Source: a virus. From it: a stretch of DNA of 51,020 nucleotides. The notes under the pieces are model-generated. The model did no database searches. It saw nothing but the letters and a program-made list of their open reading frames with translations, and was not told the DNA's origin. The stretch lies in IMG/VR virus record IMGVR_UViG_3300030328_001017, positions 1-51,020 of that record; one strand, given 5' to 3'. Position 1 is the first letter of the stretch, and every line of letters starts with the position of its first letter. The position numbers and the translations under genes are program-made. Positions 1 to 51,020 of this stretch are shown piece after piece.

Positions 1-593
1 TCGAACTGACCTACAAAGTTACAAGTAGATGCTGAGTTAATGAACGACTGATATCCACCAGCTGCACGAGAGTTAGCATTCTGAACGCCAGTAGCGTTAG
101 AAACATTATACGAATGGATCATATCAAATTCAACATCACGCCGAAGCTCAGTTCCACGCTTTTTCAATTGATACGCATATTCGTCTGCAACACCAGCTTG
201 ATCGACTGCTCTGCGAGTACCAGACACAGCAATGGTCTTACCATTAATCTGAGTGTAGTTACCCAAGCGGGTACGATAAGGTCCAGAAATAGCGAACTTA
301 GCGCCAGTTGCTGGAGTCGCACCAGTACCACCAGAACCCGTTGTATCAGGAGCAATCCAGTCTGTACCTTCACCGATACGAGAATTGCCTGGGGCTTCTA
401 GTTGGTCAGTCTGCCATTCGTGATAAATTGCAGTTGCTTTAGTTTTGCCAATAGATGACATAAAAGGAGTTTCATCACGAGTAATCATCGTGATAAAGTT
501 TGCTAGATCTTCCCGTTGGGAAACATCTTTACCAGTTCCACGGGCTGGTCCCTGAGGGCCACCAGTTCCGCGAACACCGAGTGTATTAGCCAT
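1..593 (-). CDS. Major capsid protein, SU10-like family (3' end cut by window)
   Basis: The first about 197 residues of a head shell protein. The N-terminus begins MANTLGVRGTGGPQ and runs into a segment reading TRDETPFMSSIGKTKA, then HEWQTD. This pattern (a short linker, 'PFMSSIG', 'HEWQTD') is characteristic of SU10/DUF5309-type HK97-fold capsid proteins. The start follows a clear GGAGG-type site (positions 601-607 on the minus strand). The gene lies directly downstream of the scaffold gene, the usual order for podoviruses. The family is normally over 300 residues, so the C-terminal part lies beyond the window. The gene does not join in frame to the fragment at 51020. Family assignment is by motif recall and fairly sure. 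Confidence 0.8.
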   Translation of the reverse strand, partial: MANTLGVRGTGGPQGPARGTGKDVSQREDLANFITMITRDETPFMSSIGKTKATAIYHEWQTDQLEAPGNSRIGEGTDWIAPDTTGSGGTGATPATGAKFAISGPYRTRLGNYTQINGKTIAVSGTRRAVDQAGVADEYAYQLKKRGTELRRDVEFDMIHSYNVSNATGVQNANSRAAGGYQSFINSASTCNFVGQF

Positions 594-613
594 TTAATTA
601 TACCTCCAAGGTA

Positions 614-1717
614 TTAAAGATTTAAAGAGCGTTGAGCAAGTCCTCTTAAGAAATCCATTTGATCTTCGTTAGAAGAGTTAGGATCCATAGCCCTGGCCCG
701 TAAAGCAGAAGCTGCATCTTGTTTCTTTTTAGTTGCAGTCTTAGCTTTCTTAAGCGGAGCTTTCTTGGCAGGTGTATTCTTTCTTTTAGCAGTACCTTTA
801 GTGATACCTTGTTTTAGTCTACGATAATCATCGACAAATTTAACAATCACAGGATCGGCAATTGTGTCCAGAACCTCTGGAGCAATACCTTCTTCAATAG
901 CAAATTCACGAATTGCTGTAGCAGTCTTTTCATCGAAGTCTGGAATAATGTCAGGGATTGCTTGATTGAAATAATCAATCTGTGCCTTCCATTGTTTCTG
1001 TGCTTCTTGTTGTTCTGCTTTTTGAAGAGTTTCTACTAGTTCCTCTCGTTTATTACGAGCATCCCAGTATTTCTTTTGTGCTTGTTCTCTTTTATCTTTA
1101 AGTTCACCGACTTCATAAGTATCACCTTCTTCACGAGCCTTTTCAATTTGGCTTTCGATTTTATGATACTCTTTAGAAAGAGCCTGTTCGTTTGAGTATA
1201 GTATAGTAGCAGATGCTTTTGAAAGGTTTTGGATTTCCGCTGCCTTGTTTTGATATTCTGCTTCTATCTGTTTTCTTGCGTCACCGAGTTCACGACCCTT
1301 TTTAGAAAGATGTTGTTCAGTAGAGTAACCTTTTATAAGATCACCAAAAGAAACTTCAGTTTGTTCCCCGTCAATTTTGACAGAAACCTTAGCTTCTAGA
1401 TCTAAATCATCTGTAGAGTACACAGTAGATTCATCGGTAGCGGATTCTTCATCGGCATCTTCTTCATCTGTATCTTCTTCAGTTTCTTCGATCTCTTCTT
1501 CTTCATCTTCGCTATCGTCTTCCTCTGATGTATTTGGGTCTTCTTCATCAGATTCGTCCGTGTCTAACTCAGGTACTTGCTCTTCGGGTAGAGTATCTAC
1601 GAAATCGGAGTTTCGTACAATGTCAGCCAGCAAAGCCTCTTCAGTTTGACTATTAACCTCTGCTACAGAATCATCCGTTTGGGTAGAGTCTGGGGGTGCT
1701 TCGGTATTCTTATCCAT
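614..1717 (-). CDS. Scaffolding (capsid assembly) protein
   Basis: 367 residues with the typical composition of a podovirus scaffold. An extremely acidic Asp/Glu-rich stretch spans about residues 40-115, charged helical and coiled-coil sequence about 140-250, and a Lys/Ala-rich basic tail about 300-340 is followed by a short amphipathic end. Scaffolds fill the procapsid and contact the shell through a basic C-terminal helix. The position immediately upstream of the capsid gene and downstream of the portal agrees. No sequence motif proves the role, so the call rests on order, length and composition. Confidence 0.75.
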   Translation of the reverse strand: MDKNTEAPPDSTQTDDSVAEVNSQTEEALLADIVRNSDFVDTLPEEQVPELDTDESDEEDPNTSEEDDSEDEEEEIEETEEDTDEEDADEESATDESTVYSTDDLDLEAKVSVKIDGEQTEVSFGDLIKGYSTEQHLSKKGRELGDARKQIEAEYQNKAAEIQNLSKASATILYSNEQALSKEYHKIESQIEKAREEGDTYEVGELKDKREQAQKKYWDARNKREELVETLQKAEQQEAQKQWKAQIDYFNQAIPDIIPDFDEKTATAIREFAIEEGIAPEVLDTIADPVIVKFVDDYRRLKQGITKGTAKRKNTPAKKAPLKKAKTATKKKQDAASALRARAMDPNSSNEDQMDFLRGLAQRSLNL

Positions 1718-1910
1718 TTGCTACCTCCTTCTTTGGAGTTGCTTTTTTAGAATTTTTTAATACTTCATAACGTTCAACAAGTTCATATAGACTTACAAGT
1801 TTATCAGCATTAAGTTTTGCCTTACCTGCGCTACGCATAGAATCATATTCTAATGTGTTGATCATTTCATAGTAATTTGTTAATAGAGCATCAATATCAA
1901 TTGCTCTCAT
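1710..1910 (-). CDS. Hypothetical protein, 66 aa
   Basis: A small helical, charged protein starting MRAIDIDALLTNYYEM. I chose the ATG at 1910 over an upstream in-frame one because a perfect GGAGG lies 7 nt before it. Its end overlaps the scaffold start by 8 nt and its start overlaps the preceding gene, so translation is probably coupled. It sits between portal and scaffold; function unknown. Confidence 0.7.
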   Translation of the reverse strand: MRAIDIDALLTNYYEMINTLEYDSMRSAGKAKLNADKLVSLYELVERYEVLKNSKKATPKKEVANG

Positions 1911-2232
1911 TGTTGTCCTCCTGTAAATGCGGAATATTCTTTCCGTACATCTCAAAGCTCATCATTTTCTCTTTGACACTACCAAGTGCCATAGCAGAAG
2001 AGTAGAGAAACTCACGAGATTTAGTTTCATGTGGATCTGTCTTTAACCACTCTATGAAGAAATCAATTAAGACTTCACCATATACTTCATCAAAGAACTC
2101 ATCCCGTTCCTTAGCAGCAAAATGTCCTTTAACATGAGCTTGCCTTGCTAGTTCTTCGGGATGAATTTTATGATTACCATATGATTTCTCGTTTCCCAAC
2201 TTCTTCTCAGCTGTCTTACGATACTTATCCAT
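1897..2232 (-). CDS. Hypothetical head-module protein, 111 aa
   Basis: A charged protein with a His/Lys-rich N-terminal third (NEKSYGNHKIHPEELARQ) and an aromatic helix (FFDEVYGEVLIDFFIEWLKT). It lies in the portal-to-capsid operon with a 3-nt gap to the upstream gene and a 14-nt overlap with the downstream one. Podoviruses often carry a small assembly or tail-attachment protein here, but nothing in the sequence identifies this one. Confidence 0.7.
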   Translation of the reverse strand: MDKYRKTAEKKLGNEKSYGNHKIHPEELARQAHVKGHFAAKERDEFFDEVYGEVLIDFFIEWLKTDPHETKSREFLYSSAMALGSVKEKMMSFEMYGKNIPHLQEDNNESN

Positions 2233-2235
2233 TAC

Positions 2236-2538
2236 TTACACACGATGGTGGATATAGATACGCTCATCAGTTTGAGCAGCTGTACCGTGTGCTGTTTTAA
2301 CATTTTCCATTACACAAGCACCGTGTCCACCAACATGTGTGTAATTAAGAAATTCTTTTGCTGGAACCTTAATGCCTTTATCAGACGCATTAATTGAGCC
2401 AGCGCATTTAAGATCAAGTGTAATTACAGAATCTGTTTCATTTGTAAATACAACTGTTTTATTACCTGAGGTACTTGTTACTGCAGTTCCTGCCTGAGTT
2501 CCTCCTACACCAAGTTTACTAATAGTCGAATGTGCCAT
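2236..2538 (-). CDS. Hypothetical structural protein, 100 aa (decoration-like)
   Basis: A Gly/Thr/Ser-rich protein predicted to be mostly beta-strand (TSTSGNKTVVFTNETDSVITLDL), without charged helices or membrane segments. It is packed head to tail after the portal gene with no gap. Beta-rich proteins of this size beside the capsid gene are often decoration or head-fibre proteins; that role is inferred from context only. Confidence 0.65.
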   Translation of the reverse strand: MAHSTISKLGVGGTQAGTAVTSTSGNKTVVFTNETDSVITLDLKCAGSINASDKGIKVPAKEFLNYTHVGGHGACVMENVKTAHGTAAQTDERIYIHHRV

Positions 2539-4719
2539 TTATTTCATCTCCTGAGGTCCCTGTGGTCCCATCTGTGGTTGTGGCTGTTGTTGAGGTGGGC
2601 TTAGGATTTGCCTAGCTAACATAATAATCTGGTCATACCCAGGATGTTCTGGTAACTCAGCACCCTCTTTCGTTGCTTTAATTTGTAAATCTGCCCATTC
2701 TTGAAAGTGTTTATCAATTGATACTGCAAGTTGTTTAGCATTATCATCCATAGTGTTCTTAGTTTGAGCACCAGTATAAACAACGTTTGCTTCGGATAAT
2801 GCAGCTTCAGCTTCAACCTTACGTTTTTGTAATGCTTGATCTGCTTGTGCCTGTTGCTGCTGTTGTTGCATTGCTTGTGTTGCTTTTTCTTTAAACTCAT
2901 CAGTATTATAATCTACTAAGAAATCATTACTATCGATATCCATAGCTTCAATTAGTTTCGTAGCTAAGACTGCAGGAGCTTCTGGTTTAACAACTATACC
3001 TGAACCTTGTTGTGCAAGGCCAGGAAGTATCTCTGCACCAATGCGGCTATACTTTTGAATTAAAGAAGAATTAGAATTTTCACCAATATCAAGAAGTACT
3101 TCTAAATCCATAGTCGATGGTAATGTTGACATATCAATAGTCTTATACACACCGTCCATGTTGTAATTAACAGTTCCCTTAGTATTCCTACGCATTGTAG
3201 AATAAACACCAGCTAATAGGCGTTTAAAGCCTGTTTCTGCAAACCTACGAGCAATGTGTTGAATACGTTTCTGTGCTGCTGATTGGACAGCTGATAGTTT
3301 CTGTTCAGAGTTTCCAGACACATATAGCGTATCGTTAAGACCTTGAGCAGCCTTGGACATACCTGTGGCTTGTTCTTTAATAAGCTGAAGATGTTCAAGA
3401 AGTGGAACTGTACCAGTGGAAATTGTTTCTGGTGGTAACTGCGCTACTGCACCAGTGGGGTTTCCATTAGTTGGTATAATCTGTTTAGGCTTCATGTTTT
3501 GCAATGCAGAGAAGTCTACCACATTAGGATCAGCCAGTTTAGGCGAATAGTTAGTGAGGTAAGTGTTCTCTACAAAGCCACGTAGTATAGCTGTCGATGC
3601 TAATGTAGAACTACGTGTGAAGTCTGCCATAGACAATCCATAAAATTCAAATGGAATATCTATAGGGACAATTGAAGCCATAGGGATTTCATCACAATCT
3701 TCTTCGTGAAGAATATGAGATCCTGCTATAATAAAGTGTTTTAGTTCAGCAATACCATCACCATCACGATCAACACGCATCCAGCATTCTGTGACCACAA
3801 CCTCACGGTTAGCCTCAAGTGGAAGTATGTCTTGTTGCATAGATCCTTGATAGTATTCCTGTCCTGTAATCTGTTTACGTGCAGCAATATCTTGAGAGTA
3901 CTTTGTATTGCCTACCCAAGAGTCATCACCTAGTTCATCCCACTCATCAATATTATCAGCCATATCGGGATAATACTTACGGATCTCTGAACGTGTCATC
4001 TCAGTTTGCATACCTACAAAGGTAGCACTGTCGATACATGTAGCATCTCTAGAAATACGAAAGTTTTCTGGTGGGATTAATTCAATCTTAACACGAGACT
4101 TATCTATCCGTTTACGTATACGAACATCAATGTACATGAGTTGTACTTCTTGAGAAAACTCTTCTGATTGGTTTTCGTATTCTAGATTACCAACGATTTC
4201 TACATTATCGTCTGCTAAAAGCTCATCCAGGTTTGGCTGACTAATGCGCTCGTATTCTTCGAATACGTAATCGTAATCTTCAACATAAGCCCAACGACAC
4301 GTTGCGTTCTTCCATAGTAATGCTGCTTTCATCCATTGTTGGATAAGTTCCCATCCATCATTCTTTTTAAATATACAATAATTAGTTAGATCGGATGCAT
4401 CCTTAGCAGCTTGGATTGCTGCAGGAGAACTATCCCAGGGCATAAACCTAGCTAGTCTTTTATTTGTAAGAAACAAATCTGATAGAACTGCTGTGTACGC
4501 TTCGACTACTTCTGTAGTAGACGTATCTACAATCGTGCTTACTCCTTGTGGAGATAGATGGTAGTCAGCGACACCAGCATATTCATACGTAGCCTTAAGC
4601 CTTTCTCGTGCTAGTTCAGATGAATTAAGCCAATCACCCGTAGAGTTCTGAACACCAGTCTCTACCATGTTGATCAGTTGTTCATCACTAACAACTTCTT
4701 TGTAACCATCGGGGGTCAT
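2539..4719 (-). CDS. Portal (head-tail connector) protein
   Basis: 726 residues, the size of P22/phiEco32/SU10-type podovirus portals rather than the roughly 535 aa of T7 gp8. Portals form the dodecameric ring through which DNA is packaged and ejected. Visible features are a long acidic N-terminal half with Trp-rich helices, a stretch with PIDIPFEFYGLSMAD and a bundle-forming region SGNSEQKLSAVQSAAQKRIQ typical of this family, and a Gln-rich low-complexity tail at about 615-635 followed by a Pro/Gln end (QQQPQPQMGPQGPQ). The start has a GGAGG site and overlaps the upstream stop as TAATG. The SU10-like capsid gene nearby supports a portal of this class. Confidence 0.85.
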   Translation of the reverse strand: MTPDGYKEVVSDEQLINMVETGVQNSTGDWLNSSELARERLKATYEYAGVADYHLSPQGVSTIVDTSTTEVVEAYTAVLSDLFLTNKRLARFMPWDSSPAAIQAAKDASDLTNYCIFKKNDGWELIQQWMKAALLWKNATCRWAYVEDYDYVFEEYERISQPNLDELLADDNVEIVGNLEYENQSEEFSQEVQLMYIDVRIRKRIDKSRVKIELIPPENFRISRDATCIDSATFVGMQTEMTRSEIRKYYPDMADNIDEWDELGDDSWVGNTKYSQDIAARKQITGQEYYQGSMQQDILPLEANREVVVTECWMRVDRDGDGIAELKHFIIAGSHILHEEDCDEIPMASIVPIDIPFEFYGLSMADFTRSSTLASTAILRGFVENTYLTNYSPKLADPNVVDFSALQNMKPKQIIPTNGNPTGAVAQLPPETISTGTVPLLEHLQLIKEQATGMSKAAQGLNDTLYVSGNSEQKLSAVQSAAQKRIQHIARRFAETGFKRLLAGVYSTMRRNTKGTVNYNMDGVYKTIDMSTLPSTMDLEVLLDIGENSNSSLIQKYSRIGAEILPGLAQQGSGIVVKPEAPAVLATKLIEAMDIDSNDFLVDYNTDEFKEKATQAMQQQQQQAQADQALQKRKVEAEAALSEANVVYTGAQTKNTMDDNAKQLAVSIDKHFQEWADLQIKATKEGAELPEHPGYDQIIMLARQILSPPQQQPQPQMGPQGPQEMK

Positions 4720-4859
4720 TATCGTTTACCTCCCTCTGGTGAGTATATAGGCTTGGCATTCTCTAAAGCCTTTAAGTCATAAGAACCCGCCTTAGGTAAC
4801 TTTGGTTGAGGTTTTTTAGCCTCTTTCTGTTTATGTGTTTCTTGTACAAATCTAGACAT
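4719..4859 (-). CDS. Hypothetical basic protein, 46 aa
   Basis: A short Lys/Pro-rich reading frame (MSRFVQETHKQKEAKKPQ...) ending PEGGKR. Its TAA overlaps the portal ATG (TAATG) and it has a GGAGTGG-like ribosome site. Its last codons also hold the portal Shine-Dalgarno, so it may serve mainly to couple portal translation. Function unknown. Confidence 0.55.
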   Translation of the reverse strand: MSRFVQETHKQKEAKKPQPKLPKAGSYDLKALENAKPIYSPEGGKR

Positions 4860-4891
4860 TTACCACTCCTGGGTTATTACAACATATGTCT

Positions 4892-5089
4892 TTAAAAATA
4901 TTTATTAATAATCTCAAGCTTTTCATCCCAAGCTGCTATCGCCACTAGCTCGTCCTCAACAGCTTGTAAGATATCGCTATGTTCTCCTATACCCACAGGG
5001 TTTTCTAGATATATATCTACATTTGCTCTGTGTTTAGCAATGTGTCCCTCTGCGTGTAGTTTAATAGCACCTAATATATCTACACTCAT
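4892..5089 (-). CDS. Conserved small phage protein, 65 aa
   Basis: A soluble helical protein beginning MSVDILGAIKLHAEGHIAKH and containing YLENPVGIGEH. I recall similar small proteins beside portal genes in marine podoviruses, with no assigned function. A ribosome site (AGAGAAAGAGAA) precedes it and its ATG overlaps the upstream stop as ATGA. Confidence 0.65.
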   Translation of the reverse strand: MSVDILGAIKLHAEGHIAKHRANVDIYLENPVGIGEHSDILQAVEDELVAIAAWDEKLEIINKYF

Positions 5090-5217
5090 TTCTCTTTCTC
5101 CTCTACTCTTAAGAGTTTGTTTATACTAACACGAATACTGTTAAGCCATACTATAGGGCTTTTGTATTCCTTGGGTCTTCGTTTTCGTTTTGGTTTCTGA
5201 TATGGAATATGTATCAT
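5086..5217 (-). CDS. Hypothetical basic protein, 43 aa
   Basis: Starts MIHIPYQKPKRKRRPKEYK and is strongly basic. It ends with the ATGA overlap to the next gene. It overlaps the 3' part of the DUF1289 gene in another frame, so one of the two may be shorter than drawn. The stop/start coupling favours this frame being translated. Confidence 0.5.
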   Translation of the reverse strand: MIHIPYQKPKRKRRPKEYKSPIVWLNSIRVSINKLLRVEEKEK

Positions 5218-5329
5218 TTTTTAATCCATCCAGATAGTGATTCCTTATTTGATCTATGGTACGACCACATCCAACACAATACTTTCCCATAGCATCTAAT
5301 CTGCAAACACTAACACATGGGCTATTCAT
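5141..5329 (-). CDS. DUF1289-like four-cysteine protein, 62 aa
   Basis: The N-terminus matches the DUF1289 pattern: SPCVSVCRLDAMGKYCVGCGRT, with Cys5, Cys9, Cys18 and Cys21. DUF1289 proteins are small bacterial proteins whose four cysteines probably bind a metal or Fe-S centre; their function is unsettled. The Thr/Lys-rich C-terminus (TKTKTKTQ) lies over the frame of the next gene and may be less meaningful. It sits among lysis and membrane genes, 3' of a secreted-looking protein. Uncommon cargo for a phage. Confidence 0.65.
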   Translation of the reverse strand: MNSPCVSVCRLDAMGKYCVGCGRTIDQIRNHYLDGLKNDTYSISETKTKTKTQGIQKPYSMA

Positions 5330-5531
5330 TTATAAAATCCACAATAATGTATTTATCACCTTCTTGTTCTAGCTCTACGGTTTGTTTCTTACAGCTATAC
5401 AAATGTCCTGATCCTACGTTTCTATCGATCTTACGTTTTACAGCAAGACATTCTGATAACTTAAAGTGTGGTGTCCATTCTTTAGCTTCGCCACCGAGTG
5501 TTAAGAATAAAACAAAAAGAGTCTCTACCAT
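5322..5531 (-). CDS. Small secreted-looking protein, 69 aa
   Basis: The N-terminus MVETLFVLFLTLGGEAKEW resembles a signal peptide or short membrane anchor, followed by a soluble domain with two Cys (ECLAV, YSCKK). Its ATG overlaps the upstream stop as TAATG. It lies directly after a membrane/coiled-coil protein, so a role in lysis (for example an outer spanin-like partner) is possible, but there is no lipobox. Confidence 0.55.
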   Translation of the reverse strand: MVETLFVLFLTLGGEAKEWTPHFKLSECLAVKRKIDRNVGSGHLYSCKKQTVELEQEGDKYIIVDFINE

Positions 5532-5932
5532 TACTTGACTCCATTATGTCTCATAGTTTCGATGTGTGATTCTAGATTAGTTATTCGCTTTTCATAGAAA
5601 TCCAAGGTTAGTTTTTGTTGTTGATCGTAAGGAGCTTTGCCCTCTTCTATCTGCTTTTGTAATTTCTCTAGTTCACCTGTAATATGTTCTATCAACATAT
5701 ACTGTTCACTGTCTGCAGGTAAGCTGCCCATTTCGCCTCTAGGCCATTTTATACGGAACTCTGTATTTTGTCCTAAGTCTGCACCCATCATGGTTACATT
5801 GGTTTCTATTTTATTAAGACGTTCTATAATTCCGAAGTATGCCCATGTAGCGATACTGGCCGCTGCTATGAGACTAATCATGTTTCTTAGGGGGAGTGCT
5901 ACTTCTGTACTATCGCTAACTTTAGGCATCAT
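5531..5932 (-). CDS. Membrane-anchored coiled-coil protein, 133 aa (spanin-like)
   Basis: One membrane segment at about residues 17-36 (ISLIAAASIATWAYFGII) is followed by a long soluble part ending in helical heptad-like sequence (EHITGELEKLQKQIEEG, KRITNLESHIETM). A single N-terminal anchor plus periplasmic coiled coil is the build of an inner-membrane spanin. That role is inferred from topology and neighbours, not from homology. It overlaps the upstream gene by 4 nt. Confidence 0.6.
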   Translation of the reverse strand: MMPKVSDSTEVALPLRNMISLIAAASIATWAYFGIIERLNKIETNVTMMGADLGQNTEFRIKWPRGEMGSLPADSEQYMLIEHITGELEKLQKQIEEGKAPYDQQQKLTLDFYEKRITNLESHIETMRHNGVK

Positions 5933-6141
5933 TCGACCCCCATGATTCTTGACAGTCCGAATACCTCCATAAGCATAAAGGTAAAGAAAAGGAGTAACAC
6001 ACCACCCGCTATTAGCTTACCGCTAAAGTTTGTCGAGCCTATTCGTATTGCTATGAATTCGTTTCCCAGTATTCGTAACACAAGTTCAAAACTATTCTCA
6101 CCTACATTTAGAGATACTGGTTTTTTATTTTCATCAGTCAC
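5929..6141 (-). CDS. Small membrane protein, 70 aa (GTG start)
   Basis: I place the start at the GTG at 6141, 7 nt after AAGGA, giving MTDENKKPVSLNVGENSF. The upstream in-frame ATG would bury the start deep in the previous gene. The GTG overlaps the stop of the preceding gene by a few bases. One strong membrane segment (GKLIAGGVLLLFFTFMLMEV) lies near the C-terminus. Function unknown, probably in the lysis or envelope group. Confidence 0.6.
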   Translation of the reverse strand: MTDENKKPVSLNVGENSFELVLRILGNEFIAIRIGSTNFSGKLIAGGVLLLFFTFMLMEVFGLSRIMGVE

Positions 6142-6352
6142 AGCTATCCTTTCCCTGGCAGTCTTTTGGGAAACACTGTGGTAACATTTTATAATATTCA
6201 TTAGTGTAAAATGTTTCCCATCGGTCCTCTGCTACCATAAATTCACATTGTGTTTCTGTCATCACTTGGTCAAGTACCATTTGATTCCCTATGTATTGCC
6301 ACTCTTCTCCAGTATGGCCCCACATACTTATGACTAATACAAACTCTTTCAT
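6134..6352 (-). CDS. Conserved hypothetical protein, 72 aa
   Basis: Begins MKEFVLVISMWGHTGEEWQY and carries four Cys, three of them in the C-terminal region (PQCFPKDCQGKDSC). I recall close relatives as unannotated small proteins in marine podo- and siphophages. The hydrophobic N-terminus may be a weak signal peptide, and paired cysteines would suit a periplasmic protein. Confidence 0.6.
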   Translation of the reverse strand: MKEFVLVISMWGHTGEEWQYIGNQMVLDQVMTETQCEFMVAEDRWETFYTNEYYKMLPQCFPKDCQGKDSCD

Positions 6353-6353
6353 G

Positions 6354-7406
6354 TTAAGCTGCTTTGGCTGGATCTGTCCCCATCCATTTTCCCCACTCCT
6401 TATAATAATGGCGCATTCCTACTTCATCATGTATAGTGTAGTTTTCATGCCGCCCGTGTAATATGTTTCTGTTCTCAGTGCCTTCACGCATTGTTGTGCC
6501 CTGACCTGCAACACCAATCAAGTCTTCATGTAGGTTCCTACCAAATGGACCCCATATGCTATTGTGGTGTTTAATTCTTGTTTCCCTGTCTTCCTTGGAA
6601 TCCGACTTAAGACCGTATCCACGAAACTCTATTAGTACTTTGTTAGGACCTAAAGGAGTTACTGTGTCTGAACGATATGCGCTACCACGGAGGTTAAAGT
6701 TGTAGCCTGGGAAGAGGTCAACCATGTACCACTGGTTTGGTGGTAGATTGGGGAACGATAACTCACCTCTGTCCTGGAATCCATCGTACTCTTCATAGTT
6801 AACAGTGAAGCTGCTAACGTTAACGTGACCGTTGTCAAAAGGAATATTCTTACGAGCAAAGTATTCATCATTAAATCCTGATACCCTGTTAAAGTAATGC
6901 ATGAAATCATGGTAAAACTCGCTGTTGGTATCGTGCCACAGCTTATAATTAGTGTCGATTATTGCTTTATGATAGTGGAACACTTCAAGTGGTTCAGCAT
7001 CAATAGCCTCTATAATACAATCAAATGCCCCGTTAAGCCATTCTTTTAAAGACTGGGTTGGGTTATCATCAAGTGTAGCCCATACCATTCCACCATATCC
7101 TACTTCACTGTGTAGTCGATTACCAGTTATAATACTTACTGGTCCTGATACACCATGAAGCCCTGTGTTTTTATACACATGAATACCATGTTTATTTCTT
7201 ATCACAGCAATTGGTGTATGTGCAATTGTTGAAGTTCGATACCAGTCATCCTGGGGTAGTTCACTTTCATGGCAAACAGGAACCCATACTTTAGAGAATA
7301 TGGCTTCTAGTTCCTGGCTGTATATATCCCAATCCGAATATATCTTAGAGTTTATGTATTCTATGTTAGGTTCTTTAACCCAATCCTTGTGATTTCTTGG
7401 TGGCAT
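6354..7406 (-). CDS. Rieske-oxygenase homologue (atypical methanesulfonate-monooxygenase-like) lacking the [2Fe-2S] ligands
   Basis: 350 residues with the fold order of a Rieske non-heme iron oxygenase alpha subunit. The N-terminal part reads SKVWVPVCHESELP, then WYRTSTIAHTPIAVIRN, as in Rieske domains. The four cluster ligands are not kept: the C-x-H site is G82-L-H84 and the C-x2-H site reads VGYGGM (V102, G105). The catalytic domain keeps NYKLWHDTNSEFYHDFMH with H166 and H170, and D295 in HEDL, the usual 2-His-1-Asp iron site (spacing H-x3-H instead of H-x4-H). Phage HMO-2011 of SAR116 was reported to carry an 'atypical methanesulfonate monooxygenase', and this is probably its relative. 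Without the Rieske cluster it cannot take electrons in the normal way. Either ATG (7409 or 7406) is possible. Confidence 0.75.
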   Translation of the reverse strand: MPPRNHKDWVKEPNIEYINSKIYSDWDIYSQELEAIFSKVWVPVCHESELPQDDWYRTSTIAHTPIAVIRNKHGIHVYKNTGLHGVSGPVSIITGNRLHSEVGYGGMVWATLDDNPTQSLKEWLNGAFDCIIEAIDAEPLEVFHYHKAIIDTNYKLWHDTNSEFYHDFMHYFNRVSGFNDEYFARKNIPFDNGHVNVSSFTVNYEEYDGFQDRGELSFPNLPPNQWYMVDLFPGYNFNLRGSAYRSDTVTPLGPNKVLIEFRGYGLKSDSKEDRETRIKHHNSIWGPFGRNLHEDLIGVAGQGTTMREGTENRNILHGRHENYTIHDEVGMRHYYKEWGKWMGTDPAKAA

Positions 7407-7612
7407 CATTTGTCCCCTTTATGTTCGTGTCCCATCCAAATTCCAAAAACACCCGTCATTACGCCCATTACTACGGACACAAAAGCTGACTGTGCTCCTG
7501 TTGGATCAGGAAGATCCATAAACCACTCAGCGCATCGCCAAGACATTACTGTACTAGCCAACATCATAAAACGAGGTAGTATCTTCCATTTGAGAAATGT
7601 TTCTACTGACAC
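7406..7612 (-). CDS. Holin-like small membrane protein, 68 aa
   Basis: Starts MSVETFLKWKILPRFMMLAS. It has two membrane segments (about 13-32 and 42-60) and a charged tail GHEHKGDK. Length, two helices and charged C-terminus are those of a small class II holin. It has an AGGAGG site. The next gene starts within its stop. A second holin candidate lies at 49603-49998. Confidence 0.6.
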   Translation of the reverse strand: MSVETFLKWKILPRFMMLASTVMSWRCAEWFMDLPDPTGAQSAFVSVVMGVMTGVFGIWMGHEHKGDK

Positions 7613-7633
7613 AAGACCTACCTCCTTTTTATG

Positions 7634-7831
7634 TTAAGCTACTTCTTTTTCTAGCATTTCCATTTCTTCCTTGAGTGCCTTAAGCCTTCTTTTCTTTTGA
7701 ATCTGTTCCCGTTCTTCGGGGGATACATGTCGTTCAATATGCATACGTCCAAGTCCATCATGGTAGATGTCAATCTTATCACCTGATTTATAATCATCTT
7801 CCAAAGTCCAAGTTTTTTTAAACATCAACAT
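7634..7831 (-). CDS. Hypothetical charged protein, 65 aa
   Basis: I place the start at the ATG at 7831, preceded by AGGAGAAAG, giving MLMFKKTWTLEDDYKSGD. The C-terminal half is a highly charged helix (SPEEREQIQKKRRLKALKEE). First gene after TerL on this strand. No family recognised. Confidence 0.6.
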   Translation of the reverse strand: MLMFKKTWTLEDDYKSGDKIDIYHDGLGRMHIERHVSPEEREQIQKKRRLKALKEEMEMLEKEVA

Positions 7832-8030
7832 AGCTTTCTCCTGTACTATTGTTAAAGGTAAGTGGTGGTTTCCCGCTGCATACCACCGAATGCATGAGGA
7901 CAATGCGGATCTCTTAGGATCTTTTAGGATCCTTTTGTTCTATAAGGGGTATATACTATTAGATTAAAACACTATTTGGCTTCCACTAAGGGTTTGAGGT
8001 CTATTTATCCGTATATATAGTGGTACATAG
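7832..8030. other. Intergenic gap between TerL and the holin-side genes
   Basis: About 200 nt without a gene. It holds one copy of the 16-mer repeat (7940-7955) and three nearby GGATC-containing repeats (7908-7933: GGATCTCTTAGGATCTTTTA, then GGATCC). No terminator with a U-run is visible for TerL. Confidence 0.6.
7940..7955 (+). promoter_or_regulatory. 16-mer repeat copy 1 (CTATAAGGGGTATATA)
   Basis: A perfect copy of the six-copy 16-mer, reading rightwards, against the direction of all genes around it. Copies 1 and 6 also share the downstream bases CTATT. As a promoter it would make RNA antisense to TerL; a different role (processing, termination, protein binding) cannot be excluded. Confidence 0.55.
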
Positions 8031-9683
8031 TTATAACCAATTAACCTCTGGTTGTTCTACAGTAGACATCTTTTGTTTCCATGATACATTAGATGTGTTT
8101 AATTTGTCCCAATGTGTACGTAATACTTCACAAGCAATCGCTAATGCTATTACTGAATCATCATAACAGTTAGGTGCAGCCTCTGTTTTACCAGTATCTG
8201 TAGATATATAGTCCTTTAATTCTTTTATAATCTGAACAGAAGGTATTAATAACTCTTCGTTCTCTATAAGGTTCTTAAGATTAGCAATGATAGCTGGCTT
8301 TGTAGAAGATGTAGTTCTAAACCCTAATCGTATTCCTTCCTCAGAGGATACATTAGCAATCTTTGTCTGCCTGTATAGGTTTACATATCCTGTACTGTCT
8401 AGCTTCTGAAGAGTCGCAATGCCCATAGAATTGGATTCTACAGCCAGTAAAGCGTTATTGTAGTATCTACCTAAGTAGAATAGTACATCTCCCCACATAC
8501 TAGGATCAATCTTATTGTTTCTATAATGAGCTACTACTTCATAATTTTTATTAATGACAACAGCAGCAGAATAATCCTGACCAACACCAAGAGACACATC
8601 AGCTGCAATCACATACGGGTCTGACCACGTAGGAAACTGATAGATATGTAGGGAACCTTCTTTGTTTTCATCAAACATCTTTGATGCAGGGTCCCACTCA
8701 GATCTCCTTAAACAGGATTGAGGTATCAGTGCGTCCAGACGCTCCAGGTTGAAGACGCTAGATCCTGACATAATAAACGCTTCGTCAGCGGTTGAGGGAT
8801 ACTCTTGTTTAAACTTGAGTTCTCCTCCTTCTGCAATCTTGAGTCTTCTCCAGTATAACTGTCCGTTATCAAGTTGGAATTTATCTCGTAGTTTTTCTTC
8901 TTCAAATGTCAACTCCATGTTTTCTGGAGGTTCCCTAGTGTATTCTGGTGTAATATACCACGGTAGAAAGATAGGTAGATATTCATTCTCTCCCATCTCA
9001 GCACCCTTCCAGAGCCTGTAGAACTCTCCCTGAGCACCATTAGCGGTAGACTCCAGGATTACCTCAGTGCCCTCTGCAGCAGAGATTCCCTGGAAGAGTC
9101 CCGCTAGGATCTTCTCATCATGTTGCCAGAAGGCTACCTCAGAGCAGTGTGCTATAGTCGGCGTAGTACCTCTTCCAGCTTCTGGAGACCCCGCTGTATA
9201 AAGTCTATAGGAAGCTGTAGCGTCTTTATCGCCCATAGCAGGACTGTTAATAATAATTTCTTTAGCATTACTACGTATTTCATTGGGTGCAAGGTTTCCC
9301 TCCATGTTTCTAATAAGGTTTTTGGACATAGCAAATAGAGCATCTGACGTAGCCGAATCATGCGCCATGACAACTGATCTTGCATAGGGAGTATAATAGC
9401 TTTTCCAGAAGACTCGTCCAGCGCAGTATGTAGATATCCCTTGTTGCCTAGCTTTGAGTATAATTGCTCTAACTTTACCAGTATCATTCTTTTGTTTCTC
9501 CAGTTTTTCTGTAATTATCTGTTGGGCTTTATTGAATTTAAATGGAACAAACCCCTTTGATACGTCCTTAGTAACGATCTGTATCTGTTCTTCTGCAAAC
9601 TTGGAGAAATCATCTTTGTATAGTTGTATTCTCTGTCTTCTCTGCCTTTCCCTTAGGAGTTTAGAGAGTTGTTTCTTATCCAT
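8031..9683 (-). CDS. terL: Terminase large subunit
   Basis: 550 residues with both TerL domains. The ATPase has a Walker A-like ARQQGIST at residues 78-85 (the P-loop form common in terminases), a Walker B region before an SEVAF-type segment, and the coupling motif LESTANG. The nuclease domain begins VIAADVSLGVGQDYSAAVVI near residue 360, with the metal-binding Asp. TerL cuts and pumps DNA into the procapsid through the portal. It starts 27 residues before a basic linker (RERQRRQRIQ). The TerS-like gene is not adjacent but at 18271-18675, which is unusual. Confidence 0.93.
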   Translation of the reverse strand: MDKKQLSKLLRERQRRQRIQLYKDDFSKFAEEQIQIVTKDVSKGFVPFKFNKAQQIITEKLEKQKNDTGKVRAIILKARQQGISTYCAGRVFWKSYYTPYARSVVMAHDSATSDALFAMSKNLIRNMEGNLAPNEIRSNAKEIIINSPAMGDKDATASYRLYTAGSPEAGRGTTPTIAHCSEVAFWQHDEKILAGLFQGISAAEGTEVILESTANGAQGEFYRLWKGAEMGENEYLPIFLPWYITPEYTREPPENMELTFEEEKLRDKFQLDNGQLYWRRLKIAEGGELKFKQEYPSTADEAFIMSGSSVFNLERLDALIPQSCLRRSEWDPASKMFDENKEGSLHIYQFPTWSDPYVIAADVSLGVGQDYSAAVVINKNYEVVAHYRNNKIDPSMWGDVLFYLGRYYNNALLAVESNSMGIATLQKLDSTGYVNLYRQTKIANVSSEEGIRLGFRTTSSTKPAIIANLKNLIENEELLIPSVQIIKELKDYISTDTGKTEAAPNCYDDSVIALAIACEVLRTHWDKLNTSNVSWKQKMSTVEQPEVNWL

Positions 9684-9938
9684 GTAATAGTGTCCTCGTG
9701 TGTAAGCCTAATAAAGTACCAATATATATGAGTACCCATAAATCTTTCGAACCCCCCAATGTCTCTCATGGTATCTCTAGGGTAATCATTCATTCAATTT
9801 GAATTCCTTCGGAATACTTATAGTTGTCTTTCTTTCTTCGCTCAGTCGCCGCTAGGCTCTTAGAGTATGATCCTACCATCAGTGCCCCTAAGGGGACTCA
9901 GCGGGGCTTATACAGCCATTAAGCACCCATATAGTACT

Positions 9939-9954
9939 CTATAAGGGGTATATA
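9939..9954 (+). promoter_or_regulatory. 16-mer repeat copy 2, candidate rightward promoter
   Basis: A perfect CTATAAGGGGTATATA. Copies 2 and 5 are identical over 23 nt, extending the core by ACT on the left and GGAG on the right. It points at the early genes starting at 10447. TATA followed by a purine run resembles the initiation end of T7-family promoters (CTATA|GGGAGA). Confidence 0.6.
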
Positions 9955-10133
9955 GGAGTCAGTTACTAAGATCTTTAGCCGATTGGGAGTACTATCGGAG
10001 TTCTTCAAGGATACCTAAGGGCGATAGTGCTTTGCTTACGCATTATCTTCGCCAGATGGGCGTCTTACCAGACAGGTTAAACTGTTGTCAGTTTAATCAC
10101 ATAATCGTTTCGCCGATTAATCACTCTGAATTG

Positions 10134-10149
10134 TATATACCCCTTATAG
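10134..10149 (-). promoter_or_regulatory. 16-mer repeat copy 3, candidate leftward promoter
   Basis: A perfect copy in minus orientation, about 450 nt upstream of the TerL start and facing it. Together with copy 2 it forms a convergent pair 180 nt apart, so transcripts from the two would overlap. Confidence 0.55.
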
Positions 10150-10197
10150 AAAAGACCCTAGAAAGTAACTCTACCTATATAAGAGTACTATAGAGAT

Positions 10198-10225
10198 ACC
10201 TAGAGTACACTTAGGGATACTTATA
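10198..10225 (+). repeat. 28-nt direct repeat, first copy
   Basis: Begins ACCTAGAGTACACTTAGGGA and continues to TTATA. It is identical to 10327-10354. Shorter relatives (TAGAGATACC, GGATACCTAAGGG) surround it. Candidate protein-binding or promoter element upstream of the first early gene. Confidence 0.7.
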
Positions 10226-10326
10226 GATACTGATAGTATGTTGAAGCTATCGCTTCAAAGCTCCGCAAGTAAACTCATGTGAGTTTAATCAACACCAATA
10301 CAAGTATTGGATTACATTATACAAAC

Positions 10327-10354
10327 ACCTAGAGTACACTTAGGGATACTTATA
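10327..10354 (+). repeat. 28-nt direct repeat, second copy
   Basis: Perfect copy of 10198-10225, 129 nt downstream and about 90 nt before the first early gene. The hairpins at 10241-10310 lie between the two copies. Confidence 0.7.
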
Positions 10355-10446
10355 ACTATACATGAGATCATTCCGCTTCGCTCCAGATCTCTTCACGGTG
10401 GATAAGAATAGTCTTGTCCTTCACCATCTCAAAAAGGAGACCAGAT

Positions 10447-10647
10447 ATGTCCTTTACATATTCTGTAAACACCGATGGGACTGTTAGCAACATTCAGTTT
10501 GCAAAGACTGAAGTAGCACATGAGAATATCACTTGTGCTCAAGTTGTTATGGATGATCTCACTGATCAAAACGGACTTGAAACATTTCTCGATAACGAGA
10601 GATTCGAAGAGTTCATGGACGAACAGTGGGATGAATACAATTCCTAA
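10447..10647 (+). CDS. First early gene: acidic hypothetical protein, 66 aa
   Basis: The start at 10447 follows AAAAGGAG by 7 nt, giving MSFTYSVNTDGTVSNIQFAK. The protein is acidic, with a C-terminal run DNERFEEFMDEQWDEYNS. Small acidic proteins made first in podovirus infection often block host enzymes, such as T7 gp0.4, gp2 or the DNA-mimic Ocr. That parallel is only positional. It is followed by a strong terminator at 10705-10730, so it may be highly expressed on its own short transcript. Confidence 0.65.
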   Translation: MSFTYSVNTDGTVSNIQFAKTEVAHENITCAQVVMDDLTDQNGLETFLDNERFEEFMDEQWDEYNS

Positions 10648-10704
10648 CATCGGTCTTGACACTAGGTAGTAGCGGGTGGCACTATCTAGTCCTTTCAACC
10701 AAAT

Positions 10705-10730
10705 AGAGCAGAACACCCTGCTCTTTTTTT
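10705..10730 (+). terminator. Rho-independent terminator
   Basis: A perfect 7-bp stem AGAGCAG/CTGCTCT with loop AACACC followed by seven T. It separates the first early gene from the rest. Confidence 0.9.
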
Positions 10731-10769
10731 ATAGACCGACCGTCTGAAACAACAAAGAAAGGATCTGTT

Positions 10770-10976
10770 ATGGTCTTTACTAAACATGCTCTTAAACGCT
10801 TGGTTCAGCGTAAAGCTCTTCAGTCTGATGCTATCAATACCATAAACACTGGTGTTAAACTAAAACATCGGGCTGATCCTGACAACAAATGTACCTTTGT
10901 CAACAATACGACAGGTATGATGGTTGTCACTAACATCGATGCTACAGTTGTTATAACTCTGTGGTGGAAAGGTTAA
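10770..10976 (+). CDS. DUF4258-like small protein, 68 aa
   Basis: MVFTKHALKRLVQRKALQSD followed by a beta-rich half ending VVTNIDATVVITLWWKG. The 'KHALKRxxQR' start and the strand pattern recall DUF4258 (a RelE-like toxin fold). Residue-level toxin function cannot be judged. AAAGGA lies 10 nt before the ATG. Confidence 0.6.
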   Translation: MVFTKHALKRLVQRKALQSDAINTINTGVKLKHRADPDNKCTFVNNTTGMMVVTNIDATVVITLWWKG

Positions 10977-10980
10977 TCAC

Positions 10981-11097
10981 ATGATTGACGTATTGTTTGC
11001 TATCGTGGCTGTATGCCTCGCACTATCCTTTGCAGGTCTGATGCTTATGTGTATCACACCTTTCATTCATGCACTCAACGAGTGGTTAGGAGACTAA
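10981..11097 (+). CDS. Small membrane protein, 38 aa
   Basis: MIDVLFAIVAVCLALSFAGL and onwards: a single long hydrophobic segment with a short tail HALNEWLGD. A GGAAAGG site precedes it. Its last codons form the ribosome site of the next gene. Function unknown; early envelope proteins may affect host membranes or superinfection. Confidence 0.5.
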   Translation: MIDVLFAIVAVCLALSFAGLMLMCITPFIHALNEWLGD

Positions 11098-11098
11098 T

Positions 11099-11260
11099 GT
11101 GGATAACACCATTATCGGTTTAATACTTGCTATTACAGGATTTGTTCTAGCATTCCTTGCTGTTGTGTCTCACTCACACATATTCATAACTGCCATCTGT
11201 GGTATTATGACTGTAACTGGTGTCATTACCTATGCATTGACACTTGTGGACTTCAGCTAA
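11099..11260 (+). CDS. Small two-helix membrane protein, 53 aa (GTG start)
   Basis: Starts at GTG 6 nt after AGGAG and reads MDNTIIGLILAITGFVLAFL (first Val codon read as Met), then a second hydrophobic helix (ITAICGIMTVTGVITYAL). Coupled to the previous gene by a 1-nt gap. Two helices in 53 residues would fit a pinholin or a membrane-perturbing early protein; no homology seen. Confidence 0.55.
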   Translation: MDNTIIGLILAITGFVLAFLAVVSHSHIFITAICGIMTVTGVITYALTLVDFS

Positions 11261-11303
11261 CACAATAGATGACGAAGACTCGTTCCTCGCTTCGTCTTCA
11301 CTA

Positions 11304-11426
11304 ATGGATACATCCTTAGTAGTCTTGCCAGAGTGGATTAGCCTCAGCCACCAATTCAAACAAACGGCAGGATGTGTCTTCTTCATTGTAGTCTTAGTAA
11401 TGGTCGGACTCACTAAACAGACCTGA
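11304..11426 (+). CDS. Possible single-helix membrane protein, 40 aa
   Basis: MDTSLVVLPEWISLSHQFKQ then a membrane-like stretch CVFFIVVLVMVGL. There is no ribosome site, and the segment just upstream (11271-11296) folds as GACGAAG/CTTCGTC. It may be an unexpressed open frame in an RNA-rich region. Confidence 0.25.
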   Translation: MDTSLVVLPEWISLSHQFKQTAGCVFFIVVLVMVGLTKQT

Positions 11427-11561
11427 CATCCGCGTTGATTCGCACAGTTTAAGATGCCCCGCAAGACGTACGACCCGTTGTGGCGTGAAGGCTAGGCATC
11501 GCTTTGTACTGACCTAGGTAAACGTCAGAAGATCTAAAAGGCCTAGTGGTAGGAACTGACC

Positions 11562-11587
11562 CCTGCCCCACACCTGAGCATGTGTGA
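11562..11587 (+). repeat. 26-nt repeat copy 1
   Basis: Begins CCTGCCCCACACCTGAGCAT and ends GTGTGA. Internally CACAC and GTGTG can pair around an 8-nt loop. Followed 4 nt later by AACTGCTCTCTTCA (11591-11604). Confidence 0.75.
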
Positions 11588-11646
11588 TGTAACTGCTCTC
11601 TTCAGACCTAAAGTCAGAGTTGGTCACTGACATAGAGGTAGGAGCA

Positions 11647-11672
11647 CCTGCCCCACACCTGAGCATGTGTGA
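11647..11672 (+). repeat. 26-nt repeat copy 2
   Basis: Identical to 11562-11587, 85 nt downstream. Followed by AACTGCTTTCTTCA (11679-11692), which recurs at 12269-12282 just after the SSB gene behind a degenerate AGCATG. The unit therefore occurs twice before and once, weakly, after SSB. Confidence 0.75.
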
Positions 11673-11730
11673 CACCCAAACTGCTTTCTTCATCACAATA
11701 TTGTGTAACTTACTTGGAAGGTAACATCCC

Positions 11731-12243
11731 ATGTTAACAGAAGTACGTAATTATAAAATCTCTGACGTAACTATCAATTATCCACGCTTGGATAAGGCAG
11801 TTAATCCCTTTGGCACTGAACAGTATGAGCTACAGATAGCTACTGCTGATGAAGCCAAAGTGAAAGAGTTAGAGGAAAACTATATCAACTTTCGCAGGAA
11901 AGATGGTAAATTAGTTCAGGATGACAAAGGTATGTTCACTGCAAGCCTCAAGCGTAAAGCTAACAAGGCTGATGGAACACCTAATGGTAAAGTTCGTGTC
12001 GTTAAGGCCGATCTTTCGCCTATGGAATCCCTAACTACTATTGGCAATGGTTCTGTAGCTAATGTTATCGTGTTTCAATATCCTTATGACACTATGGGTC
12101 GTAAAGGTGTTGGAAGCTCTTTAACTGCTATCCAGATCACTGATCATATCGTATATGCCCCAACTGGTGGTGTAGACTTTGAAGCAGTAGAATCTGTTGA
12201 GCCACCATTTGAGAAACAGGAAGCACCTAGCGACTTGTTCTAG
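11731..12243 (+). CDS. Single-stranded DNA-binding protein, T7 gp2.5-like
   Basis: 170 residues. The body is a beta-rich OB-type pattern (EVRNYKISDVTINYPRL ... YELQIATADEA ... GKVRVVKADL ... SVANVIVFQYPY ... SSLTAIQITDHIVY). The end is a short acidic tail EPPFEKQEAPSDLF finishing in Phe, the hallmark of gp2.5-type SSBs, whose tail contacts polymerase and helicase-primase. The first 15 residues match no other family I know. A GGAAGG site lies 8 nt upstream. The position between repeats 11562-11692 and 12269 suggests its expression may be controlled by those elements. Fairly sure of the class, not of the subfamily. Confidence 0.7.
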   Translation: MLTEVRNYKISDVTINYPRLDKAVNPFGTEQYELQIATADEAKVKELEENYINFRRKDGKLVQDDKGMFTASLKRKANKADGTPNGKVRVVKADLSPMESLTTIGNGSVANVIVFQYPYDTMGRKGVGSSLTAIQITDHIVYAPTGGVDFEAVESVEPPFEKQEAPSDLF

Positions 12244-13002
12244 CTCATTGTCCTTAGCATGACATAAAACTGCTTTCTTCATACTACGTGCTGCAGAACC
12301 GCTGCAGTTTATCTCTGAAACTCAGGCACAATAGCCTGTCAAAAATGTATTAACGCTACGACTAGCATATTGGAAAAGCAGTCTAGGGGGTCGCTATATT
12401 ACTCTGGTGATGCGGAGTGAGAATTACGCCTCATACATTTAGAACAGAATGAAAAAACGTGGAAGCTCGGTGAGAGCGTAGTATACTTAAAAGAACCCAG
12501 AACACGGTACATTAATTAGTATGGTGGGGCACATCGCAGAGTAAGACTCGGATGTTCAGTGTTGAATACGTCAAGACGGGGAAAGAAGCGTCCCGTAAGC
12601 ACCAAGAAAGAGTGGTGAAACACAAGCTAGTCGTGGTCTAATTACAGATCACGCATCTTCGAATTGCAATGCTGCCTTGCGAGGGTAGTGGTACAGAAAA
12701 ACTGTGCCAAGTGGGACTCTGTAACAAACTAAGCTGGAATGCATCCCGCCACACTGTTACACCCCACCATCGCCCGTTTCAGATAGCGACTCTGTGTGCT
12801 CGGTCTTAGATAACCTTGTAGCACCAGAGGCGCTTGCACATTTTTATTATTGAGTCCCTTCGGGACACTTTAAGTTCGCAGGGCTAAATAGTAGCCCGCC
12901 CTGCTCTTAGCGAGTCCCTGACGGGCACTCGCAGAAAAATAAGGGGAACCGACAAAGCGGATCCCATAGAAAAATCAGAAGCACCGACAAAGTAGGAGTG
13001 CC
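12244..13002 (+). other. 760-nt gene-free stretch in the early operon
   Basis: No open frame longer than a few tens of codons with a ribosome site. It holds the third copy of the 14-nt element (12269-12282), the structured region 12285-12935, and a tail with ACCGACAAAG twice (12948-12957, 12982-12991). In a genome where genes otherwise overlap, such a gap implies function. Confidence 0.8.
12285..12935 (+). ncRNA. Candidate large structured non-coding RNA (about 560-650 nt)
   Basis: Many perfect or near-perfect stems follow one another: CTGCAG pairs 12291/12302; CAGGC/GCCTG 12323-12338; long-range AAATGTAT 12343-12350 with ATACATTT 12433-12440, closing a domain that contains ACTCTG/CGGAGT; GCTC/GAGC 12465-12477; CATC/GATG enclosing GAGT/ACTC 12532-12554; ACGGGG/TCCCGT about 12576; CACCA/TGGTG 12600-12617; CGTGGTCT/AGATCACG 12632-12653; GGTACAG/CTGTGCC 12690-12708; nested GTGGG/CCCAC plus TGTAACA/TGTTACA 12711-12767; nested GCG-CTCTG-GTGCT/AGCAC-CAGAG-CGC 12786-12833; a UUCG hairpin 12854-12866; GCAGGGC/GCCCTGC 12878-12904. 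T-runs at 12841-12845 could end it. Size, phage setting and complexity recall GOLLD/ROOL-class ornate RNAs, but I cannot assign a class. Confidence 0.6.
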
Positions 13003-13215
13003 ATGCAAAAAGAAAATCTTTTTACTAATCCATTTGACCTATTGGACACATTCGAAGCAAAAGTATATTCCCGTTTACTGTCTATCGCTGACTCATACAA
13101 ACAAGTTGCCGACAACAGTAATGATGATATCGATCAAATAATCTTTGAATTTGCTGAAAACAATGCTAGTTCATGGGCAGGACACCATGAGAAAAGGATA
13201 TGGAAATATGTCTAA
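13003..13215 (+). CDS. Hypothetical early protein, 70 aa
   Basis: MQKENLFTNPFDLLDTFEAK; soluble, acidic, helical. GTAGGAG lies 7 nt before the ATG. First gene of the micro-gene cluster (13003-18094), whose members are mostly 25-140 aa, all on the plus strand, with stops overlapping the next start. Confidence 0.65.
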   Translation: MQKENLFTNPFDLLDTFEAKVYSRLLSIADSYKQVADNSNDDIDQIIFEFAENNASSWAGHHEKRIWKYV

Positions 13216-13516
13216 TGATAATGAATGGAGAGATAGTGATACCAGTGATATAAATGCTATCGTTTATAATACTGTTGAATTTACTCTTAAAGATAAACTG
13301 ACAGAAGCTGAAACTATGCTTGTTCTCTCTTGTGCAAAACACAGAGGAATCAAAACCGCTGTTAGTAAATCCAGAAGAGTCGTAACAACATCAGCAGACT
13401 ATGTTGATGAAGCTACTGGTATCCTTGCAGATGCTCTTGTTATTGAGCAAGTAGCATTAATAAAGCATATCACTGAATATGAAATTCAATATGATAAAGA
13501 AGTAACAAAAATATAA
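13208..13516 (+). CDS. Hypothetical early protein, 102 aa
   Basis: Start taken at 13208 (MSNDNEWRDSDTSDINAIVY), overlapping the previous stop by 8 nt. An in-frame ATG at 13145 lies within the previous gene and lacks a ribosome site. The helical body contains a basic patch KAAVSKSRR-like (residues about 50-62). Confidence 0.6.
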   Translation: MSNDNEWRDSDTSDINAIVYNTVEFTLKDKLTEAETMLVLSCAKHRGIKTAVSKSRRVVTTSADYVDEATGILADALVIEQVALIKHITEYEIQYDKEVTKI

Positions 13517-13517
13517 T

Positions 13518-13601
13518 ATGGACATTGGACTTATATTCGTCTTCATATTCCTGTTCTTTGCTTTTATGTCTTTTATAAAAAGTTTTACAACAGGGAGATA
13601 G
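13518..13601 (+). CDS. Single-helix membrane micro-protein, 27 aa
   Basis: MDIGLIFVFIFLFFAFMSFI then a short basic end. Almost entirely one membrane helix. Starts 1 nt after the previous stop. Confidence 0.45.
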   Translation: MDIGLIFVFIFLFFAFMSFIKSFTTGR

Positions 13602-13603
13602 AT

Positions 13604-13750
13604 ATGAGATCCATTAAACCAGTTAACAAAATCGCTCGTGCCATGCTTATGAACAGGCAGAGCAAACAAGTAGTGAAATCAAAAAAGATTTATAATAGGA
13701 AAAAATCTAATGACACTCACAGAAAAGAAAATACAAAGAATGGTAGATAA
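13604..13750 (+). CDS. Very basic micro-protein, 48 aa
   Basis: MRSIKPVNKIARAMLMNRQS followed by Lys/Arg-rich sequence. A GGGAG site precedes it. Its last 41 nt overlap the next gene in another frame. Could bind nucleic acid; not recognised. Confidence 0.4.
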   Translation: MRSIKPVNKIARAMLMNRQSKQVVKSKKIYNRKKSNDTHRKENTKNGR

Positions 13751-13943
13751 CTATCAATTCATGCAGAATTGTTTTTCATGCTGGTGTAAAGTATCAGATA
13801 AAACACCTGTAGAGCAAATGACTCAGTTGTATCATTTCTTGCGTGACCAAATGGATGATGTTGAACGTATCAATAGGCAAGAAGCCAGTGATCGTAGACA
13901 TAAACTAAACAGTCCAGCATACGCAGGAAAGGCTGGTCACTGA
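13710..13943 (+). CDS. Hypothetical early protein, 77 aa
   Basis: MTLTEKKIQRMVDNYQFMQN, with CFSCWCKV (three Cys) at about 22-29 and helices after it. AATAGGAAAA lies upstream. Stop overlaps the next ATG (TGATG). Confidence 0.6.
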   Translation: MTLTEKKIQRMVDNYQFMQNCFSCWCKVSDKTPVEQMTQLYHFLRDQMDDVERINRQEASDRRHKLNSPAYAGKAGH

Positions 13944-14155
13944 TGGAACGCTCAGATAATCTATCAAATCAAAAACTAGTAATCACCCCAGAATCTTGGG
14001 ATGAAATACAAGATTACATTGAGACCTTTGAATATAAAGCATACGCTACTATCCTAGCTCTCATGGTAAACAACCACATACTGCACCAGTTCAGCCAAAT
14101 GGGTGGCTATGCATTCTCAGAATGGAAACAGGAGTATCTTAAAGATGTCAACTGA
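13943..14155 (+). CDS. Hypothetical early protein, 70 aa
   Basis: MERSDNLSNQKLVITPESWD; helical, soluble. Coupled to the previous gene by the overlapping stop/start and overlapping the next by 11 nt. Confidence 0.6.
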   Translation: MERSDNLSNQKLVITPESWDEIQDYIETFEYKAYATILALMVNNHILHQFSQMGGYAFSEWKQEYLKDVN

Positions 14156-14555
14156 TATAAGAATTGATGTACGATGTACAGAATATTATGAAATCGATCT
14201 GCATTGTAAACTACCATATGAATTTACAATGGATGATATTGAAGATATATACTCTGATGGATACGGTGAAGTAGTATTACAACTAACTAAAACCTCTGGT
14301 AAAGAATTTATGAAACTTGCTAGACGAGATAATCTGTTCTCTTCCAACAATTGGAAAGAACACATTACTGGCTCTGGTAGTATGAGCTTAAGATTTCCTA
14401 CACCAACTGATTGGGACTTTCACGAAGTACATGCACAAGAATGGAACCATGATGTTGCAGGAAATGAACTAGAAGTTAACTTACTTACACACCATGAAGA
14501 CATGGAATGCTACGATGTAGAACACCTTGTAAACGATTGGGAAGAAGAACTATGA
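14145..14555 (+). CDS. Hypothetical early protein, 136 aa
   Basis: Start at 14145 (MSTDIRIDVRCTEYYEIDLH) with CAGGAG 12 nt upstream. Acidic, with strands then helices; Trp- and His-rich middle (TPTDWDFHEVHAQEWNHD). Ends ATGA with the next gene. No family recognised. Confidence 0.6.
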   Translation: MSTDIRIDVRCTEYYEIDLHCKLPYEFTMDDIEDIYSDGYGEVVLQLTKTSGKEFMKLARRDNLFSSNNWKEHITGSGSMSLRFPTPTDWDFHEVHAQEWNHDVAGNELEVNLLTHHEDMECYDVEHLVNDWEEEL

Positions 14556-14839
14556 GCATGTATATTGTGTCTTGGCAAATCAAACAAACAATCGACAACA
14601 AACCTGCACTTGTAGATCACTGGCAAGTCTCTGAAACATGGGAACATGCCCAAGAAATGTACAATGTTATCGTGTCTGAAACCGATGATGTATACTGTGC
14701 CGCTATATCACAAATAGTTGTTGGTACAGAACCACATTGGTATGAAGATGAACAAGACTACAACGATGGTCAACCTACTTGGGAACAAGAATGGGAAGAC
14801 TTTGGAGAGGTATATGACGATGAACCCACTAATATTTAA
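14552..14839 (+). CDS. Hypothetical early protein, 95 aa
   Basis: Start at 14552 by ATGA coupling, giving MSMYIVSWQIKQTIDNKPAL. The alternating strand pattern and the phrase HWQVSETWEHAQEMYN suggest a compact alpha/beta protein. Strongly acidic C-terminus (EQEWEDFGEVYDDE). Confidence 0.6.
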   Translation: MSMYIVSWQIKQTIDNKPALVDHWQVSETWEHAQEMYNVIVSETDDVYCAAISQIVVGTEPHWYEDEQDYNDGQPTWEQEWEDFGEVYDDEPTNI

Positions 14840-15002
14840 ATGGGTGTTAGCTTGTACAGGGACAATTACATACTCAGAAGTTAATCTTGAAATATACTCT
14901 GAGCATAAATACTTATCCCATTGTCACGTTGCTACCACTGAACGTAGCTTTGATTATCCTAAACAACAATGTTTTTGTGTAGAAAGACGAGATGATGCAT
15001 AG
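14820..15002 (+). CDS. Small possibly exported protein, 60 aa
   Basis: MNPLIFKWVLACTGTITYSE: a short hydrophobic N-terminus ending VLAC, which resembles a lipobox (L-A-C), then a Cys-rich soluble part (HCHV, QQCFCVE). GGAGAGG lies 9 nt before the ATG. A lipoprotein made early could act in superinfection exclusion. Tentative, because the hydrophobic stretch is short. Confidence 0.5.
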   Translation: MNPLIFKWVLACTGTITYSEVNLEIYSEHKYLSHCHVATTERSFDYPKQQCFCVERRDDA

Positions 15003-15129
15003 ATATTATGTAGAATTTGAACCTATTTATGAAGGAGAAATATACATATATGTGTATGCATACAGTGAAAAACATGTTCGTGACATATTTAATGACTATG
15101 ATTTAGTCGCTATAAACCAAACAGACTAA
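14995..15129 (+). CDS. Hypothetical early protein, 44 aa
   Basis: MHRYYVEFEPIYEGEIYIYV: strongly beta, Tyr-rich, acidic. Overlaps the end of the previous gene by 8 nt. Confidence 0.5.
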   Translation: MHRYYVEFEPIYEGEIYIYVYAYSEKHVRDIFNDYDLVAINQTD

Positions 15130-15139
15130 GGGGGTATTA

Positions 15140-15364
15140 ATGACACTTAAACGTATCCATATCAACCAGCATGTTATCAAAGCCAATGCAAAATCTGGTG
15201 ATCGTAACCCTGTAATCACTGTCAAAACCAGTAAGTCTAACGAGTATGCACACGCTGTTCATATCATGGGCGGTAGTACAGTCGTATACAGTCCTGACAA
15301 ACCACTATCATGTGGTGCTAAAGTCTGGATAGAAACTAATGCAGAGGTAGTATTGGAGCAATAA
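15140..15364 (+). CDS. Hypothetical early protein, 74 aa
   Basis: MTLKRIHINQHVIKANAKSG, then a beta-rich part (VHIMGGSTVVYSPDKPLSCG, VWIETNAEVVLE). AAGGGGG lies upstream. Near-neutral and Gly/Val-rich, unlike its acidic neighbours. I have seen similar short proteins in marine phages without a function. Confidence 0.6.
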   Translation: MTLKRIHINQHVIKANAKSGDRNPVITVKTSKSNEYAHAVHIMGGSTVVYSPDKPLSCGAKVWIETNAEVVLEQ

Positions 15365-15367
15365 AAC

Positions 15368-15565
15368 ATGACTGATACAGCACAAAACTGGTATGCCTTT
15401 GATACACATGGGCGTTGCATGAAGCTAGGTAATTTTGGTGATTTTGATGCTGCCTTTAAATGTGCAGAAGAAACACTATATGATGATTGGATGTTTTTAA
15501 TGTCAGCTAATGAGTTCCTAGAAATAGCTGATATAATAAGAAAAGATCAGAAGGACATAACATAA
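15368..15565 (+). CDS. Hypothetical early protein, 65 aa
   Basis: MTDTAQNWYAFDTHGRCMKL, an acidic alpha/beta mini-protein (GNFGDFDAAFKCAEET). Starts 3 nt after the previous stop; its stop overlaps the next ATG. Confidence 0.55.
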   Translation: MTDTAQNWYAFDTHGRCMKLGNFGDFDAAFKCAEETLYDDWMFLMSANEFLEIADIIRKDQKDIT

Positions 15566-15726
15566 TGATTGAAGTTATTCTTTTAATAACAATTATGACA
15601 TATGGTATGTTATGGTTAATGAAAAGTGTTACTTATGGTGAACCACCCTTTCTTGTAAAACATAAAGAAATTGTAACAATACTTTTTGTGACCATGTTCA
15701 TATTACTAATAGAAAGTTTTAAATAA
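15565..15726 (+). CDS. Two-helix membrane micro-protein, 53 aa
   Basis: MIEVILLITIMTYGMLWLMK, a polar linker (TYGEPPFLVKHKE) and a second helix (IVTILFVTMFILLIES). Topology like a small holin or membrane inhibitor, but it lies among early genes rather than a lysis cassette. Confidence 0.5.
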   Translation: MIEVILLITIMTYGMLWLMKSVTYGEPPFLVKHKEIVTILFVTMFILLIESFK

Positions 15727-16047
15727 ATGGCTTATATACATGAAATATACTTCCCATGTAGCGTGGGTAGGAAAAACTTTGAAGATGCTAAAGCACTTCT
15801 TACAAATATTCATGGTGGTTGTACTGCCTATAATGGTGTTGGACACTGGCAAAACGAAGGTGAAAACACTGATGGTACTAAAAACTATGTACAATTACGT
15901 GAAGAAGTATGGATCATTCGTGTTGTATCTGAAGATGCCACATTCTCTGGTCTTAATCTAATCGAAGCTGAACTGTTCAAAGCCAATGAAAAATGTGTAA
16001 TGTCAACCAGCCAAGAAATAGCAGTTAGGTTTAACTACAATGACTGA
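15727..16047 (+). CDS. Hypothetical early protein, 106 aa
   Basis: MAYIHEIYFPCSVGRKNFED, then a region NIHGGCTAYNGVGHW and EEVWIIRVVSED. This strand-helix-strand pattern resembles the DUF3574-type ferredoxin-like fold, but I am not sure. Directly abuts the previous stop. Confidence 0.55.
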   Translation: MAYIHEIYFPCSVGRKNFEDAKALLTNIHGGCTAYNGVGHWQNEGENTDGTKNYVQLREEVWIIRVVSEDATFSGLNLIEAELFKANEKCVMSTSQEIAVRFNYND

Positions 16048-16228
16048 TCGTTATTTATACAATTTCAAAGACGGAGTAGTTGATGGTTTGATACATGGTA
16101 CTCAAAACGAAAAATACCCCAAGCCAGATGGATACAAACATGGATATGATTTTGGATTAACTCTATGGAATGAACTTGAAGAGTTAAAAGAAAAGGAACA
16201 TTGCTATGACAATGCTAGTATTTTATAA
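16040..16228 (+). CDS. Hypothetical early protein, 62 aa
   Basis: MTDRYLYNFKDGVVDGLIHG; contains YKHGYDFGLTLWNELEELKE, which recalls small phage proteins with a GYxxG-type helix. Overlaps both neighbours. Confidence 0.55.
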   Translation: MTDRYLYNFKDGVVDGLIHGTQNEKYPKPDGYKHGYDFGLTLWNELEELKEKEHCYDNASIL

Positions 16229-16418
16229 AACCAAAAAGCAACTTAAAGAATCTATTGGGCAACCTCTAAAATACCAAGAGACAAGTATGTTTGGAAACGA
16301 ATATAAAAGTGATGGATCATTCACAGTTGCACACCGACCTGCTATTGTAGGAAATGGTGGACGAGAGTTCTTTGCTAATGTAACTATGGAAAATAATCTT
16401 ATTAAGAGTGTTTCATAA
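16206..16418 (+). CDS. Hypothetical early protein, 70 aa
   Basis: MTMLVFYKTKKQLKESIGQP then strands (GSFTVAHRPAIVGNGGREFF). A basic N-terminus and beta C-terminus. Overlaps the previous gene by 23 nt. Confidence 0.5.
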   Translation: MTMLVFYKTKKQLKESIGQPLKYQETSMFGNEYKSDGSFTVAHRPAIVGNGGREFFANVTMENNLIKSVS

Positions 16419-16636
16419 TGCTTGATAAATATGTATACAAACGTAAAGATGGTGGAGAAACTTGGTGCTATGGTACTATCAAATGGGATAGTAATTTCTC
16501 AGTTGTATGTGAAAACGAATACAACGATGGTATCTGGACTGGTGATTCAGGATTCGAACCAGAAAACTGGGATCAAGTGTGTGAATACCTAGAAGAATAC
16601 TATGATCCACAAATAGAACAATTGGAGACTTGTTAA
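16418..16636 (+). CDS. Hypothetical early protein, 72 aa
   Basis: MLDKYVYKRKDGGETWCYGT; Trp/Tyr-rich, acidic. Coupled at both ends by overlapping stop/start codons (TAATG). Confidence 0.55.
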   Translation: MLDKYVYKRKDGGETWCYGTIKWDSNFSVVCENEYNDGIWTGDSGFEPENWDQVCEYLEEYYDPQIEQLETC

Positions 16637-16713
16637 TGAATATTGATATTGATAAAATGATTGCCACTATCGGATGGGTACATGTAATTGTTGGTGTTTG
16701 GTTTATAGTCTAA
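16636..16713 (+). CDS. Membrane micro-protein, 25 aa
   Basis: MNIDIDKMIATIGWVHVIVG then VWFIV. One possible helix. Kept because it is exactly joined to both neighbours by TAATG overlaps. Confidence 0.35.
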   Translation: MNIDIDKMIATIGWVHVIVGVWFIV

Positions 16714-16910
16714 TGGATAACTACACAGCAGTTGGTATCGCTGAAGGATTTATAGAATCAGAAAATGATGACCAACAAATACAAGCTTGGCAACATCTAA
16801 TTAACACTGGACTCGCTTGGCAATTGCAAGGGTTCTTTGGTAGAACAGCAATGAGTCTGATTAAAGATGGAGTATGTTATGACCAGAATCAGAGTAGACC
16901 TAGTATATGA
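16713..16910 (+). CDS. Conserved small phage protein, 65 aa
   Basis: MDNYTAVGIAEGFIESENDD, with the phrase INTGLAWQLQGFFGRTA that I recognise as recurring in small proteins of many unrelated phages, without known function. Start chosen at 16713 by TAATG coupling. Overlaps the next gene by 32 nt. Confidence 0.65.
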   Translation: MDNYTAVGIAEGFIESENDDQQIQAWQHLINTGLAWQLQGFFGRTAMSLIKDGVCYDQNQSRPSI

Positions 16911-17106
16911 CACCTATGGTACAGTATATGTAGACCTACCAGAAGGGGTAGACCCAGATAGTATATCACATATAGATGTAAAATGGGCTAATGGTGAAAT
17001 AACTCTAGATGACGATACAGTAATACCATTTGACGCTGAATGTGATGATTGGGAAACTGATTACAAATACCCTTCTGAAATATCATTTGAGGTTGATGAT
17101 GACTAA
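16879..17106 (+). CDS. Hypothetical acidic protein, 75 aa
   Basis: Start at 16879 (MTRIRVDLVYDTYGTVYVDL) with GGAG 7 nt upstream. Beta-rich and strongly acidic at the end (DDWETDYKYPSEISFEVDDD). Confidence 0.55.
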   Translation: MTRIRVDLVYDTYGTVYVDLPEGVDPDSISHIDVKWANGEITLDDDTVIPFDAECDDWETDYKYPSEISFEVDDD

Positions 17107-17257
17107 ACAAGACTTTGAGTTATTTGCTAAGTTCGCTGTAGATTACTCTCTACCCGATAAAGCTATCACAGAATTACTAGAGTTATTCAAAAAACGTAAT
17201 GACCGATTCTGTTCACAAATGTGGTGGTCTCGTTACAACAAACTAAAGGCTATGTAA
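17099..17257 (+). CDS. Hypothetical helical protein, 52 aa
   Basis: MTKQDFELFAKFAVDYSLPD then LLELFKKRNDRF. Two helices with a basic end. Overlaps both neighbours. Confidence 0.5.
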   Translation: MTKQDFELFAKFAVDYSLPDKAITELLELFKKRNDRFCSQMWWSRYNKLKAM

Positions 17258-17484
17258 TGGGCAAAATGAAAGAAATCGCTATCTCAATAGAAGAAATGGT
17301 AGAACAAGAAGTATACAACGAATGGTGCATGGTAGATAATTATATTGAAGAATCAAAACAATATATCACAGTACATGTAAAAGACCTTGTAAACTTTGAA
17401 TTACAAAAACTCGGATTATCCATGTCACAAACAGAAATACAGAGCATGGTAGAAAATTCAATCAATAACATATATGAGGTATAA
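17257..17484 (+). CDS. Hypothetical acidic helical protein, 75 aa
   Basis: Start at 17257 by TAATG coupling, giving MGKMKEIAISIEEMVEQEVY. Mostly amphipathic helix, Glu/Met/Asn-rich. Confidence 0.55.
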   Translation: MGKMKEIAISIEEMVEQEVYNEWCMVDNYIEESKQYITVHVKDLVNFELQKLGLSMSQTEIQSMVENSINNIYEV

Positions 17485-17485
17485 A

Positions 17486-17710
17486 ATGAAGATATCATTT
17501 GATGTATATACAAGACACCTAGATAAGGCTGCAGAAGCATATACTAAATTAGATGCTGTTTGTGGTGAAAGCCTTAGGTTAGGTAAAGGTAAACGGTATA
17601 ATTCAGACCTAGTTCATTACAATGTCTATGGTTCTATAGATACAGAAAATGTCTCAGTCCTACACGATGCTTTCAAAGATGGATTTGTAGACGATAGTGA
17701 TGATGTGTAA
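17486..17710 (+). CDS. Hypothetical early protein, 74 aa
   Basis: Start at 17486 (MKISFDVYTRHLDKAAEAYT), preceded by GAGGT. Ends in an acidic tail (FVDDSDDV) whose stop overlaps the next ATG. Confidence 0.55.
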   Translation: MKISFDVYTRHLDKAAEAYTKLDAVCGESLRLGKGKRYNSDLVHYNVYGSIDTENVSVLHDAFKDGFVDDSDDV

Positions 17711-17880
17711 TGGCAGTAGCTTTTACCAGTATAGAAGACGTATACTCTGAAGCCGATGGTAAAGTTGCCATTGACTTTGGAGGGCAAGAGGTACTTCTTA
17801 CACAAGAAGAAGCCAATCATTTATATATAGATCTAGGCTATGTTCTACAAGAACTAGATGGACAATTTAACATTCAATAG
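17710..17880 (+). CDS. Hypothetical early protein, 56 aa
   Basis: MAVAFTSIEDVYSEADGKVA then DFGGQEVLLTQEEANHLYID. Acidic. TAATG overlap with the previous gene. Confidence 0.55.
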   Translation: MAVAFTSIEDVYSEADGKVAIDFGGQEVLLTQEEANHLYIDLGYVLQELDGQFNIQ

Positions 17881-17893
17881 AAAGTTTTGTATT

Positions 17894-18094
17894 ATGCAAA
17901 AAACAATCGTAGCTAAAATTATCGTTAACCCAATTGGTCGGCAGAATCTACAGTTTCGTAGAACCACTGACCAGTATGGCCCCAAAGGTTCATTCTCAAG
18001 CAACCAAGGATACTTATCTGTATCTAGGTTAGCTGCAGGTAGCCCAAACGGTACTGGTGGTAACTTCTGTAGCCGTCCTAAGGCACACGTATAA
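17894..18094 (+). CDS. Hypothetical basic protein, 66 aa, last gene of the micro-gene cluster
   Basis: Start at 17894 (MQKTIVAKIIVNPIGRQNLQ); an upstream in-frame ATG at 17858 lies in the previous gene. Basic, Gly/Ser/Pro-rich (GPKGSFSSNQGYLSVS, GSPNGTGGNFCSRPK), unlike the acidic proteins before it. Followed directly by a terminator. Confidence 0.55.
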   Translation: MQKTIVAKIIVNPIGRQNLQFRRTTDQYGPKGSFSSNQGYLSVSRLAAGSPNGTGGNFCSRPKAHV

Positions 18095-18103
18095 TAACCA
18101 AAA

Positions 18104-18145
18104 ATCCCCCTGGAACACACTAAGGTGCTCTAGGGGGATCTTTCA
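18104..18145 (+). terminator. Terminator closing the micro-gene operon
   Basis: 8-bp stem ATCCCCCT (18104-18111) with AGGGGGAT (18132-18139), extended inside by GGA/TCT and CAC/GTG pairs, then CTTT. Further T-rich stretches follow (18150-18175). Confidence 0.75.
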
Positions 18146-18270
18146 TTAACTTTTTTAATACTTTTAGATTTTTTATGATAACCGACAAAGCGCAATAGGC
18201 ATCTTTTCGGGCTTTTTTTCGAATAACCGACAACATGCATTTGGTGTTTTGCGGTGGTCGGCCTAAATAT
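18146..18270. other. Short intergenic region with ACCGACAA repeats
   Basis: Carries AACCGACAAAGCG (18180-18192), a 13-mer also found at 12947-12959, and ACCGACAA again at about 18226. CCGAC and GTCGG (18228-18261) could form a long hairpin after the TerS gene. Confidence 0.5.
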
Positions 18271-18675
18271 CTAATGTCTCTGTGCATCTGTGTTTACACT
18301 CGCTTGATCTAAAAGTTCTTCTAGTTCAGCATCTGTTAAATCTTCAGCTTGTATTTCGACATTTGTTTGGTCAACCCTTGCAAGTTTAGGTGCTTCAAAC
18401 TCTGCTAGAGTCTTAGCAATATCTAATGCTTGATCTGTATCGTCCTTTTCTAATGCCTTAAACATCATTATCTTAAGAACATCTACAGAAGTCATATCAT
18501 TAACATCTAATATATCGTTTTTATATAAACGCCATTCAGCCATAGACATTTTAACAGCATCTCTAGCTTCTTTATTAGCCTTTCGTGTAGCAACGCCCTT
18601 CTTTTGGGCTTCTCTGGCTGATTCAGTTGTCCAAGAACCATTAAGATTCTTTAGACTTTTTGGGTTAAAAGGCAT
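18271..18675 (-). CDS. Terminase small subunit-like DNA-binding protein
   Basis: 134 residues from the ATG at 18675 (MPFNPKSLKNLNGSWTTESA), which has GGAGAG at workable spacing; two more in-frame ATGs (18678, 18687) lie too close to it. The N-terminal basic helix region (REAQKKGVATRKANKEARDA) and the acidic end with FEAPKLARVDQTNVE, then LTDAELEELLDQ, are what I remember of small terminase subunits in marine podoviruses. TerS recognises the DNA and regulates TerL. It lies alone on the minus strand inside the early region, 9 kb from TerL, with its own 16-mer promoter-like repeat 21 nt upstream. Confidence 0.6.
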   Translation of the reverse strand: MPFNPKSLKNLNGSWTTESAREAQKKGVATRKANKEARDAVKMSMAEWRLYKNDILDVNDMTSVDVLKIMMFKALEKDDTDQALDIAKTLAEFEAPKLARVDQTNVEIQAEDLTDAELEELLDQASVNTDAQRH

Positions 18676-18695
18676 CATTCTCTCCATAAAATTTC

Positions 18696-18711
18696 TATAT
18701 ACCCCTTATAG
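18696..18711 (-). promoter_or_regulatory. 16-mer repeat copy 4, candidate promoter of the TerS-like gene
   Basis: A perfect copy reading leftwards, ending 21 nt before the ATG at 18675. If transcription starts at the AGGGG, the leader would be about 30 nt and contain just the ribosome site. Confidence 0.7.
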
Positions 18712-18723
18712 GAATACTCTTAT

Positions 18724-18742
18724 GACGAGAACAAGTCTCGTC
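18724..18742. other. Inverted repeat between divergent promoters
   Basis: GACGAG (18724-18729) and CTCGTC (18737-18742) around AACAAGT, midway between repeat copies 4 and 5. A symmetric position suggests a protein site or an insulating hairpin. Confidence 0.5.
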
Positions 18743-18760
18743 TGCAATAAGGAATTAACT

Positions 18761-18776
18761 CTATAAGGGGTATATA
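18761..18776 (+). promoter_or_regulatory. 16-mer repeat copy 5, candidate promoter of the replication operon
   Basis: A perfect copy reading rightwards. AGGAG follows at once (18776-18780) and the mazG ATG is at 18786, so an RNA starting at the AGGGG would have a leader of only about 20 nt. This tight spacing, mirrored by copy 4, is the best evidence that the repeat is a promoter. Confidence 0.72.
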
Positions 18777-18785
18777 GGAGAAAAC

Positions 18786-19121
18786 ATGGAATTATCAGAA
18801 TATCAAAAGCAGTCTGTTACTACAGCAGTCTATCCAAAAGAACATGCACTTCCGTATCTGGCATTGGGGCTGGCAGGAGAGGCAGCAGAAGTCGCAAACA
18901 AAGTGAAGAAGATTCTTCGCGGAGATTATGACGATGACCCAGAAAAAGCAGAAGAAGCCTTATACAATATATCTATGGAACTTGGCGATACTCTTTGGTA
19001 TATCGCTGTCCTTGCCTCAGAGTTGGATACTGACCTTAATACTATTGCTAATTCTAATATGGCTAAACTAGCTGCAAGGAAAAAACTAAACACATTGAAA
19101 GGATCGGGAGATGACCGATAA
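18786..19121 (+). CDS. mazG: MazG-like nucleotide pyrophosphohydrolase
   Basis: 111 residues with the all-alpha NTP pyrophosphohydrolase signature: GLAGEAAEVANKVKKI (first ExxE pair) and MELGDTLWYIAVLASEL (ExxD pair), the metal-binding E-x2-E...E-x2-D arrangement of MazG/dUTPase-2 enzymes. They split (d)NTPs to NMP plus pyrophosphate. In marine phages MazG has been linked to ppGpp control, though cyanophage MazG was found to prefer dNTPs. First gene of the replication operon, with an ideal AGGAG site. It overlaps the next gene, also a nucleotide-pool enzyme, by 11 nt. Confidence 0.88.
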   Translation: MELSEYQKQSVTTAVYPKEHALPYLALGLAGEAAEVANKVKKILRGDYDDDPEKAEEALYNISMELGDTLWYIAVLASELDTDLNTIANSNMAKLAARKKLNTLKGSGDDR

Positions 19122-19524
19122 CGAAAGACATGAAGCATACATGAAAAGACTCAAAGAAGAACAAGATCATAATGGTAAGATGATTATGTGGGATATGCAT
19201 GATCATACAACAAAAGAACAGGCTAGACAAAACAGAAAGAAAAACACTGTTCTCCCTACCAATGCTAAAGAACGTAAAGCTATTCCAATATATACAGGTT
19301 TTATAAATTATTTCCCTGATGCTATTGCAGCTGTTGCTAAAATATCATTACAAGGTGGTATCCAGCATGGTCAAACACCAGAAACACTCTTCTGGGATAG
19401 GTCTAAATCTGGAGATGAACTTGATGCATTAATGCGGCACTTAGTTGACGGAGATTGGGAACAGGTAGCTTGGAGAGCAATGGCAAACCTTCAAAAACAA
19501 ATCGAAAGGTCTAAAGATGATTGA
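19111..19524 (+). CDS. dATP/dGTP diphosphohydrolase-like protein
   Basis: 137 residues. The core reads ERKAIPIYTGFINYFPDAIA, then HGQTPETLFWDRSKSGDELDALMRHLVDG and VAWRAMANLQKQIE. This is the pattern I recall for the 'dATP/dGTP diphosphohydrolase, N-terminal' family (MazG-related, used by several phages and by MazZ-type enzymes of Z-genome phages). It would remove host dNTPs or bias the pool. No purZ homologue is seen in the window, so base replacement (2-aminoadenine) is not indicated. The first about 45 residues are a charged linker. Confidence 0.65.
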   Translation: MTDNERHEAYMKRLKEEQDHNGKMIMWDMHDHTTKEQARQNRKKNTVLPTNAKERKAIPIYTGFINYFPDAIAAVAKISLQGGIQHGQTPETLFWDRSKSGDELDALMRHLVDGDWEQVAWRAMANLQKQIERSKDD

Positions 19525-19732
19525 AAAATATAATGAAGATGATATCGTAGAAGCTATTAAAGATATGTTACACTCTTGGCCTACTGAATCTGTATACGAT
19601 TATGCATATGAATGTTTATATGATGACTACATGGACAGATCTAAACCTATAAGTAATATTGATTTACTTATGGAAAAATGGGGTCCAAAAGAACACAAAA
19701 TTGTAGACAATGAGGGGTACTTTGGAGCATGA
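19517..19732 (+). CDS. Hypothetical acidic protein, 71 aa
   Basis: MIEKYNEDDIVEAIKDMLHS, acidic and Tyr-rich (YDYAYECLYDDYMDRS). Overlaps both neighbours by a few bases. Confidence 0.55.
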   Translation: MIEKYNEDDIVEAIKDMLHSWPTESVYDYAYECLYDDYMDRSKPISNIDLLMEKWGPKEHKIVDNEGYFGA

Positions 19733-19878
19733 GATCAGACAGAAGTAAAAAAGATCACATAACCGACAAACCATTTAAAAAAATCATATGCGACATTTGC
19801 GGAAAAGAGTTTTCAATTATGAGTATTGATTCAAAGTACACTATTTGTCCTAAATGCGACATGCAGAAAGCAAACTAA
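19729..19878 (+). CDS. C4 zinc-ribbon micro-protein, 49 aa
   Basis: MRSDRSKKDHITDKPFKKII followed by CDICGKEF and CPKCD: two CxxC knuckles 20 residues apart, a classic zinc ribbon. Basic N-terminus. The start overlaps the previous stop (ATGA) and the stop overlaps the HNH gene start. A nucleic-acid-binding or transcription-modulating role is plausible but unproven. Confidence 0.65.
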   Translation: MRSDRSKKDHITDKPFKKIICDICGKEFSIMSIDSKYTICPKCDMQKAN

Positions 19879-20180
19879 TGGATGTAGAACTTAGTAAACA
19901 AGCAAGAAAAATGAAAAGGCGTAGAGAAATACTCGACAGGTATAAAATATCTAAAGGATGTATGGATTGTGGGTATAACGATAACCCTTACGCTCTTCAA
20001 TGGGATCACAGAGATCCCGCAGATAAAATATTTACACCTCATAGGATGGTGTCTTATAACATTAAGAACATCTTTAAAGAGGCTCGTAAGTGCGACATAC
20101 GTTGCGCTAATTGTCACACAATCAGGTCAGTGAGAGAAAAACACTACCTAGAAAGAAAAGCATATGAAACTGGTATATGA
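19878..20180 (+). CDS. HNH endonuclease-like protein
   Basis: 100 residues. Contains CMDCGYND, then ALQWDHRDPADK and finally CDIRCANCHTIRS: the two CxxC pairs of the structural zinc and the D-H ... N-x-x-H core of phage HNH nucleases. The start is fixed by TAATG coupling at 19878. It sits just before the DNA polymerase gene, where T7-like phages often carry HNH enzymes, either homing or recombination-related. No second-site target is visible here. Confidence 0.75.
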   Translation: MDVELSKQARKMKRRREILDRYKISKGCMDCGYNDNPYALQWDHRDPADKIFTPHRMVSYNIKNIFKEARKCDIRCANCHTIRSVREKHYLERKAYETGI

Positions 20181-21990
20181 TATTGAAACCGATGGTATCG
20201 ATGCAACAAAAGTCTGGTGTCTTGTAGCATATAATCTAGACACAGGATCAGTTTATAAATTCAGTGATTATGATGATTCTCTTCCAGGAATGGATGATGG
20301 TTGTCACATGTTAAACAACGCAGAAGTGTTGATTGGACATAACATTATTGGATTCGATAATTTAATTATGGAAAACCTATATGGTTTGAAATTAAATAAC
20401 AAGAAAGTATATGATACTTGGATTATGTCTCAGGTATTACAATATAAAAGACCACACAAGCATGGACTTGCTGGTTGGGGTGAACATCTAAACAACTCAA
20501 AGATACATTTTGAAGAGTGGGATAAATACTCTAAGGAAATGTTACGCTATTGTGTTCAAGATGTAATGGTAAACGTAGATGTATTCAACAGTTTATACGA
20601 AGAGTATAAAAGAATTTCCTCTAAGCGTCCAACAATCAAAGAAGGATTGCTTATTGAACATGATACAGCTAAGTTTAATTCCCGTGTCAAGACCCGTGGT
20701 TGGAACTTTAATAAGCCAAAGGCTATAGAAAATCTAAAACTAATGAATAAACGTATGGTTGAGATCGAAAAGATCCTTCATCCAAAACTTGGAACACATA
20801 AGGTTTATCTTGATAAGACCCCGAAGACCCCGAAGTATAAAAAGAATGGTGATTACACTGCAGTTACTGCAAGATTATTATCAGAGTTTTATAATAAGGA
20901 AATAAAGGTCAGTGATATTCACCTACATCCTCGTGATAAAGAGTTCCAAAGGTACACTGTAGAGCAAATCAATCTAGGATCTACAGAATTAGTTAAAGAT
21001 TGGTTACTAACTATTGGTTGGAAGCCTGATGAGTTTAACAGAAAAAAGGTTGGAAACAACTGGGTAACTGTCGGACCTAAGATTACTGATACATCCTTAA
21101 GAAAACTAGGAGAAATCGGTACAATGATTAGTGAGTATTACACTTTACGTAACCGAACATCTGTTATTAAAGGATGGCTTGAGGTTATCAAAGATGGTAG
21201 GATTCATGGTAACATGTGGACTATTGGTACTCAAACCTTTCGTTGTCGGCATGAAGTAATCGTAAACCTCCCTGGAGTTAATGCTCCCTGGGGTAAAGAG
21301 TTACGTGAACTATTCATTCCTGATGGTGATTGGAAAGTTGTAGGTGCTGACAGTTCTGGCAATCAGCTAAGAGGTCTGTGTCATTATGTAAACAATGATA
21401 AATTTACTAATGAAGTAATCTATGGTGATCAACACCAACGTAATGCAGATGCCCTTGGGTGTTCTCGTGCAATAGCTAAGAACTATTTGTATGCATATCT
21501 CTTTGGTGCTGGTGATGCTAAACTAGGATCTATACTAACTGGTAAACCAAACGCTGGTGTTGGTAAGAAGTCTCGTGCAGACTTTGCCAAAGGTATCAAA
21601 GGGTTACAAGAACTTAAGGATAAACTAGGTGAAGTGTGGCGTAGTACACAATATGCTTCAGGTGAGGGATGGTTCCCTGGACTTGATGGTAGACCTGTGT
21701 TTGTGTCTGGTGAATACCAAGCTCTTAACTACCTATTGCAAACTGCAGAAGGTATTACATGTAAATCTGCTTTGTCTTATTCTATGAATAAAATTGATGA
21801 AGAAGGGTTACGTGCAGAGCCACGGTTATTCTACCATGATGAGATAGCTTACGTTGCACATCCAGATGATGCTGATCGTGTTGGTGAAATACTTCAGGAA
21901 TCCTTTAAGAAAGGCCCAGAAATGTTTGGTGTAACTTGTATGGAAGGTGGAGATTATGTCATTGGCAGTAGCTATGCAGACGTACACTAA
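20164..21990 (+). CDS. DNA polymerase, family A (T7-like) with 3'-5' exonuclease
   Basis: 608 residues, shorter than T7 gp5 (704). Exonuclease domain: ExoI YDIETDG (D6, E8), ExoII IGHNIIGFD, ExoIII YCVQD. Polymerase domain: motif A ADSSGNQLRGL (D396), motif B RAIAKNYLYAYLFGAGD (K439, Y443), motif C FYHDEIAY (D559, E560). The residue equivalent to Pol I 762 is Tyr443, associated in surveys of viral PolA with lytic phages. The residue four further on, normally Tyr (Pol I 766), is Phe447. There is no DnaJ-type insert such as reported for HMO-2011. It overlaps the HNH gene by 17 nt. Confidence 0.95.
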   Translation: MKLVYDIETDGIDATKVWCLVAYNLDTGSVYKFSDYDDSLPGMDDGCHMLNNAEVLIGHNIIGFDNLIMENLYGLKLNNKKVYDTWIMSQVLQYKRPHKHGLAGWGEHLNNSKIHFEEWDKYSKEMLRYCVQDVMVNVDVFNSLYEEYKRISSKRPTIKEGLLIEHDTAKFNSRVKTRGWNFNKPKAIENLKLMNKRMVEIEKILHPKLGTHKVYLDKTPKTPKYKKNGDYTAVTARLLSEFYNKEIKVSDIHLHPRDKEFQRYTVEQINLGSTELVKDWLLTIGWKPDEFNRKKVGNNWVTVGPKITDTSLRKLGEIGTMISEYYTLRNRTSVIKGWLEVIKDGRIHGNMWTIGTQTFRCRHEVIVNLPGVNAPWGKELRELFIPDGDWKVVGADSSGNQLRGLCHYVNNDKFTNEVIYGDQHQRNADALGCSRAIAKNYLYAYLFGAGDAKLGSILTGKPNAGVGKKSRADFAKGIKGLQELKDKLGEVWRSTQYASGEGWFPGLDGRPVFVSGEYQALNYLLQTAEGITCKSALSYSMNKIDEEGLRAEPRLFYHDEIAYVAHPDDADRVGEILQESFKKGPEMFGVTCMEGGDYVIGSSYADVH

Positions 21991-22255
21991 TATAGAGGAA
22001 GTACCCCATGAACCATCAATTGAATATCCAGGGTACTCCGTATCCTTCCACCCAAAACCAGATGATATTGAACCGAGAGAATGGTTTGATGTATTGCGTT
22101 ATCACTATACTACAAACGGATACATCATTCTCCATCTACTCGCAGCAGTTCAATATGAAAGAGACCCATTCGATCCCTACCCTTTAGAAAACAAAGTAAA
22201 GGCTTGGGGAATCGATGTGGTCTACAGACACTTTCATAAAGATATTTTACTATAA
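21956..22255 (+). CDS. Hypothetical protein in replication operon, 99 aa
   Basis: Start at 21956 (MSLAVAMQTYTNIEEVPHEP) with GGTGGAG upstream, overlapping the polymerase end by 35 nt. Contains PREWFDVLRYHYTTNGYIIL, a compact helical domain. Not recognised; its place between polymerase and exonuclease suggests a replication accessory protein. Confidence 0.55.
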   Translation: MSLAVAMQTYTNIEEVPHEPSIEYPGYSVSFHPKPDDIEPREWFDVLRYHYTTNGYIILHLLAAVQYERDPFDPYPLENKVKAWGIDVVYRHFHKDILL

Positions 22256-22267
22256 AAGGAAAACATA

Positions 22268-23065
22268 ATGGCAATTGCATTAATTGATGCCGATTCTATA
22301 TACTTCAGGGCTGCTTATAGTAACTCTAACAAAGAAGATATCAGAAAAATAATAGATCGCACTGTAAATGAGTGTATCGCTTACGCCTTCTCAGGGCCTC
22401 AGGAGTGCCGTGTAGCACTCAAAGGTAGGGGGAACTACCGAAAGGTTCTTTACCCCCAGTACAAAGGCTCCAGACCGCGATTAACAGACGAAGTAAGAGC
22501 TTCCCTAAACTATGGTCACAATTATATGAAGGAAAAGTGGGAAGGAGTAGAAGCTGACGGTATGGAAGCAGATGATTTAGTCTGTATCTGGGCCTATGAA
22601 GCTCGTGAAATGGAAAAAGATTTTGTTATCTGTGGTATCGATAAGGATCTTAAACAAATTCCAGGCCATCATTATAATTACTCTAAGAAAATACATGAGT
22701 TTATTGATGATGATAAAGCTAATTTAAATCTGATGATACAATGTTTAACTGGAGACACTAGTGATAATATCCCTGGGATCCACGGGGTAGGACCGAAGAC
22801 TGCTATAAAGATTCTTCAAGATGTACCTGTGGGTAAACGCTGGCAGACAGTAGTTGATACATGGAAAGCAGAAAAGGCAGGTGATCCCTGGCTTAGTCTT
22901 AAACTTTTAAGCATGTTAAAGTCTTGGGAAGAATTTGAGGAGGTAAAACCAGATGAACCAGATGAGTCACTACTTCTCAGTGAAACCCCTGAGTGCGAAC
23001 AAGATGTGGAACCGAAGGGGGAAGACAACGTTCAAGTCAGCGGAGTATCTACAGTATCAGAATGA
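22268..23065 (+). CDS. 5'-3' exonuclease (FEN/T7 gp6-like)
   Basis: 265 residues. The N-terminal ALIDADSIYFRAAY gives the first metal Asp, and YPQYKGSRP is the arch entry typical of phage FENs. VEADGMEADDLVCIWA and CGIDKDLKQIPG carry the acidic cluster, and GDTSDNIPGIHGVGPKTA is the helix-three-turn-helix DNA-binding motif. Such enzymes remove primers and degrade host DNA. The last 113 nt overlap the RusA gene in another frame; the Glu/Pro/Ser-rich C-terminus there is probably non-catalytic. Confidence 0.9.
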   Translation: MAIALIDADSIYFRAAYSNSNKEDIRKIIDRTVNECIAYAFSGPQECRVALKGRGNYRKVLYPQYKGSRPRLTDEVRASLNYGHNYMKEKWEGVEADGMEADDLVCIWAYEAREMEKDFVICGIDKDLKQIPGHHYNYSKKIHEFIDDDKANLNLMIQCLTGDTSDNIPGIHGVGPKTAIKILQDVPVGKRWQTVVDTWKAEKAGDPWLSLKLLSMLKSWEEFEEVKPDEPDESLLLSETPECEQDVEPKGEDNVQVSGVSTVSE

Positions 23066-23378
23066 TATACGTGACCAATTGATAGGAACTGATTGGCCCT
23101 TTGGGACTGATCAGGTATCCTTTAGTGTTGTCGCAGGTGTGTCCAACAGAGGATCAGATCTGGACAATGTAATTAAACCTATATTAGACACATACCAAGG
23201 AGTGTATGAAGAGTTCAATGACAATAAAGTTTACAACATCAAACTTGAAAAGCGAATCGTTAAACGAGGAGGAGAGTTCCTCGACATCGGAATACGAGAG
23301 TATAAAATATGTAAAGCAGAGGAGATTACAGAAGAAGAAGGAAGCAAGTTACAAACGGAAACTGAATCGTCAAGCTAA
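22953..23378 (+). CDS. RusA-like Holliday-junction resolvase
   Basis: 141 residues (or from 22962, MSHYFSVKPLSANKMW). The core motif VAGVSNRGSDLDNVIKPILDTY contains the D-x-D-N-x3-K...D acidic cluster that binds metal in RusA. It resolves branched replication intermediates before packaging, the job done by endonuclease I (gp3) in T7. The acidic, Ser/Glu-rich tail is variable. The start lies inside the exonuclease gene with a GGAGG site (22938-22943). Confidence 0.8.
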   Translation: MNQMSHYFSVKPLSANKMWNRRGKTTFKSAEYLQYQNDIRDQLIGTDWPFGTDQVSFSVVAGVSNRGSDLDNVIKPILDTYQGVYEEFNDNKVYNIKLEKRIVKRGGEFLDIGIREYKICKAEEITEEEGSKLQTETESSS

Positions 23379-23397
23379 AGAAGAAAGATGGAACTAG

Positions 23398-25032
23398 ATG
23401 GATGAAGACAGAAGATATACAAAAGGACCATGCCCATTTCCTGGGTGTGGTAGTTCAGATGCATTCGTATCATACAGTGATGGAGTAGGACACTGCTTCA
23501 GCTGTGGTAAATCAAAGAAAGTAAAAGAAGAAATGGATGATTATAAACCAGCCACCTTTAATGAGGTTACTAGATTCTCCGATATCAGTAATTATCGTAG
23601 CTATGGTATTACTTCTCGTGGTATCTCTAAAGAAGTAGTAGATTACTTTAATGTAAAAATGAGTACAACACCAGAAGGATTACCTGAATCCCACTACTAT
23701 CCATACACAAGAAACGGTAAGATCGTAGCATACAAAGAACGAAAACTACCTAAAACATTTAGTGTTCATGGAGATTTTAAAGATGTGGAATTATTCGGGC
23801 AGGAACAATCGGTGGGTAGCAAGATGCTCGTCATCACCGAAGGGGAGTTGGATGCACTCGCTGTTGCTCAGGCATATAAACAAAAGTACAATAGGATCTA
23901 CCCTGTTGTATCGCTTCCCAGTGCTTCAGGAATCAATAACCTTCTGGCGCAGCGGGAATGGGTATCTAAATATGAATCTGTCATACTCATGTTCGACTCG
24001 GACGAAGCTGGTTCACAAGCAGTGGAGAAAGCGGCACGAATTGTGGGTACGGGCAGATGCAAGGTGGCAACGCTTAAGGGGTGCAAAGACCCATCAGAAC
24101 TACTCCTTAAGCATGGACCCGATGCTGTCGTGGAGAGTATATGGGGCGCTAAAACGTGGTCCCCTGCAGGAATTGTCATGGGCGAAGCAGTCTGGGAAAA
24201 GCTCAAGGAACGCCAGAATGTTGAGTCGATTCCTTACCCTGATTGCCTTGCAGGACTCAATGAAAAACTCAAGGGGATAAGATATGGTGAGATTACTTTA
24301 TTTACCTCTGGCACTGGTAGTGGTAAGTCTACTGTCATTAAAGAGATTATTCTTGACCTGCTTGCTAAGACAAGTGATAAGGTTGGACTCATTAGTCTGG
24401 AAGAAAGTGTTGGAGATACAGCCGAAAAGTTTATCTCAATGCAACTTAGGCATAACATCATGGATCCTCCACCAACTAGTGAAAGTGAATTGCGGAGAGG
24501 ATACGAAGCTGTGTTTGGTGACGAGCGACTGGTTCTCTTGGATCACCAAGGCTCCGTTGGGGACGCATCTCTTATCGACAAGATCGAATACATGGCCCTT
24601 ATGGGTTGCAAGTACCTCGTTCTTGATCACATTACTATCGCGGTATCGGAAGGTTCTGAAGGGCTGTCTGGGAATGAAGCGGTAGATAAGGTTATGTCTG
24701 ACCTGTTAAAGGTTGTAAAGAAACACAACGTATGGTTAGGACTTATCAGTCACCTGCGTAAAGCCCAAGGAGGAAAGAGTTTTGAGGAAGGGAACATCGC
24801 ATCTATCGATGATATCAAAGGCAGTGGCTCGATCAAGCAGATCTCGTTCGACATCATTGCCTTCTCAAGAAATCTTGTTGCGGAATCAGAGGTTGACCGG
24901 AACACAATCAAGTTCAAAGTCCTCAAGTCCAGATTCACAGGACTCACTGGACCTGCAGGAAGTGCAATCTACGATAACAAAACAACAAGACTAACCCTAA
25001 CGGGTGGCTTTGACGATTACTTTAAAGTATAA
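23398..25032 (+). CDS. Primase-helicase (T7 gp4-like)
   Basis: 544 residues. Zinc-binding module Cys12, Cys17, Cys33, Cys36; TOPRIM primase fold with ITEGELDALA (E148) and MFDSDEAG near 200; then the RecA-type helicase with Walker A SGTGSGKST (K310), an LEES helicase motif, VLDHI Walker B and a C-terminal KGSGSIKQISFDI, as in DnaB/gp4 helicases. It unwinds DNA and primes the lagging strand together with the polymerase and SSB of this operon. Starts 19 nt after the RusA stop. Complete in all domains. Confidence 0.93.
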   Translation: MDEDRRYTKGPCPFPGCGSSDAFVSYSDGVGHCFSCGKSKKVKEEMDDYKPATFNEVTRFSDISNYRSYGITSRGISKEVVDYFNVKMSTTPEGLPESHYYPYTRNGKIVAYKERKLPKTFSVHGDFKDVELFGQEQSVGSKMLVITEGELDALAVAQAYKQKYNRIYPVVSLPSASGINNLLAQREWVSKYESVILMFDSDEAGSQAVEKAARIVGTGRCKVATLKGCKDPSELLLKHGPDAVVESIWGAKTWSPAGIVMGEAVWEKLKERQNVESIPYPDCLAGLNEKLKGIRYGEITLFTSGTGSGKSTVIKEIILDLLAKTSDKVGLISLEESVGDTAEKFISMQLRHNIMDPPPTSESELRRGYEAVFGDERLVLLDHQGSVGDASLIDKIEYMALMGCKYLVLDHITIAVSEGSEGLSGNEAVDKVMSDLLKVVKKHNVWLGLISHLRKAQGGKSFEEGNIASIDDIKGSGSIKQISFDIIAFSRNLVAESEVDRNTIKFKVLKSRFTGLTGPAGSAIYDNKTTRLTLTGGFDDYFKV

Positions 25033-25042
25033 AGGGGATTAT

Positions 25043-27361
25043 ATGGATCCATTCGAATCGATTTCAGAGTACCTACTTGATAAGGTCAAAAGGGTTAATC
25101 CAAATAACCCCAAGGCAAACTCAGGTGGTGTGCTGCTGAAGTTATACAAAGAATATAGAACGGAAATGCCACACCTAGTATCTGTGGCTTTCCAAACAAT
25201 ACAAATGAGATTCACCTATGATACCTCGGATAGTCCTGCAGGGACTGCACAACTAACAGCTGTTTCTACAGCTATTGGTCAACGAATAGCACGTATAATT
25301 AAAAGAGAACCACCTGTGTTACCTTGGAATATGCATGTACGATTGGGTGATCTCTTCATAGAAGCATTCTATAACTGTGGATATATAGATATCTACTATC
25401 CTAAGACAAGGGATACTAGCTACATCGTATCAGCAACAGCTAAATGGATTGACCTAGCTGATATACCTGAAGCTATGTCTAGGATATCACTAAACCATAC
25501 TATCCTAGAGAGACCAGAAAGAATAAGAAAAATAATACAACAGGATAATGAACCCCTGATTAAGGAATGGACTGAAGAGGACAACGCTGAGTTTGTTTCT
25601 ATGATAGGGACACCCTGGATTACATCTGTTGATAAACTTCAACGAACAGGTTGGAGAATAAACCAACGTGTATATGATGCACTCATAGAGAACAAAGACT
25701 CTTTTGTTTCATCTATTCCTATTGAGGACAACGATGCAAAGGAAATGAAACGAAGAAGTAAACTCGTTGAGTGGGGGTTCATAACTACCAAGGCAAAGAT
25801 ACTGTATGATCAAGATGTATTCTATCAGTTCATGCAAGCAGATTACCGTGGTAGGTTGTACTATTCAGAGTCCTTCCTAAACTACCAAGGGTCTGACCTA
25901 GCCAGAGGCATGATGACCTTTGCTAGAGGAAAGCCCATGACTGAAGACGGACTCTTCTGGTTAGCTGTACACACAGCCACTTGCTTTAATCAAAGTTATA
26001 ACTTAGATGAAATACCAGAGTGGTGTGAAGCAGACTACAAAGGATACTTGGAAAAAGAAAAGTTGGAATCTATTAGTGTAGATAAGTTTACCCTTGAAGA
26101 CAGGGTACGCTGGACTAATGACAACATGGAAGTGATTATCCAGATGGGAGGTAAGTCTCTCGTAACACACATGGCTGAGAAACCTGTGTCTTTCCTTGCC
26201 TGTTGTCTTGAATGGAGCGATTACCAACGAGCAGTAAGGGATAATAGAATCCACGTAAGCCACCTTCCAGTGCCCATAGACGGGTCTAACAATGGTTGGC
26301 AGCATCTAGGTGCTATCTCTAAGGACATCCAGACAGGGAAGCTTGTAGGGCTGATACCAGTGGATATACAACATGACTTCTATGTACAGACTGCTAAACA
26401 ACTCTATCATCTTACTACTGATGAGAGACTCAAGGGCATCCTAGATAAGATGCCTATGAAACATATACGAAAAGCTATATCTAAACGTGGTAGCATGACT
26501 AGAGCATACTCAGCAGGTGCAAAAAAGATCTCTGAGAATATGTTCTTTGATTGTAAAGCGGAGGACTTCCACATAGAGTATGGGATAACACAGGATGACT
26601 GTGATAAGCTGGCAAAATTATTGATTAAGGCAATCAATCTTGTATGTCCAGGCCCCCTACATACTATGGCCTACCTGCAGAGATTAGCACAATATGAAAT
26701 AGGTGAATACCATAAGTACGACAGTAACGGAAACGCTGCTGGTCCTGAATACAAACAACTGGTCAAGGATCAGAAAGAGTTGTACACAAAGAAGGACAAA
26801 ACAGATGAAGAGATTGAAGAACTTAATCGGTTGACTGTACTTATGAAGACATATAAGAGTGAGCTTATTCACGGCAATGGTAGAGACAGGATCACATGGG
26901 TAACACCATCAGGGTTCAAGGTCATCTACGCAAATTACACTACAGCTACACGTAAATGTAGAGGTACTATAAGTGGGTATAAAACTGAATCTAAAGGACA
27001 CAAAGGAGTTAACCATGTGGCAAGGGTTCCTACAAAGACCCCAGACATTCGCGGATTTATGTGCGGTGTCAGCCCTAACTATATCCATAGTCAAGATGCA
27101 AGTCATATGGCTTTGGTTATTGAAGAATGGAACGGTGACTTTGGAGCAGTCCATGATTCCTTTAGTACCCATGCGTGTGATGTCGAAGCACTCTTAACGA
27201 GGACCAAGCAGAGCTTTATCGAAATGTACGATAAGGATAATTACTACGACTTGATACAACAAAACATCATCACTGATGCAACTAACCTTGACGTAGAGCA
27301 ACCCGAACTGGGCACGTTAGATGTAACACAGATACATGAATCTGATTACTTCTTTGCCTAA
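25043..27361 (+). CDS. T7-type single-subunit RNA polymerase
   Basis: 772 residues from the ATG at 25043 (AAAGGGG 8 nt upstream; an earlier in-frame ATG lies in the helicase gene). Motifs: YQFMQADYRGRLYYS with the DxxGR element; motif A PIDGSNNGWQHLG (D413); motif B SKRGSMTRAYS (K481, Y489); motif C VHDSFSTHA (D705), preceded by HSQDASHM. Shorter than T7 RNAP (883 aa), mainly in the N-terminal domain. Two deviations: the Gly after the motif B Tyr is Ser, and the Arg four before K481 is Lys. It ends the replication operon and would drive late transcription, perhaps from the 16-mer repeats. Confidence 0.94.
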   Translation: MDPFESISEYLLDKVKRVNPNNPKANSGGVLLKLYKEYRTEMPHLVSVAFQTIQMRFTYDTSDSPAGTAQLTAVSTAIGQRIARIIKREPPVLPWNMHVRLGDLFIEAFYNCGYIDIYYPKTRDTSYIVSATAKWIDLADIPEAMSRISLNHTILERPERIRKIIQQDNEPLIKEWTEEDNAEFVSMIGTPWITSVDKLQRTGWRINQRVYDALIENKDSFVSSIPIEDNDAKEMKRRSKLVEWGFITTKAKILYDQDVFYQFMQADYRGRLYYSESFLNYQGSDLARGMMTFARGKPMTEDGLFWLAVHTATCFNQSYNLDEIPEWCEADYKGYLEKEKLESISVDKFTLEDRVRWTNDNMEVIIQMGGKSLVTHMAEKPVSFLACCLEWSDYQRAVRDNRIHVSHLPVPIDGSNNGWQHLGAISKDIQTGKLVGLIPVDIQHDFYVQTAKQLYHLTTDERLKGILDKMPMKHIRKAISKRGSMTRAYSAGAKKISENMFFDCKAEDFHIEYGITQDDCDKLAKLLIKAINLVCPGPLHTMAYLQRLAQYEIGEYHKYDSNGNAAGPEYKQLVKDQKELYTKKDKTDEEIEELNRLTVLMKTYKSELIHGNGRDRITWVTPSGFKVIYANYTTATRKCRGTISGYKTESKGHKGVNHVARVPTKTPDIRGFMCGVSPNYIHSQDASHMALVIEEWNGDFGAVHDSFSTHACDVEALLTRTKQSFIEMYDKDNYYDLIQQNIITDATNLDVEQPELGTLDVTQIHESDYFFA

Positions 27362-27371
27362 GGAGAGAGAA

Positions 27372-27620
27372 ATGAGCGATAAGAAATCATATAACTACTT
27401 AGCTCTACGTGGAGCAGGAGTAGATGATATGGAATATGTAGAACAGTTTGGACTAGATCCTAACTCTGCATACTCCAACAAGATCAATGAAGACATGTTA
27501 CAGTACAACTATGATAAAGCAGTTGAAAGAGGTATGGAACCTAAAGAAGCTGCCAAGATTAAAAAGAATGCTGAACGTGATATACGAGAGCTACTGGCTA
27601 AGAACGGTATGCTTAAATAA
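27372..27620 (+). CDS. Hypothetical protein after RNA polymerase, 82 aa
   Basis: Start at 27372 (MSDKKSYNYLALRGAGVDDM) with AGGAGAGAG before it. Charged and helical (GMEPKEAAKIKKNAERDIRE). Last gene of the plus-strand operon. In this slot some phages encode an RNAP-interacting protein; there is no evidence here. Confidence 0.65.
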   Translation: MSDKKSYNYLALRGAGVDDMEYVEQFGLDPNSAYSNKINEDMLQYNYDKAVERGMEPKEAAKIKKNAERDIRELLAKNGMLK

Positions 27621-27623
27621 AAA

Positions 27624-27671
27624 ACCCCCTACTAGTTTCCTTAATTGGATTCTAGTAGGGGTATTTTTTTT
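27624..27671. terminator. Bidirectional terminator between convergent operons
   Basis: A 10-11 bp stem (27624-27635 with 27652-27662, arms ACCCCCTACTAG and CTAGTAGGGGT) flanked by an A-run on the left and a T-run of nine on the right, so it works on both strands. It separates the plus-strand replication operon from the minus-strand virion operon. Confidence 0.9.
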
Positions 27672-30600
27672 TAGTGTGAGTAATACTGAAGTATTCTCAA
27701 GTCTGGGTTATCACTATTAAGATTAGCCATAACCTTTTTCTTTAACGCAGATTTTTTCTTTTCAGTATCTCTTATAAGACTAGAAAGATTGTCATTAATC
27801 CCTGCATGTTCTTTAAGAGCTTCTATAAATATCTTAAGATCTCCTACTGTTAGTTGTGTATCAGGTCGGATTACCAAAGGGTGTTTTGTTTCATGGGTTC
27901 CTTCACGAGTAAAACCTTTAAACCCTTTACTTACCATATATCTTTGAAAAGATCTAACAGCAGCAAATGAATCTTCAGGTGGAGGATACATAATCTCTCC
28001 TAGTTTATTATTAAAATTCAAAATCTGCCTTCCACTTTTACTTCTGTAAGTTGAAAACAAATAATCAAGCATAGCTCTATCGTTTCCTATCAATGGTTCA
28101 TTCGGATTTTTAAATCTTTCATTTAAAGATTTTGACAACCGTTCTAAAGCTAGTTGTGCTTGTTTTAAATAAGACCATTGGAAATTAATATCTATCCATG
28201 CTTTGTTTACATTATGTAATACAGCATCATATGAAGCAGCATCCATTTTAAACGCATCGTAAATAGGAAACACATAAGGTTGTTGCTGTGGGTTCTGAGA
28301 TCTAACTTTAATATTTCTCCAATATCCACCCTTATTAGAAGCCAATCTTGCTACTGTTGCAGCATCAATTGACTGGACAGGGATGGGGATTGCAGCACCC
28401 CAGGATGTCCCGCCTACTTCTTCTGTTTGATTACCTGTTACAGGATCAGTTTTAAACTTTGGAGATGCAGACGTAGCTTCTTCACCGTACACCTGTGCTT
28501 TAGGAGAAGCTTTTGCTTGATAAAATGAAGAACCACTATCCCTTACTTCCATAAGAATTCTAGGAAACTCTGTTTTCCAAATGGTATCGTCTTGAGTATG
28601 TGTTATTTCTTTTCCACGAGTTTCTTTTAACGCTGACATAGCATCAGGGTTCTGATCAAAACTTGCTTGTATAAGCTTAGTCATAAGACCAATGCTTATC
28701 TTTTTATTAACAGGAAACTTTCCCTTAATTTTTACACCTTCTTTCCAAGGCTTGTTATAAGTTTCCTCATCAAACTTACCAGACTTAAGGGTTTGATAAG
28801 CATGTTCAACTGTTTGATAAACCCTTCCTTCTTTATCCTTAAAAGGACGAAGAGCAAGGTTACTAAGTCCAGAATTTTCACCAGACCCATACCAAATATT
28901 AAACTTACCTTTTTGATTAACAAAGATCCTATATTGTGTAGCACCTTCCTGAGCACCAGTGGTCATCATACCACCCATGTTAAGCTTGGAACCAGTCGGG
29001 CCATCAATAGTAAACAAACTGTTTGTAACAGCATGTACAAATGAAACACCCCTCATAACATTACGAGACATCATGGTTTCAAAACCCAAGACTTCTCTTA
29101 ATGCGGTATCATAATGAGAATGGATTGCGTCAACTAATTGATCACGAGCAGAATATAATATTTCTTCTTGAGCCTCTTGGATTCTTTTATTGTCTTCATA
29201 GCTTCCAGTAGATGATTCCATCAATGCCAAAAGGTCGGGTTTAGAATCATCAACTTTGGTTTCAAATGCATCCACAAGTATTTTAAATTCTTCTGCTTGA
29301 GCCTTAACCTTTGGGTCAGAACTATTAACATCTACCATTGTTTTTATAATAAACTCTTCGATGTCTTTTTTAAAACCTTCAACATTCTTACCATAACCAA
29401 ATGTCATAGATGTAGTTTTGTTTAGTCCCCTATTTGAATAAACAAACTTTGCTATGTCATACAGTTCAGAGAAATCATCTTTAGAGAATCGTCCAAATTC
29501 TTCCTTTGCCAAAAGAGTTTGTAATGTGTCATCAAGAACATCACGAATATCTTTATTTTCATCAAGAAAGAAATCACTAACTCCGCTACGAAGAACACCT
29601 GTACGATAAGCAATATCTTCAATACCTAGTTGCATTCCATTAGCAGCAAGGCCGTTAGTCTTACCATCTATGTATGCATTAAAGTATGTGTGATATGGTC
29701 TACCTGCATCCATAGCGTCTTTGTAATTAGCGAAATCTACAAGACCATCAATAAAAGCTTGACCATCATCACCTTGCTTTTCAATTTCTTTTATAAGATC
29801 AGCATCAGTATTAGGATCTAATGCTAACGCTGGCATCTGTGGAAAGTTAGGATCTTGCATTGACATACCTGAAGCAATAGCATCGGCTACTTTTTCAACT
29901 TGCTCATTAGAAATTGCTTCCAAAGCAGTCCGAAGTTTTACCCCCTTTTGGTATAATAACGTTTCATTTTTTTGAAGAGCTTTTTCTCTAGCCGAAGGAA
30001 CCAAGGCATCTGCATCCTCAACTAGAGCCTGTGCGTACATCTGTCGGAGTGCTCTCTCAAACCTAGAGCCTTTTACAATTTTTGTAGGGGTAGCACTACG
30101 AGTAACAAATCGAACAGCTTTCTTAGTTGTCGGATCAAAGTTTGTTTGTTGTACAGCAATACGACCTGTTGCTCCTTGAAGATAAAACGTGAGATAGTTT
30201 GCACCCTTACGGTCTAAACAAATACCGTATAGAGATTGAGCCAAATCATTTTCAATTGCATCCATACTGTCTTGCGGATCAGGAATAATCCTATGATTTC
30301 TTGCTTCAGCAATCTTTTCCCTAGCAATAAAGTCATTCATCTTATCTTCACCGATAAAATTAATAGACCTATAAGGGTTAGACGGAGAGCTTAAGGCTAC
30401 TAATGCAGTAGAAAGTAAAATCTTAAGACGCAATGGGTCAACTACATGGGCAACTTGAGAATAGTTTCTCATGGCCTCATTTAATTCTTTAGCATGTACA
30501 CCATCACCCTTAACGTGTACTCTTGCAGTAATATTACGAACAGTTCTTCCTATTTCACCACCTAATCTTCCATCAATTGGTGGTGCTTTTAAAGGACGAA

Positions 30601-31699
30601 CATGTTCTTTAGGAAGAAATTTCTTACGAAGGGTATTACCCTGTCTAAGAAGAGAAGCACCAGTGTCGGTAACTTCAAACATTGCTTGATCACCCTGAGT
30701 GTTATTATCTGGGCTTGTCCTGTTAAGAAAAACATTTTCGCCATACTGTCTATTCATACCGTAATAGTACAACTCTTTTGCCATATCCCCAAGCAAATAT
30801 TCTTCTTCAGGAGTAAGGTCAGTATAAGAATCAGTAGGCTTTTGCTGTTGTTCATTAAGGATTCTTTGGTGTGCTCTGTGTATTTCCCTTCCAAGCCTAC
30901 GGTTTCCATCAGCTTTAGAAAAAGCACCCTCGCCTAATAGCTGATCATCTGTAACTTCATCCATGTTTTCAAATTCATTATCTGGATTTCTACCAAAGAC
31001 AGTTTGAGACAAAGCATCTTCAGTTACATATGTTAAAACCTTAGCAAACAACGGAGTTAGCCTTGGTTTTCTAGGATCATTGGATGCTCTTCCCCCATCA
31101 AGAGCGTTGGTTTTATTTAATAGAGAGTTAACATTACTGTCTTGGGATGCAGCAGCTGTAGTACCTCCAAGGTATACAGTACCTGATTCAACATCTTGGG
31201 CTAGTCTTGCAGCCCTTCCTTCAATATCACCATTTGGCATAGCACTGGAAGAACCAGCAGCATTAGGGTCTCGTGCAGCTTTATTCCATCCCCAATATGT
31301 ACCCGCTTGTGGTTGAGTACCCCTTGATGTTTGAGTCATAGGGGGTATTGTTTCATTAGGATTCGGAGGACCAAACACTTCATCATATTCAGCTATGCTT
31401 TGACCAGTATCGTACTGCGCTTGTGCAGCTTCATCCTGTTGTACATCAACTGCATCGCTTGCAAAGTCATCTAATCTGACAACCGAAGAGTCCACGGCTT
31501 CTGGAGAGTCCTCCACAGGATCTTTTGTAACAGGCGTTACAGGGTCTCCTTGTGGGGTAGTACCCTCAGGATCTTCAGAGGCTGCTGACGAGGCTGTATT
31601 CCCCGCTAACACCTCTTCAAATCCTAAAGCTAACTCTAATTGATCTGAAGGCAGTACGTTACCAGTGTCTAAACCTGATACATTAGACTTACTTGCCAT
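27671..31699 (-). CDS. N4-type virion RNA polymerase with an inserted NADAR (YbiA-like) domain
   Basis: 1342 residues from the ATG at 31699, which has AGGAGAA upstream. Polymerase motifs in order: QGATGRIAV (T/DxxGR element, R513), YIDGKTNGLAANGM (motif A, D678), R757-GLN-K761-TTSMTFG-Y769-G (motif B, the exact Rx3Kx7YG spacing of T7 and N4 enzymes), VQSIDAATVAR (like T7 HSQDGSH) and PIYDAFKMDAAS (motif C, D1148). Between B and C, residues about 925-1053 form a NADAR-family domain: WYGSGENSGLSNLALRPF (936-953), TVEHAYQTLK (963-972) and RGKEITHTQDDTIW ... ILMEVRD. The B-to-C distance is 387 residues, against 181 in T7. The N-terminal about 250 residues are Pro/Thr/Asp-rich. It lies in the virion operon, so it would be injected and transcribe early genes. 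Confidence 0.85.
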   Translation of the reverse strand: MASKSNVSGLDTGNVLPSDQLELALGFEEVLAGNTASSAASEDPEGTTPQGDPVTPVTKDPVEDSPEAVDSSVVRLDDFASDAVDVQQDEAAQAQYDTGQSIAEYDEVFGPPNPNETIPPMTQTSRGTQPQAGTYWGWNKAARDPNAAGSSSAMPNGDIEGRAARLAQDVESGTVYLGGTTAAASQDSNVNSLLNKTNALDGGRASNDPRKPRLTPLFAKVLTYVTEDALSQTVFGRNPDNEFENMDEVTDDQLLGEGAFSKADGNRRLGREIHRAHQRILNEQQQKPTDSYTDLTPEEEYLLGDMAKELYYYGMNRQYGENVFLNRTSPDNNTQGDQAMFEVTDTGASLLRQGNTLRKKFLPKEHVRPLKAPPIDGRLGGEIGRTVRNITARVHVKGDGVHAKELNEAMRNYSQVAHVVDPLRLKILLSTALVALSSPSNPYRSINFIGEDKMNDFIAREKIAEARNHRIIPDPQDSMDAIENDLAQSLYGICLDRKGANYLTFYLQGATGRIAVQQTNFDPTTKKAVRFVTRSATPTKIVKGSRFERALRQMYAQALVEDADALVPSAREKALQKNETLLYQKGVKLRTALEAISNEQVEKVADAIASGMSMQDPNFPQMPALALDPNTDADLIKEIEKQGDDGQAFIDGLVDFANYKDAMDAGRPYHTYFNAYIDGKTNGLAANGMQLGIEDIAYRTGVLRSGVSDFFLDENKDIRDVLDDTLQTLLAKEEFGRFSKDDFSELYDIAKFVYSNRGLNKTTSMTFGYGKNVEGFKKDIEEFIIKTMVDVNSSDPKVKAQAEEFKILVDAFETKVDDSKPDLLALMESSTGSYEDNKRIQEAQEEILYSARDQLVDAIHSHYDTALREVLGFETMMSRNVMRGVSFVHAVTNSLFTIDGPTGSKLNMGGMMTTGAQEGATQYRIFVNQKGKFNIWYGSGENSGLSNLALRPFKDKEGRVYQTVEHAYQTLKSGKFDEETYNKPWKEGVKIKGKFPVNKKISIGLMTKLIQASFDQNPDAMSALKETRGKEITHTQDDTIWKTEFPRILMEVRDSGSSFYQAKASPKAQVYGEEATSASPKFKTDPVTGNQTEEVGGTSWGAAIPIPVQSIDAATVARLASNKGGYWRNIKVRSQNPQQQPYVFPIYDAFKMDAASYDAVLHNVNKAWIDINFQWSYLKQAQLALERLSKSLNERFKNPNEPLIGNDRAMLDYLFSTYRSKSGRQILNFNNKLGEIMYPPPEDSFAAVRSFQRYMVSKGFKGFTREGTHETKHPLVIRPDTQLTVGDLKIFIEALKEHAGINDNLSSLIRDTEKKKSALKKKVMANLNSDNPDLRILQYYSH
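28540..28930 (-). other. NADAR domain within the virion RNA polymerase
   Basis: Residues about 925-1053. The pattern S-N-x-A-x3-PF, then EHAYQ, a helix with ISIGLMTKLIQASFDQNP, then ...TRGKEITHTQDDTIW and LMEVRD, aligns over its length with E. coli YbiA. NADAR proteins bind ADP-ribose derivatives, and members have been reported to hydrolyse ADP-ribosyl-guanine and act as DarT1 antitoxins. The conserved Glu965/His966 pair is present. Activity in this setting is inferred. Confidence 0.8.
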
Positions 31700-31700
31700 A

Positions 31701-34700
31701 TTATTCTCCTTTATAATTCCAAGATTCTGGTATGAAATCTCCAACCCTTGAGAATCCACCAGTAACACCAAGGGCAGGTATCAACCTACTACCTTCTTGT
31801 GCACCACCAGCAAAGTCTCCTGTTGCTGTTTTACCCATTGCTCTACCAATACGTTTTAGTGTACCAGTAGCGGGTGCTTCACCTGTTGTCGTATTCCATA
31901 TCCATTCTCCAGCATTACCAGAACGTTGTTCATATATGGGGAAGAACTGATCAAGCACACGCTCACCAACACCAAGTAAACCTGATGATCGTATACCACG
32001 TTGGATATACTCTTCGGTTTCTAGGTGTGGGTTCTTACCTGTCTTGTACTCATCTTCGTCTAACCCACCATACTTAATAAGATCCTTTAGATACTGAGAG
32101 GCAAAGCCCATCATTATCATAGTACACATTAGAGCAAATGCATTGTACTTCATTGATGGAGTACCACGTTTGACATATTCACCCCATAGTTTAGGGATAT
32201 GGTTTGCTGTGAATGTTGCAATGAATCCTTGAAACTGTGTGAACAAGAAGAACCTTGGGTCTTGATAAATCAATGGCCTGTTGGCTATTCCTGGTAGTGC
32301 TACAGCATCATCGATAAAATTCATAGAGCCTATTCTTAAGTTGCTCATCATTAAATCTTCATCAGCTTTTATTTGTGCATCTGTTCTCTCATCAATACCA
32401 GTAGCTTCTCTGTTTCTAGATTCTATTTGTATCCTTACTGCGTCATCGACATTTATTCCAATGTTTCGTAAGGCTTCTTCTGATTCTTGAACCTCATTAG
32501 TTTTAGGATCACCACTTGTTCTTTGGTCAGTAACAATATTAATATGATCGAAAATATAATCAGCTGATATTGATGCTCTCATAGATCTGGTCATGTTAGT
32601 AAAACCAGTTAGCCCAGTAGCCTTAAAGAATATTTCATAGAACCTTTGATGTGATGGGTTCATTTCTGAAACACCAGTAACTGTAGCAGCACCTAGTTCC
32701 CATGCATCATATCCTAATTCTTTTCTCCAAGCTTGACCCCTAGATCTACTTGCTATAGGTAAACCTGTAGAAGGATCTATATTTCCTAGCTTCTCTTCTC
32801 TACGTGTTATAACAGAACCAGTTTCTTTTATACCAGAACTTATAGCCTTAGCTAGTTCTTGACCAAAGGATTGAAGACTTGTTTTATCAGAATCTTTTCC
32901 TTTCCTTTTAAAGATTTGTTCTGCAGTTAAAGCACGAGAAGACAATGCAAGTTCTGGAAGAGATGACACAGCAGCCATGCCTAGTGTTCCAATAGTTGTA
33001 AGGAACATAAGGTTTTTCTGGATACCCATAAGCATCTTACCCATGTCGGATGTCGGACGTTTATAGTTTCCAGATTCAGCATTAAGATAGTTTCTTAAAC
33101 CAACAGCAATTTTATTTACTTCTTCTGCAGGTACACCTTCAGCTTGCATCTTGTCTAAATAGTAAGCAATTATCTCACCATTCTTACCAATGTAATCTCT
33201 ATGTGCTGTAAACCTAGCAGCAGATTTAATAGAGTGTTGTATGTTCTTATAGATATCCCGCTGCATAAACTTTTCAAATACAAATTTACCATCAGCGCCT
33301 TTCTTTTCAGACATCCCAAGAGTGTTGGCTCTGTGAGATCCAGGAACAATACCACCTTTGGTGACATCAAACCCAGTGTTTAAATCAACACCAACAGCTG
33401 CTCCTGCTTCTTCTATATCGCTAATAGTATCCGAATATAATATCTGATCAACCAATTGTTTAGCAATTGATGGAGTAATTTTTGGATAGGTAGCAACTAA
33501 CAAAGCCTCAAACTCATTACGGTTTTTTTGAACAGCAACTTTATCTAGAGTCTTATATCTATGAAGGTAGTTTTTACGTTTTCCAAGATCTCCACCAGCT
33601 TTTACTTGATCGTTATACATAGCATCTGCTGTTTGATTCATTTGTACAGCAAGTGCTTTTATAGCATCAGCTTGTAATTTATTAAGACTTGTTGTATCTA
33701 AAAGATTAGGATCATAATTACCATCACTATCTACGGCTGCTTGAAGTCGTTTATAAATATCATCACTAAGAGTATCTATTTCCTTTTGACTTAACACTCT
33801 ACCATTTCCCATGATGTTATAAAAATCATCAGGGTTTTGTAACATGTTCCTGTATATAGAAACACGATCACGTTTAGCCATTTCAAAATCAGCACCGCTA
33901 AATACTTTTTGAAGACCACCACCAAGACTTGCTGCTAGCTTTCTAGCTGATGAAGACATCCTCTTAACTTCAGCAGGTATTATATAATCGATAGATCTTC
34001 TCCAAAGGGCTGGAGCAGACGCAAACATGTCACCAATTGTCTCACCAATGGTTCTATCCTTGAGTCTCTTTTTATCTGCTTCTCCTCTTAAGTCAATATC
34101 TGTCGGAGCAAAGTTTGTATTTTGTTTCTTTTTTTCATCTAATTCTTTTTTAATCTCTGCAATGTTTTCTTCATTAGATGTTACACGAGAGTTTGCAGGG
34201 TCTGATCTTGCTTTTTCACCTGCTTCTTTAGCAATCCTATCTATGTCTTGTGCTATATAATAGTCTAAACTTCCAGCAATAAACCTATTAGGACTAGATG
34301 GATCATACCCTTCATCTTTAGCTCTTCTATATTCTTCTGCACCTTTGGCCTTTTTATAAGCTTTATTATAAGCTATCTGACCGTTCCGAGTACGCTCTGC
34401 TTCAGCTTGTGCTCCCTCTTCAGAAAGACGTTTAGCTTCTGCAGGTAACTGACGTACTGCTACATCAGCCCAAGCACCAGCATTAACTGCTGCCCCAGGA
34501 ACTGCAAAGGTAGTACCTAAAGCAGTACCAGCTACTGCAGCCTGAACAATCCGATTGTTAAGTTCGTTATAGTCAAAGACCTTATCAGAACCAAGGGTTG
34601 CTCCGAGGTATGCAGTGGCTTCTTGCATAGCTTCTGTTGAACCCTCACCAACACCACCGATTAACCCTCGTGTTGCAAGGTCCCTAAAGATAGCCTTGGC

Positions 34701-36101
34701 TGTGATCTGTTGACGAGCTACCTTAGCTGCATCACCAGAAAGTTTTGCTAACTCTTTACGTGTTGCTGTAAGAAGTAATTTTTCAGCAACTTCTTTACTT
34801 AATCCTTTTCCTCCTTTTGCAACGTCAGCAGTCATCTTTTTAAGGGCTTGAGTGTACATAGACTTAGGTGTAATGCCTCGTTTAAATATAAGATTAATAC
34901 CAATCCTATCTAAAACAGCTTGAATTGTACCTGCTGCAATTGCAACAGTTGCACTTTTATTATCACCCTCCATCTCTGCCCATGTGTTTCCAGTATACAT
35001 AGACACGGGTAAAAGAATACTAGCACCTCCAGTAACCCCTGAAAGCAAAGCAGCACCACCAGATGCAGCCATGTATGGTATGGACATTGCAGCGTTGGTT
35101 CCTAAGAACTCAACGGCTGTTAGGAATCCATCTACATCTTTGTAGTCTGTAATGATCTTTCCGTTCTCACCCATACGGGTACGAGCACGTTCCATACCTG
35201 CTTCACCAAAGTCTTCTGCAGCTTCCCAATCTAATTTTTCTCCAAGCATATCTGCAAGAGCATAAGCGGATTGAGCCACACTGTTCCATCCAGTTTCCCA
35301 AGCAACAGTCATAGGATTATTAGCACGACCAGACACATCATCCCTATCAAAATAATCAATATCTGGTCTAGCATTTTTATCAATAGCATCTCTTTGTTGC
35401 TTAAGCATATGGAGGCCCACAAGATCTTGATCTGTAGGCTGTTCTCCATTCTCTCTCATTTCAGCTAGGCCATCTTCGACTGTTTTAATTTGTTCATCAA
35501 GCATACCGATCTCGCCAGAGAATCTTTGTGCTCTTTTAAACTGTTGGGCAAACCTTTGCTCTTCTCTGATACCTTCTTGTATCATCATACGAGCTTTATC
35601 AAATGCGCCAGGTTGGTAATCAGCAGAAGTTTGATCTGCTCTAGGACCTCTTAAAAATTCTTGATAATTCCTAGACCCCCGTAGTACATTACCAGGGTCA
35701 AACCCATTAGCAATATCTACGACACCATTAATAGCAAGCTCACGAGAAAAAGATTTACCAGTTTCTGGATGAACAAGATCACCCATTTGACGAGTTCCAG
35801 TAGCATCCATTTCTGGAGTACCATCTGGGTTCCATCGTCTACGAATTTCAGTATATCCAAGTTGGTTAGCCAAAGCTTGAACTTGTTCAGAAGTTTGAGT
35901 AGCTCCCACTTCTTGTGAGGCTTTTAAACCTTGCCATGATTTGTAAGTCTCAGGGGCATCAATACCCCCAAGACGTACATCTAAGTCGTTACCTTCTTCA
36001 CGGACAGTATCTGCATCCAAAAATGTAGTTTTATTTTTAGCACCTTTTAATTGGTTTGCTTCACCACTAAGGATGTTACTATAATCCGACACATCAAGCA
36101 T
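31701..36101 (-). CDS. Giant ejection (internal virion) protein with N-terminal staphylococcal-nuclease-like domain
   Basis: 1466 residues, close in size and place to T7 gp16 (1318). The N-terminal 150 residues look like an SNase (TNase) fold: FLDADTV (D29, D31), VRLGGIDAPET (R43, D48, E51), matching the Ca-binding and catalytic positions of the family. The middle contains long Ala/Gly-rich hydrophobic stretches (about 350-400 and 500-560) suited to membrane crossing. After a charged linker (about 600-690) come helical parts and a further hydrophobic part around 1060-1090. Such proteins are ejected into the periplasm to build the DNA conduit. A nuclease could clear host DNA or RNA at the entry site. 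AAGGAG precedes the ATG. Confidence 0.75.
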   Translation of the reverse strand: MLDVSDYSNILSGEANQLKGAKNKTTFLDADTVREEGNDLDVRLGGIDAPETYKSWQGLKASQEVGATQTSEQVQALANQLGYTEIRRRWNPDGTPEMDATGTRQMGDLVHPETGKSFSRELAINGVVDIANGFDPGNVLRGSRNYQEFLRGPRADQTSADYQPGAFDKARMMIQEGIREEQRFAQQFKRAQRFSGEIGMLDEQIKTVEDGLAEMRENGEQPTDQDLVGLHMLKQQRDAIDKNARPDIDYFDRDDVSGRANNPMTVAWETGWNSVAQSAYALADMLGEKLDWEAAEDFGEAGMERARTRMGENGKIITDYKDVDGFLTAVEFLGTNAAMSIPYMAASGGAALLSGVTGGASILLPVSMYTGNTWAEMEGDNKSATVAIAAGTIQAVLDRIGINLIFKRGITPKSMYTQALKKMTADVAKGGKGLSKEVAEKLLLTATRKELAKLSGDAAKVARQQITAKAIFRDLATRGLIGGVGEGSTEAMQEATAYLGATLGSDKVFDYNELNNRIVQAAVAGTALGTTFAVPGAAVNAGAWADVAVRQLPAEAKRLSEEGAQAEAERTRNGQIAYNKAYKKAKGAEEYRRAKDEGYDPSSPNRFIAGSLDYYIAQDIDRIAKEAGEKARSDPANSRVTSNEENIAEIKKELDEKKKQNTNFAPTDIDLRGEADKKRLKDRTIGETIGDMFASAPALWRRSIDYIIPAEVKRMSSSARKLAASLGGGLQKVFSGADFEMAKRDRVSIYRNMLQNPDDFYNIMGNGRVLSQKEIDTLSDDIYKRLQAAVDSDGNYDPNLLDTTSLNKLQADAIKALAVQMNQTADAMYNDQVKAGGDLGKRKNYLHRYKTLDKVAVQKNRNEFEALLVATYPKITPSIAKQLVDQILYSDTISDIEEAGAAVGVDLNTGFDVTKGGIVPGSHRANTLGMSEKKGADGKFVFEKFMQRDIYKNIQHSIKSAARFTAHRDYIGKNGEIIAYYLDKMQAEGVPAEEVNKIAVGLRNYLNAESGNYKRPTSDMGKMLMGIQKNLMFLTTIGTLGMAAVSSLPELALSSRALTAEQIFKRKGKDSDKTSLQSFGQELAKAISSGIKETGSVITRREEKLGNIDPSTGLPIASRSRGQAWRKELGYDAWELGAATVTGVSEMNPSHQRFYEIFFKATGLTGFTNMTRSMRASISADYIFDHINIVTDQRTSGDPKTNEVQESEEALRNIGINVDDAVRIQIESRNREATGIDERTDAQIKADEDLMMSNLRIGSMNFIDDAVALPGIANRPLIYQDPRFFLFTQFQGFIATFTANHIPKLWGEYVKRGTPSMKYNAFALMCTMIMMGFASQYLKDLIKYGGLDEDEYKTGKNPHLETEEYIQRGIRSSGLLGVGERVLDQFFPIYEQRSGNAGEWIWNTTTGEAPATGTLKRIGRAMGKTATGDFAGGAQEGSRLIPALGVTGGFSRVGDFIPESWNYKGE

Positions 36102-36112
36102 GGTAATACTCC

Positions 36113-39100
36113 TTATTCTTTAGGTTTGTTAATTTCAGTATGTAATGCCTGGGCTGTATCCATCATGTACTTATAAAATCCAGATTCACCAGCACTCTTT
36201 TCAGCACTGTTTTCATACTTTTTCTTTAGCGCACGACCATCATCAGTTTTATCTAAGCTATTCCATTTTTTAATAGCTATACCTATAATATCATCACGCC
36301 TTGTAGAAGATCCAGGGATTTTACTAATAACAGTATCAAGGTTTTGGTACAGCAAATCCATTTTATCTGCACGTACATACTCTGGAACTGCTTTCTTATC
36401 CTTTACTTTATCCATATTAGTTATGAATAGTTCTGGAGCACCAGTAGTTTCCCTTAACTGTTGAGCTTCTAGATACCTAGTAAAATCATTAGGTGTAAAT
36501 TTAATACCTTCAGATTTAGCCTCCATAACCATATTTTCATATGCTTGAGTCATAACCTTACGACCAGCTGTAGAGTCTGGATCAACTCCTTGTTTCTTAG
36601 CCCAATCATAATAAAATAATGCTGCTCTCTCAGGGCCAACACCTACACGGTATGTTCTTTTACCATCTTCTTCTGTGTAGTTATCAGGTGAACCATCTCT
36701 GATTTCTTCGAAGTAGCTTTTCATATCGCCAAGGATTCTGCTACGCCTTTGTTTATATTCTTCAGATTCACCATCAAGTTCTTTACGATAATCTGGAAGG
36801 TTAGCAAACCTAGATGGATGTATTACTGAACCAGAAGCGGTTTGATAATAAGTTCCCTTATCTGCACTACTTTTTACAGGTACTAGTGTTTCCTTAGTGT
36901 ACCTTATAATGTCTCCCTTTTTATTAAATTGAGGAACCATTTTAGTTACAGGAACACCACCAGTTGGTGCATACGTAGCATCTTTCTTTTCAAGATCTGA
37001 TAAGTTTTTAGTTTTCTTATACTTAGAAATAGACGATGCCTTATAAGTACCATCTTTTATTAAACTTTTAACAAACTTATTATGCTCAGAAGCTTTAGAA
37101 TCAACACGCTTAACATATTGTTTAGCAGCATAATTAAGAGATCCATTATGAGAACCACCTAACATACGACCACCAACATACATGATAGCCATTCGTTGAA
37201 GCTCACCCTCATCGAAAAGATCTCCGAGTATGCTTTGGAAGAAACCCTTTGCTTTGTTAATGTCTTCTGGGGGTGCTTCTCCACCCTTCTTTTCAACTTC
37301 ATCTGGTGTTCTTTTTCCAGTAACAGTATTATCGTCTGGAGTGTTTTCATTATCATTAATAATTTCTTCAACTTCAAACACTTTAGATTCTTTTATAGAA
37401 TCACCTTCTTCATCTGCATCAGATTTAGGAGGCTCACCTGTTTTAGGAACAGTAGGGTTTTTAGGATCATAAGACGAAACAGTATTGGCTTCCTCATCTG
37501 AAGCTGCTTTTCTATTAGCTGCACCTTTTTCATTACTTTTAACAGTGGCTTCAAGATCAGAATTAGCAGCATTGGCTTTTTCTACAAGAGATTTATGACT
37601 ATTAACATCATCAATAGTTGCTGTGCCATTAGCTTGTTTAGCTTCTAGTTCTTTTGTTGCTTTTTCCAATTCAGAGTTAGCCTTATCTGCTTTTTCTTGT
37701 GCAGCTTTAAGGGCTGTTGAATCTACTTCTTCTGCAAGAGCGTCAGCTTCTTTTCGGTTTTGAGGTATTCCTACTCCACGATAAGTATTATCTTGACCTG
37801 CATCAACCTTTGGTTCACCAGTGACAGGATCAATATTAGATGCAGCTGAAAACAATTCACCTACAGTCATATTAGAACTTGGTTCTTTAATCTCAGGTTT
37901 TCTAAGCAACACTTCATCTCTGATTTGTTGATCTTCACTACGTGGGCCAATTGCATCAGGAACTCTAGGACCAAAAGGACCATCTGAGTATTGGCTGAAA
38001 TCAATCGGAGTATCATCCATTGGTGGAACACCACCTAACCCTTCAAACTCACTAGCTTGTAGCATCTCGTCAGCTTCTGGATTAGCCATGTTCTGTAATG
38101 CAGGAACTCTACTGTCAAAGATTTCTTTTCGTGTCCGTCTACGACCCATCTCTGGGCCACTGAGTTCGTCAGGTATAGATAAGTTTCCTTCAGCTACCTT
38201 AGATTGCAATGCAGGAATCCTTTCATTAAAGATTTCTTCTGCTGTTCTAGGTGCAGTACCAGTACCAGAGAATTCTTCTGCAGCAGTTCTGTCATTTACT
38301 CTACTTTGTAATGCAGGAACTCTACTGTCAAACACTTCTTGTGCTGTTCGACCACGACCCATCTCTGGACCACTAAGCTCATCAGGTATAGATAGATTTC
38401 TTTCATCTATTTTATCCCTTAGTGCAGGGATTCTTTCATCAAAGATTTCTTGCGCTGTTCTAGGTGCAGTACCAGTACCAGAGAATTCTTCTGCAGCAGT
38501 TCTTTCATTGACCTTTCCTTGAAGAGCAGGAATCCTTTCATTAAAGATTTCTTTAGCTGTTCTAGGAGGTGTGTTAAATAATTCTATTTCATCCCGTCTA
38601 CGGTTTTCTAATCCTGGAACTACTTTACCATCAGCCATACGAAACTCTGCAGCTTCCTTTTGGAAAGTTTCAAAGTCACCTGAATTAAGAGCAGCACGAG
38701 CTTTACTATTAGCAAACTGTGGACCACCAATGTTATACAGTAGTGACTTAACAGCAGCTTCTTGATTGGAATTAAGATCAGCTGTGACCAGATTATTATA
38801 ATCACGATCAGTAACTGCCATTTCTTCAAGAAGCCTAGCGTTAGCCTCTTCTTCAGTCATGGTGTCACCCATCTTAACACCCTTAGTAAACCCGTAACCG
38901 ATTGTCGGTACACCTGCAGAGTCTAGATAGGCTTCATTGCGAAACCCTTCTTTATCTTTAAGTAGATCCATGTATATCTTATTAGACATAAGTGGGTCTG
39001 GTCTTGTAGGACTCTTTGGTATATCGTTTAATGTTTTAAACCTTGTGTTGTTTGTTGGAAAACCTCTGTTAGATGCATCAGGTCGGGATCCAGAGAACAT

Positions 39101-39448
39101 CCCTAGTAAACTATCCAACCAACTACCGCCTTGGTTCATATACACAGGACCACCATGTGCAGCGTACTCAGGGATTGTACCCCCTTGTTGTGCTTGAATA
39201 GCACGACCAACATTGTTCATCTGCTCTATCTGTGGCTCAAATATACGAGTAGCTTCAGTATTCATTACAAACTCACCAGGAGTTAACCATGCAGGTACTG
39301 TGTCAGTTCCCTTGGGATCTCCTGGATGATCGGGGACACCTTCCATCATAGGAGGGATTGGTCCCATATCAACATCAGATCCTTCGTAAAACTCAAAGGA
39401 GGTCATGTTCCCATGCCTGTCTTTGTTTGTAAAACTTTTCAGTTTCAT
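36113..39448 (-). CDS. Virion-associated lysozyme (GH24) with tandem repeats
   Basis: 1111 residues. N-terminal part with PAWLTPGEFVMNTEATRIFE, a motif I know from marine-phage internal proteins. The lysozyme domain spans residues about 155-300: KEGFRNEAYLDSAGVPTIGYG holds E167, D176 and T182 at exactly the T4 spacing (E11, D20, T26), with NIGGPQFANSKARAALN after it. Residues about 300-455 are five tandem units of 34-37 residues. A Glu/Asp/Lys-rich, probably disordered region spans 500-780, and a helical C-terminal domain follows. It would open peptidoglycan during DNA entry. Placed between the ejection protein and the Hint protein in one operon. Confidence 0.82.
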   Translation of the reverse strand: MKLKSFTNKDRHGNMTSFEFYEGSDVDMGPIPPMMEGVPDHPGDPKGTDTVPAWLTPGEFVMNTEATRIFEPQIEQMNNVGRAIQAQQGGTIPEYAAHGGPVYMNQGGSWLDSLLGMFSGSRPDASNRGFPTNNTRFKTLNDIPKSPTRPDPLMSNKIYMDLLKDKEGFRNEAYLDSAGVPTIGYGFTKGVKMGDTMTEEEANARLLEEMAVTDRDYNNLVTADLNSNQEAAVKSLLYNIGGPQFANSKARAALNSGDFETFQKEAAEFRMADGKVVPGLENRRRDEIELFNTPPRTAKEIFNERIPALQGKVNERTAAEEFSGTGTAPRTAQEIFDERIPALRDKIDERNLSIPDELSGPEMGRGRTAQEVFDSRVPALQSRVNDRTAAEEFSGTGTAPRTAEEIFNERIPALQSKVAEGNLSIPDELSGPEMGRRRTRKEIFDSRVPALQNMANPEADEMLQASEFEGLGGVPPMDDTPIDFSQYSDGPFGPRVPDAIGPRSEDQQIRDEVLLRKPEIKEPSSNMTVGELFSAASNIDPVTGEPKVDAGQDNTYRGVGIPQNRKEADALAEEVDSTALKAAQEKADKANSELEKATKELEAKQANGTATIDDVNSHKSLVEKANAANSDLEATVKSNEKGAANRKAASDEEANTVSSYDPKNPTVPKTGEPPKSDADEEGDSIKESKVFEVEEIINDNENTPDDNTVTGKRTPDEVEKKGGEAPPEDINKAKGFFQSILGDLFDEGELQRMAIMYVGGRMLGGSHNGSLNYAAKQYVKRVDSKASEHNKFVKSLIKDGTYKASSISKYKKTKNLSDLEKKDATYAPTGGVPVTKMVPQFNKKGDIIRYTKETLVPVKSSADKGTYYQTASGSVIHPSRFANLPDYRKELDGESEEYKQRRSRILGDMKSYFEEIRDGSPDNYTEEDGKRTYRVGVGPERAALFYYDWAKKQGVDPDSTAGRKVMTQAYENMVMEAKSEGIKFTPNDFTRYLEAQQLRETTGAPELFITNMDKVKDKKAVPEYVRADKMDLLYQNLDTVISKIPGSSTRRDDIIGIAIKKWNSLDKTDDGRALKKKYENSAEKSAGESGFYKYMMDTAQALHTEINKPKE
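38090..38575 (-). repeat. Alternating tandem repeats in the virion lysozyme
   Basis: Five units begin RTAxEIFxxRxPALxxKV; the last begins RTRKEIF. Type A ends RTAAEEFSGTGTAP and type B ends LSIPDELSGPEMGRG, in the order A-B-A-B-x, so a pair of about 70 residues (about 210 nt) has been duplicated. The DNA of the A units is also nearly identical, for example the segment at 38262-38290 and 38462-38490. Confidence 0.85.
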
Positions 39449-39460
39449 GTAACTCTCCTT

Positions 39461-41296
39461 TTATTTTACCGTATTATTAAAGCCTGATAAAGGTCCTGAC
39501 ATCTGTGTGTTTACATTTTCACCTAACATGTCAGCTAAGTTTGGATCAGTTCTTGGTTCTTCAAAATGTATTCCTGATGTTAGATCAGTAATAGGTGTAT
39601 CTGCACCACCTTTAGAAAATGGTGATGGATCTGTTGATGTTGTGCCATAATTACCAGAGAACTCTTCATCCCACATATCATCAACATCAGGCGTAGACAT
39701 TGGTGTGTTTACATTTTCACCCAACATATCACCTACGCTTGATGATGTGCCATAATTACCAGAGAATTCTTCATCCCACATATCATCATCAATGATTGCT
39801 GGCATCGTGCTAGGCTTATAAGTAGACTCAGTATCACCTTCTTCACCTTCTGAACCACTACCGTTGTGAACCCTGAGGTCTTCCGCAATATAAGTATGTG
39901 TGTCTTTGACTTCAAAGTTATATACTGTTTGTTCATTACTATCTAAGGTTTCAATAGAAGACACAGGATACATCATCCCATCTTTAGTCATTACTAGTTC
40001 ACCTTTTTCAAACAGACCAATCCATTTGAATGCATTATGCTCAGGCATATAGAACGGATGATTAGATGTAACAACAAATTCTTTATCATTTGACAGTGTG
40101 ACTTTAACAAGAGAATCTGAACAACAATCTGTGAAGGTGTGTGAATGTACTTTAGTGACTTCATCTTCAACAATCTTACTGTCTTCACCAAAGGCCAACA
40201 CTTTATCACCAACTTGGATATCTTCGATATTCTTTGTTGTGTTATCAGCCATAGAGATTTGAGTTCCCTCAGGAAAACAAGTACCTCTTTGATTTCCACT
40301 ATGCCATCCAGCTATTGTATTAGGGGTAGCACTAGTACGTTCTGCTAAGGCTACCCGTTGTTCTCTATTAAGTGTTTCTGGTTTAGTAATATCAGCATTA
40401 ACAAAACTAACACCATCTAGCATTACTGTTGTACCGTTTGGTCCTTTCATCTGACCGTGTTCATCAACCATTAACGGACCTTGATCTGATTGTACATAAT
40501 CCCCAGGGTTTGTACCCCATACAGGACCAGTTGGTAAATTACCAAACTCATCTGTACTAGCATTAAGAGTATTCTGTGTAAGAATATTAGCAAAATTCTT
40601 AATAGGAGAGTTAGCCCCCATTCTACGAGACTGCCTTGCACCGAATTTTGTTAACCCTGGATTTTGATCCATGTGACTATAGATAGAATTATCGTAGCTT
40701 CCAAGTAAGGAACTAATAGGATCTTCACCATGTGCTCTTAGTTTTCCATAGCTACTTTCAGGACCGAACATACCACCTTCAGTTCCTACACCTAACCAAT
40801 TAGATCCCCAAGCAGATGGCGAGTTATAGCTGTGACCACCCCTGCCTGATATTGGATCCCATCCACGACCTTTGTCATCAAAAACCATTCCTCGGTTGCT
40901 ATGTGTCCCTGGATTACCATAAGTGTATTTTTCACCTTTGTTAGGATCACTAAAAAGGCCTCCAGGTACAAGAGCATTAAAGAAACCAAAAGGGTTTCCT
41001 TTACCTTGAGGATAACCAAGAGATTGTGCCATGTTTATTCTTTCTTGATTATTAGCTTGAAGTCTGTCATTTTCAGCTTGATTATCACCACCACCAAAAG
41101 GGTCATTAGCAAACTGAGGTTGAATACCGCCAGAACCTGTACCCATAACTGGGGGAGGTGTAGCACCGCTACCCTGTAATCCAAGAGGGGGTGGTTGATT
41201 TATAGGCTGTGTTGGTTGTCCAAAGTTTGAAGGGCCATATCTAAAACCATACTTAGGCTGCAACTGATATGTTGGCTGATAAGGAATTGTTGACAT
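39461..41296 (-). CDS. Virion protein with Hint (bacterial intein-like) self-processing domain
   Basis: 611 residues. The N-terminal 330 are Gly/Asn/Pro-rich and structural-looking. Residues 340-478 form a Hint domain: it begins C340-FPEGTQISMAD (block A), contains VVTSNHPFYMP (block B, TxxH type) and ends TYIAEDLRVHN478 (blocks F and G). There is no homing endonuclease, and the +1 residue is Gly479 instead of Cys/Ser/Thr. It therefore fits bacterial-intein-like domains, which cleave at their ends rather than splice. The C-terminal 110 residues are an acidic linker with two copies of DDMWDEEFSGNYGT and two of DMLGENVNT. The start has AAAGGAG 8 nt upstream. Confidence 0.8.
   Translation of the reverse strand: MSTIPYQPTYQLQPKYGFRYGPSNFGQPTQPINQPPPLGLQGSGATPPPVMGTGSGGIQPQFANDPFGGGDNQAENDRLQANNQERINMAQSLGYPQGKGNPFGFFNALVPGGLFSDPNKGEKYTYGNPGTHSNRGMVFDDKGRGWDPISGRGGHSYNSPSAWGSNWLGVGTEGGMFGPESSYGKLRAHGEDPISSLLGSYDNSIYSHMDQNPGLTKFGARQSRRMGANSPIKNFANILTQNTLNASTDEFGNLPTGPVWGTNPGDYVQSDQGPLMVDEHGQMKGPNGTTVMLDGVSFVNADITKPETLNREQRVALAERTSATPNTIAGWHSGNQRGTCFPEGTQISMADNTTKNIEDIQVGDKVLAFGEDSKIVEDEVTKVHSHTFTDCCSDSLVKVTLSNDKEFVVTSNHPFYMPEHNAFKWIGLFEKGELVMTKDGMMYPVSSIETLDSNEQTVYNFEVKDTHTYIAEDLRVHNGSGSEGEEGDTESTYKPSTMPAIIDDDMWDEEFSGNYGTSSSVGDMLGENVNTPMSTPDVDDMWDEEFSGNYGTTSTDPSPFSKGGADTPITDLTSGIHFEEPRTDPNLADMLGENVNTQMSGPLSGFNNTVK
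39500..39785 (-). repeat. Imperfect duplications at the 3' end of the Hint gene
   Basis: DNA coding DDMWDEEFSGNYGT occurs at about 39640-39682 and 39745-39787. DNA coding DMLGENVNT occurs at about 39505-39531 and 39700-39726. Suggests a recent internal duplication of the acidic tail. Confidence 0.7.
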
Positions 41297-41298
41297 AC

Positions 41299-41916
41299 TT
41301 AAGCTCCTTTATTGGATAATGGTCCACCATAAGAAATTTCAATCTCTTCATTTATAGGGCCACCGCCTTGTTTATATTTTACTTTAGAAATTGGTCCACC
41401 TGTAGATAGGTTTAATGATAATGGTCCTTTTACATGCCCACCTTTGTTAAACAGACCAAGTGCTTTACCACCAAAGTAACCACCAAGTAACCACGGTGCG
41501 GCAGCACCAAGGCTTGCCATAGCACCACTACCCGCTGCACCTGTAGCAGCTTGACTGGCTGCTTGTTTTGCAATTGTTTCTTTTGCTACAGCGTTTGCGA
41601 GAGGTCCATCAACACCAGATTGTATTAGAGGAGTAGCTACTTCAGACATAGTTGAAACAGGGGGTGGGCTAGTAAATGCAGCCTTAACACCATCAACACC
41701 TTTTGTAATATAAGGATTTACCTTATCCTTAAATGAGGTCCATATAGATTCTATATGCGGAGAAGCAACATCTTGAGCTTTTTCCATAGCAACTCTTTTA
41801 CCTACACCCATTGCTTGTTCTTTAAGTGTTGGATCTTGAGGACGAACAGGAGCATGTTGATGTTGACGGATTTTACGTCTAGCATTAGCTACAGATTGTG
41901 CAAGTTGAACTGCCAT
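41299..41916 (-). CDS. Hypothetical internal virion protein, 205 aa
   Basis: Basic N-terminus (ARRKIRQHQHAPVRPQD), then an Ala/Gly-rich hydrophobic segment (AASQAATGAAGSGAMASLGA, WLLGGYFGGKALGLF), then a Gly-rich tail (GGHVKGPLSLNLSTGGPISK). A membrane-active stretch in the internal-protein cluster suits a gp14/gp15-like ejection role. Two nucleotides separate it from the Hint gene. Confidence 0.55.
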   Translation of the reverse strand: MAVQLAQSVANARRKIRQHQHAPVRPQDPTLKEQAMGVGKRVAMEKAQDVASPHIESIWTSFKDKVNPYITKGVDGVKAAFTSPPPVSTMSEVATPLIQSGVDGPLANAVAKETIAKQAASQAATGAAGSGAMASLGAAAPWLLGGYFGGKALGLFNKGGHVKGPLSLNLSTGGPISKVKYKQGGGPINEEIEISYGGPLSNKGA

Positions 41917-42461
41917 TATTTTCCTCCACTAGTTGTGGTTTTGGTTTCTGTACCAGCACCAGCAAGGTTCTGAAAGAAGTTAGCCAAGGATGTATCCTTA
42001 GCTTCTCTTTCTTTTTGCTCTTGTTGCTGTAAGGTAGTACCAGCTTGTCCAATCATATCAGCACCCATATTAGCCATAGCCTGTCGGTCTGATTGGTATT
42101 GACCAGCACGATCTGCTAAAGCACCTTGCATTGCTGCTTGACTACGTGCAGATCCTAATGATCCACCAGTATAAGCAGTATGTACTCCCTTACCCCATAG
42201 GTTTTTAAGAGCACGTTCTTCTGCTGCTTGGGTATCATATAGTCCTGTGCCACGAACAGCTTGTTCACCTAATTGTGAATTATAAGCCAAAGCACGTTGT
42301 TGAGGTTCACTAAGACCTGCAATTAACTGATTAGGATCTTTTTGTGTACTTCTAAGTCTTTCTAGGTTAATATTAAGACCTTCTTCTAATTGAGGTCTAG
42401 CCCAATCTGGTATTCCTGATACTTGTGTTTGACTTTTTCCACCACCACTACCCATTTTCAT
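41916..42461 (-). CDS. Internal virion protein, gp14-like, 181 aa
   Basis: A Gln/Ala-rich helical protein (ARSQAAMQGALADRAGQYQS, GAGTETKTTTSGGK at the end). N-terminal KMGSGGGKSQTQVSGIPDWA is a form seen often in small podovirus internal or head-tail proteins, and the composition resembles T7 gp14. The assignment rests on composition and order. It overlaps the upstream gene by 14 nt. Confidence 0.55.
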   Translation of the reverse strand: MKMGSGGGKSQTQVSGIPDWARPQLEEGLNINLERLRSTQKDPNQLIAGLSEPQQRALAYNSQLGEQAVRGTGLYDTQAAEERALKNLWGKGVHTAYTGGSLGSARSQAAMQGALADRAGQYQSDRQAMANMGADMIGQAGTTLQQQEQKEREAKDTSLANFFQNLAGAGTETKTTTSGGK

Positions 42462-42930
42462 TCTCCTTTATAATACCATGTGCTGAGTAGTAAGTCTCTG
42501 CACCGTATTTTAACTTCAATAAATTAACATAGTTTTCTGAATGTTCTGTCATTCGAATAGAGTCTGCTCTCCATCGTGAACCACCATGATTTTTTACATG
42601 GCTAATCATTGCATTGAATAATTTAGTTACAGTAAAAGGAGTTGCTACATCTTTATCCATAATACAATCCTTAACATCCATAGTACATATATTATTATAA
42701 TAACTATTATATGTAGATCCTAAAAGAAAACCTATAAGTTTATTATCTTTATATTCACCAATAGCAATATAATGTGGATTGTTTTCTTTTTGTTTGGCTA
42801 CAATTTTTAAGAAAAAAGAAATCCATACAGCTTCGTTTCTTTCGTATCCACCGTATAGGTTTTCTTTAGTTGACTTATTCATAAGCTGTATAGCTTCGAA
42901 TACATCATTGTCCTCTATAGTCTTTATCAT
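42448..42930 (-). CDS. GNAT-fold-like protein, 160 aa
   Basis: MIKTIEDNDVFEAIQLMNKS ... HYIAIGEYKDNKLIGFLLGS ... CTMDVKDCIMDKDVATPFTV ... LFNAMISHVKNHG: the strand-helix order of GNAT acetyltransferases. The acetyl-CoA P-loop (RxxGxG/A) is not clear, so it may not be catalytic. T7 gp13, encoded next to the internal-protein genes, has the same kind of degenerate fold, and the position here agrees. Confidence 0.55.
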   Translation of the reverse strand: MIKTIEDNDVFEAIQLMNKSTKENLYGGYERNEAVWISFFLKIVAKQKENNPHYIAIGEYKDNKLIGFLLGSTYNSYYNNICTMDVKDCIMDKDVATPFTVTKLFNAMISHVKNHGGSRWRADSIRMTEHSENYVNLLKLKYGAETYYSAHGIIKENENG

Positions 42931-43094
42931 TGTTGGTTTACCTTTGATTGTAAATCAGCAAAATTAGTAGACTCTCTAATATCTTTAATCAACTTTATAT
43001 TTTGTTGTTCAAGATCGTTGAGCAATCTAACCATTTCAAGTAATGTGAAGTCTAAGGCTGATTGATCTGTGATAGGAGGGTTTTGAATTGACAT
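42927..43094 (-). CDS. Small helical protein, 55 aa
   Basis: MSIQNPPITDQSALDFTLLE then MVRLLNDLEQQNIKLIKDIR: one amphipathic helix with heptad character. Stop and start are joined to both neighbours by ATGA/TAATG overlaps, good evidence of translation. Function unknown. Confidence 0.6.
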   Translation of the reverse strand: MSIQNPPITDQSALDFTLLEMVRLLNDLEQQNIKLIKDIRESTNFADLQSKVNQQ

Positions 43095-46000
43095 TATTTA
43101 ACACCCCCTTTTAGAACACCTAGTTGCATACCAGATATGTTCCACGCCTTTGTATTAGTACCTGAATAACTACTGCTAGTATCTGCAGCCGCATCATCAA
43201 CTCTGTAGTTTAAGAAACGGCCTGTAATACGAACATCAGTTTTGTAAGAATCTGCAACAGTAAAATCATTTACAGTTAACTTATTTGCCTTAGAACCAGT
43301 TTGTGTATTATCTTCTGGTGTCGTTAAGTAAGCTAATTCTCCAGGATTATTAGTAGACCTTGCACGTATTTGTAAAGTTGCCCTTTGGGGTTCTCCACCT
43401 ACAGTTGCAATTGTACCACCATCAGCCCACAAAGCAATGCTGCTTAATGTTTCTGTATCAAAGTTAGGCGAGATAGAAAGTTGTTCTCGCTCTGCATAAG
43501 ATATGTATGGTGTACCACCAAAATCAAAACCTAGATCAGCCGACCTGATACGATTAAACAATGTACCAGATGTGTATCCGCTTTCTGCAAAGATAGGAAA
43601 TATTTTATTAGGGTTAGTTTGACTGCTTGACCACGGCCTTACAATATCAAACGTAGTACTAATAGATGTTCCTGTAGTGCTTTGGGTTGGACTACTAGCT
43701 GCTACTAAGGTTCCTTCAGCTGCATTAGTTAGTGCTGTTGTTGTTGGAGCAACACTAGCTGCTACTACTTGAGTAGCGGGGCTAAACGCAGTAACATAGT
43801 TAGCTGTAGAACTAAACTGACTAGGACTAATTACAATACTTGTAGGTGCTGATGTACTATCAGGTGTTACAATCAATGCATTGTTAGTACTAATCTCTGC
43901 CAAAGCTGCTAGTAATGCGCTTTGCATTGTTTTAACTTCTCCATTAGGTTTATTTAACTCTGTTGTACTTTGAGTTTTATTAGGATCATAAAAGAAATTA
44001 AGATAATCAGTATTATTTGTAAAGCTAGTATCACCATAAGTATCATCATTAGCTGCTGCAGTAAAATTAGGATCAAGTAGTCTTCCTGGGCCTTCACCAT
44101 AATGCCTATCAAAGATTACACTACTACCACTTGTTGTGTTAATTGTAATCGTAACCCTTGTCATTTTTGCATAGATAGGATCTACACCATCAGTAACTGC
44201 AATGTTTCCTGATACTGAATTAGCAATAAGAGGAGACACTAGTGTTCCTGTTCTTGTAGTTCCATTAACTACTGTGTAAGCAAATGCTCCTGTAATAGCT
44301 TTTCTATCTACAGCTGTAAAAGTTAACACAGCATTAGAACGAGTTACAGTAAAATGAGTTGTATCTGTCCATGCTGCTTGCAAAGCTGTAGCTATCTCTA
44401 TGGCAGTAACTTCAGCTGTGTTTTGAGTGCCTGGATTGTAAGCGGGGTAGGTACTTGTATTATCAAAGTTTATTGTAATCGGATTACCTAAAGGTGGTGT
44501 AAGAGTTACACGATCCGTTGTTGTGTGTGCTGCTACACCTGCTGTTGTTTGAGCACCTGTAAAAGTACTGTTACTAAAACCTGAAGGTAATGACCCTGTA
44601 CTTGTTACTGCAACACTAAAGTTATTAGATATTACACCTACTGTAGCAGAGGTTGCTGTTACAAGACCCGTACCTGTAGTTGTAGACCACGCACTATTGG
44701 CGTTTATAAGCCCACTGACAGCTGTTACAACTGTTGCCCTTGTCTGAGTACCACTAAGAACTGTAGAGCTTGTTGTAGAGTCTGGAAAGGTTACTGTGAG
44801 TACAGGCTGTGGTATGTTATTATTTACACCTGGAGTTACTACTGTAGTTAATTCTGATAAGTTACCACCAAAAGTAGTTTCAGTATAAGCAGTACCACCA
44901 TAGCTAGTTGCAAATGCAATACTTAAAGCACTGTGATTTCCCCCATTAACAGAAGTAAACCTTACATTATTACCATTAGCTGCAACACCGTAAATAGCAG
45001 TAGCAGAACCATTAAAGACAGCAAGAGCAGACAACTTAGTAATGATATCATCTCTAATCGCTGTTTGAGCCGTAAGACCTTTTGCGAGAGTGATTGTCTC
45101 ATTAATCGCACCTTGTACCCCACTTACGGCAGGAGCCGTTATTGTCATTGAAATAGCAGGGCTAAGTGATGAAGTGATTCCATACACACCCACACCTGTA
45201 ACTGTAGAACTTGGGGTTATATTAGTTGTTGATCCTCCTGAAATTGCAAAAGTAGAAGTACTAAATACACGAGGTCCAGGAACATCTGAAGTTAATGTAA
45301 GAACATTCGAAGATGCTGTAGCTGTAAAATCTGATAGTGCATTATCAGCATTAATATAATCCCGAACTGCTGCTACAAATTGTGTCATAGTGATTGTAGC
45401 ACCATTTGCATAATTTGTACCAAGTATAGAAACAGCTGGAAAACTAACATTACCAATAGTACTATCACCGTTTATAACAGCACTAGCTCCACCATCAAGA
45501 TGTGTAGTTTGATTTCTATCATAAGTAAAAGTAGCACTAGATGGATAAGCAAGTACACTTGCTGCATTAACTGTGACAGGTCCAGAGTTTCCTGTTACTT
45601 CAAGATCTACAACCTCAAGTACATCAGTAGTAAAATTACTAAATGTTCCTACAGCTACTGTTTTAATTGCTTTAGTTCCTGTTGTAACTCTTGGTGTAGC
45701 ACCATTAATTGTTACTGCTTGAACTTCTTTTTTACCGCGATTAGTATATCCTGCATTACCGCTATTACCTGTTGCGGCAATTGTTGCAGTCGGTATACCA
45801 CCACCCTTAATTGGACCCACATCTCCAGCTGCAACTGCATCAAGGTCTCTGATAGTCCACGTATTGTCTCTATAATTCCAGATAAGAGCTTCATCACATT
45901 CCCCTCCAGTTGAGTTTAGTGTAGGATAACACACCCATATTTCTTCTTCTTGATGGTTTTGAAGGGTAAACAGTTGACGTTCATGTATAGGGTTTAAGTT

Positions 46001-47344
46001 ATTATAAAAGTATTGAGTAACTCTTTTACCAGATAATGATTGTATATTTCCTGGGTTTCCAGCAAATGTGTAAATATCACTAGCCCCTACTACAAAATGT
46101 TTACCGTCATATTCAACTACGGCTCCTGTAGTAAGACATCCATACTCATCGGTGTTAGGTGCAAACGATACAGGTGCTAAAGCATTACCAGTAAGACGCA
46201 TAACGTGTATACTATCTGAACTATAAATATACATATTACCCTGTAGCGATTTCATCTCTTGAATAACATTAGTTTCTGACAAAGTAAATTCGTCAGCAGT
46301 ACTAACACCAGCAGCAAAAGGATTCCAGTTATTAGGAACTGATCCAGGAACTGCTACATCTGATGATCTAACAACACCAGAAAGTCTACGGATAATCGTA
46401 GTTGGTGTGACAGAATCAACTTCGGTTAAATCACCTGCAACAAGCAAATCGCCAAACGATTGAACAACACCTGCTCGTACATTTACAGGATTTCTAGATT
46501 TAATTGTAGCTGTAAGTGTATCATTAGCTGTTAAATTTCCAATTATAATTACTGTTGTATTAGTACTTGTATCAGTGTATATTTGAAAATTATTACCACT
46601 TACTGTAGGTATAGTCCCTGGTAATGCCCCAGGAACAAAGTTAGTTCCATTAACTGTTCCAGAACCTGCAGGACTACCCGCTTGTGCTGTCTTAGCAACT
46701 GTTCCTGTTACTAAAATTTCGTTTGCAGTAAAGTCTACTTTTTGACCAAGATCGAATACAGTACTATTACCAGCTAAATAAGTATCACTATGTACTATTT
46801 GTTGTACATTATAACTATCCCATCCAGGAAGCTCTGCTAAAGTAATATTATTTATATTAGTATTTCCTGGAGCATCTAATATATAATGAGGTTTATCAAT
46901 TCCATTGTTAATAATAAAAGAAAATCCACCACTAAATAAAGTATGTTGCCAACCGTGTGTTGTGAAAGCAAACCCATCAGTCATACTAGCAGGTGTAATA
47001 TCTTTCTTTGTCCCTGTATGATCTTGTATGTAAACCTTTTGGCCTACAGTAATACCAGCACGAACATAATCTACTACCCAAATATAATAACAACCATGTG
47101 GTGCTTTGTTAGGGTTTTCCCAAACTGCAAAGTATCTAACCTGACCAAACAACTCATTTGCTGGTACAAGATCTTCTACAATATTATTAAGTAATAGCTC
47201 TCCTGATATCTTACGAACTGCACCATCTTTAAATCTAACGTTACGTACATTTGTAAATACATTTGGTGCTAAAGCAACAGGAGGAGTATCAATGATAACC
47301 CCTTGAGATGCGATATCGGTAACAGAAATTGTTTCTTCTGCCAT
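43094..47344 (-). CDS. Tail nozzle/tubular protein B-like with large beta-rich insertion
   Basis: 1416 residues. The start ISVTDIASQGVIIDTPPVAL with NVFTNVRNVRFKDGAVRK, the middle EEIWVCYPTLNSTGGECDEA with IWNYRDNTWTIRDLD, and the end GRFLNYRVDD ... WNISGMQLGVLKGG are the pattern of podovirus nozzle proteins (T7 gp12-like beta-propeller). Between residues about 510 and 1230 lies a Thr/Ser/Val/Asn-rich stretch with no charged helices, made of repeated beta modules (for example TFTYDRNQTT, VTFPDSTTSSTVLSGTQTRA), which looks like Ig-like/adhesin material. The nozzle closes the tail and meets the host surface, so the insert may add receptor binding. The start has GGAGTAAC upstream. Confidence 0.75.
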   Translation of the reverse strand: MAEETISVTDIASQGVIIDTPPVALAPNVFTNVRNVRFKDGAVRKISGELLLNNIVEDLVPANELFGQVRYFAVWENPNKAPHGCYYIWVVDYVRAGITVGQKVYIQDHTGTKKDITPASMTDGFAFTTHGWQHTLFSGGFSFIINNGIDKPHYILDAPGNTNINNITLAELPGWDSYNVQQIVHSDTYLAGNSTVFDLGQKVDFTANEILVTGTVAKTAQAGSPAGSGTVNGTNFVPGALPGTIPTVSGNNFQIYTDTSTNTTVIIIGNLTANDTLTATIKSRNPVNVRAGVVQSFGDLLVAGDLTEVDSVTPTTIIRRLSGVVRSSDVAVPGSVPNNWNPFAAGVSTADEFTLSETNVIQEMKSLQGNMYIYSSDSIHVMRLTGNALAPVSFAPNTDEYGCLTTGAVVEYDGKHFVVGASDIYTFAGNPGNIQSLSGKRVTQYFYNNLNPIHERQLFTLQNHQEEEIWVCYPTLNSTGGECDEALIWNYRDNTWTIRDLDAVAAGDVGPIKGGGIPTATIAATGNSGNAGYTNRGKKEVQAVTINGATPRVTTGTKAIKTVAVGTFSNFTTDVLEVVDLEVTGNSGPVTVNAASVLAYPSSATFTYDRNQTTHLDGGASAVINGDSTIGNVSFPAVSILGTNYANGATITMTQFVAAVRDYINADNALSDFTATASSNVLTLTSDVPGPRVFSTSTFAISGGSTTNITPSSTVTGVGVYGITSSLSPAISMTITAPAVSGVQGAINETITLAKGLTAQTAIRDDIITKLSALAVFNGSATAIYGVAANGNNVRFTSVNGGNHSALSIAFATSYGGTAYTETTFGGNLSELTTVVTPGVNNNIPQPVLTVTFPDSTTSSTVLSGTQTRATVVTAVSGLINANSAWSTTTGTGLVTATSATVGVISNNFSVAVTSTGSLPSGFSNSTFTGAQTTAGVAAHTTTDRVTLTPPLGNPITINFDNTSTYPAYNPGTQNTAEVTAIEIATALQAAWTDTTHFTVTRSNAVLTFTAVDRKAITGAFAYTVVNGTTRTGTLVSPLIANSVSGNIAVTDGVDPIYAKMTRVTITINTTSGSSVIFDRHYGEGPGRLLDPNFTAAANDDTYGDTSFTNNTDYLNFFYDPNKTQSTTELNKPNGEVKTMQSALLAALAEISTNNALIVTPDSTSAPTSIVISPSQFSSTANYVTAFSPATQVVAASVAPTTTALTNAAEGTLVAASSPTQSTTGTSISTTFDIVRPWSSSQTNPNKIFPIFAESGYTSGTLFNRIRSADLGFDFGGTPYISYAEREQLSISPNFDTETLSSIALWADGGTIATVGGEPQRATLQIRARSTNNPGELAYLTTPEDNTQTGSKANKLTVNDFTVADSYKTDVRITGRFLNYRVDDAAADTSSSYSGTNTKAWNISGMQLGVLKGGVK

Positions 47345-47367
47345 GTTACTCCTCCGTTAATTAATTA

Positions 47368-49113
47368 CTAAGCGCACTCTTTCTGGCCTGTAAGCGGGTC
47401 GATGAAGCAAGCTTCAACCTTTCCCTCTTCTTCAACCATCTCCTCATTCGTGCCAGATACCTTCTCTTCCGTTTCCACGGTTTCGTTGAAGATACCAAAT
47501 CGTTTTCCACTGATCCTGAACGTAGTGCATCCCTTCGCCCCGCCCTTCCAGGCATCAACATACACTTGTTTAAAATCCTCATATGACACATCTTCCCCCA
47601 CATTACAAGTTTTAGAACATGCTGAGTCGATATAATGTTGAGACAACAGCAATACTGCTAAATGGTCTTGAACTGAAATATCAGATGATGTCCTCCCTTC
47701 TACCCCTCTAGCGTATGCATAGTCTTCTACACGTTCAACACGGGGTCCTTCAAATGTCTGGATAGTACGATCATAGTAATGGCTGAATACAGGCTCTATG
47801 CCACCAGTGACATTATCTGCCACAAGGCTGATAGTACCAGTAGGAGCAATACTAGTGAGGTGGCTGTTGCGTATGCCATGTTCTCTAATCTCCTTCTTAA
47901 CAGATGCAGGTAATGTACGTACAAAGTTAGACTTTAAATACTCTGGACGATACATAGAGAATGCACCTTTTTCTTTTGCTAACAAAGCAGATGCCTTATA
48001 ACAATTGTCTCTTAAACAAGCAAAGACTTTTTCAGTCCAGTTAAGAAACTCAGGAGAAGCGTAAGGGTATCCTAGAAGCTCACCAGCGTTAGCTAATGCA
48101 GTAACACCTAGTCCCATACGTCTTTTATCTTTAGCCTCATCAGACTGTTCTTTAAGCGGGTATATAGTACGATCAATAATGTTATCCATTGCACGTACTA
48201 CATGTGGAATGTCTTTTTTAAACTGTGTAAAATTAAATGTATAGTTACCATCACTTTCATCAAGGTACTTTACTAAATTAAAGGAACCTAATAAACATGC
48301 ACCTTGCGGGGGCAAGGGTTGTTCGCCGCATGGATTGGTGCTTTCTATTGTTTCACAGTACCATAAGTTATTCATCTCTTGTATACGGTCAATAAACAGA
48401 ACCCCAGGCTCTGCCCAATCCCAGGTCGAGTTCATTATCTCATCCCATACCATTTGGGCTGATAAAGTTCCACGTACAACACCGTCAAAGATTAAATCAT
48501 ATTCCGTACCATCATCAAGAGATTCCATAAATGCATCTGTGATTCCAACGGAAATATTAAAACCCGTGAGCTTATCACTGTTACGTTTAGCTCTAATAAA
48601 ATCAAGTATGTCAGGGTGGTCAACCCTAAGGACACCCATTTGTGCCCCTCGTCTATGACCAGAACTAGCAATCGTTTGACACACTGCATCAAAGATTCCC
48701 ATAAAGCTAACAGGTCCAGAAGATTTAGAGTCAAGAGAGTTAATGTGGTCTCCTTTTGGCCTTAACCTACTAAAGTCATAACCAATACCACCACCTCTTC
48801 TCATTGTTTCTGCAGCTTCTGCAGCACGTTTCATTATAGACTTCATGTTATCTTCAATAACACCACTAACAAAACAATTAAATGCTGTAGTAATACGCCT
48901 ACTGCCCATAGCATTTTGGACTCTACCTGCTGGTAGAAATCTCATATTTCCAAAGATGTCCTCTAGTTCTAATTGATGCTCAGGGGTATCATTAAGTGCC
49001 CCTGCCATGCGTTTTACTTTGTCATCAAAAGACTCACCCTCTTGACGATACTTCATTGCATCAATCTCTTCAGAAATAGATGTGACTGGTCCAGCGTATT
49101 CTACATTTCTCAT
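47368..49113 (-). CDS. nrdJ: Ribonucleotide reductase, class II (adenosylcobalamin-dependent)
   Basis: 581 residues. Features of monomeric NrdJ: TTAFNCFVSGV (C80, one of the redox pair), MRRGGGIGYDFSRLRPKGD, SSGHRRGAQMGVL, the catalytic loop NPCGEQPLPPQGACLLGS (C262, E264, and C273 as the partner), APTGTISLVADNVTGGIEP, and a C-terminal Cys pair (C569, C580) for re-reduction. It makes dNTPs without oxygen or an NrdB radical subunit but needs B12 from the host. No thioredoxin or NrdB is in the window. It sits between tail and lysis genes instead of with the replication genes. Confidence 0.92.
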   Translation of the reverse strand: MRNVEYAGPVTSISEEIDAMKYRQEGESFDDKVKRMAGALNDTPEHQLELEDIFGNMRFLPAGRVQNAMGSRRITTAFNCFVSGVIEDNMKSIMKRAAEAAETMRRGGGIGYDFSRLRPKGDHINSLDSKSSGPVSFMGIFDAVCQTIASSGHRRGAQMGVLRVDHPDILDFIRAKRNSDKLTGFNISVGITDAFMESLDDGTEYDLIFDGVVRGTLSAQMVWDEIMNSTWDWAEPGVLFIDRIQEMNNLWYCETIESTNPCGEQPLPPQGACLLGSFNLVKYLDESDGNYTFNFTQFKKDIPHVVRAMDNIIDRTIYPLKEQSDEAKDKRRMGLGVTALANAGELLGYPYASPEFLNWTEKVFACLRDNCYKASALLAKEKGAFSMYRPEYLKSNFVRTLPASVKKEIREHGIRNSHLTSIAPTGTISLVADNVTGGIEPVFSHYYDRTIQTFEGPRVERVEDYAYARGVEGRTSSDISVQDHLAVLLLSQHYIDSACSKTCNVGEDVSYEDFKQVYVDAWKGGAKGCTTFRISGKRFGIFNETVETEEKVSGTNEEMVEEEGKVEACFIDPLTGQKECA

Positions 49114-49146
49114 AATATTATTACCTCTTATACGAATAGATTTTTC

Positions 49147-49162
49147 CTATAAGGGGTATATA
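49147..49162 (+). promoter_or_regulatory. 16-mer repeat copy 6
   Basis: A perfect copy in the 49-nt gap between lysozyme and nrdJ, directly touching the lysozyme stop codon. It points rightwards, against the genes, as copy 1 does, and shares with copy 1 the following CTATT. Antisense promoter, or a site with another function such as transcript processing. Confidence 0.55.
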
Positions 49163-49606
49163 CTATTTAATTGCTCTCATTCTTTGTACAAGCCGATCAG
49201 CACGATTTGTTACTTGTTGATACCATTTACTATCAACCATTTCCACTGCAGCCCTATGCCAATCACCAGAGTCTACAGCTGCTCTCATCCCTACAAACTT
49301 ACTAAGCCGAGGTCTACCCATATTAAACATCATATTAGCGATAATCAATTGGACTTCTTCAGGCAAAAGTTCGAAGTTGGAATATAATGTCTTGCACTCC
49401 GATAACACCGTTTCGACATCTTTAGCGAAGCACTCATTGACTCTATCTTCTGAGACTGGTGTGCCAACTTCCTGTCCGTATTCCATATCGCTATCGAGAA
49501 TGAGATGACCAATACCGTGTGTAGGGAGGCCAAGGTGATCCAAGTAAATTTCATACCTGCAACCCTCGTCAGTTTTAAGTTCTTCTCTTAATTTATCTAC
49601 ATTCAT
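49163..49606 (-). CDS. Endolysin, T4-type lysozyme (GH24)
   Basis: 147 residues. KTDEGCRYEIYLDHLGLPTHGIGHL carries the catalytic E14, D23 and T29 at T4 spacing; ANMMFNMGRPRLSKFVGMRAA and the end SKWYQQVTNRADRLVQRM are the family's C-terminal helices. No signal peptide, so it needs the holin. It overlaps the holin gene by 4 nt, forming a holin-endolysin cassette. It is the second GH24 domain in the window; the virion protein at 36113-39448 carries the other. Confidence 0.92.
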   Translation of the reverse strand: MNVDKLREELKTDEGCRYEIYLDHLGLPTHGIGHLILDSDMEYGQEVGTPVSEDRVNECFAKDVETVLSECKTLYSNFELLPEEVQLIIANMMFNMGRPRLSKFVGMRAAVDSGDWHRAAVEMVDSKWYQQVTNRADRLVQRMRAIK

Positions 49607-49998
49607 TTTGTTAGCCCCTGTTTCTTTTCATAGCTACGTAAACCGCCAATCCCCAACATGCCGCCTAGAACAGGCAACAACGTACTCATGTCAAACTCAG
49701 GTAGGGTAGGTAGCTCAGTGCCTGTTAAGGCTACTACAAAGAGCAGGATGGGCTGTAAAACAAAATGGTAGGCAAAAGCAGACGCACAGACCCACCCAAC
49801 TGCTGGTCTCCAGCCGCCCTTGAATACACTACCACTAGCAGCTTCTGCTTTGTTAATTTCTAACTGAGCGAGTAATGCTTCTTGAGCATGTTTTTCTCCC
49901 ATCGTAGCAAGTTCATGGGCAATCCTTGCTTTTTCGTCAGCATCGGGAATGAATTTATCTAGAAGACCTGTTACTGGTCCTATCAATGCAGATATCAT
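49603..49998 (-). CDS. Holin, three-TM GTA type
   Basis: 131 residues matching the 'holin of 3TMs, for gene-transfer release' family: MISALIGPVTGLLDKFIPDA, a charged helix (KARIAHELATMGEKHAQEAL), GGWRPAVGWVCASAFAYHFV (first firm membrane helix), then ILLFVVALTG and LPVLGGMLGIGGLRSYEK. The family is frequent in alphaproteobacterial phages and gene transfer agents, supporting an alphaproteobacterial host. It is coupled to the endolysin gene (TAACAAAATG spacing, 4-nt overlap). Confidence 0.88.
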   Translation of the reverse strand: MISALIGPVTGLLDKFIPDADEKARIAHELATMGEKHAQEALLAQLEINKAEAASGSVFKGGWRPAVGWVCASAFAYHFVLQPILLFVVALTGTELPTLPEFDMSTLLPVLGGMLGIGGLRSYEKKQGLTK

Positions 49999-50204
49999 GT
50001 TGCTACTCCTGGTGTTTTTATTTCATTATGTACACACTTATATGCTTGGGGTGTATGATCAGGCATTTCATTTATAAATTCACGCATTTCTTCTGAACGT
50101 GCTATACATTGATTTCTTGTTTCATACGGACCCCTTGTGTCTTCTATTTCAAAACATGTGTTAGGGTCTGATGCTAAACAAACCAATACGAATACTTCAA
50201 ACAT
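49995..50204 (-). CDS. Small secreted Cys protein, 69 aa
   Basis: MFEVFVLVCLASDPNTCFEI: short hydrophobic N-terminus like a signal peptide, then four Cys in total and DTRGPYETRNQCIARSEEM. Its place directly before the holin suits a spanin-like or periplasmic lysis helper. Similar unannotated small proteins are common in marine phage genomes. Overlaps the holin start (ATGA). Confidence 0.55.
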   Translation of the reverse strand: MFEVFVLVCLASDPNTCFEIEDTRGPYETRNQCIARSEEMREFINEMPDHTPQAYKCVHNEIKTPGVAT

Positions 50205-50214
50205 TTCCTTCTCC

Positions 50215-50697
50215 TCATGTTGCTTTGGCTACTGATATTGCCATAGCTATAATTATTCCTATTACTGCAATTATACAACTAACAGCGATTAAAACTTGTT
50301 TTATTAAATCATCTCGTTCTTGTGCTTTTATTCTTTGTGCTCTTTTAATAGCTGCTATTCGTTCTTTTTCTTCTCTAAGTCTTTTAGCTCTTTCATCAAC
50401 AATCGATTTCCATGTTCCATGACCAAATCGCATATCAACCAATGAGGCTACTTCCTTGAGTTTTTCTGCTGCAATACGTGCATCTATAATTTCTGAAGCG
50501 ACACCACCAATTCCTCCGAACTGGTCAAGCCCTGATGCTTTTTTATTTCTTTGTTGTTGTACTTGTTTCTCGCCCTCAAACAGCTTATCTATATAGCCAG
50601 CTATCTCGCCAACATCATTGGCAGTATTGATCATACTTTTAATACCATCAACCGCGCCTTTAACTAGTGCTATACCTGCCATTGTTTCCGCGATCAT
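50215..50697 (-). CDS. Membrane protein with long charged helix, 160 aa
   Basis: N-terminal amphipathic part (MIAETMAGIALVKGAVDGIK), a basic/acidic helix (DERAKRLREEKERIAAIKRA, also QRIKAQERDDLIK) and a C-terminal membrane helix (VLIAVSCIIAVIGIIIAMAI). I recall similar proteins in marine phages upstream of lysis genes, without known function. Good ribosome site not obvious. Confidence 0.55.
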   Translation of the reverse strand: MIAETMAGIALVKGAVDGIKSMINTANDVGEIAGYIDKLFEGEKQVQQQRNKKASGLDQFGGIGGVASEIIDARIAAEKLKEVASLVDMRFGHGTWKSIVDERAKRLREEKERIAAIKRAQRIKAQERDDLIKQVLIAVSCIIAVIGIIIAMAISVAKAT

Positions 50698-50707
50698 TTT
50701 ATTAACC

Positions 50708-50911
50708 TCACATTTTCATTAAGAGAGAGGATGCTAAACCAACGAATATAACCGTTGATCCCATTATCATTGCTTCAAGTCTCCACAGTCTTTTGTCGAG
50801 ACCTGATAATTTATCTTCTACTGCTTTATAACGTACAGCACATTCTTTTTCGTGTGCTTCTAACTCTATAGCAACTCGTAGTTCTGGTGAAACTTCTTGT
50901 GCCGTTTTCAT
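50708..50911 (-). CDS. Small tail-anchored protein, 67 aa
   Basis: MKTAQEVSPELRVAIELEAH, a coiled-coil-like helix (DKLSGLDKRLWRLEAM) and a C-terminal membrane segment (IMGSTVIFVGLASSLLM). The build is that of HTH- or spanin-adjacent 'haemolysin XhlA-like' proteins, a lysis association inferred only from topology. ATG overlaps the stop of the gene cut by the window end. Confidence 0.55.
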   Translation of the reverse strand: MKTAQEVSPELRVAIELEAHEKECAVRYKAVEDKLSGLDKRLWRLEAMIMGSTVIFVGLASSLLMKM

Positions 50912-51020
50912 TAGCCAGCAATTTCCATAACAGTAAGCGTAGAAACTCCTTTATGACTATAGGCATAATTGTCAGCCCACCCATAGCTTTGACGATTAAT
51001 ATAAGTGTAATGGTTACTAC
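50911..51020 (-). CDS. C-terminal end of an unidentified gene (cut by window)
   Basis: The last about 36 codons, ending GVSTLTVMEIAG, then TAA overlapping the next ATG. Aromatic and strand-like (YTYINRQSYGWADNYAYS), which would fit the tip of a tail fibre or receptor-binding protein. It does not continue in frame into position 1, so it is not the missing part of the capsid gene. Confidence 0.5.
   Translation of the reverse strand, partial: SNHYTYINRQSYGWADNYAYSHKGVSTLTVMEIAG

Follow-up and report, generated by a model that had tools for sequence, protein, structure and literature searches.

The question raised by this locus is how a viral member of the Rieske oxygenase family could act when its product alone lacks the [2Fe-2S] cluster from which ordinary members of the family supply electrons to the iron. 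Viral copies of such genes, named 'msmA', are classed as auxiliary genes of sulfur or organosulfur metabolism in those parts of the virome literature that were consulted. The window, meaning the whole stretch of DNA analysed, is a virus record of 51,020 bases, in which the portal (2539-4719) and terminase (8031-9683) genes of a head and packaging region surround the oxygenase gene, and in which a DNA polymerase, a DnaB-type helicase, MazG and an RNA polymerase are encoded elsewhere. A 1366-aa ORF at 27671-31771 (minus strand) has a weak match to NADAR that falls below the cut-off (E = 0.0013). In an ORF check of the window, 6354-7409 (minus strand) is an intact frame with ATG codons at both 7409 and 7406; the latter is most likely the start codon, since relatives begin with MPPRNH. 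The gene (6354-7406, minus strand) therefore encodes a protein of 350 aa (P0001), assigned by its ORF, Pfam matches, alignment and fold model to the alpha subunits of MsmA-type oxygenases, but of a Rieske-less form. It matches Pfam Ring_hydroxyl_A (PF00848; E = 8.5e-8) over residues 140-343, whereas its match to the Rieske model extends over just the first half of that model and does not reach the cut-off (E = 0.0011). No PHROGs family matches the oxygenase protein. A small ORF that overlaps its start (7406-7612, minus strand) has a PHROGs match to phrog_10198, of no known function, and a similar ORF is present in 148 of 340 viral loci, a redundant set.

The initial annotation had described a Rieske oxygenase homologue deprived of its [2Fe-2S] centre, and this description stands, the Rieske ligands being absent from all 146 unique complete viral relatives. 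Conservation was assessed in 230 viral, 27 short bacterial (host) and 63 full-length sequences, reduced to 146, 16 and 63 once duplicates and fragments under 300 aa were dropped, with three loci set aside (including L082, which is the window itself); the viral class, here and in the tree, includes L097 and L098, both fetched as bacterial MAG contigs. The loss had been explained by substitution, with C-x-H / C-x2-H becoming G-x-H / V-x2-G at G82, H84, V102 and G105. Alignment to full-length MsmA rules this out and points instead to the excision of a block of approximately 41-51 residues that holds all four ligands. Against the 63 full-length MsmAs, the columns of the first-loop Cys and His are gaps in every viral (146/146) and host short (16/16) row, and those of the second-loop Cys and His are gapped in 139 and 140 of the 146 viral rows, respectively. 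The span from E49 to E101 covers 52-62 residues in viral proteins and 53 in host short proteins, compared with 103 in all 63 full-length MsmAs. Because the ligand columns are gapped and the segment is shortened, the Rieske loops are excised rather than mutated, in the phage protein and in the host short protein. V102 and G105 were never ligands: both fall on the downstream side of the excision, and neither they nor G106 vary across 17 aligned rows, some of them proteins whose Rieske site is intact; H84 is poorly conserved (His in 17 of the 146 viral rows). What is left of the Rieske domain (residues 48-100; 7107-7265, minus strand) is a fast-evolving remnant in which the beta scaffold is kept and both ligand loops are missing, as delimited by gap columns, segment lengths, alignment and a dN/dS of 0.182. 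Rieske ligands in the same chain, one of the marks of a Rieske oxygenase alpha subunit, are thus lacking from the viral protein.

The mononuclear iron site had been reported as intact, and the wider alignment confirms it: H166, H170 and D295 are invariant in 146/146 viral, 16/16 host short and 63/63 full-length proteins. The two His ligands (6897-6911) lie in EFYHDFMH and the Asp (6522-6524) in LHEDL, both on the minus strand. Near the iron site, E163 (6918-6920, minus strand), H293 and E294 are invariant too (225/225 proteins); E163 stands where other Rieske oxygenases have the Asp that bridges the Rieske centre and the iron. The spacing of the His ligands, H-x3-H in MsmA-type proteins including that of the phage and H-x4-H in terephthalate dioxygenase, is a trait of the family and not an oddity of the phage. 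An AlphaFold2 model of the window protein built on a 75-row alignment reached a pLDDT of 87.5 and a pTM of 0.88 (31 close relatives alone gave a pLDDT of 47). Its overlay on terephthalate dioxygenase 7q06 gave Z 33.7 and an rmsd of 2.9 over 325 residues, so that the alpha-subunit fold is predicted to be kept. A 2-His-1-carboxylate iron site on the catalytic fold of Rieske oxygenases, as in an alpha subunit, is thus present in the viral protein, although a shared fold, here a modelled one, by itself proves no function. The catalytic domain (residues 101-343; 6378-7106, minus strand) is nearly frozen in viruses, as judged by identity and dN/dS. Its HYHK..GMRHY block is 84% identical to that of a full-length MsmA (L107), and identities to the best full-length MsmA are 84% for the window, 85% for HMO-2011 and 86% for the host short protein, within a span of 80-86% in the five phage and host short proteins compared. 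Both the MsmA-type catalytic block and the EFYHD iron motif, by which MsmA is recognized, are thus found in the viral protein. Across 332 viral pairs with moderate dS (Nei-Gojobori), median dN/dS was 0.039 for the catalytic region, 0.182 for what remains of the Rieske domain and 0.068 for the N-terminus; no such loosening of the Rieske region is seen in full-length MsmA, where it has a value of 0.114 and the catalytic region one of 0.167. Such ratios indicate that selection preserves the viral protein for its active site, whereas the former Rieske half is drifting.

A candidate for the missing half was found in bacteria. Among bacterial genomes, where the best 80 of 158 relatives were kept, the relatives consist of full-length MsmAs (409-433 aa, with CxH-X26-CxxH) and of phage-like short forms, mostly from SAR116. 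The host short subunit (approximately 362 aa) has the iron site and no Rieske site, and upstream of it, in 10 loci, lies an ORF of approximately 800 aa with a Rieske motif and a reductase but no iron site, hereafter the partner. The iron motif occurs in 63/63 full-length, 17/17 host short and 82/83 viral sequences (the exception, L071, is a broken frame of 61 aa) and in 0/10 partners, which lack both the iron helix and LHEDL. Conversely, the Rieske motif occurs in 62/63 full-length sequences (the exception has an X), 10/10 partners, 0/17 short forms and 0/83 viral rows, in which the window is counted twice (as L082); its long-spacer form, CxH-X26-CxxH, which serves to define MsmA in the sections consulted of an earlier study (PMC4433239), is likewise in 62/63 full-length and 0/83 viral sequences. 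The Rieske region of the partner is 73-77% identical to the best full-length MsmA (four partners listed), compared with 29-37% for its catalytic remnant (five listed), and the catalytic block of the phage and host short forms is at most 39% identical to the partner. Read from these motifs and identities, the SAR116-type MsmA is split into two reciprocally decayed chains, each of which keeps one metal centre. The excision, the Rieske-less copy of the host and this reciprocally decayed partner had all been overlooked by the initial annotation.

In the SAR116 operon L083, divergent msmE/msmF genes are followed by the partner, msmB, msmC, a 279-aa ORF, the short msmA, a LysR gene, TauE (a sulfite exporter) and formate-THF ligase (FTHFS). 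Domains called on the partner of this locus show a fusion to a GR-type FAD/NAD reductase (Pyr_redox_2, PF07992; Reductase_C, PF14759). Filomicrobium L109 has a canonical msmABCD, and the type of reductase differs between the two, being an FNR-type MsmD (Fer2+FAD+NAD; L109:10477-11571) in the latter and the GR-type fused to the Rieske partner (L083:3342-5729) in SAR116. The 279-aa ORF (L083:6953-7789), located between msmC and the short msmA, has no Pfam family and no PDB relative below E 0.4; a related ORF accompanies the full-length MsmA gene in 11 of 63 loci, and it may be an unnamed msm accessory. The phage protein is approximately 72-76% identical to the host short subunit, shares its excision and is its orthologue. 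It belongs with the short subunits of split methanesulfonate monooxygenase, a class defined here by a retained iron motif, an excised Rieske block, a length of approximately 347-372 aa and grouping with the short subunits of SAR116.

Viruses appear to carry this half and not the other. IMG/VR holds at least 599 viral relatives, which bears out the earlier expectation of a family widespread in ocean phages and related to the 'MsmA' of HMO-2011; the latter was the only close relative among 50,697 phage records, where weak Acinetobacter matches proved by annotation to be ordinary oxygenases. The viral gene sits in the structural-gene region. Two observations had been named in advance as speaking against the initial reading, namely viral relatives with intact Rieske ligands and a loss of the iron triad in most of them: no Rieske-bearing relative was found among the 146 unique complete proteins or among 119 loci sampled by an iron-motif pattern, and the triad is kept in 146/146. 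In those 119 loci, no Rieske motif lies upstream of the iron motif; 13 of them lack HEDL, 12 because the ORF runs off the contig end and one (L407) because it ends in a stop. A query with full-length MsmA gave only short forms among the 80 viral relatives kept, and queries with the partner, including its Rieske peptide CMFHAWQF, gave none. This peptide occurs in 10/10 partners and 45/63 full-length MsmAs, so that by itself it could miss about a quarter of full-length forms, a gap covered by the iron-motif pattern. A Rieske regular expression run over all frames of the viral loci gave 72 matches, of which the 25 listed are short frames (up to 218 aa) unlike any Rieske domain and were set aside as noise. 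No msmB, msmC, reductase, 279-aa ORF, TauE or FTHFS was found in 340 viral loci (2.81 Mb), a redundant set in which some contigs were fetched more than once; since most of these loci are fragments whose flanks are of limited extent, a partner gene located farther away could have escaped notice. The msmB, msmC and reductase genes that accompany an MsmA gene are thus missing from viral loci within their flanks and present beside the host orthologue. Annotations of the HMO-2011 genome include no ferredoxin and no ferredoxin reductase.

Of the 61 genomes of one SAR116 family, 12 contain the short subunit, and these same 12 also contain the partner, which is fragmented in G035 and has a frame break in G036; as members of a single operon, seen in related genomes, the two genes do not constitute independent evidence. 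Every match in the 61 genomes was either a short subunit or a partner, and none was a full-length MsmA. The pair is not adjacent in two SAR116 genomes, where the genes are 11-12 kb apart, and G033, of the same family, has two copies of each. G025, a single contig of 2,753,527 bases that probably corresponds to IMCC1322, host of phage HMO-2011, holds a split operon with short subunit and partner. As reported in the consulted sections of a 2015 study, IMCC1322 has two MsmA-annotated proteins, only one of which has the Rieske motif, and this motif is absent from the HMO-2011 protein and from many virome sequences (PMC4433239). Four MAG contigs (L092, L096, L097 and L098), whose labels are Planktomarina, Marinovum, Hellea and Rickettsiales, carry SAR116-like or viral copies, and these labels probably reflect misbinning; L097 groups with viral rows.

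Trees were built from subsets of 62, 75 and 59 rows. When rooted on full-length MsmA, the short and viral forms make up one group (100/98), in which a viral pair branches first and SAR116 copies fall inside viral diversity at two places, L095 and L247 adjoining the viral L172 (98/97). The Rieske region of the partner nests among Hyphomicrobiaceae-like full-length MsmAs (97/81). Viral monophyly was recovered in 0/200 bootstrap trees but was not rejected by the AU test (p = 0.11). On the direction of transfer, GC3 gave no useful signal (0.49 in the host short gene, 0.40-0.48 in other genes of the locus). The tree thus allows, without showing, a phage origin of the host catalytic subunit. A tentative and, to our mind, rather doubtful scenario is that the Rieske-less subunit arose in phages, passed to SAR116 and took over catalysis, after which the resident MsmA lost its iron site and became a Rieske-reductase subunit. 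If true, a host metabolic enzyme would have an active site of phage origin, interchangeable with that of the phage.

Electron transfer in Rieske oxygenases crosses a subunit boundary, the donor being the Rieske cluster of one chain and the acceptor the iron of another, according to the part of the source consulted (PMC12445004), and iron-only and Rieske-only chains can therefore share the work. We consider it probable, though well short of assured, that the viral product is the catalytic half of a methanesulfonate monooxygenase divided between two chains, and that it works with a Rieske-reductase half of the host. The evidence, all of it drawn from sequence, consists of the excision, the conserved triad, the reciprocal loss, the co-occurrence in hosts, the absence of partner genes from viral loci and purifying selection. 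In the infected cell, the phage short subunit would most likely assemble with the host long chain, MsmB and MsmC, replacing or adding to the host short subunit in the complex. Electrons would then run from NAD(P)H through the reductase domain, the MsmC ferredoxin and the partner Rieske centre to the phage iron, and methanesulfonate would presumably be oxidised to formaldehyde and sulfite. Hosts of the window virus are expected to carry the Rieske partner. Two points count against this proposal: SAR116 hosts already own a short subunit, which leaves the gain for the phage to be explained, and the terL and portal of the window virus resemble those of a Roseobacter phage, not of HMO-2011.

The data agree best with one of the four roles initially suggested, that of an oxygenase supplied by a different donor, and this donor need not be the host partner. 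The viral protein, whose active site is intact and strongly selected, could act as a stand-alone oxygenase reduced by host ferredoxin, by a Cys-rich phage protein or through a peroxide shunt. A DUF1289 Cys-rich gene (5141-5329, minus strand; E = 6.5e-11) lies approximately 1 kb downstream of the oxygenase gene, which makes another donor possible; its product is possibly a metal protein, and we know of no DUF1289 protein that serves as an electron donor. A DUF1289-like motif is present in 45 of the 340 redundant viral loci but was not found in the other 295, and the host orthologue shares its operon with a dedicated Rieske-reductase partner and a ferredoxin, which makes independence from a Rieske partner decidedly unlikely. 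It is also conceivable that the same split enzyme, with the same partner, acts on another short sulfonate or methyl compound, or draws otherwise on host carbon or sulfur. The literature examined holds no measured substrate for the split form, and split and full forms differ consistently at M107, S198, D212, Y244 and Y264. However, the 80-86% identity of the catalytic block to full-length MsmA in the five proteins compared, together with the neighbouring msmEF, TauE and FTHFS, points to methanesulfonate, and a different substrate or use seems unlikely.

The regulator and dominant-negative roles also suggested at first fit the data less well. A dead-end subunit that displaces the host catalytic subunit and shuts off methanesulfonate use, or a sensor of the substrate, would agree with the lack of a Rieske centre in the phage chain, which precludes solo work by the ordinary mechanism, and with the lack of obvious partners in HMO-2011 by annotation. 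Yet a blocker would need no active site, whereas this protein shows no variation at its iron ligands or the residues around them, and its lowest dN/dS (0.039) is that of the catalytic block. Moreover, the same Rieske-less subunit sits inside a complete host msm operon, and the only iron-bearing MsmA of these hosts is of this very form. Inhibition or sensing is thus highly improbable.

Compared with known systems, the phage protein is closest to MsmA of Filomicrobium, Methylobacterium and others in its catalytic block, EFYHD-[FY]-[MLV]-H and LHEDL, but MsmA has CxH-X26-CxxH in the same chain and the phage chain lacks the whole block. The SAR116 pair of short MsmA and Rieske-reductase fusion (the short chain being the second MsmA of IMCC1322 and like the HMO-2011 'MsmA') has the same excision, but the virus has the short subunit only, with no partner, msmB or msmC. 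Two precedents exist for a divided Rieske oxygenase. In the caffeine N7-demethylase NdmC/NdmD/NdmE, the Rieske domain of NdmC sits on NdmD (PMC4408171, consulted in part). The likeness to the phage protein is one of arrangement, drawn by analogy; a GST-like helper, NdmE, is reported as required there and no such protein was recognized in the msm case, and the SAR116 fusion, unlike Ndm, has a GR-type FAD reductase attached to its Rieske domain and the remnant of its catalytic domain. Micromonas divides its chlorophyllide a oxygenase as well, with the Rieske centre on one chain and the iron on the other. This two-chain enzyme of M. pusilla (PMC9615114, likewise consulted in part) is an algal, non-viral pigment enzyme from another branch of the family. 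Split Rieske oxygenases are therefore already known, and the variant in which a phage carries one of two reciprocally decayed halves appears to be new. The missing motif of HMO-2011 has been known since 2015; the present analysis adds the excision, the partner with its reciprocal decay, its co-occurrence with the short subunit and the distribution among viruses. No description of the reciprocal split was found in the open literature on HMO-2011, SAR116 and msmA, covered as titles and abstract openings and as parts of PMC4433239 and PMC5068391.

Altogether, the two MsmA copies, with one metal centre each, provide a natural experiment on electron transfer between subunits. With an enzyme split in this way, the host offers a partner to the viral gene, and the claim is directly testable with three host genes. 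Many ocean viruses carry only the catalytic half, and the hosts of some build the enzyme in two matching halves, so that the viral half probably plugs into the electron-supplying half of the host.

Follow-up and report, generated by a model that had tools for sequence, protein, structure and literature searches.

What kind of element fills 759 nt of phage DNA in which no plausible gene can be found, and is it one large RNA or several? The question comes from a marine phage record of 51,020 nt (IMGVR_UViG_3300030328_001017), the whole of which is called the window here, where the gene encoding a gp2.5-like single-stranded DNA-binding protein (SSB) stops at 12243 and 13003 is the first base of the next plausible gene. 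A sequence-only reading of this DNA had noticed a gap of about 760 nt directly 3' of SSB, which is borne out (12244-13002, non-coding), and had placed in it a candidate large ornate RNA with a helix density like that of GOLLD or ROOL. The phage is related to Roseobacter phage CRP-7, its closest cultured relative by terminase and SSB (TerL 61% and SSB 36% identical) and a podovirus encoding its own RNA polymerase (PMC6918029). The window likewise encodes a single-subunit RNA polymerase, together with a family A DNA polymerase and a primase-helicase; CRP-7, however, has no gap after SSB, its gp20 starting at the last base of gp19, and does not carry module C/D of Table 1. Searching the 51-kb window for tRNA and tmRNA genes returned none. 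Two very large late genes lie on its minus strand (31701-36101, 1466 aa, and 27671-31771, about 1366 aa), and its cumulative GC skew has a local minimum at about 11-12 kb, where the coding strand switches, a possible origin region.

A coding explanation for the gap can be rejected. Its sole plus-strand ORF of at least 40 aa (12669-12809, 46 aa) is not conserved, since it spans modules with 8- and 37-nt indels in homologues, and a conserved protein frame, which the sequence-only reading had said would speak against an RNA, was looked for in the homologues of the gap without success, indels within the modules excluding one. What lies there is a row of structured modules, and the row does not keep to 12285-12935, the extent first claimed, but runs past these coordinates to the other side of SSB. 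The upstream part holds modules u, v and x and two copies of a small pseudoknot, here called R, all common to other contigs; its whole-stretch minimum free energy (MFE) is not special (z -0.45), so its case is made by module sharing and exchange plus R and not by MFE.

Table 1. Features on either side of SSB in the window, with the basis or distribution of each.
Feature	Positions	Strand	Basis or distribution
Upstream array: non-coding modules between the preceding small ORF and SSB	11261-11730 (last R ends 11692)	+	no plausible gene
Module u: closing stem GGATACATCC...GGATGTGTC, then TTCTTCA	11306-11385	+	nhmmer, 14 matches, all SSB-clade contigs
Module v	11390-11503	+	common to L014 only
Module x	11507-11568	+	common to L104, L106, L110, L017
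R copy 1: pseudoknot CACAC-CTGAGCAT-GTGTG-ATGTAAC-TGCT, end CTCTTCA	11569-11604	+	descriptor scans
R copy 2: pseudoknot, end CTTTCTTCA	11654-11692	+	descriptor scans
gp2.5-like SSB gene	11731-12243	+	PHROG 112, E 4e-13
R copy 3: pseudoknot TGTC-CTTAGCAT-GACA-TAAAAC-TGCT, end CTTTCTTCA	12249-12281	+	descriptor scans, R covariation
Module A: closing helix 12281-12288 / 12477-12484; long-range helix 12343-12350 / 12433-12440	12281-12489	+	16 contigs
Module B: closing pairing AAGA (12491-12494) / UCUU (12656-12659); hairpins; conserved loop TCTAATTACAGA	12490-12661	+	28 contigs
Module C: three hairpins, outer helix 12711-12715 / 12763-12767	12662-12784	+	19 contigs, compensatory changes
Module D: long imperfect hairpin	12785-12838	+	25 contigs
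Module E: three hairpins (12853-12867, 12878-12903, about 12909-12933)	12839-12935	+	16 contigs
Leader of the next gene: repeat AGAAAAATNAG..ACCGACAAAG (direct repeat D3)	12936-13002	+	conserved GAACCGACAA before the next gene in relatives

The same region recurs in about 27 further viral IMG/VR contigs, found by SSB and short RNA patterns, and the order of the units was read in 29 contigs or records, the window included. The window runs u v x R R SSB R A B C D E, while its relatives read u SSB R A R B C D E (L002), u SSB R g B C D E f (L010), SSB R h g B C D e f (L015), u SSB R g B i C D e f (L021), u SSB A B j D E f (L107), SSB R w g B j D e f (L109) and w SSB R A B C D E f (L007); seven more (L013, L018, L019, L020, L022, L023 and L108) have A+B upstream of SSB and no C, in the order u A B SSB R D E. 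Thus A+B and w are found on either side of SSB among the 29 records, module A is absent in some contigs with g in its place, C is missing or swapped for j, E is replaced by e, and h and i turn up as additional modules between units. Because units are gained, lost, replaced and moved separately among relatives, 12244-13002 is to be read as an array of independent modules. The joints are also shared: nearly every A, B, C, g and h, and nearly every SSB leader, has a linker C[A/U]UCA (C[A/T]TCA in DNA) within the 9 nt that precede it, the base rate of C[AT]TCA being 1.9%, with module D the exception, preceded by TTTC or other sequence. In L002, ACTTCA and AAAGAACCC exactly bound an additional unit that carries R, and SSB with its leader and R behaves as a further unit, flanked by joints of the same type. 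An apparent insert in the SSB gene of L049 (3001-3605) was rejected as a module; it is a 98-bp tandem duplication within the gene, probably an assembly error.

Do these units fold as RNA? Modules B, C and D are 78-98% identical to the window (D alone 92-98%) and A 76-94%, set against 47-73% at four-fold degenerate sites of SSB, and recent exchange rather than selection may explain part of this high identity. Matches to A-E are limited to contigs with an SSB that is at least about 75% identical; neither the module-B covariance model nor pattern scans found A-E in more distant relatives, that model matching, over 87 loci, the window and L109 and nothing outside the clade. A BLASTN comparison of the region with 50,697 phage records gave no match, and a scan for the module-B loop in 84,980 bacterial and archaeal genomes gave three (Chlorobi/Bacteroidota), judged to be chance because about that number is estimated for 20 fixed bases with a variable gap. 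The pattern of module u was seen, in an IMG/VR scan, in 13 contigs, every one of the SSB clade.

The real evidence for RNA structure is the compensatory change seen when homologous sequences are aligned, a check that the sequence-only reading had itself proposed and that comes out positive for helices of A, B, C and C+D. An alignment of 18 module-B sequences has 35 consensus pairs with 99.4% of cells paired, and seven pairs are changed on both sides, in 19 cells, a count as high being reached by none of 500 shuffles; sliding the partners by 1-3 columns as a control gave nothing comparable. For C+D, three pairs are changed on both sides (reached by 5 of 500 shuffles), and the closing pair of module A goes from UA to CG in three of nine sequences. 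The 8-bp long-range pairing that the sequence-only reading had picked out in module A is exact, AAATGTAT with ATACATTT, and covaries as well, with UGUAU/AUACA in three contigs and UGUGU/ACACA in 13 (n=16; A-U to G-C). Folding also recovers the nested hairpins proposed at 12711-12767 and 12786-12833, the outer helix of the former changing from GUGGG/CCCAC to GUGAG/CUCAC, and of the UUCG-like loops and T-runs a UUC-capped hairpin and a T-run after 12840 are present. The cells of variable pairs include 62 G.U and no A.C, which favours a plus-strand RNA as support and not as proof, since the structures come partly from RNA folding, which leans to G.U. Folding energy is low for 12285-12935 (z = -4.3, 60 shuffles), for the whole gap (z = -3.0, 20 shuffles) and for module E (z -3.75, 0 of 100 shuffles), but it is not used as proof, because the reverse strand (z = -2.6) and one neighbouring coding stretch (z -3.7) score low too. 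At the level of sequence comparison, then, the array is non-coding, conserved, covarying, modular and exchanged at common joints.

The unit that travels furthest is R, an H-type pseudoknot of about 30 nt in which a stem of 4-7 bp closed by C-G carries the loop CUNAGCAU, followed by an A-rich linker of 4-13 nt and the tail ACUGCU, whose UGCU pairs with AGCA of the loop. In the window, the tail UGCUC of copy 1 pairs with loop GAGCA, the tail TGCT of copy 2 ends 45 nt upstream of the SSB start codon (ATG), and copy 3 begins 5 nt past the SSB stop codon. Variants elsewhere keep the loop-tail pairing (GGCA/UGCC, AGUA/UACU and also TGCTT with TAAGCA), and the next pair of the pseudoknot, which the search did not require, is GC in 152, AU in 15 and GU in 7 of 182. 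Over the stem and pseudoknot of 40 diverse copies, 95% of cells are paired and 79 cells, at 7 pairs, are changed on both sides, against 25 cells in shuffles, none of 500 of which reached 79. Among 54 distant loci selected by SSB alone, all 37 copies of R are on the gene strand, and at 12 of the 54 R ends 42-53 nt before the start of the SSB match. A pattern scan of IMG/VR matched at least 120 stretches, with the stem present at 62 of the 89 sites inspected among the matches listed, and R occurs in GenBank phages of Paracoccus, Lentibacter, Celeribacter, Synechococcus, Mycobacterium and Erwinia as well as in Roseobacter SIO1. The structure, spread and strand-specificity of R are established by the same kind of comparison. 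Commonly it stands 4-9 nt past a stop codon, and it is no exclusive companion of SSB, since it follows or precedes many unrelated genes; many contigs in the clade of the window itself lack a copy upstream of SSB.

Where R has been found, in IMG/VR (L135-L254) and GenBank (L130-L133, L255-L261) and across many host phyla, several settings deserve record. Up to seven copies lie within 9 kb of L248; R stands directly before a tRNA-Asp(GTC) gene in L137, L143, L144, L159, L207 and L208; in the loci checked for this, it follows or flanks a gene of about 340 aa starting MAHDLETQNG (L137 and L207, and the same gene in L177, L244 and L248); and in the cobaviruses P12053L, ICBM1, ICBM2 and SIO1 (L130-L133) it lies between the genes for B12-dependent ribonucleotide reductase and glutaredoxin. 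Two R copies, one of them GGCA/UGCC, belong to a different multi-hairpin leader that precedes a SLOG/DUF2493-like gene (L072, about 370-810; L073, about 270-660) and may be another RNA array, and in Erwinia phage Berlingot (L258, 910-2428) 1.5 kb without annotated genes, holding R and stretches resembling pieces of tRNA, may be a further large non-coding RNA region. Hairpins that have the loop but lack the tail, most of them on the opposite strand, were discounted as coincidences of coding sequence. The spacing of 4-9 nt is suggestive of a signal for stop-codon read-through or frameshifting, but this reading was set aside, since an extension is impossible at several sites, where tRNA-Asp directly follows.

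The sequence-only reading had left its RNA without a known class, and an Rfam scan agrees: no Rfam 15 family reached its gathering threshold anywhere in the window, relaxing to E up to 10 over 12000-13200 brought up nothing credible, and nothing matched on R itself at E up to 5 in eight loci, some with 4-5 copies. A literature search, with subscription papers and preprints largely outside its scope, turned up no account of R or of any array like this one.

What might such an array do? The reading that I favour, at a probability of roughly 0.4, is that it is a set of structured RNA modules transcribed on the plus strand and acting mainly in cis on the early transcript led by SSB; transcription of the array, cis action and SSB as ligand are what I infer here. 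On this account the modules would be leader, intercistronic and trailer segments of that plus-strand transcript, each folding alone and most ending in a C[A/U]UCA linker, that are swapped and moved between phages as units and may tune the stability, processing or translation of the SSB-proximal mRNA, with the linkers serving as spacers, cutting sites or exchange points. R, with one copy past the SSB stop codon and two ahead of the gene, would be an element facing a protein or the ribosome and acting in cis at the ends of cistrons, on stability, translation or the polymerase. Binding of R by the phage SSB is the first hypothesis to consider by analogy with T4, because in distant relatives R stands about 40 nt before the SSB start, as does the gene 32 operator, a pseudoknot of about 28 nt followed by more than 40 nt of less structured RNA (PMC535899). 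In about 12 distant relatives the likeness to the T4/RB69 operator extends to the whole arrangement: an H-type pseudoknot of about 28-30 nt, then about 40 nt with little structure, then the ribosome-binding site of the SSB gene. The R core, CUNAGCAU/ACUGCU, nevertheless differs, the SSB here is gp2.5-like and not gp32, and R is multi-copy, standing after SSB and other genes; since upstream R, optional in the window's clade, is absent in many contigs there, autoregulation of SSB through R cannot be general in that clade. Against a pure SSB operator also counts that R comes after many unrelated genes and, in several phages, before tRNA-Asp.

The favoured cis-acting array has to be weighed against the single object first proposed, a giant ornate RNA of the GOLLD, ROOL or OLE kind in which A-E form one fold or a multimeric cage. 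Like those RNAs the array is phage-borne, several hundred nt long and made of many helices, and the lack of an Rfam match would make a new class possible, yet this is very improbable: where a continuous RNA would hold its 5' and 3' parts together, the modules here occur apart, A+B standing upstream of SSB away from D/E and without C, with A, C and E absent or replaced elsewhere and a common linker joining independent, exchangeable units. ROOL and GOLLD are moreover usually found near tRNA islands (PMC12286853), whereas the window has neither island nor tRNA. The original observation is real and unmatched, and its dense, conserved, covarying and non-coding character stands; what gives way is the notion of one RNA, in place of which there is an array of interchangeable RNA cassettes. 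The independence that counts against a giant RNA, with units folding, appearing and vanishing on their own, sharing a linker at their ends and keeping to no order, would also suit a precursor cut at the C[A/U]UCA linkers into small RNAs that act in trans as decoys or regulators. Phage tRNA arrays are a precedent for arrays of processed RNA units, and they too consist of independently folding units gained, lost and moved singly, although the units here are not tRNAs and present several unrelated folds on a common linker. I hold this to be rather unlikely, as no processing enzyme, promoter or terminator has been identified for the units (a promoter scan gave chance level) and the array adjoins SSB in every contig, which suggests cis action.

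For R in particular, a site that modifies RNA polymerase comes to mind, of the nut, put or rrn boxB-boxA type, with R and its TGCTCT tail letting the polymerase pass intercistronic regions. Short RNA structures in untranslated parts of early transcripts are what rrn and lambda boxB-boxA (nut) and HK022 put have in common with R, whose hairpin is followed by TGCTCT, a TGCTCTC-type tail that recalls boxA, and R does lie in untranslated gaps, on the gene strand, in several copies per operon and in phages of unrelated hosts. Antitermination is nonetheless improbable: the tail is conserved as the partner of R's own hairpin loop and co-varies with it (TGCC with GGCA, TGCTT with TAAGCA), whereas boxA, which has to be free for NusB/S10 binding beside a boxB hairpin, needs no partner; position and copy number differ, R often standing just past genes and not at operon starts; and no N- or Q-like protein, nor any antitermination protein, is known here. 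Quite improbable, too, is an origin of the pattern in DNA, whether a replication origin, single-strand hairpins or elements mobilised by a CTTCA-targeting transposase or recombinase, with RNA structure as a by-product. The adjoining SSB gene and the GC-skew minimum near 11-12 kb would fit, as would the L002 insertion with CTTCA on both sides, the single orientation of all units and the short fixed junction C[AT]TCA, of the kind beside which IS200/IS605-type MITEs would insert; but the ratio of 62 G.U to 0 A.C at variable pairs favours RNA, the skew change coincides with the coding-strand switch, units u and B are found only beside SSB in the window clade, and no recombinase or transposase is among the window genes annotated so far, in an annotation that is incomplete.

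The whole is a new variation on phage-borne structured non-coding RNA, and R is a new and widespread phage pseudoknot. One may go further, tentatively and with more doubt than belief, and see an RNA-domain cassette system in which units are inserted, removed and reordered around SSB at a fixed C[A/U]UCA joint, much as in integrons, with SSB plus R itself a cassette and R a very widespread, undescribed class of regulatory pseudoknot working in phages of several bacterial phyla; whether such cassettes deserve a category to themselves turns on how the joints work. If this is right, a long non-coding region evolves in a phage lineage through the reshuffling of RNA domains that already exist, a natural combinatorial experiment on the role of each domain. 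The role of R past stop codons is testable now, as it is simple (about 30 nt) and strongly covarying and is carried by phages in culture, namely those of Paracoccus, Lentibacter, Synechococcus and Mycobacterium, and a general phage control element common to host phyla would, if confirmed, close a real gap in annotation.

Follow-up and report, generated by a model that had tools for sequence, protein, structure and literature searches.

A phage RNA polymerase that is probably packaged in the virus particle carries a NADAR domain in the middle of its own catalytic domain, between polymerase motifs B and C. NADARs are enzymes of the kind that remove ADP-ribose from DNA bases, and the key residues of this copy are intact. 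Related polymerases without the domain were identified, and domains of the same kind recur on unrelated virion polymerases, which suggests that phages repeatedly use their first injected polymerase to bring in a counter-defence enzyme. The analysed window is the complete 51,020-nucleotide stretch of IMG/VR virus record IMGVR_UViG_3300030328_001017. An initial annotation, made from the sequence alone, had reported a NADAR domain inserted in this polymerase, and our analysis confirms that observation. Its interpretation, transcription-linked protection or repair of the incoming template by a new kind of system, is only partly supported. The features of the window are as follows (all coordinates are window positions).

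27671..31771 (-), single-subunit RNA polymerase, N4-type by fold, with inserted NADAR; the ORF opens at TTG, and the likely start is the ATG at 31699 (codon 25), directly after the stop of the upstream gene
28511..28918 (-), insert (residues ~952–1087) absent from close relatives
28535..28903 (-), NADAR domain core (residues ~957–1079)
28805..28807 (-), E989, equivalent of catalytic E88 (E. coli C7 NADAR) and E43 (P. nicotianae NADAR), in an EHxYQxxK motif (PMC11543638)
28784..28786 (-), K996, equivalent of K95 and K50 in the same two proteins (PMC11543638)
28598..28600 (-), H1058, the His of phage-type (gp30.3) NADARs, at or next to the third catalytic position (PMC11125620)
29624..29680 (-), polymerase motif A (NAYIDGKTNGLAANGMQLG); compare N4 YVEADGVTNG
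29390..29431 (-), polymerase motif B (RGLNKTTSMTFGYG); compare N4 KNPLTITIYG
28241..28270 (-), polymerase motif C (FPIYDAFKMD); compare N4 KIFDGMNIG
31701..36101 (-), neighboring large virion protein gene, upstream of the polymerase in the late operon (phrog_6958 virion structural protein, 6.4e-17)
36113..39448 (-), virion protein with lysozyme domain (PF00959, 3.9e-33)
25004..27361 (+), second RNA polymerase, T7-like and convergent (PF00940, 2.2e-56), used as an anchor to find relatives

The 1,366-codon ORF contains motifs A (DGKTNG), B (LNKTTSMTFGYG), and C (PIYDAFKMD) of single-subunit RNA polymerases, and a weak PHROG match identifies it as an RNA polymerase (9.7e-4). An AlphaFold2 model of residues 401–1366 (pTM 0.68) was compared to PDB structures using Foldseek, and the best matches were the N4 mini-vRNAP structures 3c46 (1.3e-8) and 2po4 (E ~1e-8), followed by T7 and mitochondrial polymerases. 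Sequence comparisons did not support this link. Profile alignment with the N4 vRNAP gave no meaningful alignment (hhalign E 0.24), profile comparison with the T7-like RNAP of the same phage also failed, and phmmer searches of the PDB with the domain or the whole polymerase returned nothing useful. The assignment therefore rests on motifs and fold, and we describe the protein as N4-type by fold and not as a member of the N4 vRNAP sequence family. The gene is the last of a late operon next to the virion structural and lysozyme-bearing proteins, the same arrangement as gp50 in N4, and packaging in the virion is likely but inferred from this synteny only. The N-terminus of the virion structural protein (31701–36101) resembles a staphylococcal-nuclease-like motif (RLGGIDAPE), with no supporting Pfam match. 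The late operon also encodes a 611-aa protein with a Hint/intein-type domain at 39461–41296 (-) (PF07591, 2.7e-10; PF14890, 1.1e-7), and a Rieske-type ring-hydroxylating oxygenase alpha-subunit match occurs at 6354–7409 (-) (PF00848, 8.6e-8).

Multiple lines of evidence identify the insert as a NADAR domain. Pfam PF08719 matches residues 965–1066 but is below the gathering score (25.8 against 35.1 bits; E 1.3e-3 for the full protein and 1.5e-5 for the domain). Residues 925–1053 given in the initial annotation are the same stretch counted from the ATG at codon 25. Stronger matches were found to phrog_1017 (1.2e-8) and, using tblastn, to a crAss-like phage NADAR (36.8% identity, 8e-15). An HMM constructed from 17 free-standing phage NADARs matched the domain at 1e-49, with no match to any other window ORF or to any of 200 shuffled sequences. 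The domain has low confidence in the 966-residue polymerase model, so a separate 146-residue model was used (pLDDT 89.7). Its only good PDB matches are the three solved NADARs, 2B3W, 8BAU, and 8BAT, the third with an E value of 0.07. A chance match is rejected by the fold, HMM, and shuffling results.

E989 and K996 match the Glu and Lys shown to matter in the E. coli C7 NADAR (PMC11543638). H1058 matches the His reported for phage NADARs (PMC11125620), although in our alignment it falls in the column of YbiA's own His, next to the catalytic Glu, so that last assignment is tentative. All three residues are invariant in 57 phage NADARs; the Glu is partly fixed by the search pattern used to collect them, whereas the Lys and His are not. 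The domain has Thr-His at the third catalytic position, and neither the Glu of the YbiA family nor the Asp of DarT1-linked (BC4488) NADARs is present. No ADP-ribosyltransferase was matched in the window proteins scanned, which did not include every ORF. A DarT1-linked NADAR was rejected on the basis of the catalytic residue and the absence of a DarT partner among these proteins.

The polymerase and the convergent T7-like RNAP were used as anchors to compare the same genomic slot across contigs. Four independent contigs carry NADAR at the same site: the window, 3300020336_000022, 3300025151_000067, and, cut by the contig end, 3300007863_000270. This rules out an assembly chimera. Eleven related polymerases lack it: 3300007345_003061, 3300044676_002747, 3300036807_000115, 3300046168_000001, 3300017786_001910, 3300008012_000102, 3300006922_001853, 3300017697_001715, 3300025810_000039, 3300025767_001100, and 3300007146_000007. 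The linker in 3300036807_000115 (VNQRPEDVNESYKKRTTPK) is longer than in other insert-free close relatives and resembles both ends of the insert, and it could be a scar of a lost NADAR. The distance between motifs B and C is 379 residues in the window, 338 and 364 in two other insert-bearing relatives, 199–235 in insert-free relatives, and 273 in N4; the initial annotation gave 387 for this protein and about 280 for N4. The nearest cultured relative by T7-like RNAP (38% identity), Roseobacter phage CRP-7, has an unannotated 1,235-aa protein (gp33; 5860–9567, -) in the same slot that is possibly a distant virion polymerase.

Patterns of divergence indicate that the domain moves as a module under purifying selection. 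The polymerase of 3300025151_000067 is 34%–47% identical to that of the window over most of its length, yet its NADAR is 67% identical. NADAR dS values against the two relatives are 0.36 and 0.81, lower than in every one of 45 and 44 equal-sized windows of the rest of the gene (minimum 0.50 and 1.09), with dN/dS values of 0.21 and 0.35. Values of dS above about 1 are near saturation, so the ranking is more informative than the size. The domain thus spread between these polymerases after they diverged and, judged from sequence, is kept functional.

Related NADARs occur at other positions on the same protein class (L numbers denote individual contigs compared here). In L011, whose convergent T7-like RNAP is 92% identical to that of the window, an 84%–85% identical NADAR lies inside an HExxH metallopeptidase-like domain near the C-terminus of the slot protein (L011:1–1023), interrupting it just after the HExxH motif. 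The L011 contig is cut, so its polymerase part is not seen. L026 (9846–13847) has the metallopeptidase-like domain without NADAR. In L065, an N4-type polymerase (HMM 2e-56) has NADAR at its C-terminus.

NADARs also occur on the unrelated double-barrel virion polymerases of crAss-like phages, which have the DFDxD motif, in at least 12 contigs: cr126_1 (N-terminal), cr131_1 (L016), L015, L072, L111, L124, L128, L129, L130, L132, L136, L137, and L138. A phmmer search of the other giant ORFs with the cr126_1 polymerase core gave no hits. The set was joined by an HMM built from the same set, which is circular, and two members were checked independently against PDB 6vr4 (9e-15 and 5e-13). L015 (read with TAG as Gln) and cr131_1 appear to be read with TAG as an amino acid; cr131_1 gp48 has in-frame stop codons. 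About two dozen more NADARs are in other giant proteins of several hundred to more than 5,000 residues. One of these has a polyvalent-protein-associated domain (LPD38), and one, a 3,259-aa protein (L100:4123–13899), has a 2OG-Fe(II) oxygenase of the AlkB-type Pfam family, DUF7831, and NADAR side by side. In a NADAR tree, eleven crAss-type copies form one well-supported group and two fall elsewhere, while the N4-type copies group together with one giant-protein and one free-standing copy. The sample was seeded with embedded NADARs, so these proportions are not frequencies.

The explanation we favor, with moderate confidence, is that the polymerase is a delivery vehicle. In this view, the polymerase is packaged in the virion and ejected with the DNA to transcribe the first genes. 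A phage-type NADAR hydrolase, inserted in frame into the segment that holds the promoter-reading specificity loop in T7 and N4 polymerases and folding there as an independent domain, would enter with the first DNA. It could then act before any phage gene is expressed, removing ADP-ribose that host defense enzymes place on nucleic acid, guanine being the known NADAR substrate (PMC11543638). Phage ADP-ribose-handling domains are often virion-associated (PMC9503650). The sequence data show the insertion, the NADAR family and fold, the intact key residues, the presence and absence of the domain in relatives, module exchange, purifying selection, and recurrence on other virion polymerases, whereas packaging, hydrolase activity, substrate, and a counter-defense role are inferred. 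Many close relatives do without the domain. The DarT link is weaker than the initial annotation implied, as the domain lacks the Asp of DarT1-linked NADARs, and T4 gp30.3, a phage NADAR active in vitro on ADP-ribosyl-guanosine, did not rescue cells from DarT1 (PMC11125620).

The gp30.3 result also allows for an alternative in which NADAR destroys small ADP-ribose signals or toxic derivatives made by NAD-consuming defenses and the polymerase is still only the carrier. PMC9503650 proposes soluble ADP-ribose derivatives as the main targets for most phage NADARs. This is possible but less likely than our preferred reading, because NADARs from four settings, all those tested in PMC11125620 and including the phage one, hydrolyzed guanosine-ADPr, and the oxygenase neighboring NADAR in L100 is a hint toward nucleic-acid repair. 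Coupling of repair to transcription, as proposed in the initial annotation, is unlikely but not excluded. If true, a repair enzyme built into the promoter-reading loop would remove ADP-ribose from the template as the first transcripts are made, physically coupling transcription to reversal of a host DNA modification. By motif order the insert lies in the specificity-loop segment (N4 D901 and R904, PMC4496689) and should be near upstream DNA; in T7, this loop spans residues 739–770. This placement is an inference, as the whole-polymerase model is poor there (pLDDT below 50 around residues 937–1021 and 1080–1129). NADARs of the same kind inside a metallopeptidase-like domain, at the C-terminus, at either end of the crAss-type polymerase, and in giant proteins with no recognized polymerase point to co-delivery rather than mechanical coupling.

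Two further readings are very unlikely. The position of the insert would also be consistent with a remodeled specificity loop that changes promoter recognition, with an incidental enzyme fold, but key residues and fold are kept across 57 homologs and the domain occurs at sites unrelated to promoter recognition. Patchy distribution and module exchange would fit a selfish or neutral passenger that jumped into a tolerant surface loop and does nothing, but the dN/dS values and the intact key residues in all copies argue against it.

These findings suggest that ADP-ribosylation defenses act so early that several phage groups, with unrelated virion polymerases, have attached a NADAR to the polymerase that enters with the DNA. 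Natural pairs with and without the insert, with the same polymerase and the same site and differing by one domain, make this idea directly testable. The findings also suggest that the core of a single-subunit RNA polymerase can take a ~130-residue enzyme between motifs B and C, which is of use to polymerase engineering. We found no report of NADAR on any virion polymerase, including those of crAss-like phages, in the literature searched, which lacked most subscription papers and preprints. Phage NADARs are described as typically stand-alone and sometimes virion-associated (PMC9503650). The description as a new kind of system in the initial annotation is nevertheless too strong, because virion polymerases fused to other early-acting domains are known as polyvalent proteins (PMC5512222).

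Polyvalent proteins of phages and conjugative elements are large multi-domain proteins thought to be transferred with the DNA, and virion RNAPs are among them. The protein described here combines a polymerase and a NADAR, and relatives L026 and L011 have the HExxH domain; NADAR is not mentioned in the 2017 survey (0 occurrences), and insertion between catalytic motifs of the polymerase is an unusual architecture. The N4 virion RNA polymerase (gp50) and N4-like vRNAPs share the single-subunit motifs, the best fold match, the late-operon position, and a likely virion location, and N4-like vRNAPs are often fused to metallopeptidase, ART, lysozyme, or PBECR domains (PMC5512222). The window protein has no detectable full-length sequence similarity to N4, is much shorter, and has NADAR within the polymerase domain itself rather than appended, and the phage has a one-piece T7-like RNAP instead of the two-subunit RNAPII of N4. 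Phage NADARs of the gp30.3 type (T4 gp30.3, PF08010/PF08719) share the fold, the Glu and Lys of the catalytic center, and a His at or next to the position where other NADARs have Glu or Asp, but T4 gp30.3 is free-standing and this copy is an inserted domain. The DarT1-linked NADAR antitoxin (DarG1) shares the NADAR fold and an EHxYQxxK-type motif; here there is no catalytic Asp (D171 in E. coli C7), no linked DarT among the window proteins scanned, and no sign of the N-terminal extension described for DarT1-linked NADARs. The crAss-like phage virion RNA polymerase (phi14:2 gp66, 6vr4) is a virion polymerase that in several phages also carries a NADAR, but it is an unrelated double-barrel polymerase with the NADAR at its N- or C-terminal side.
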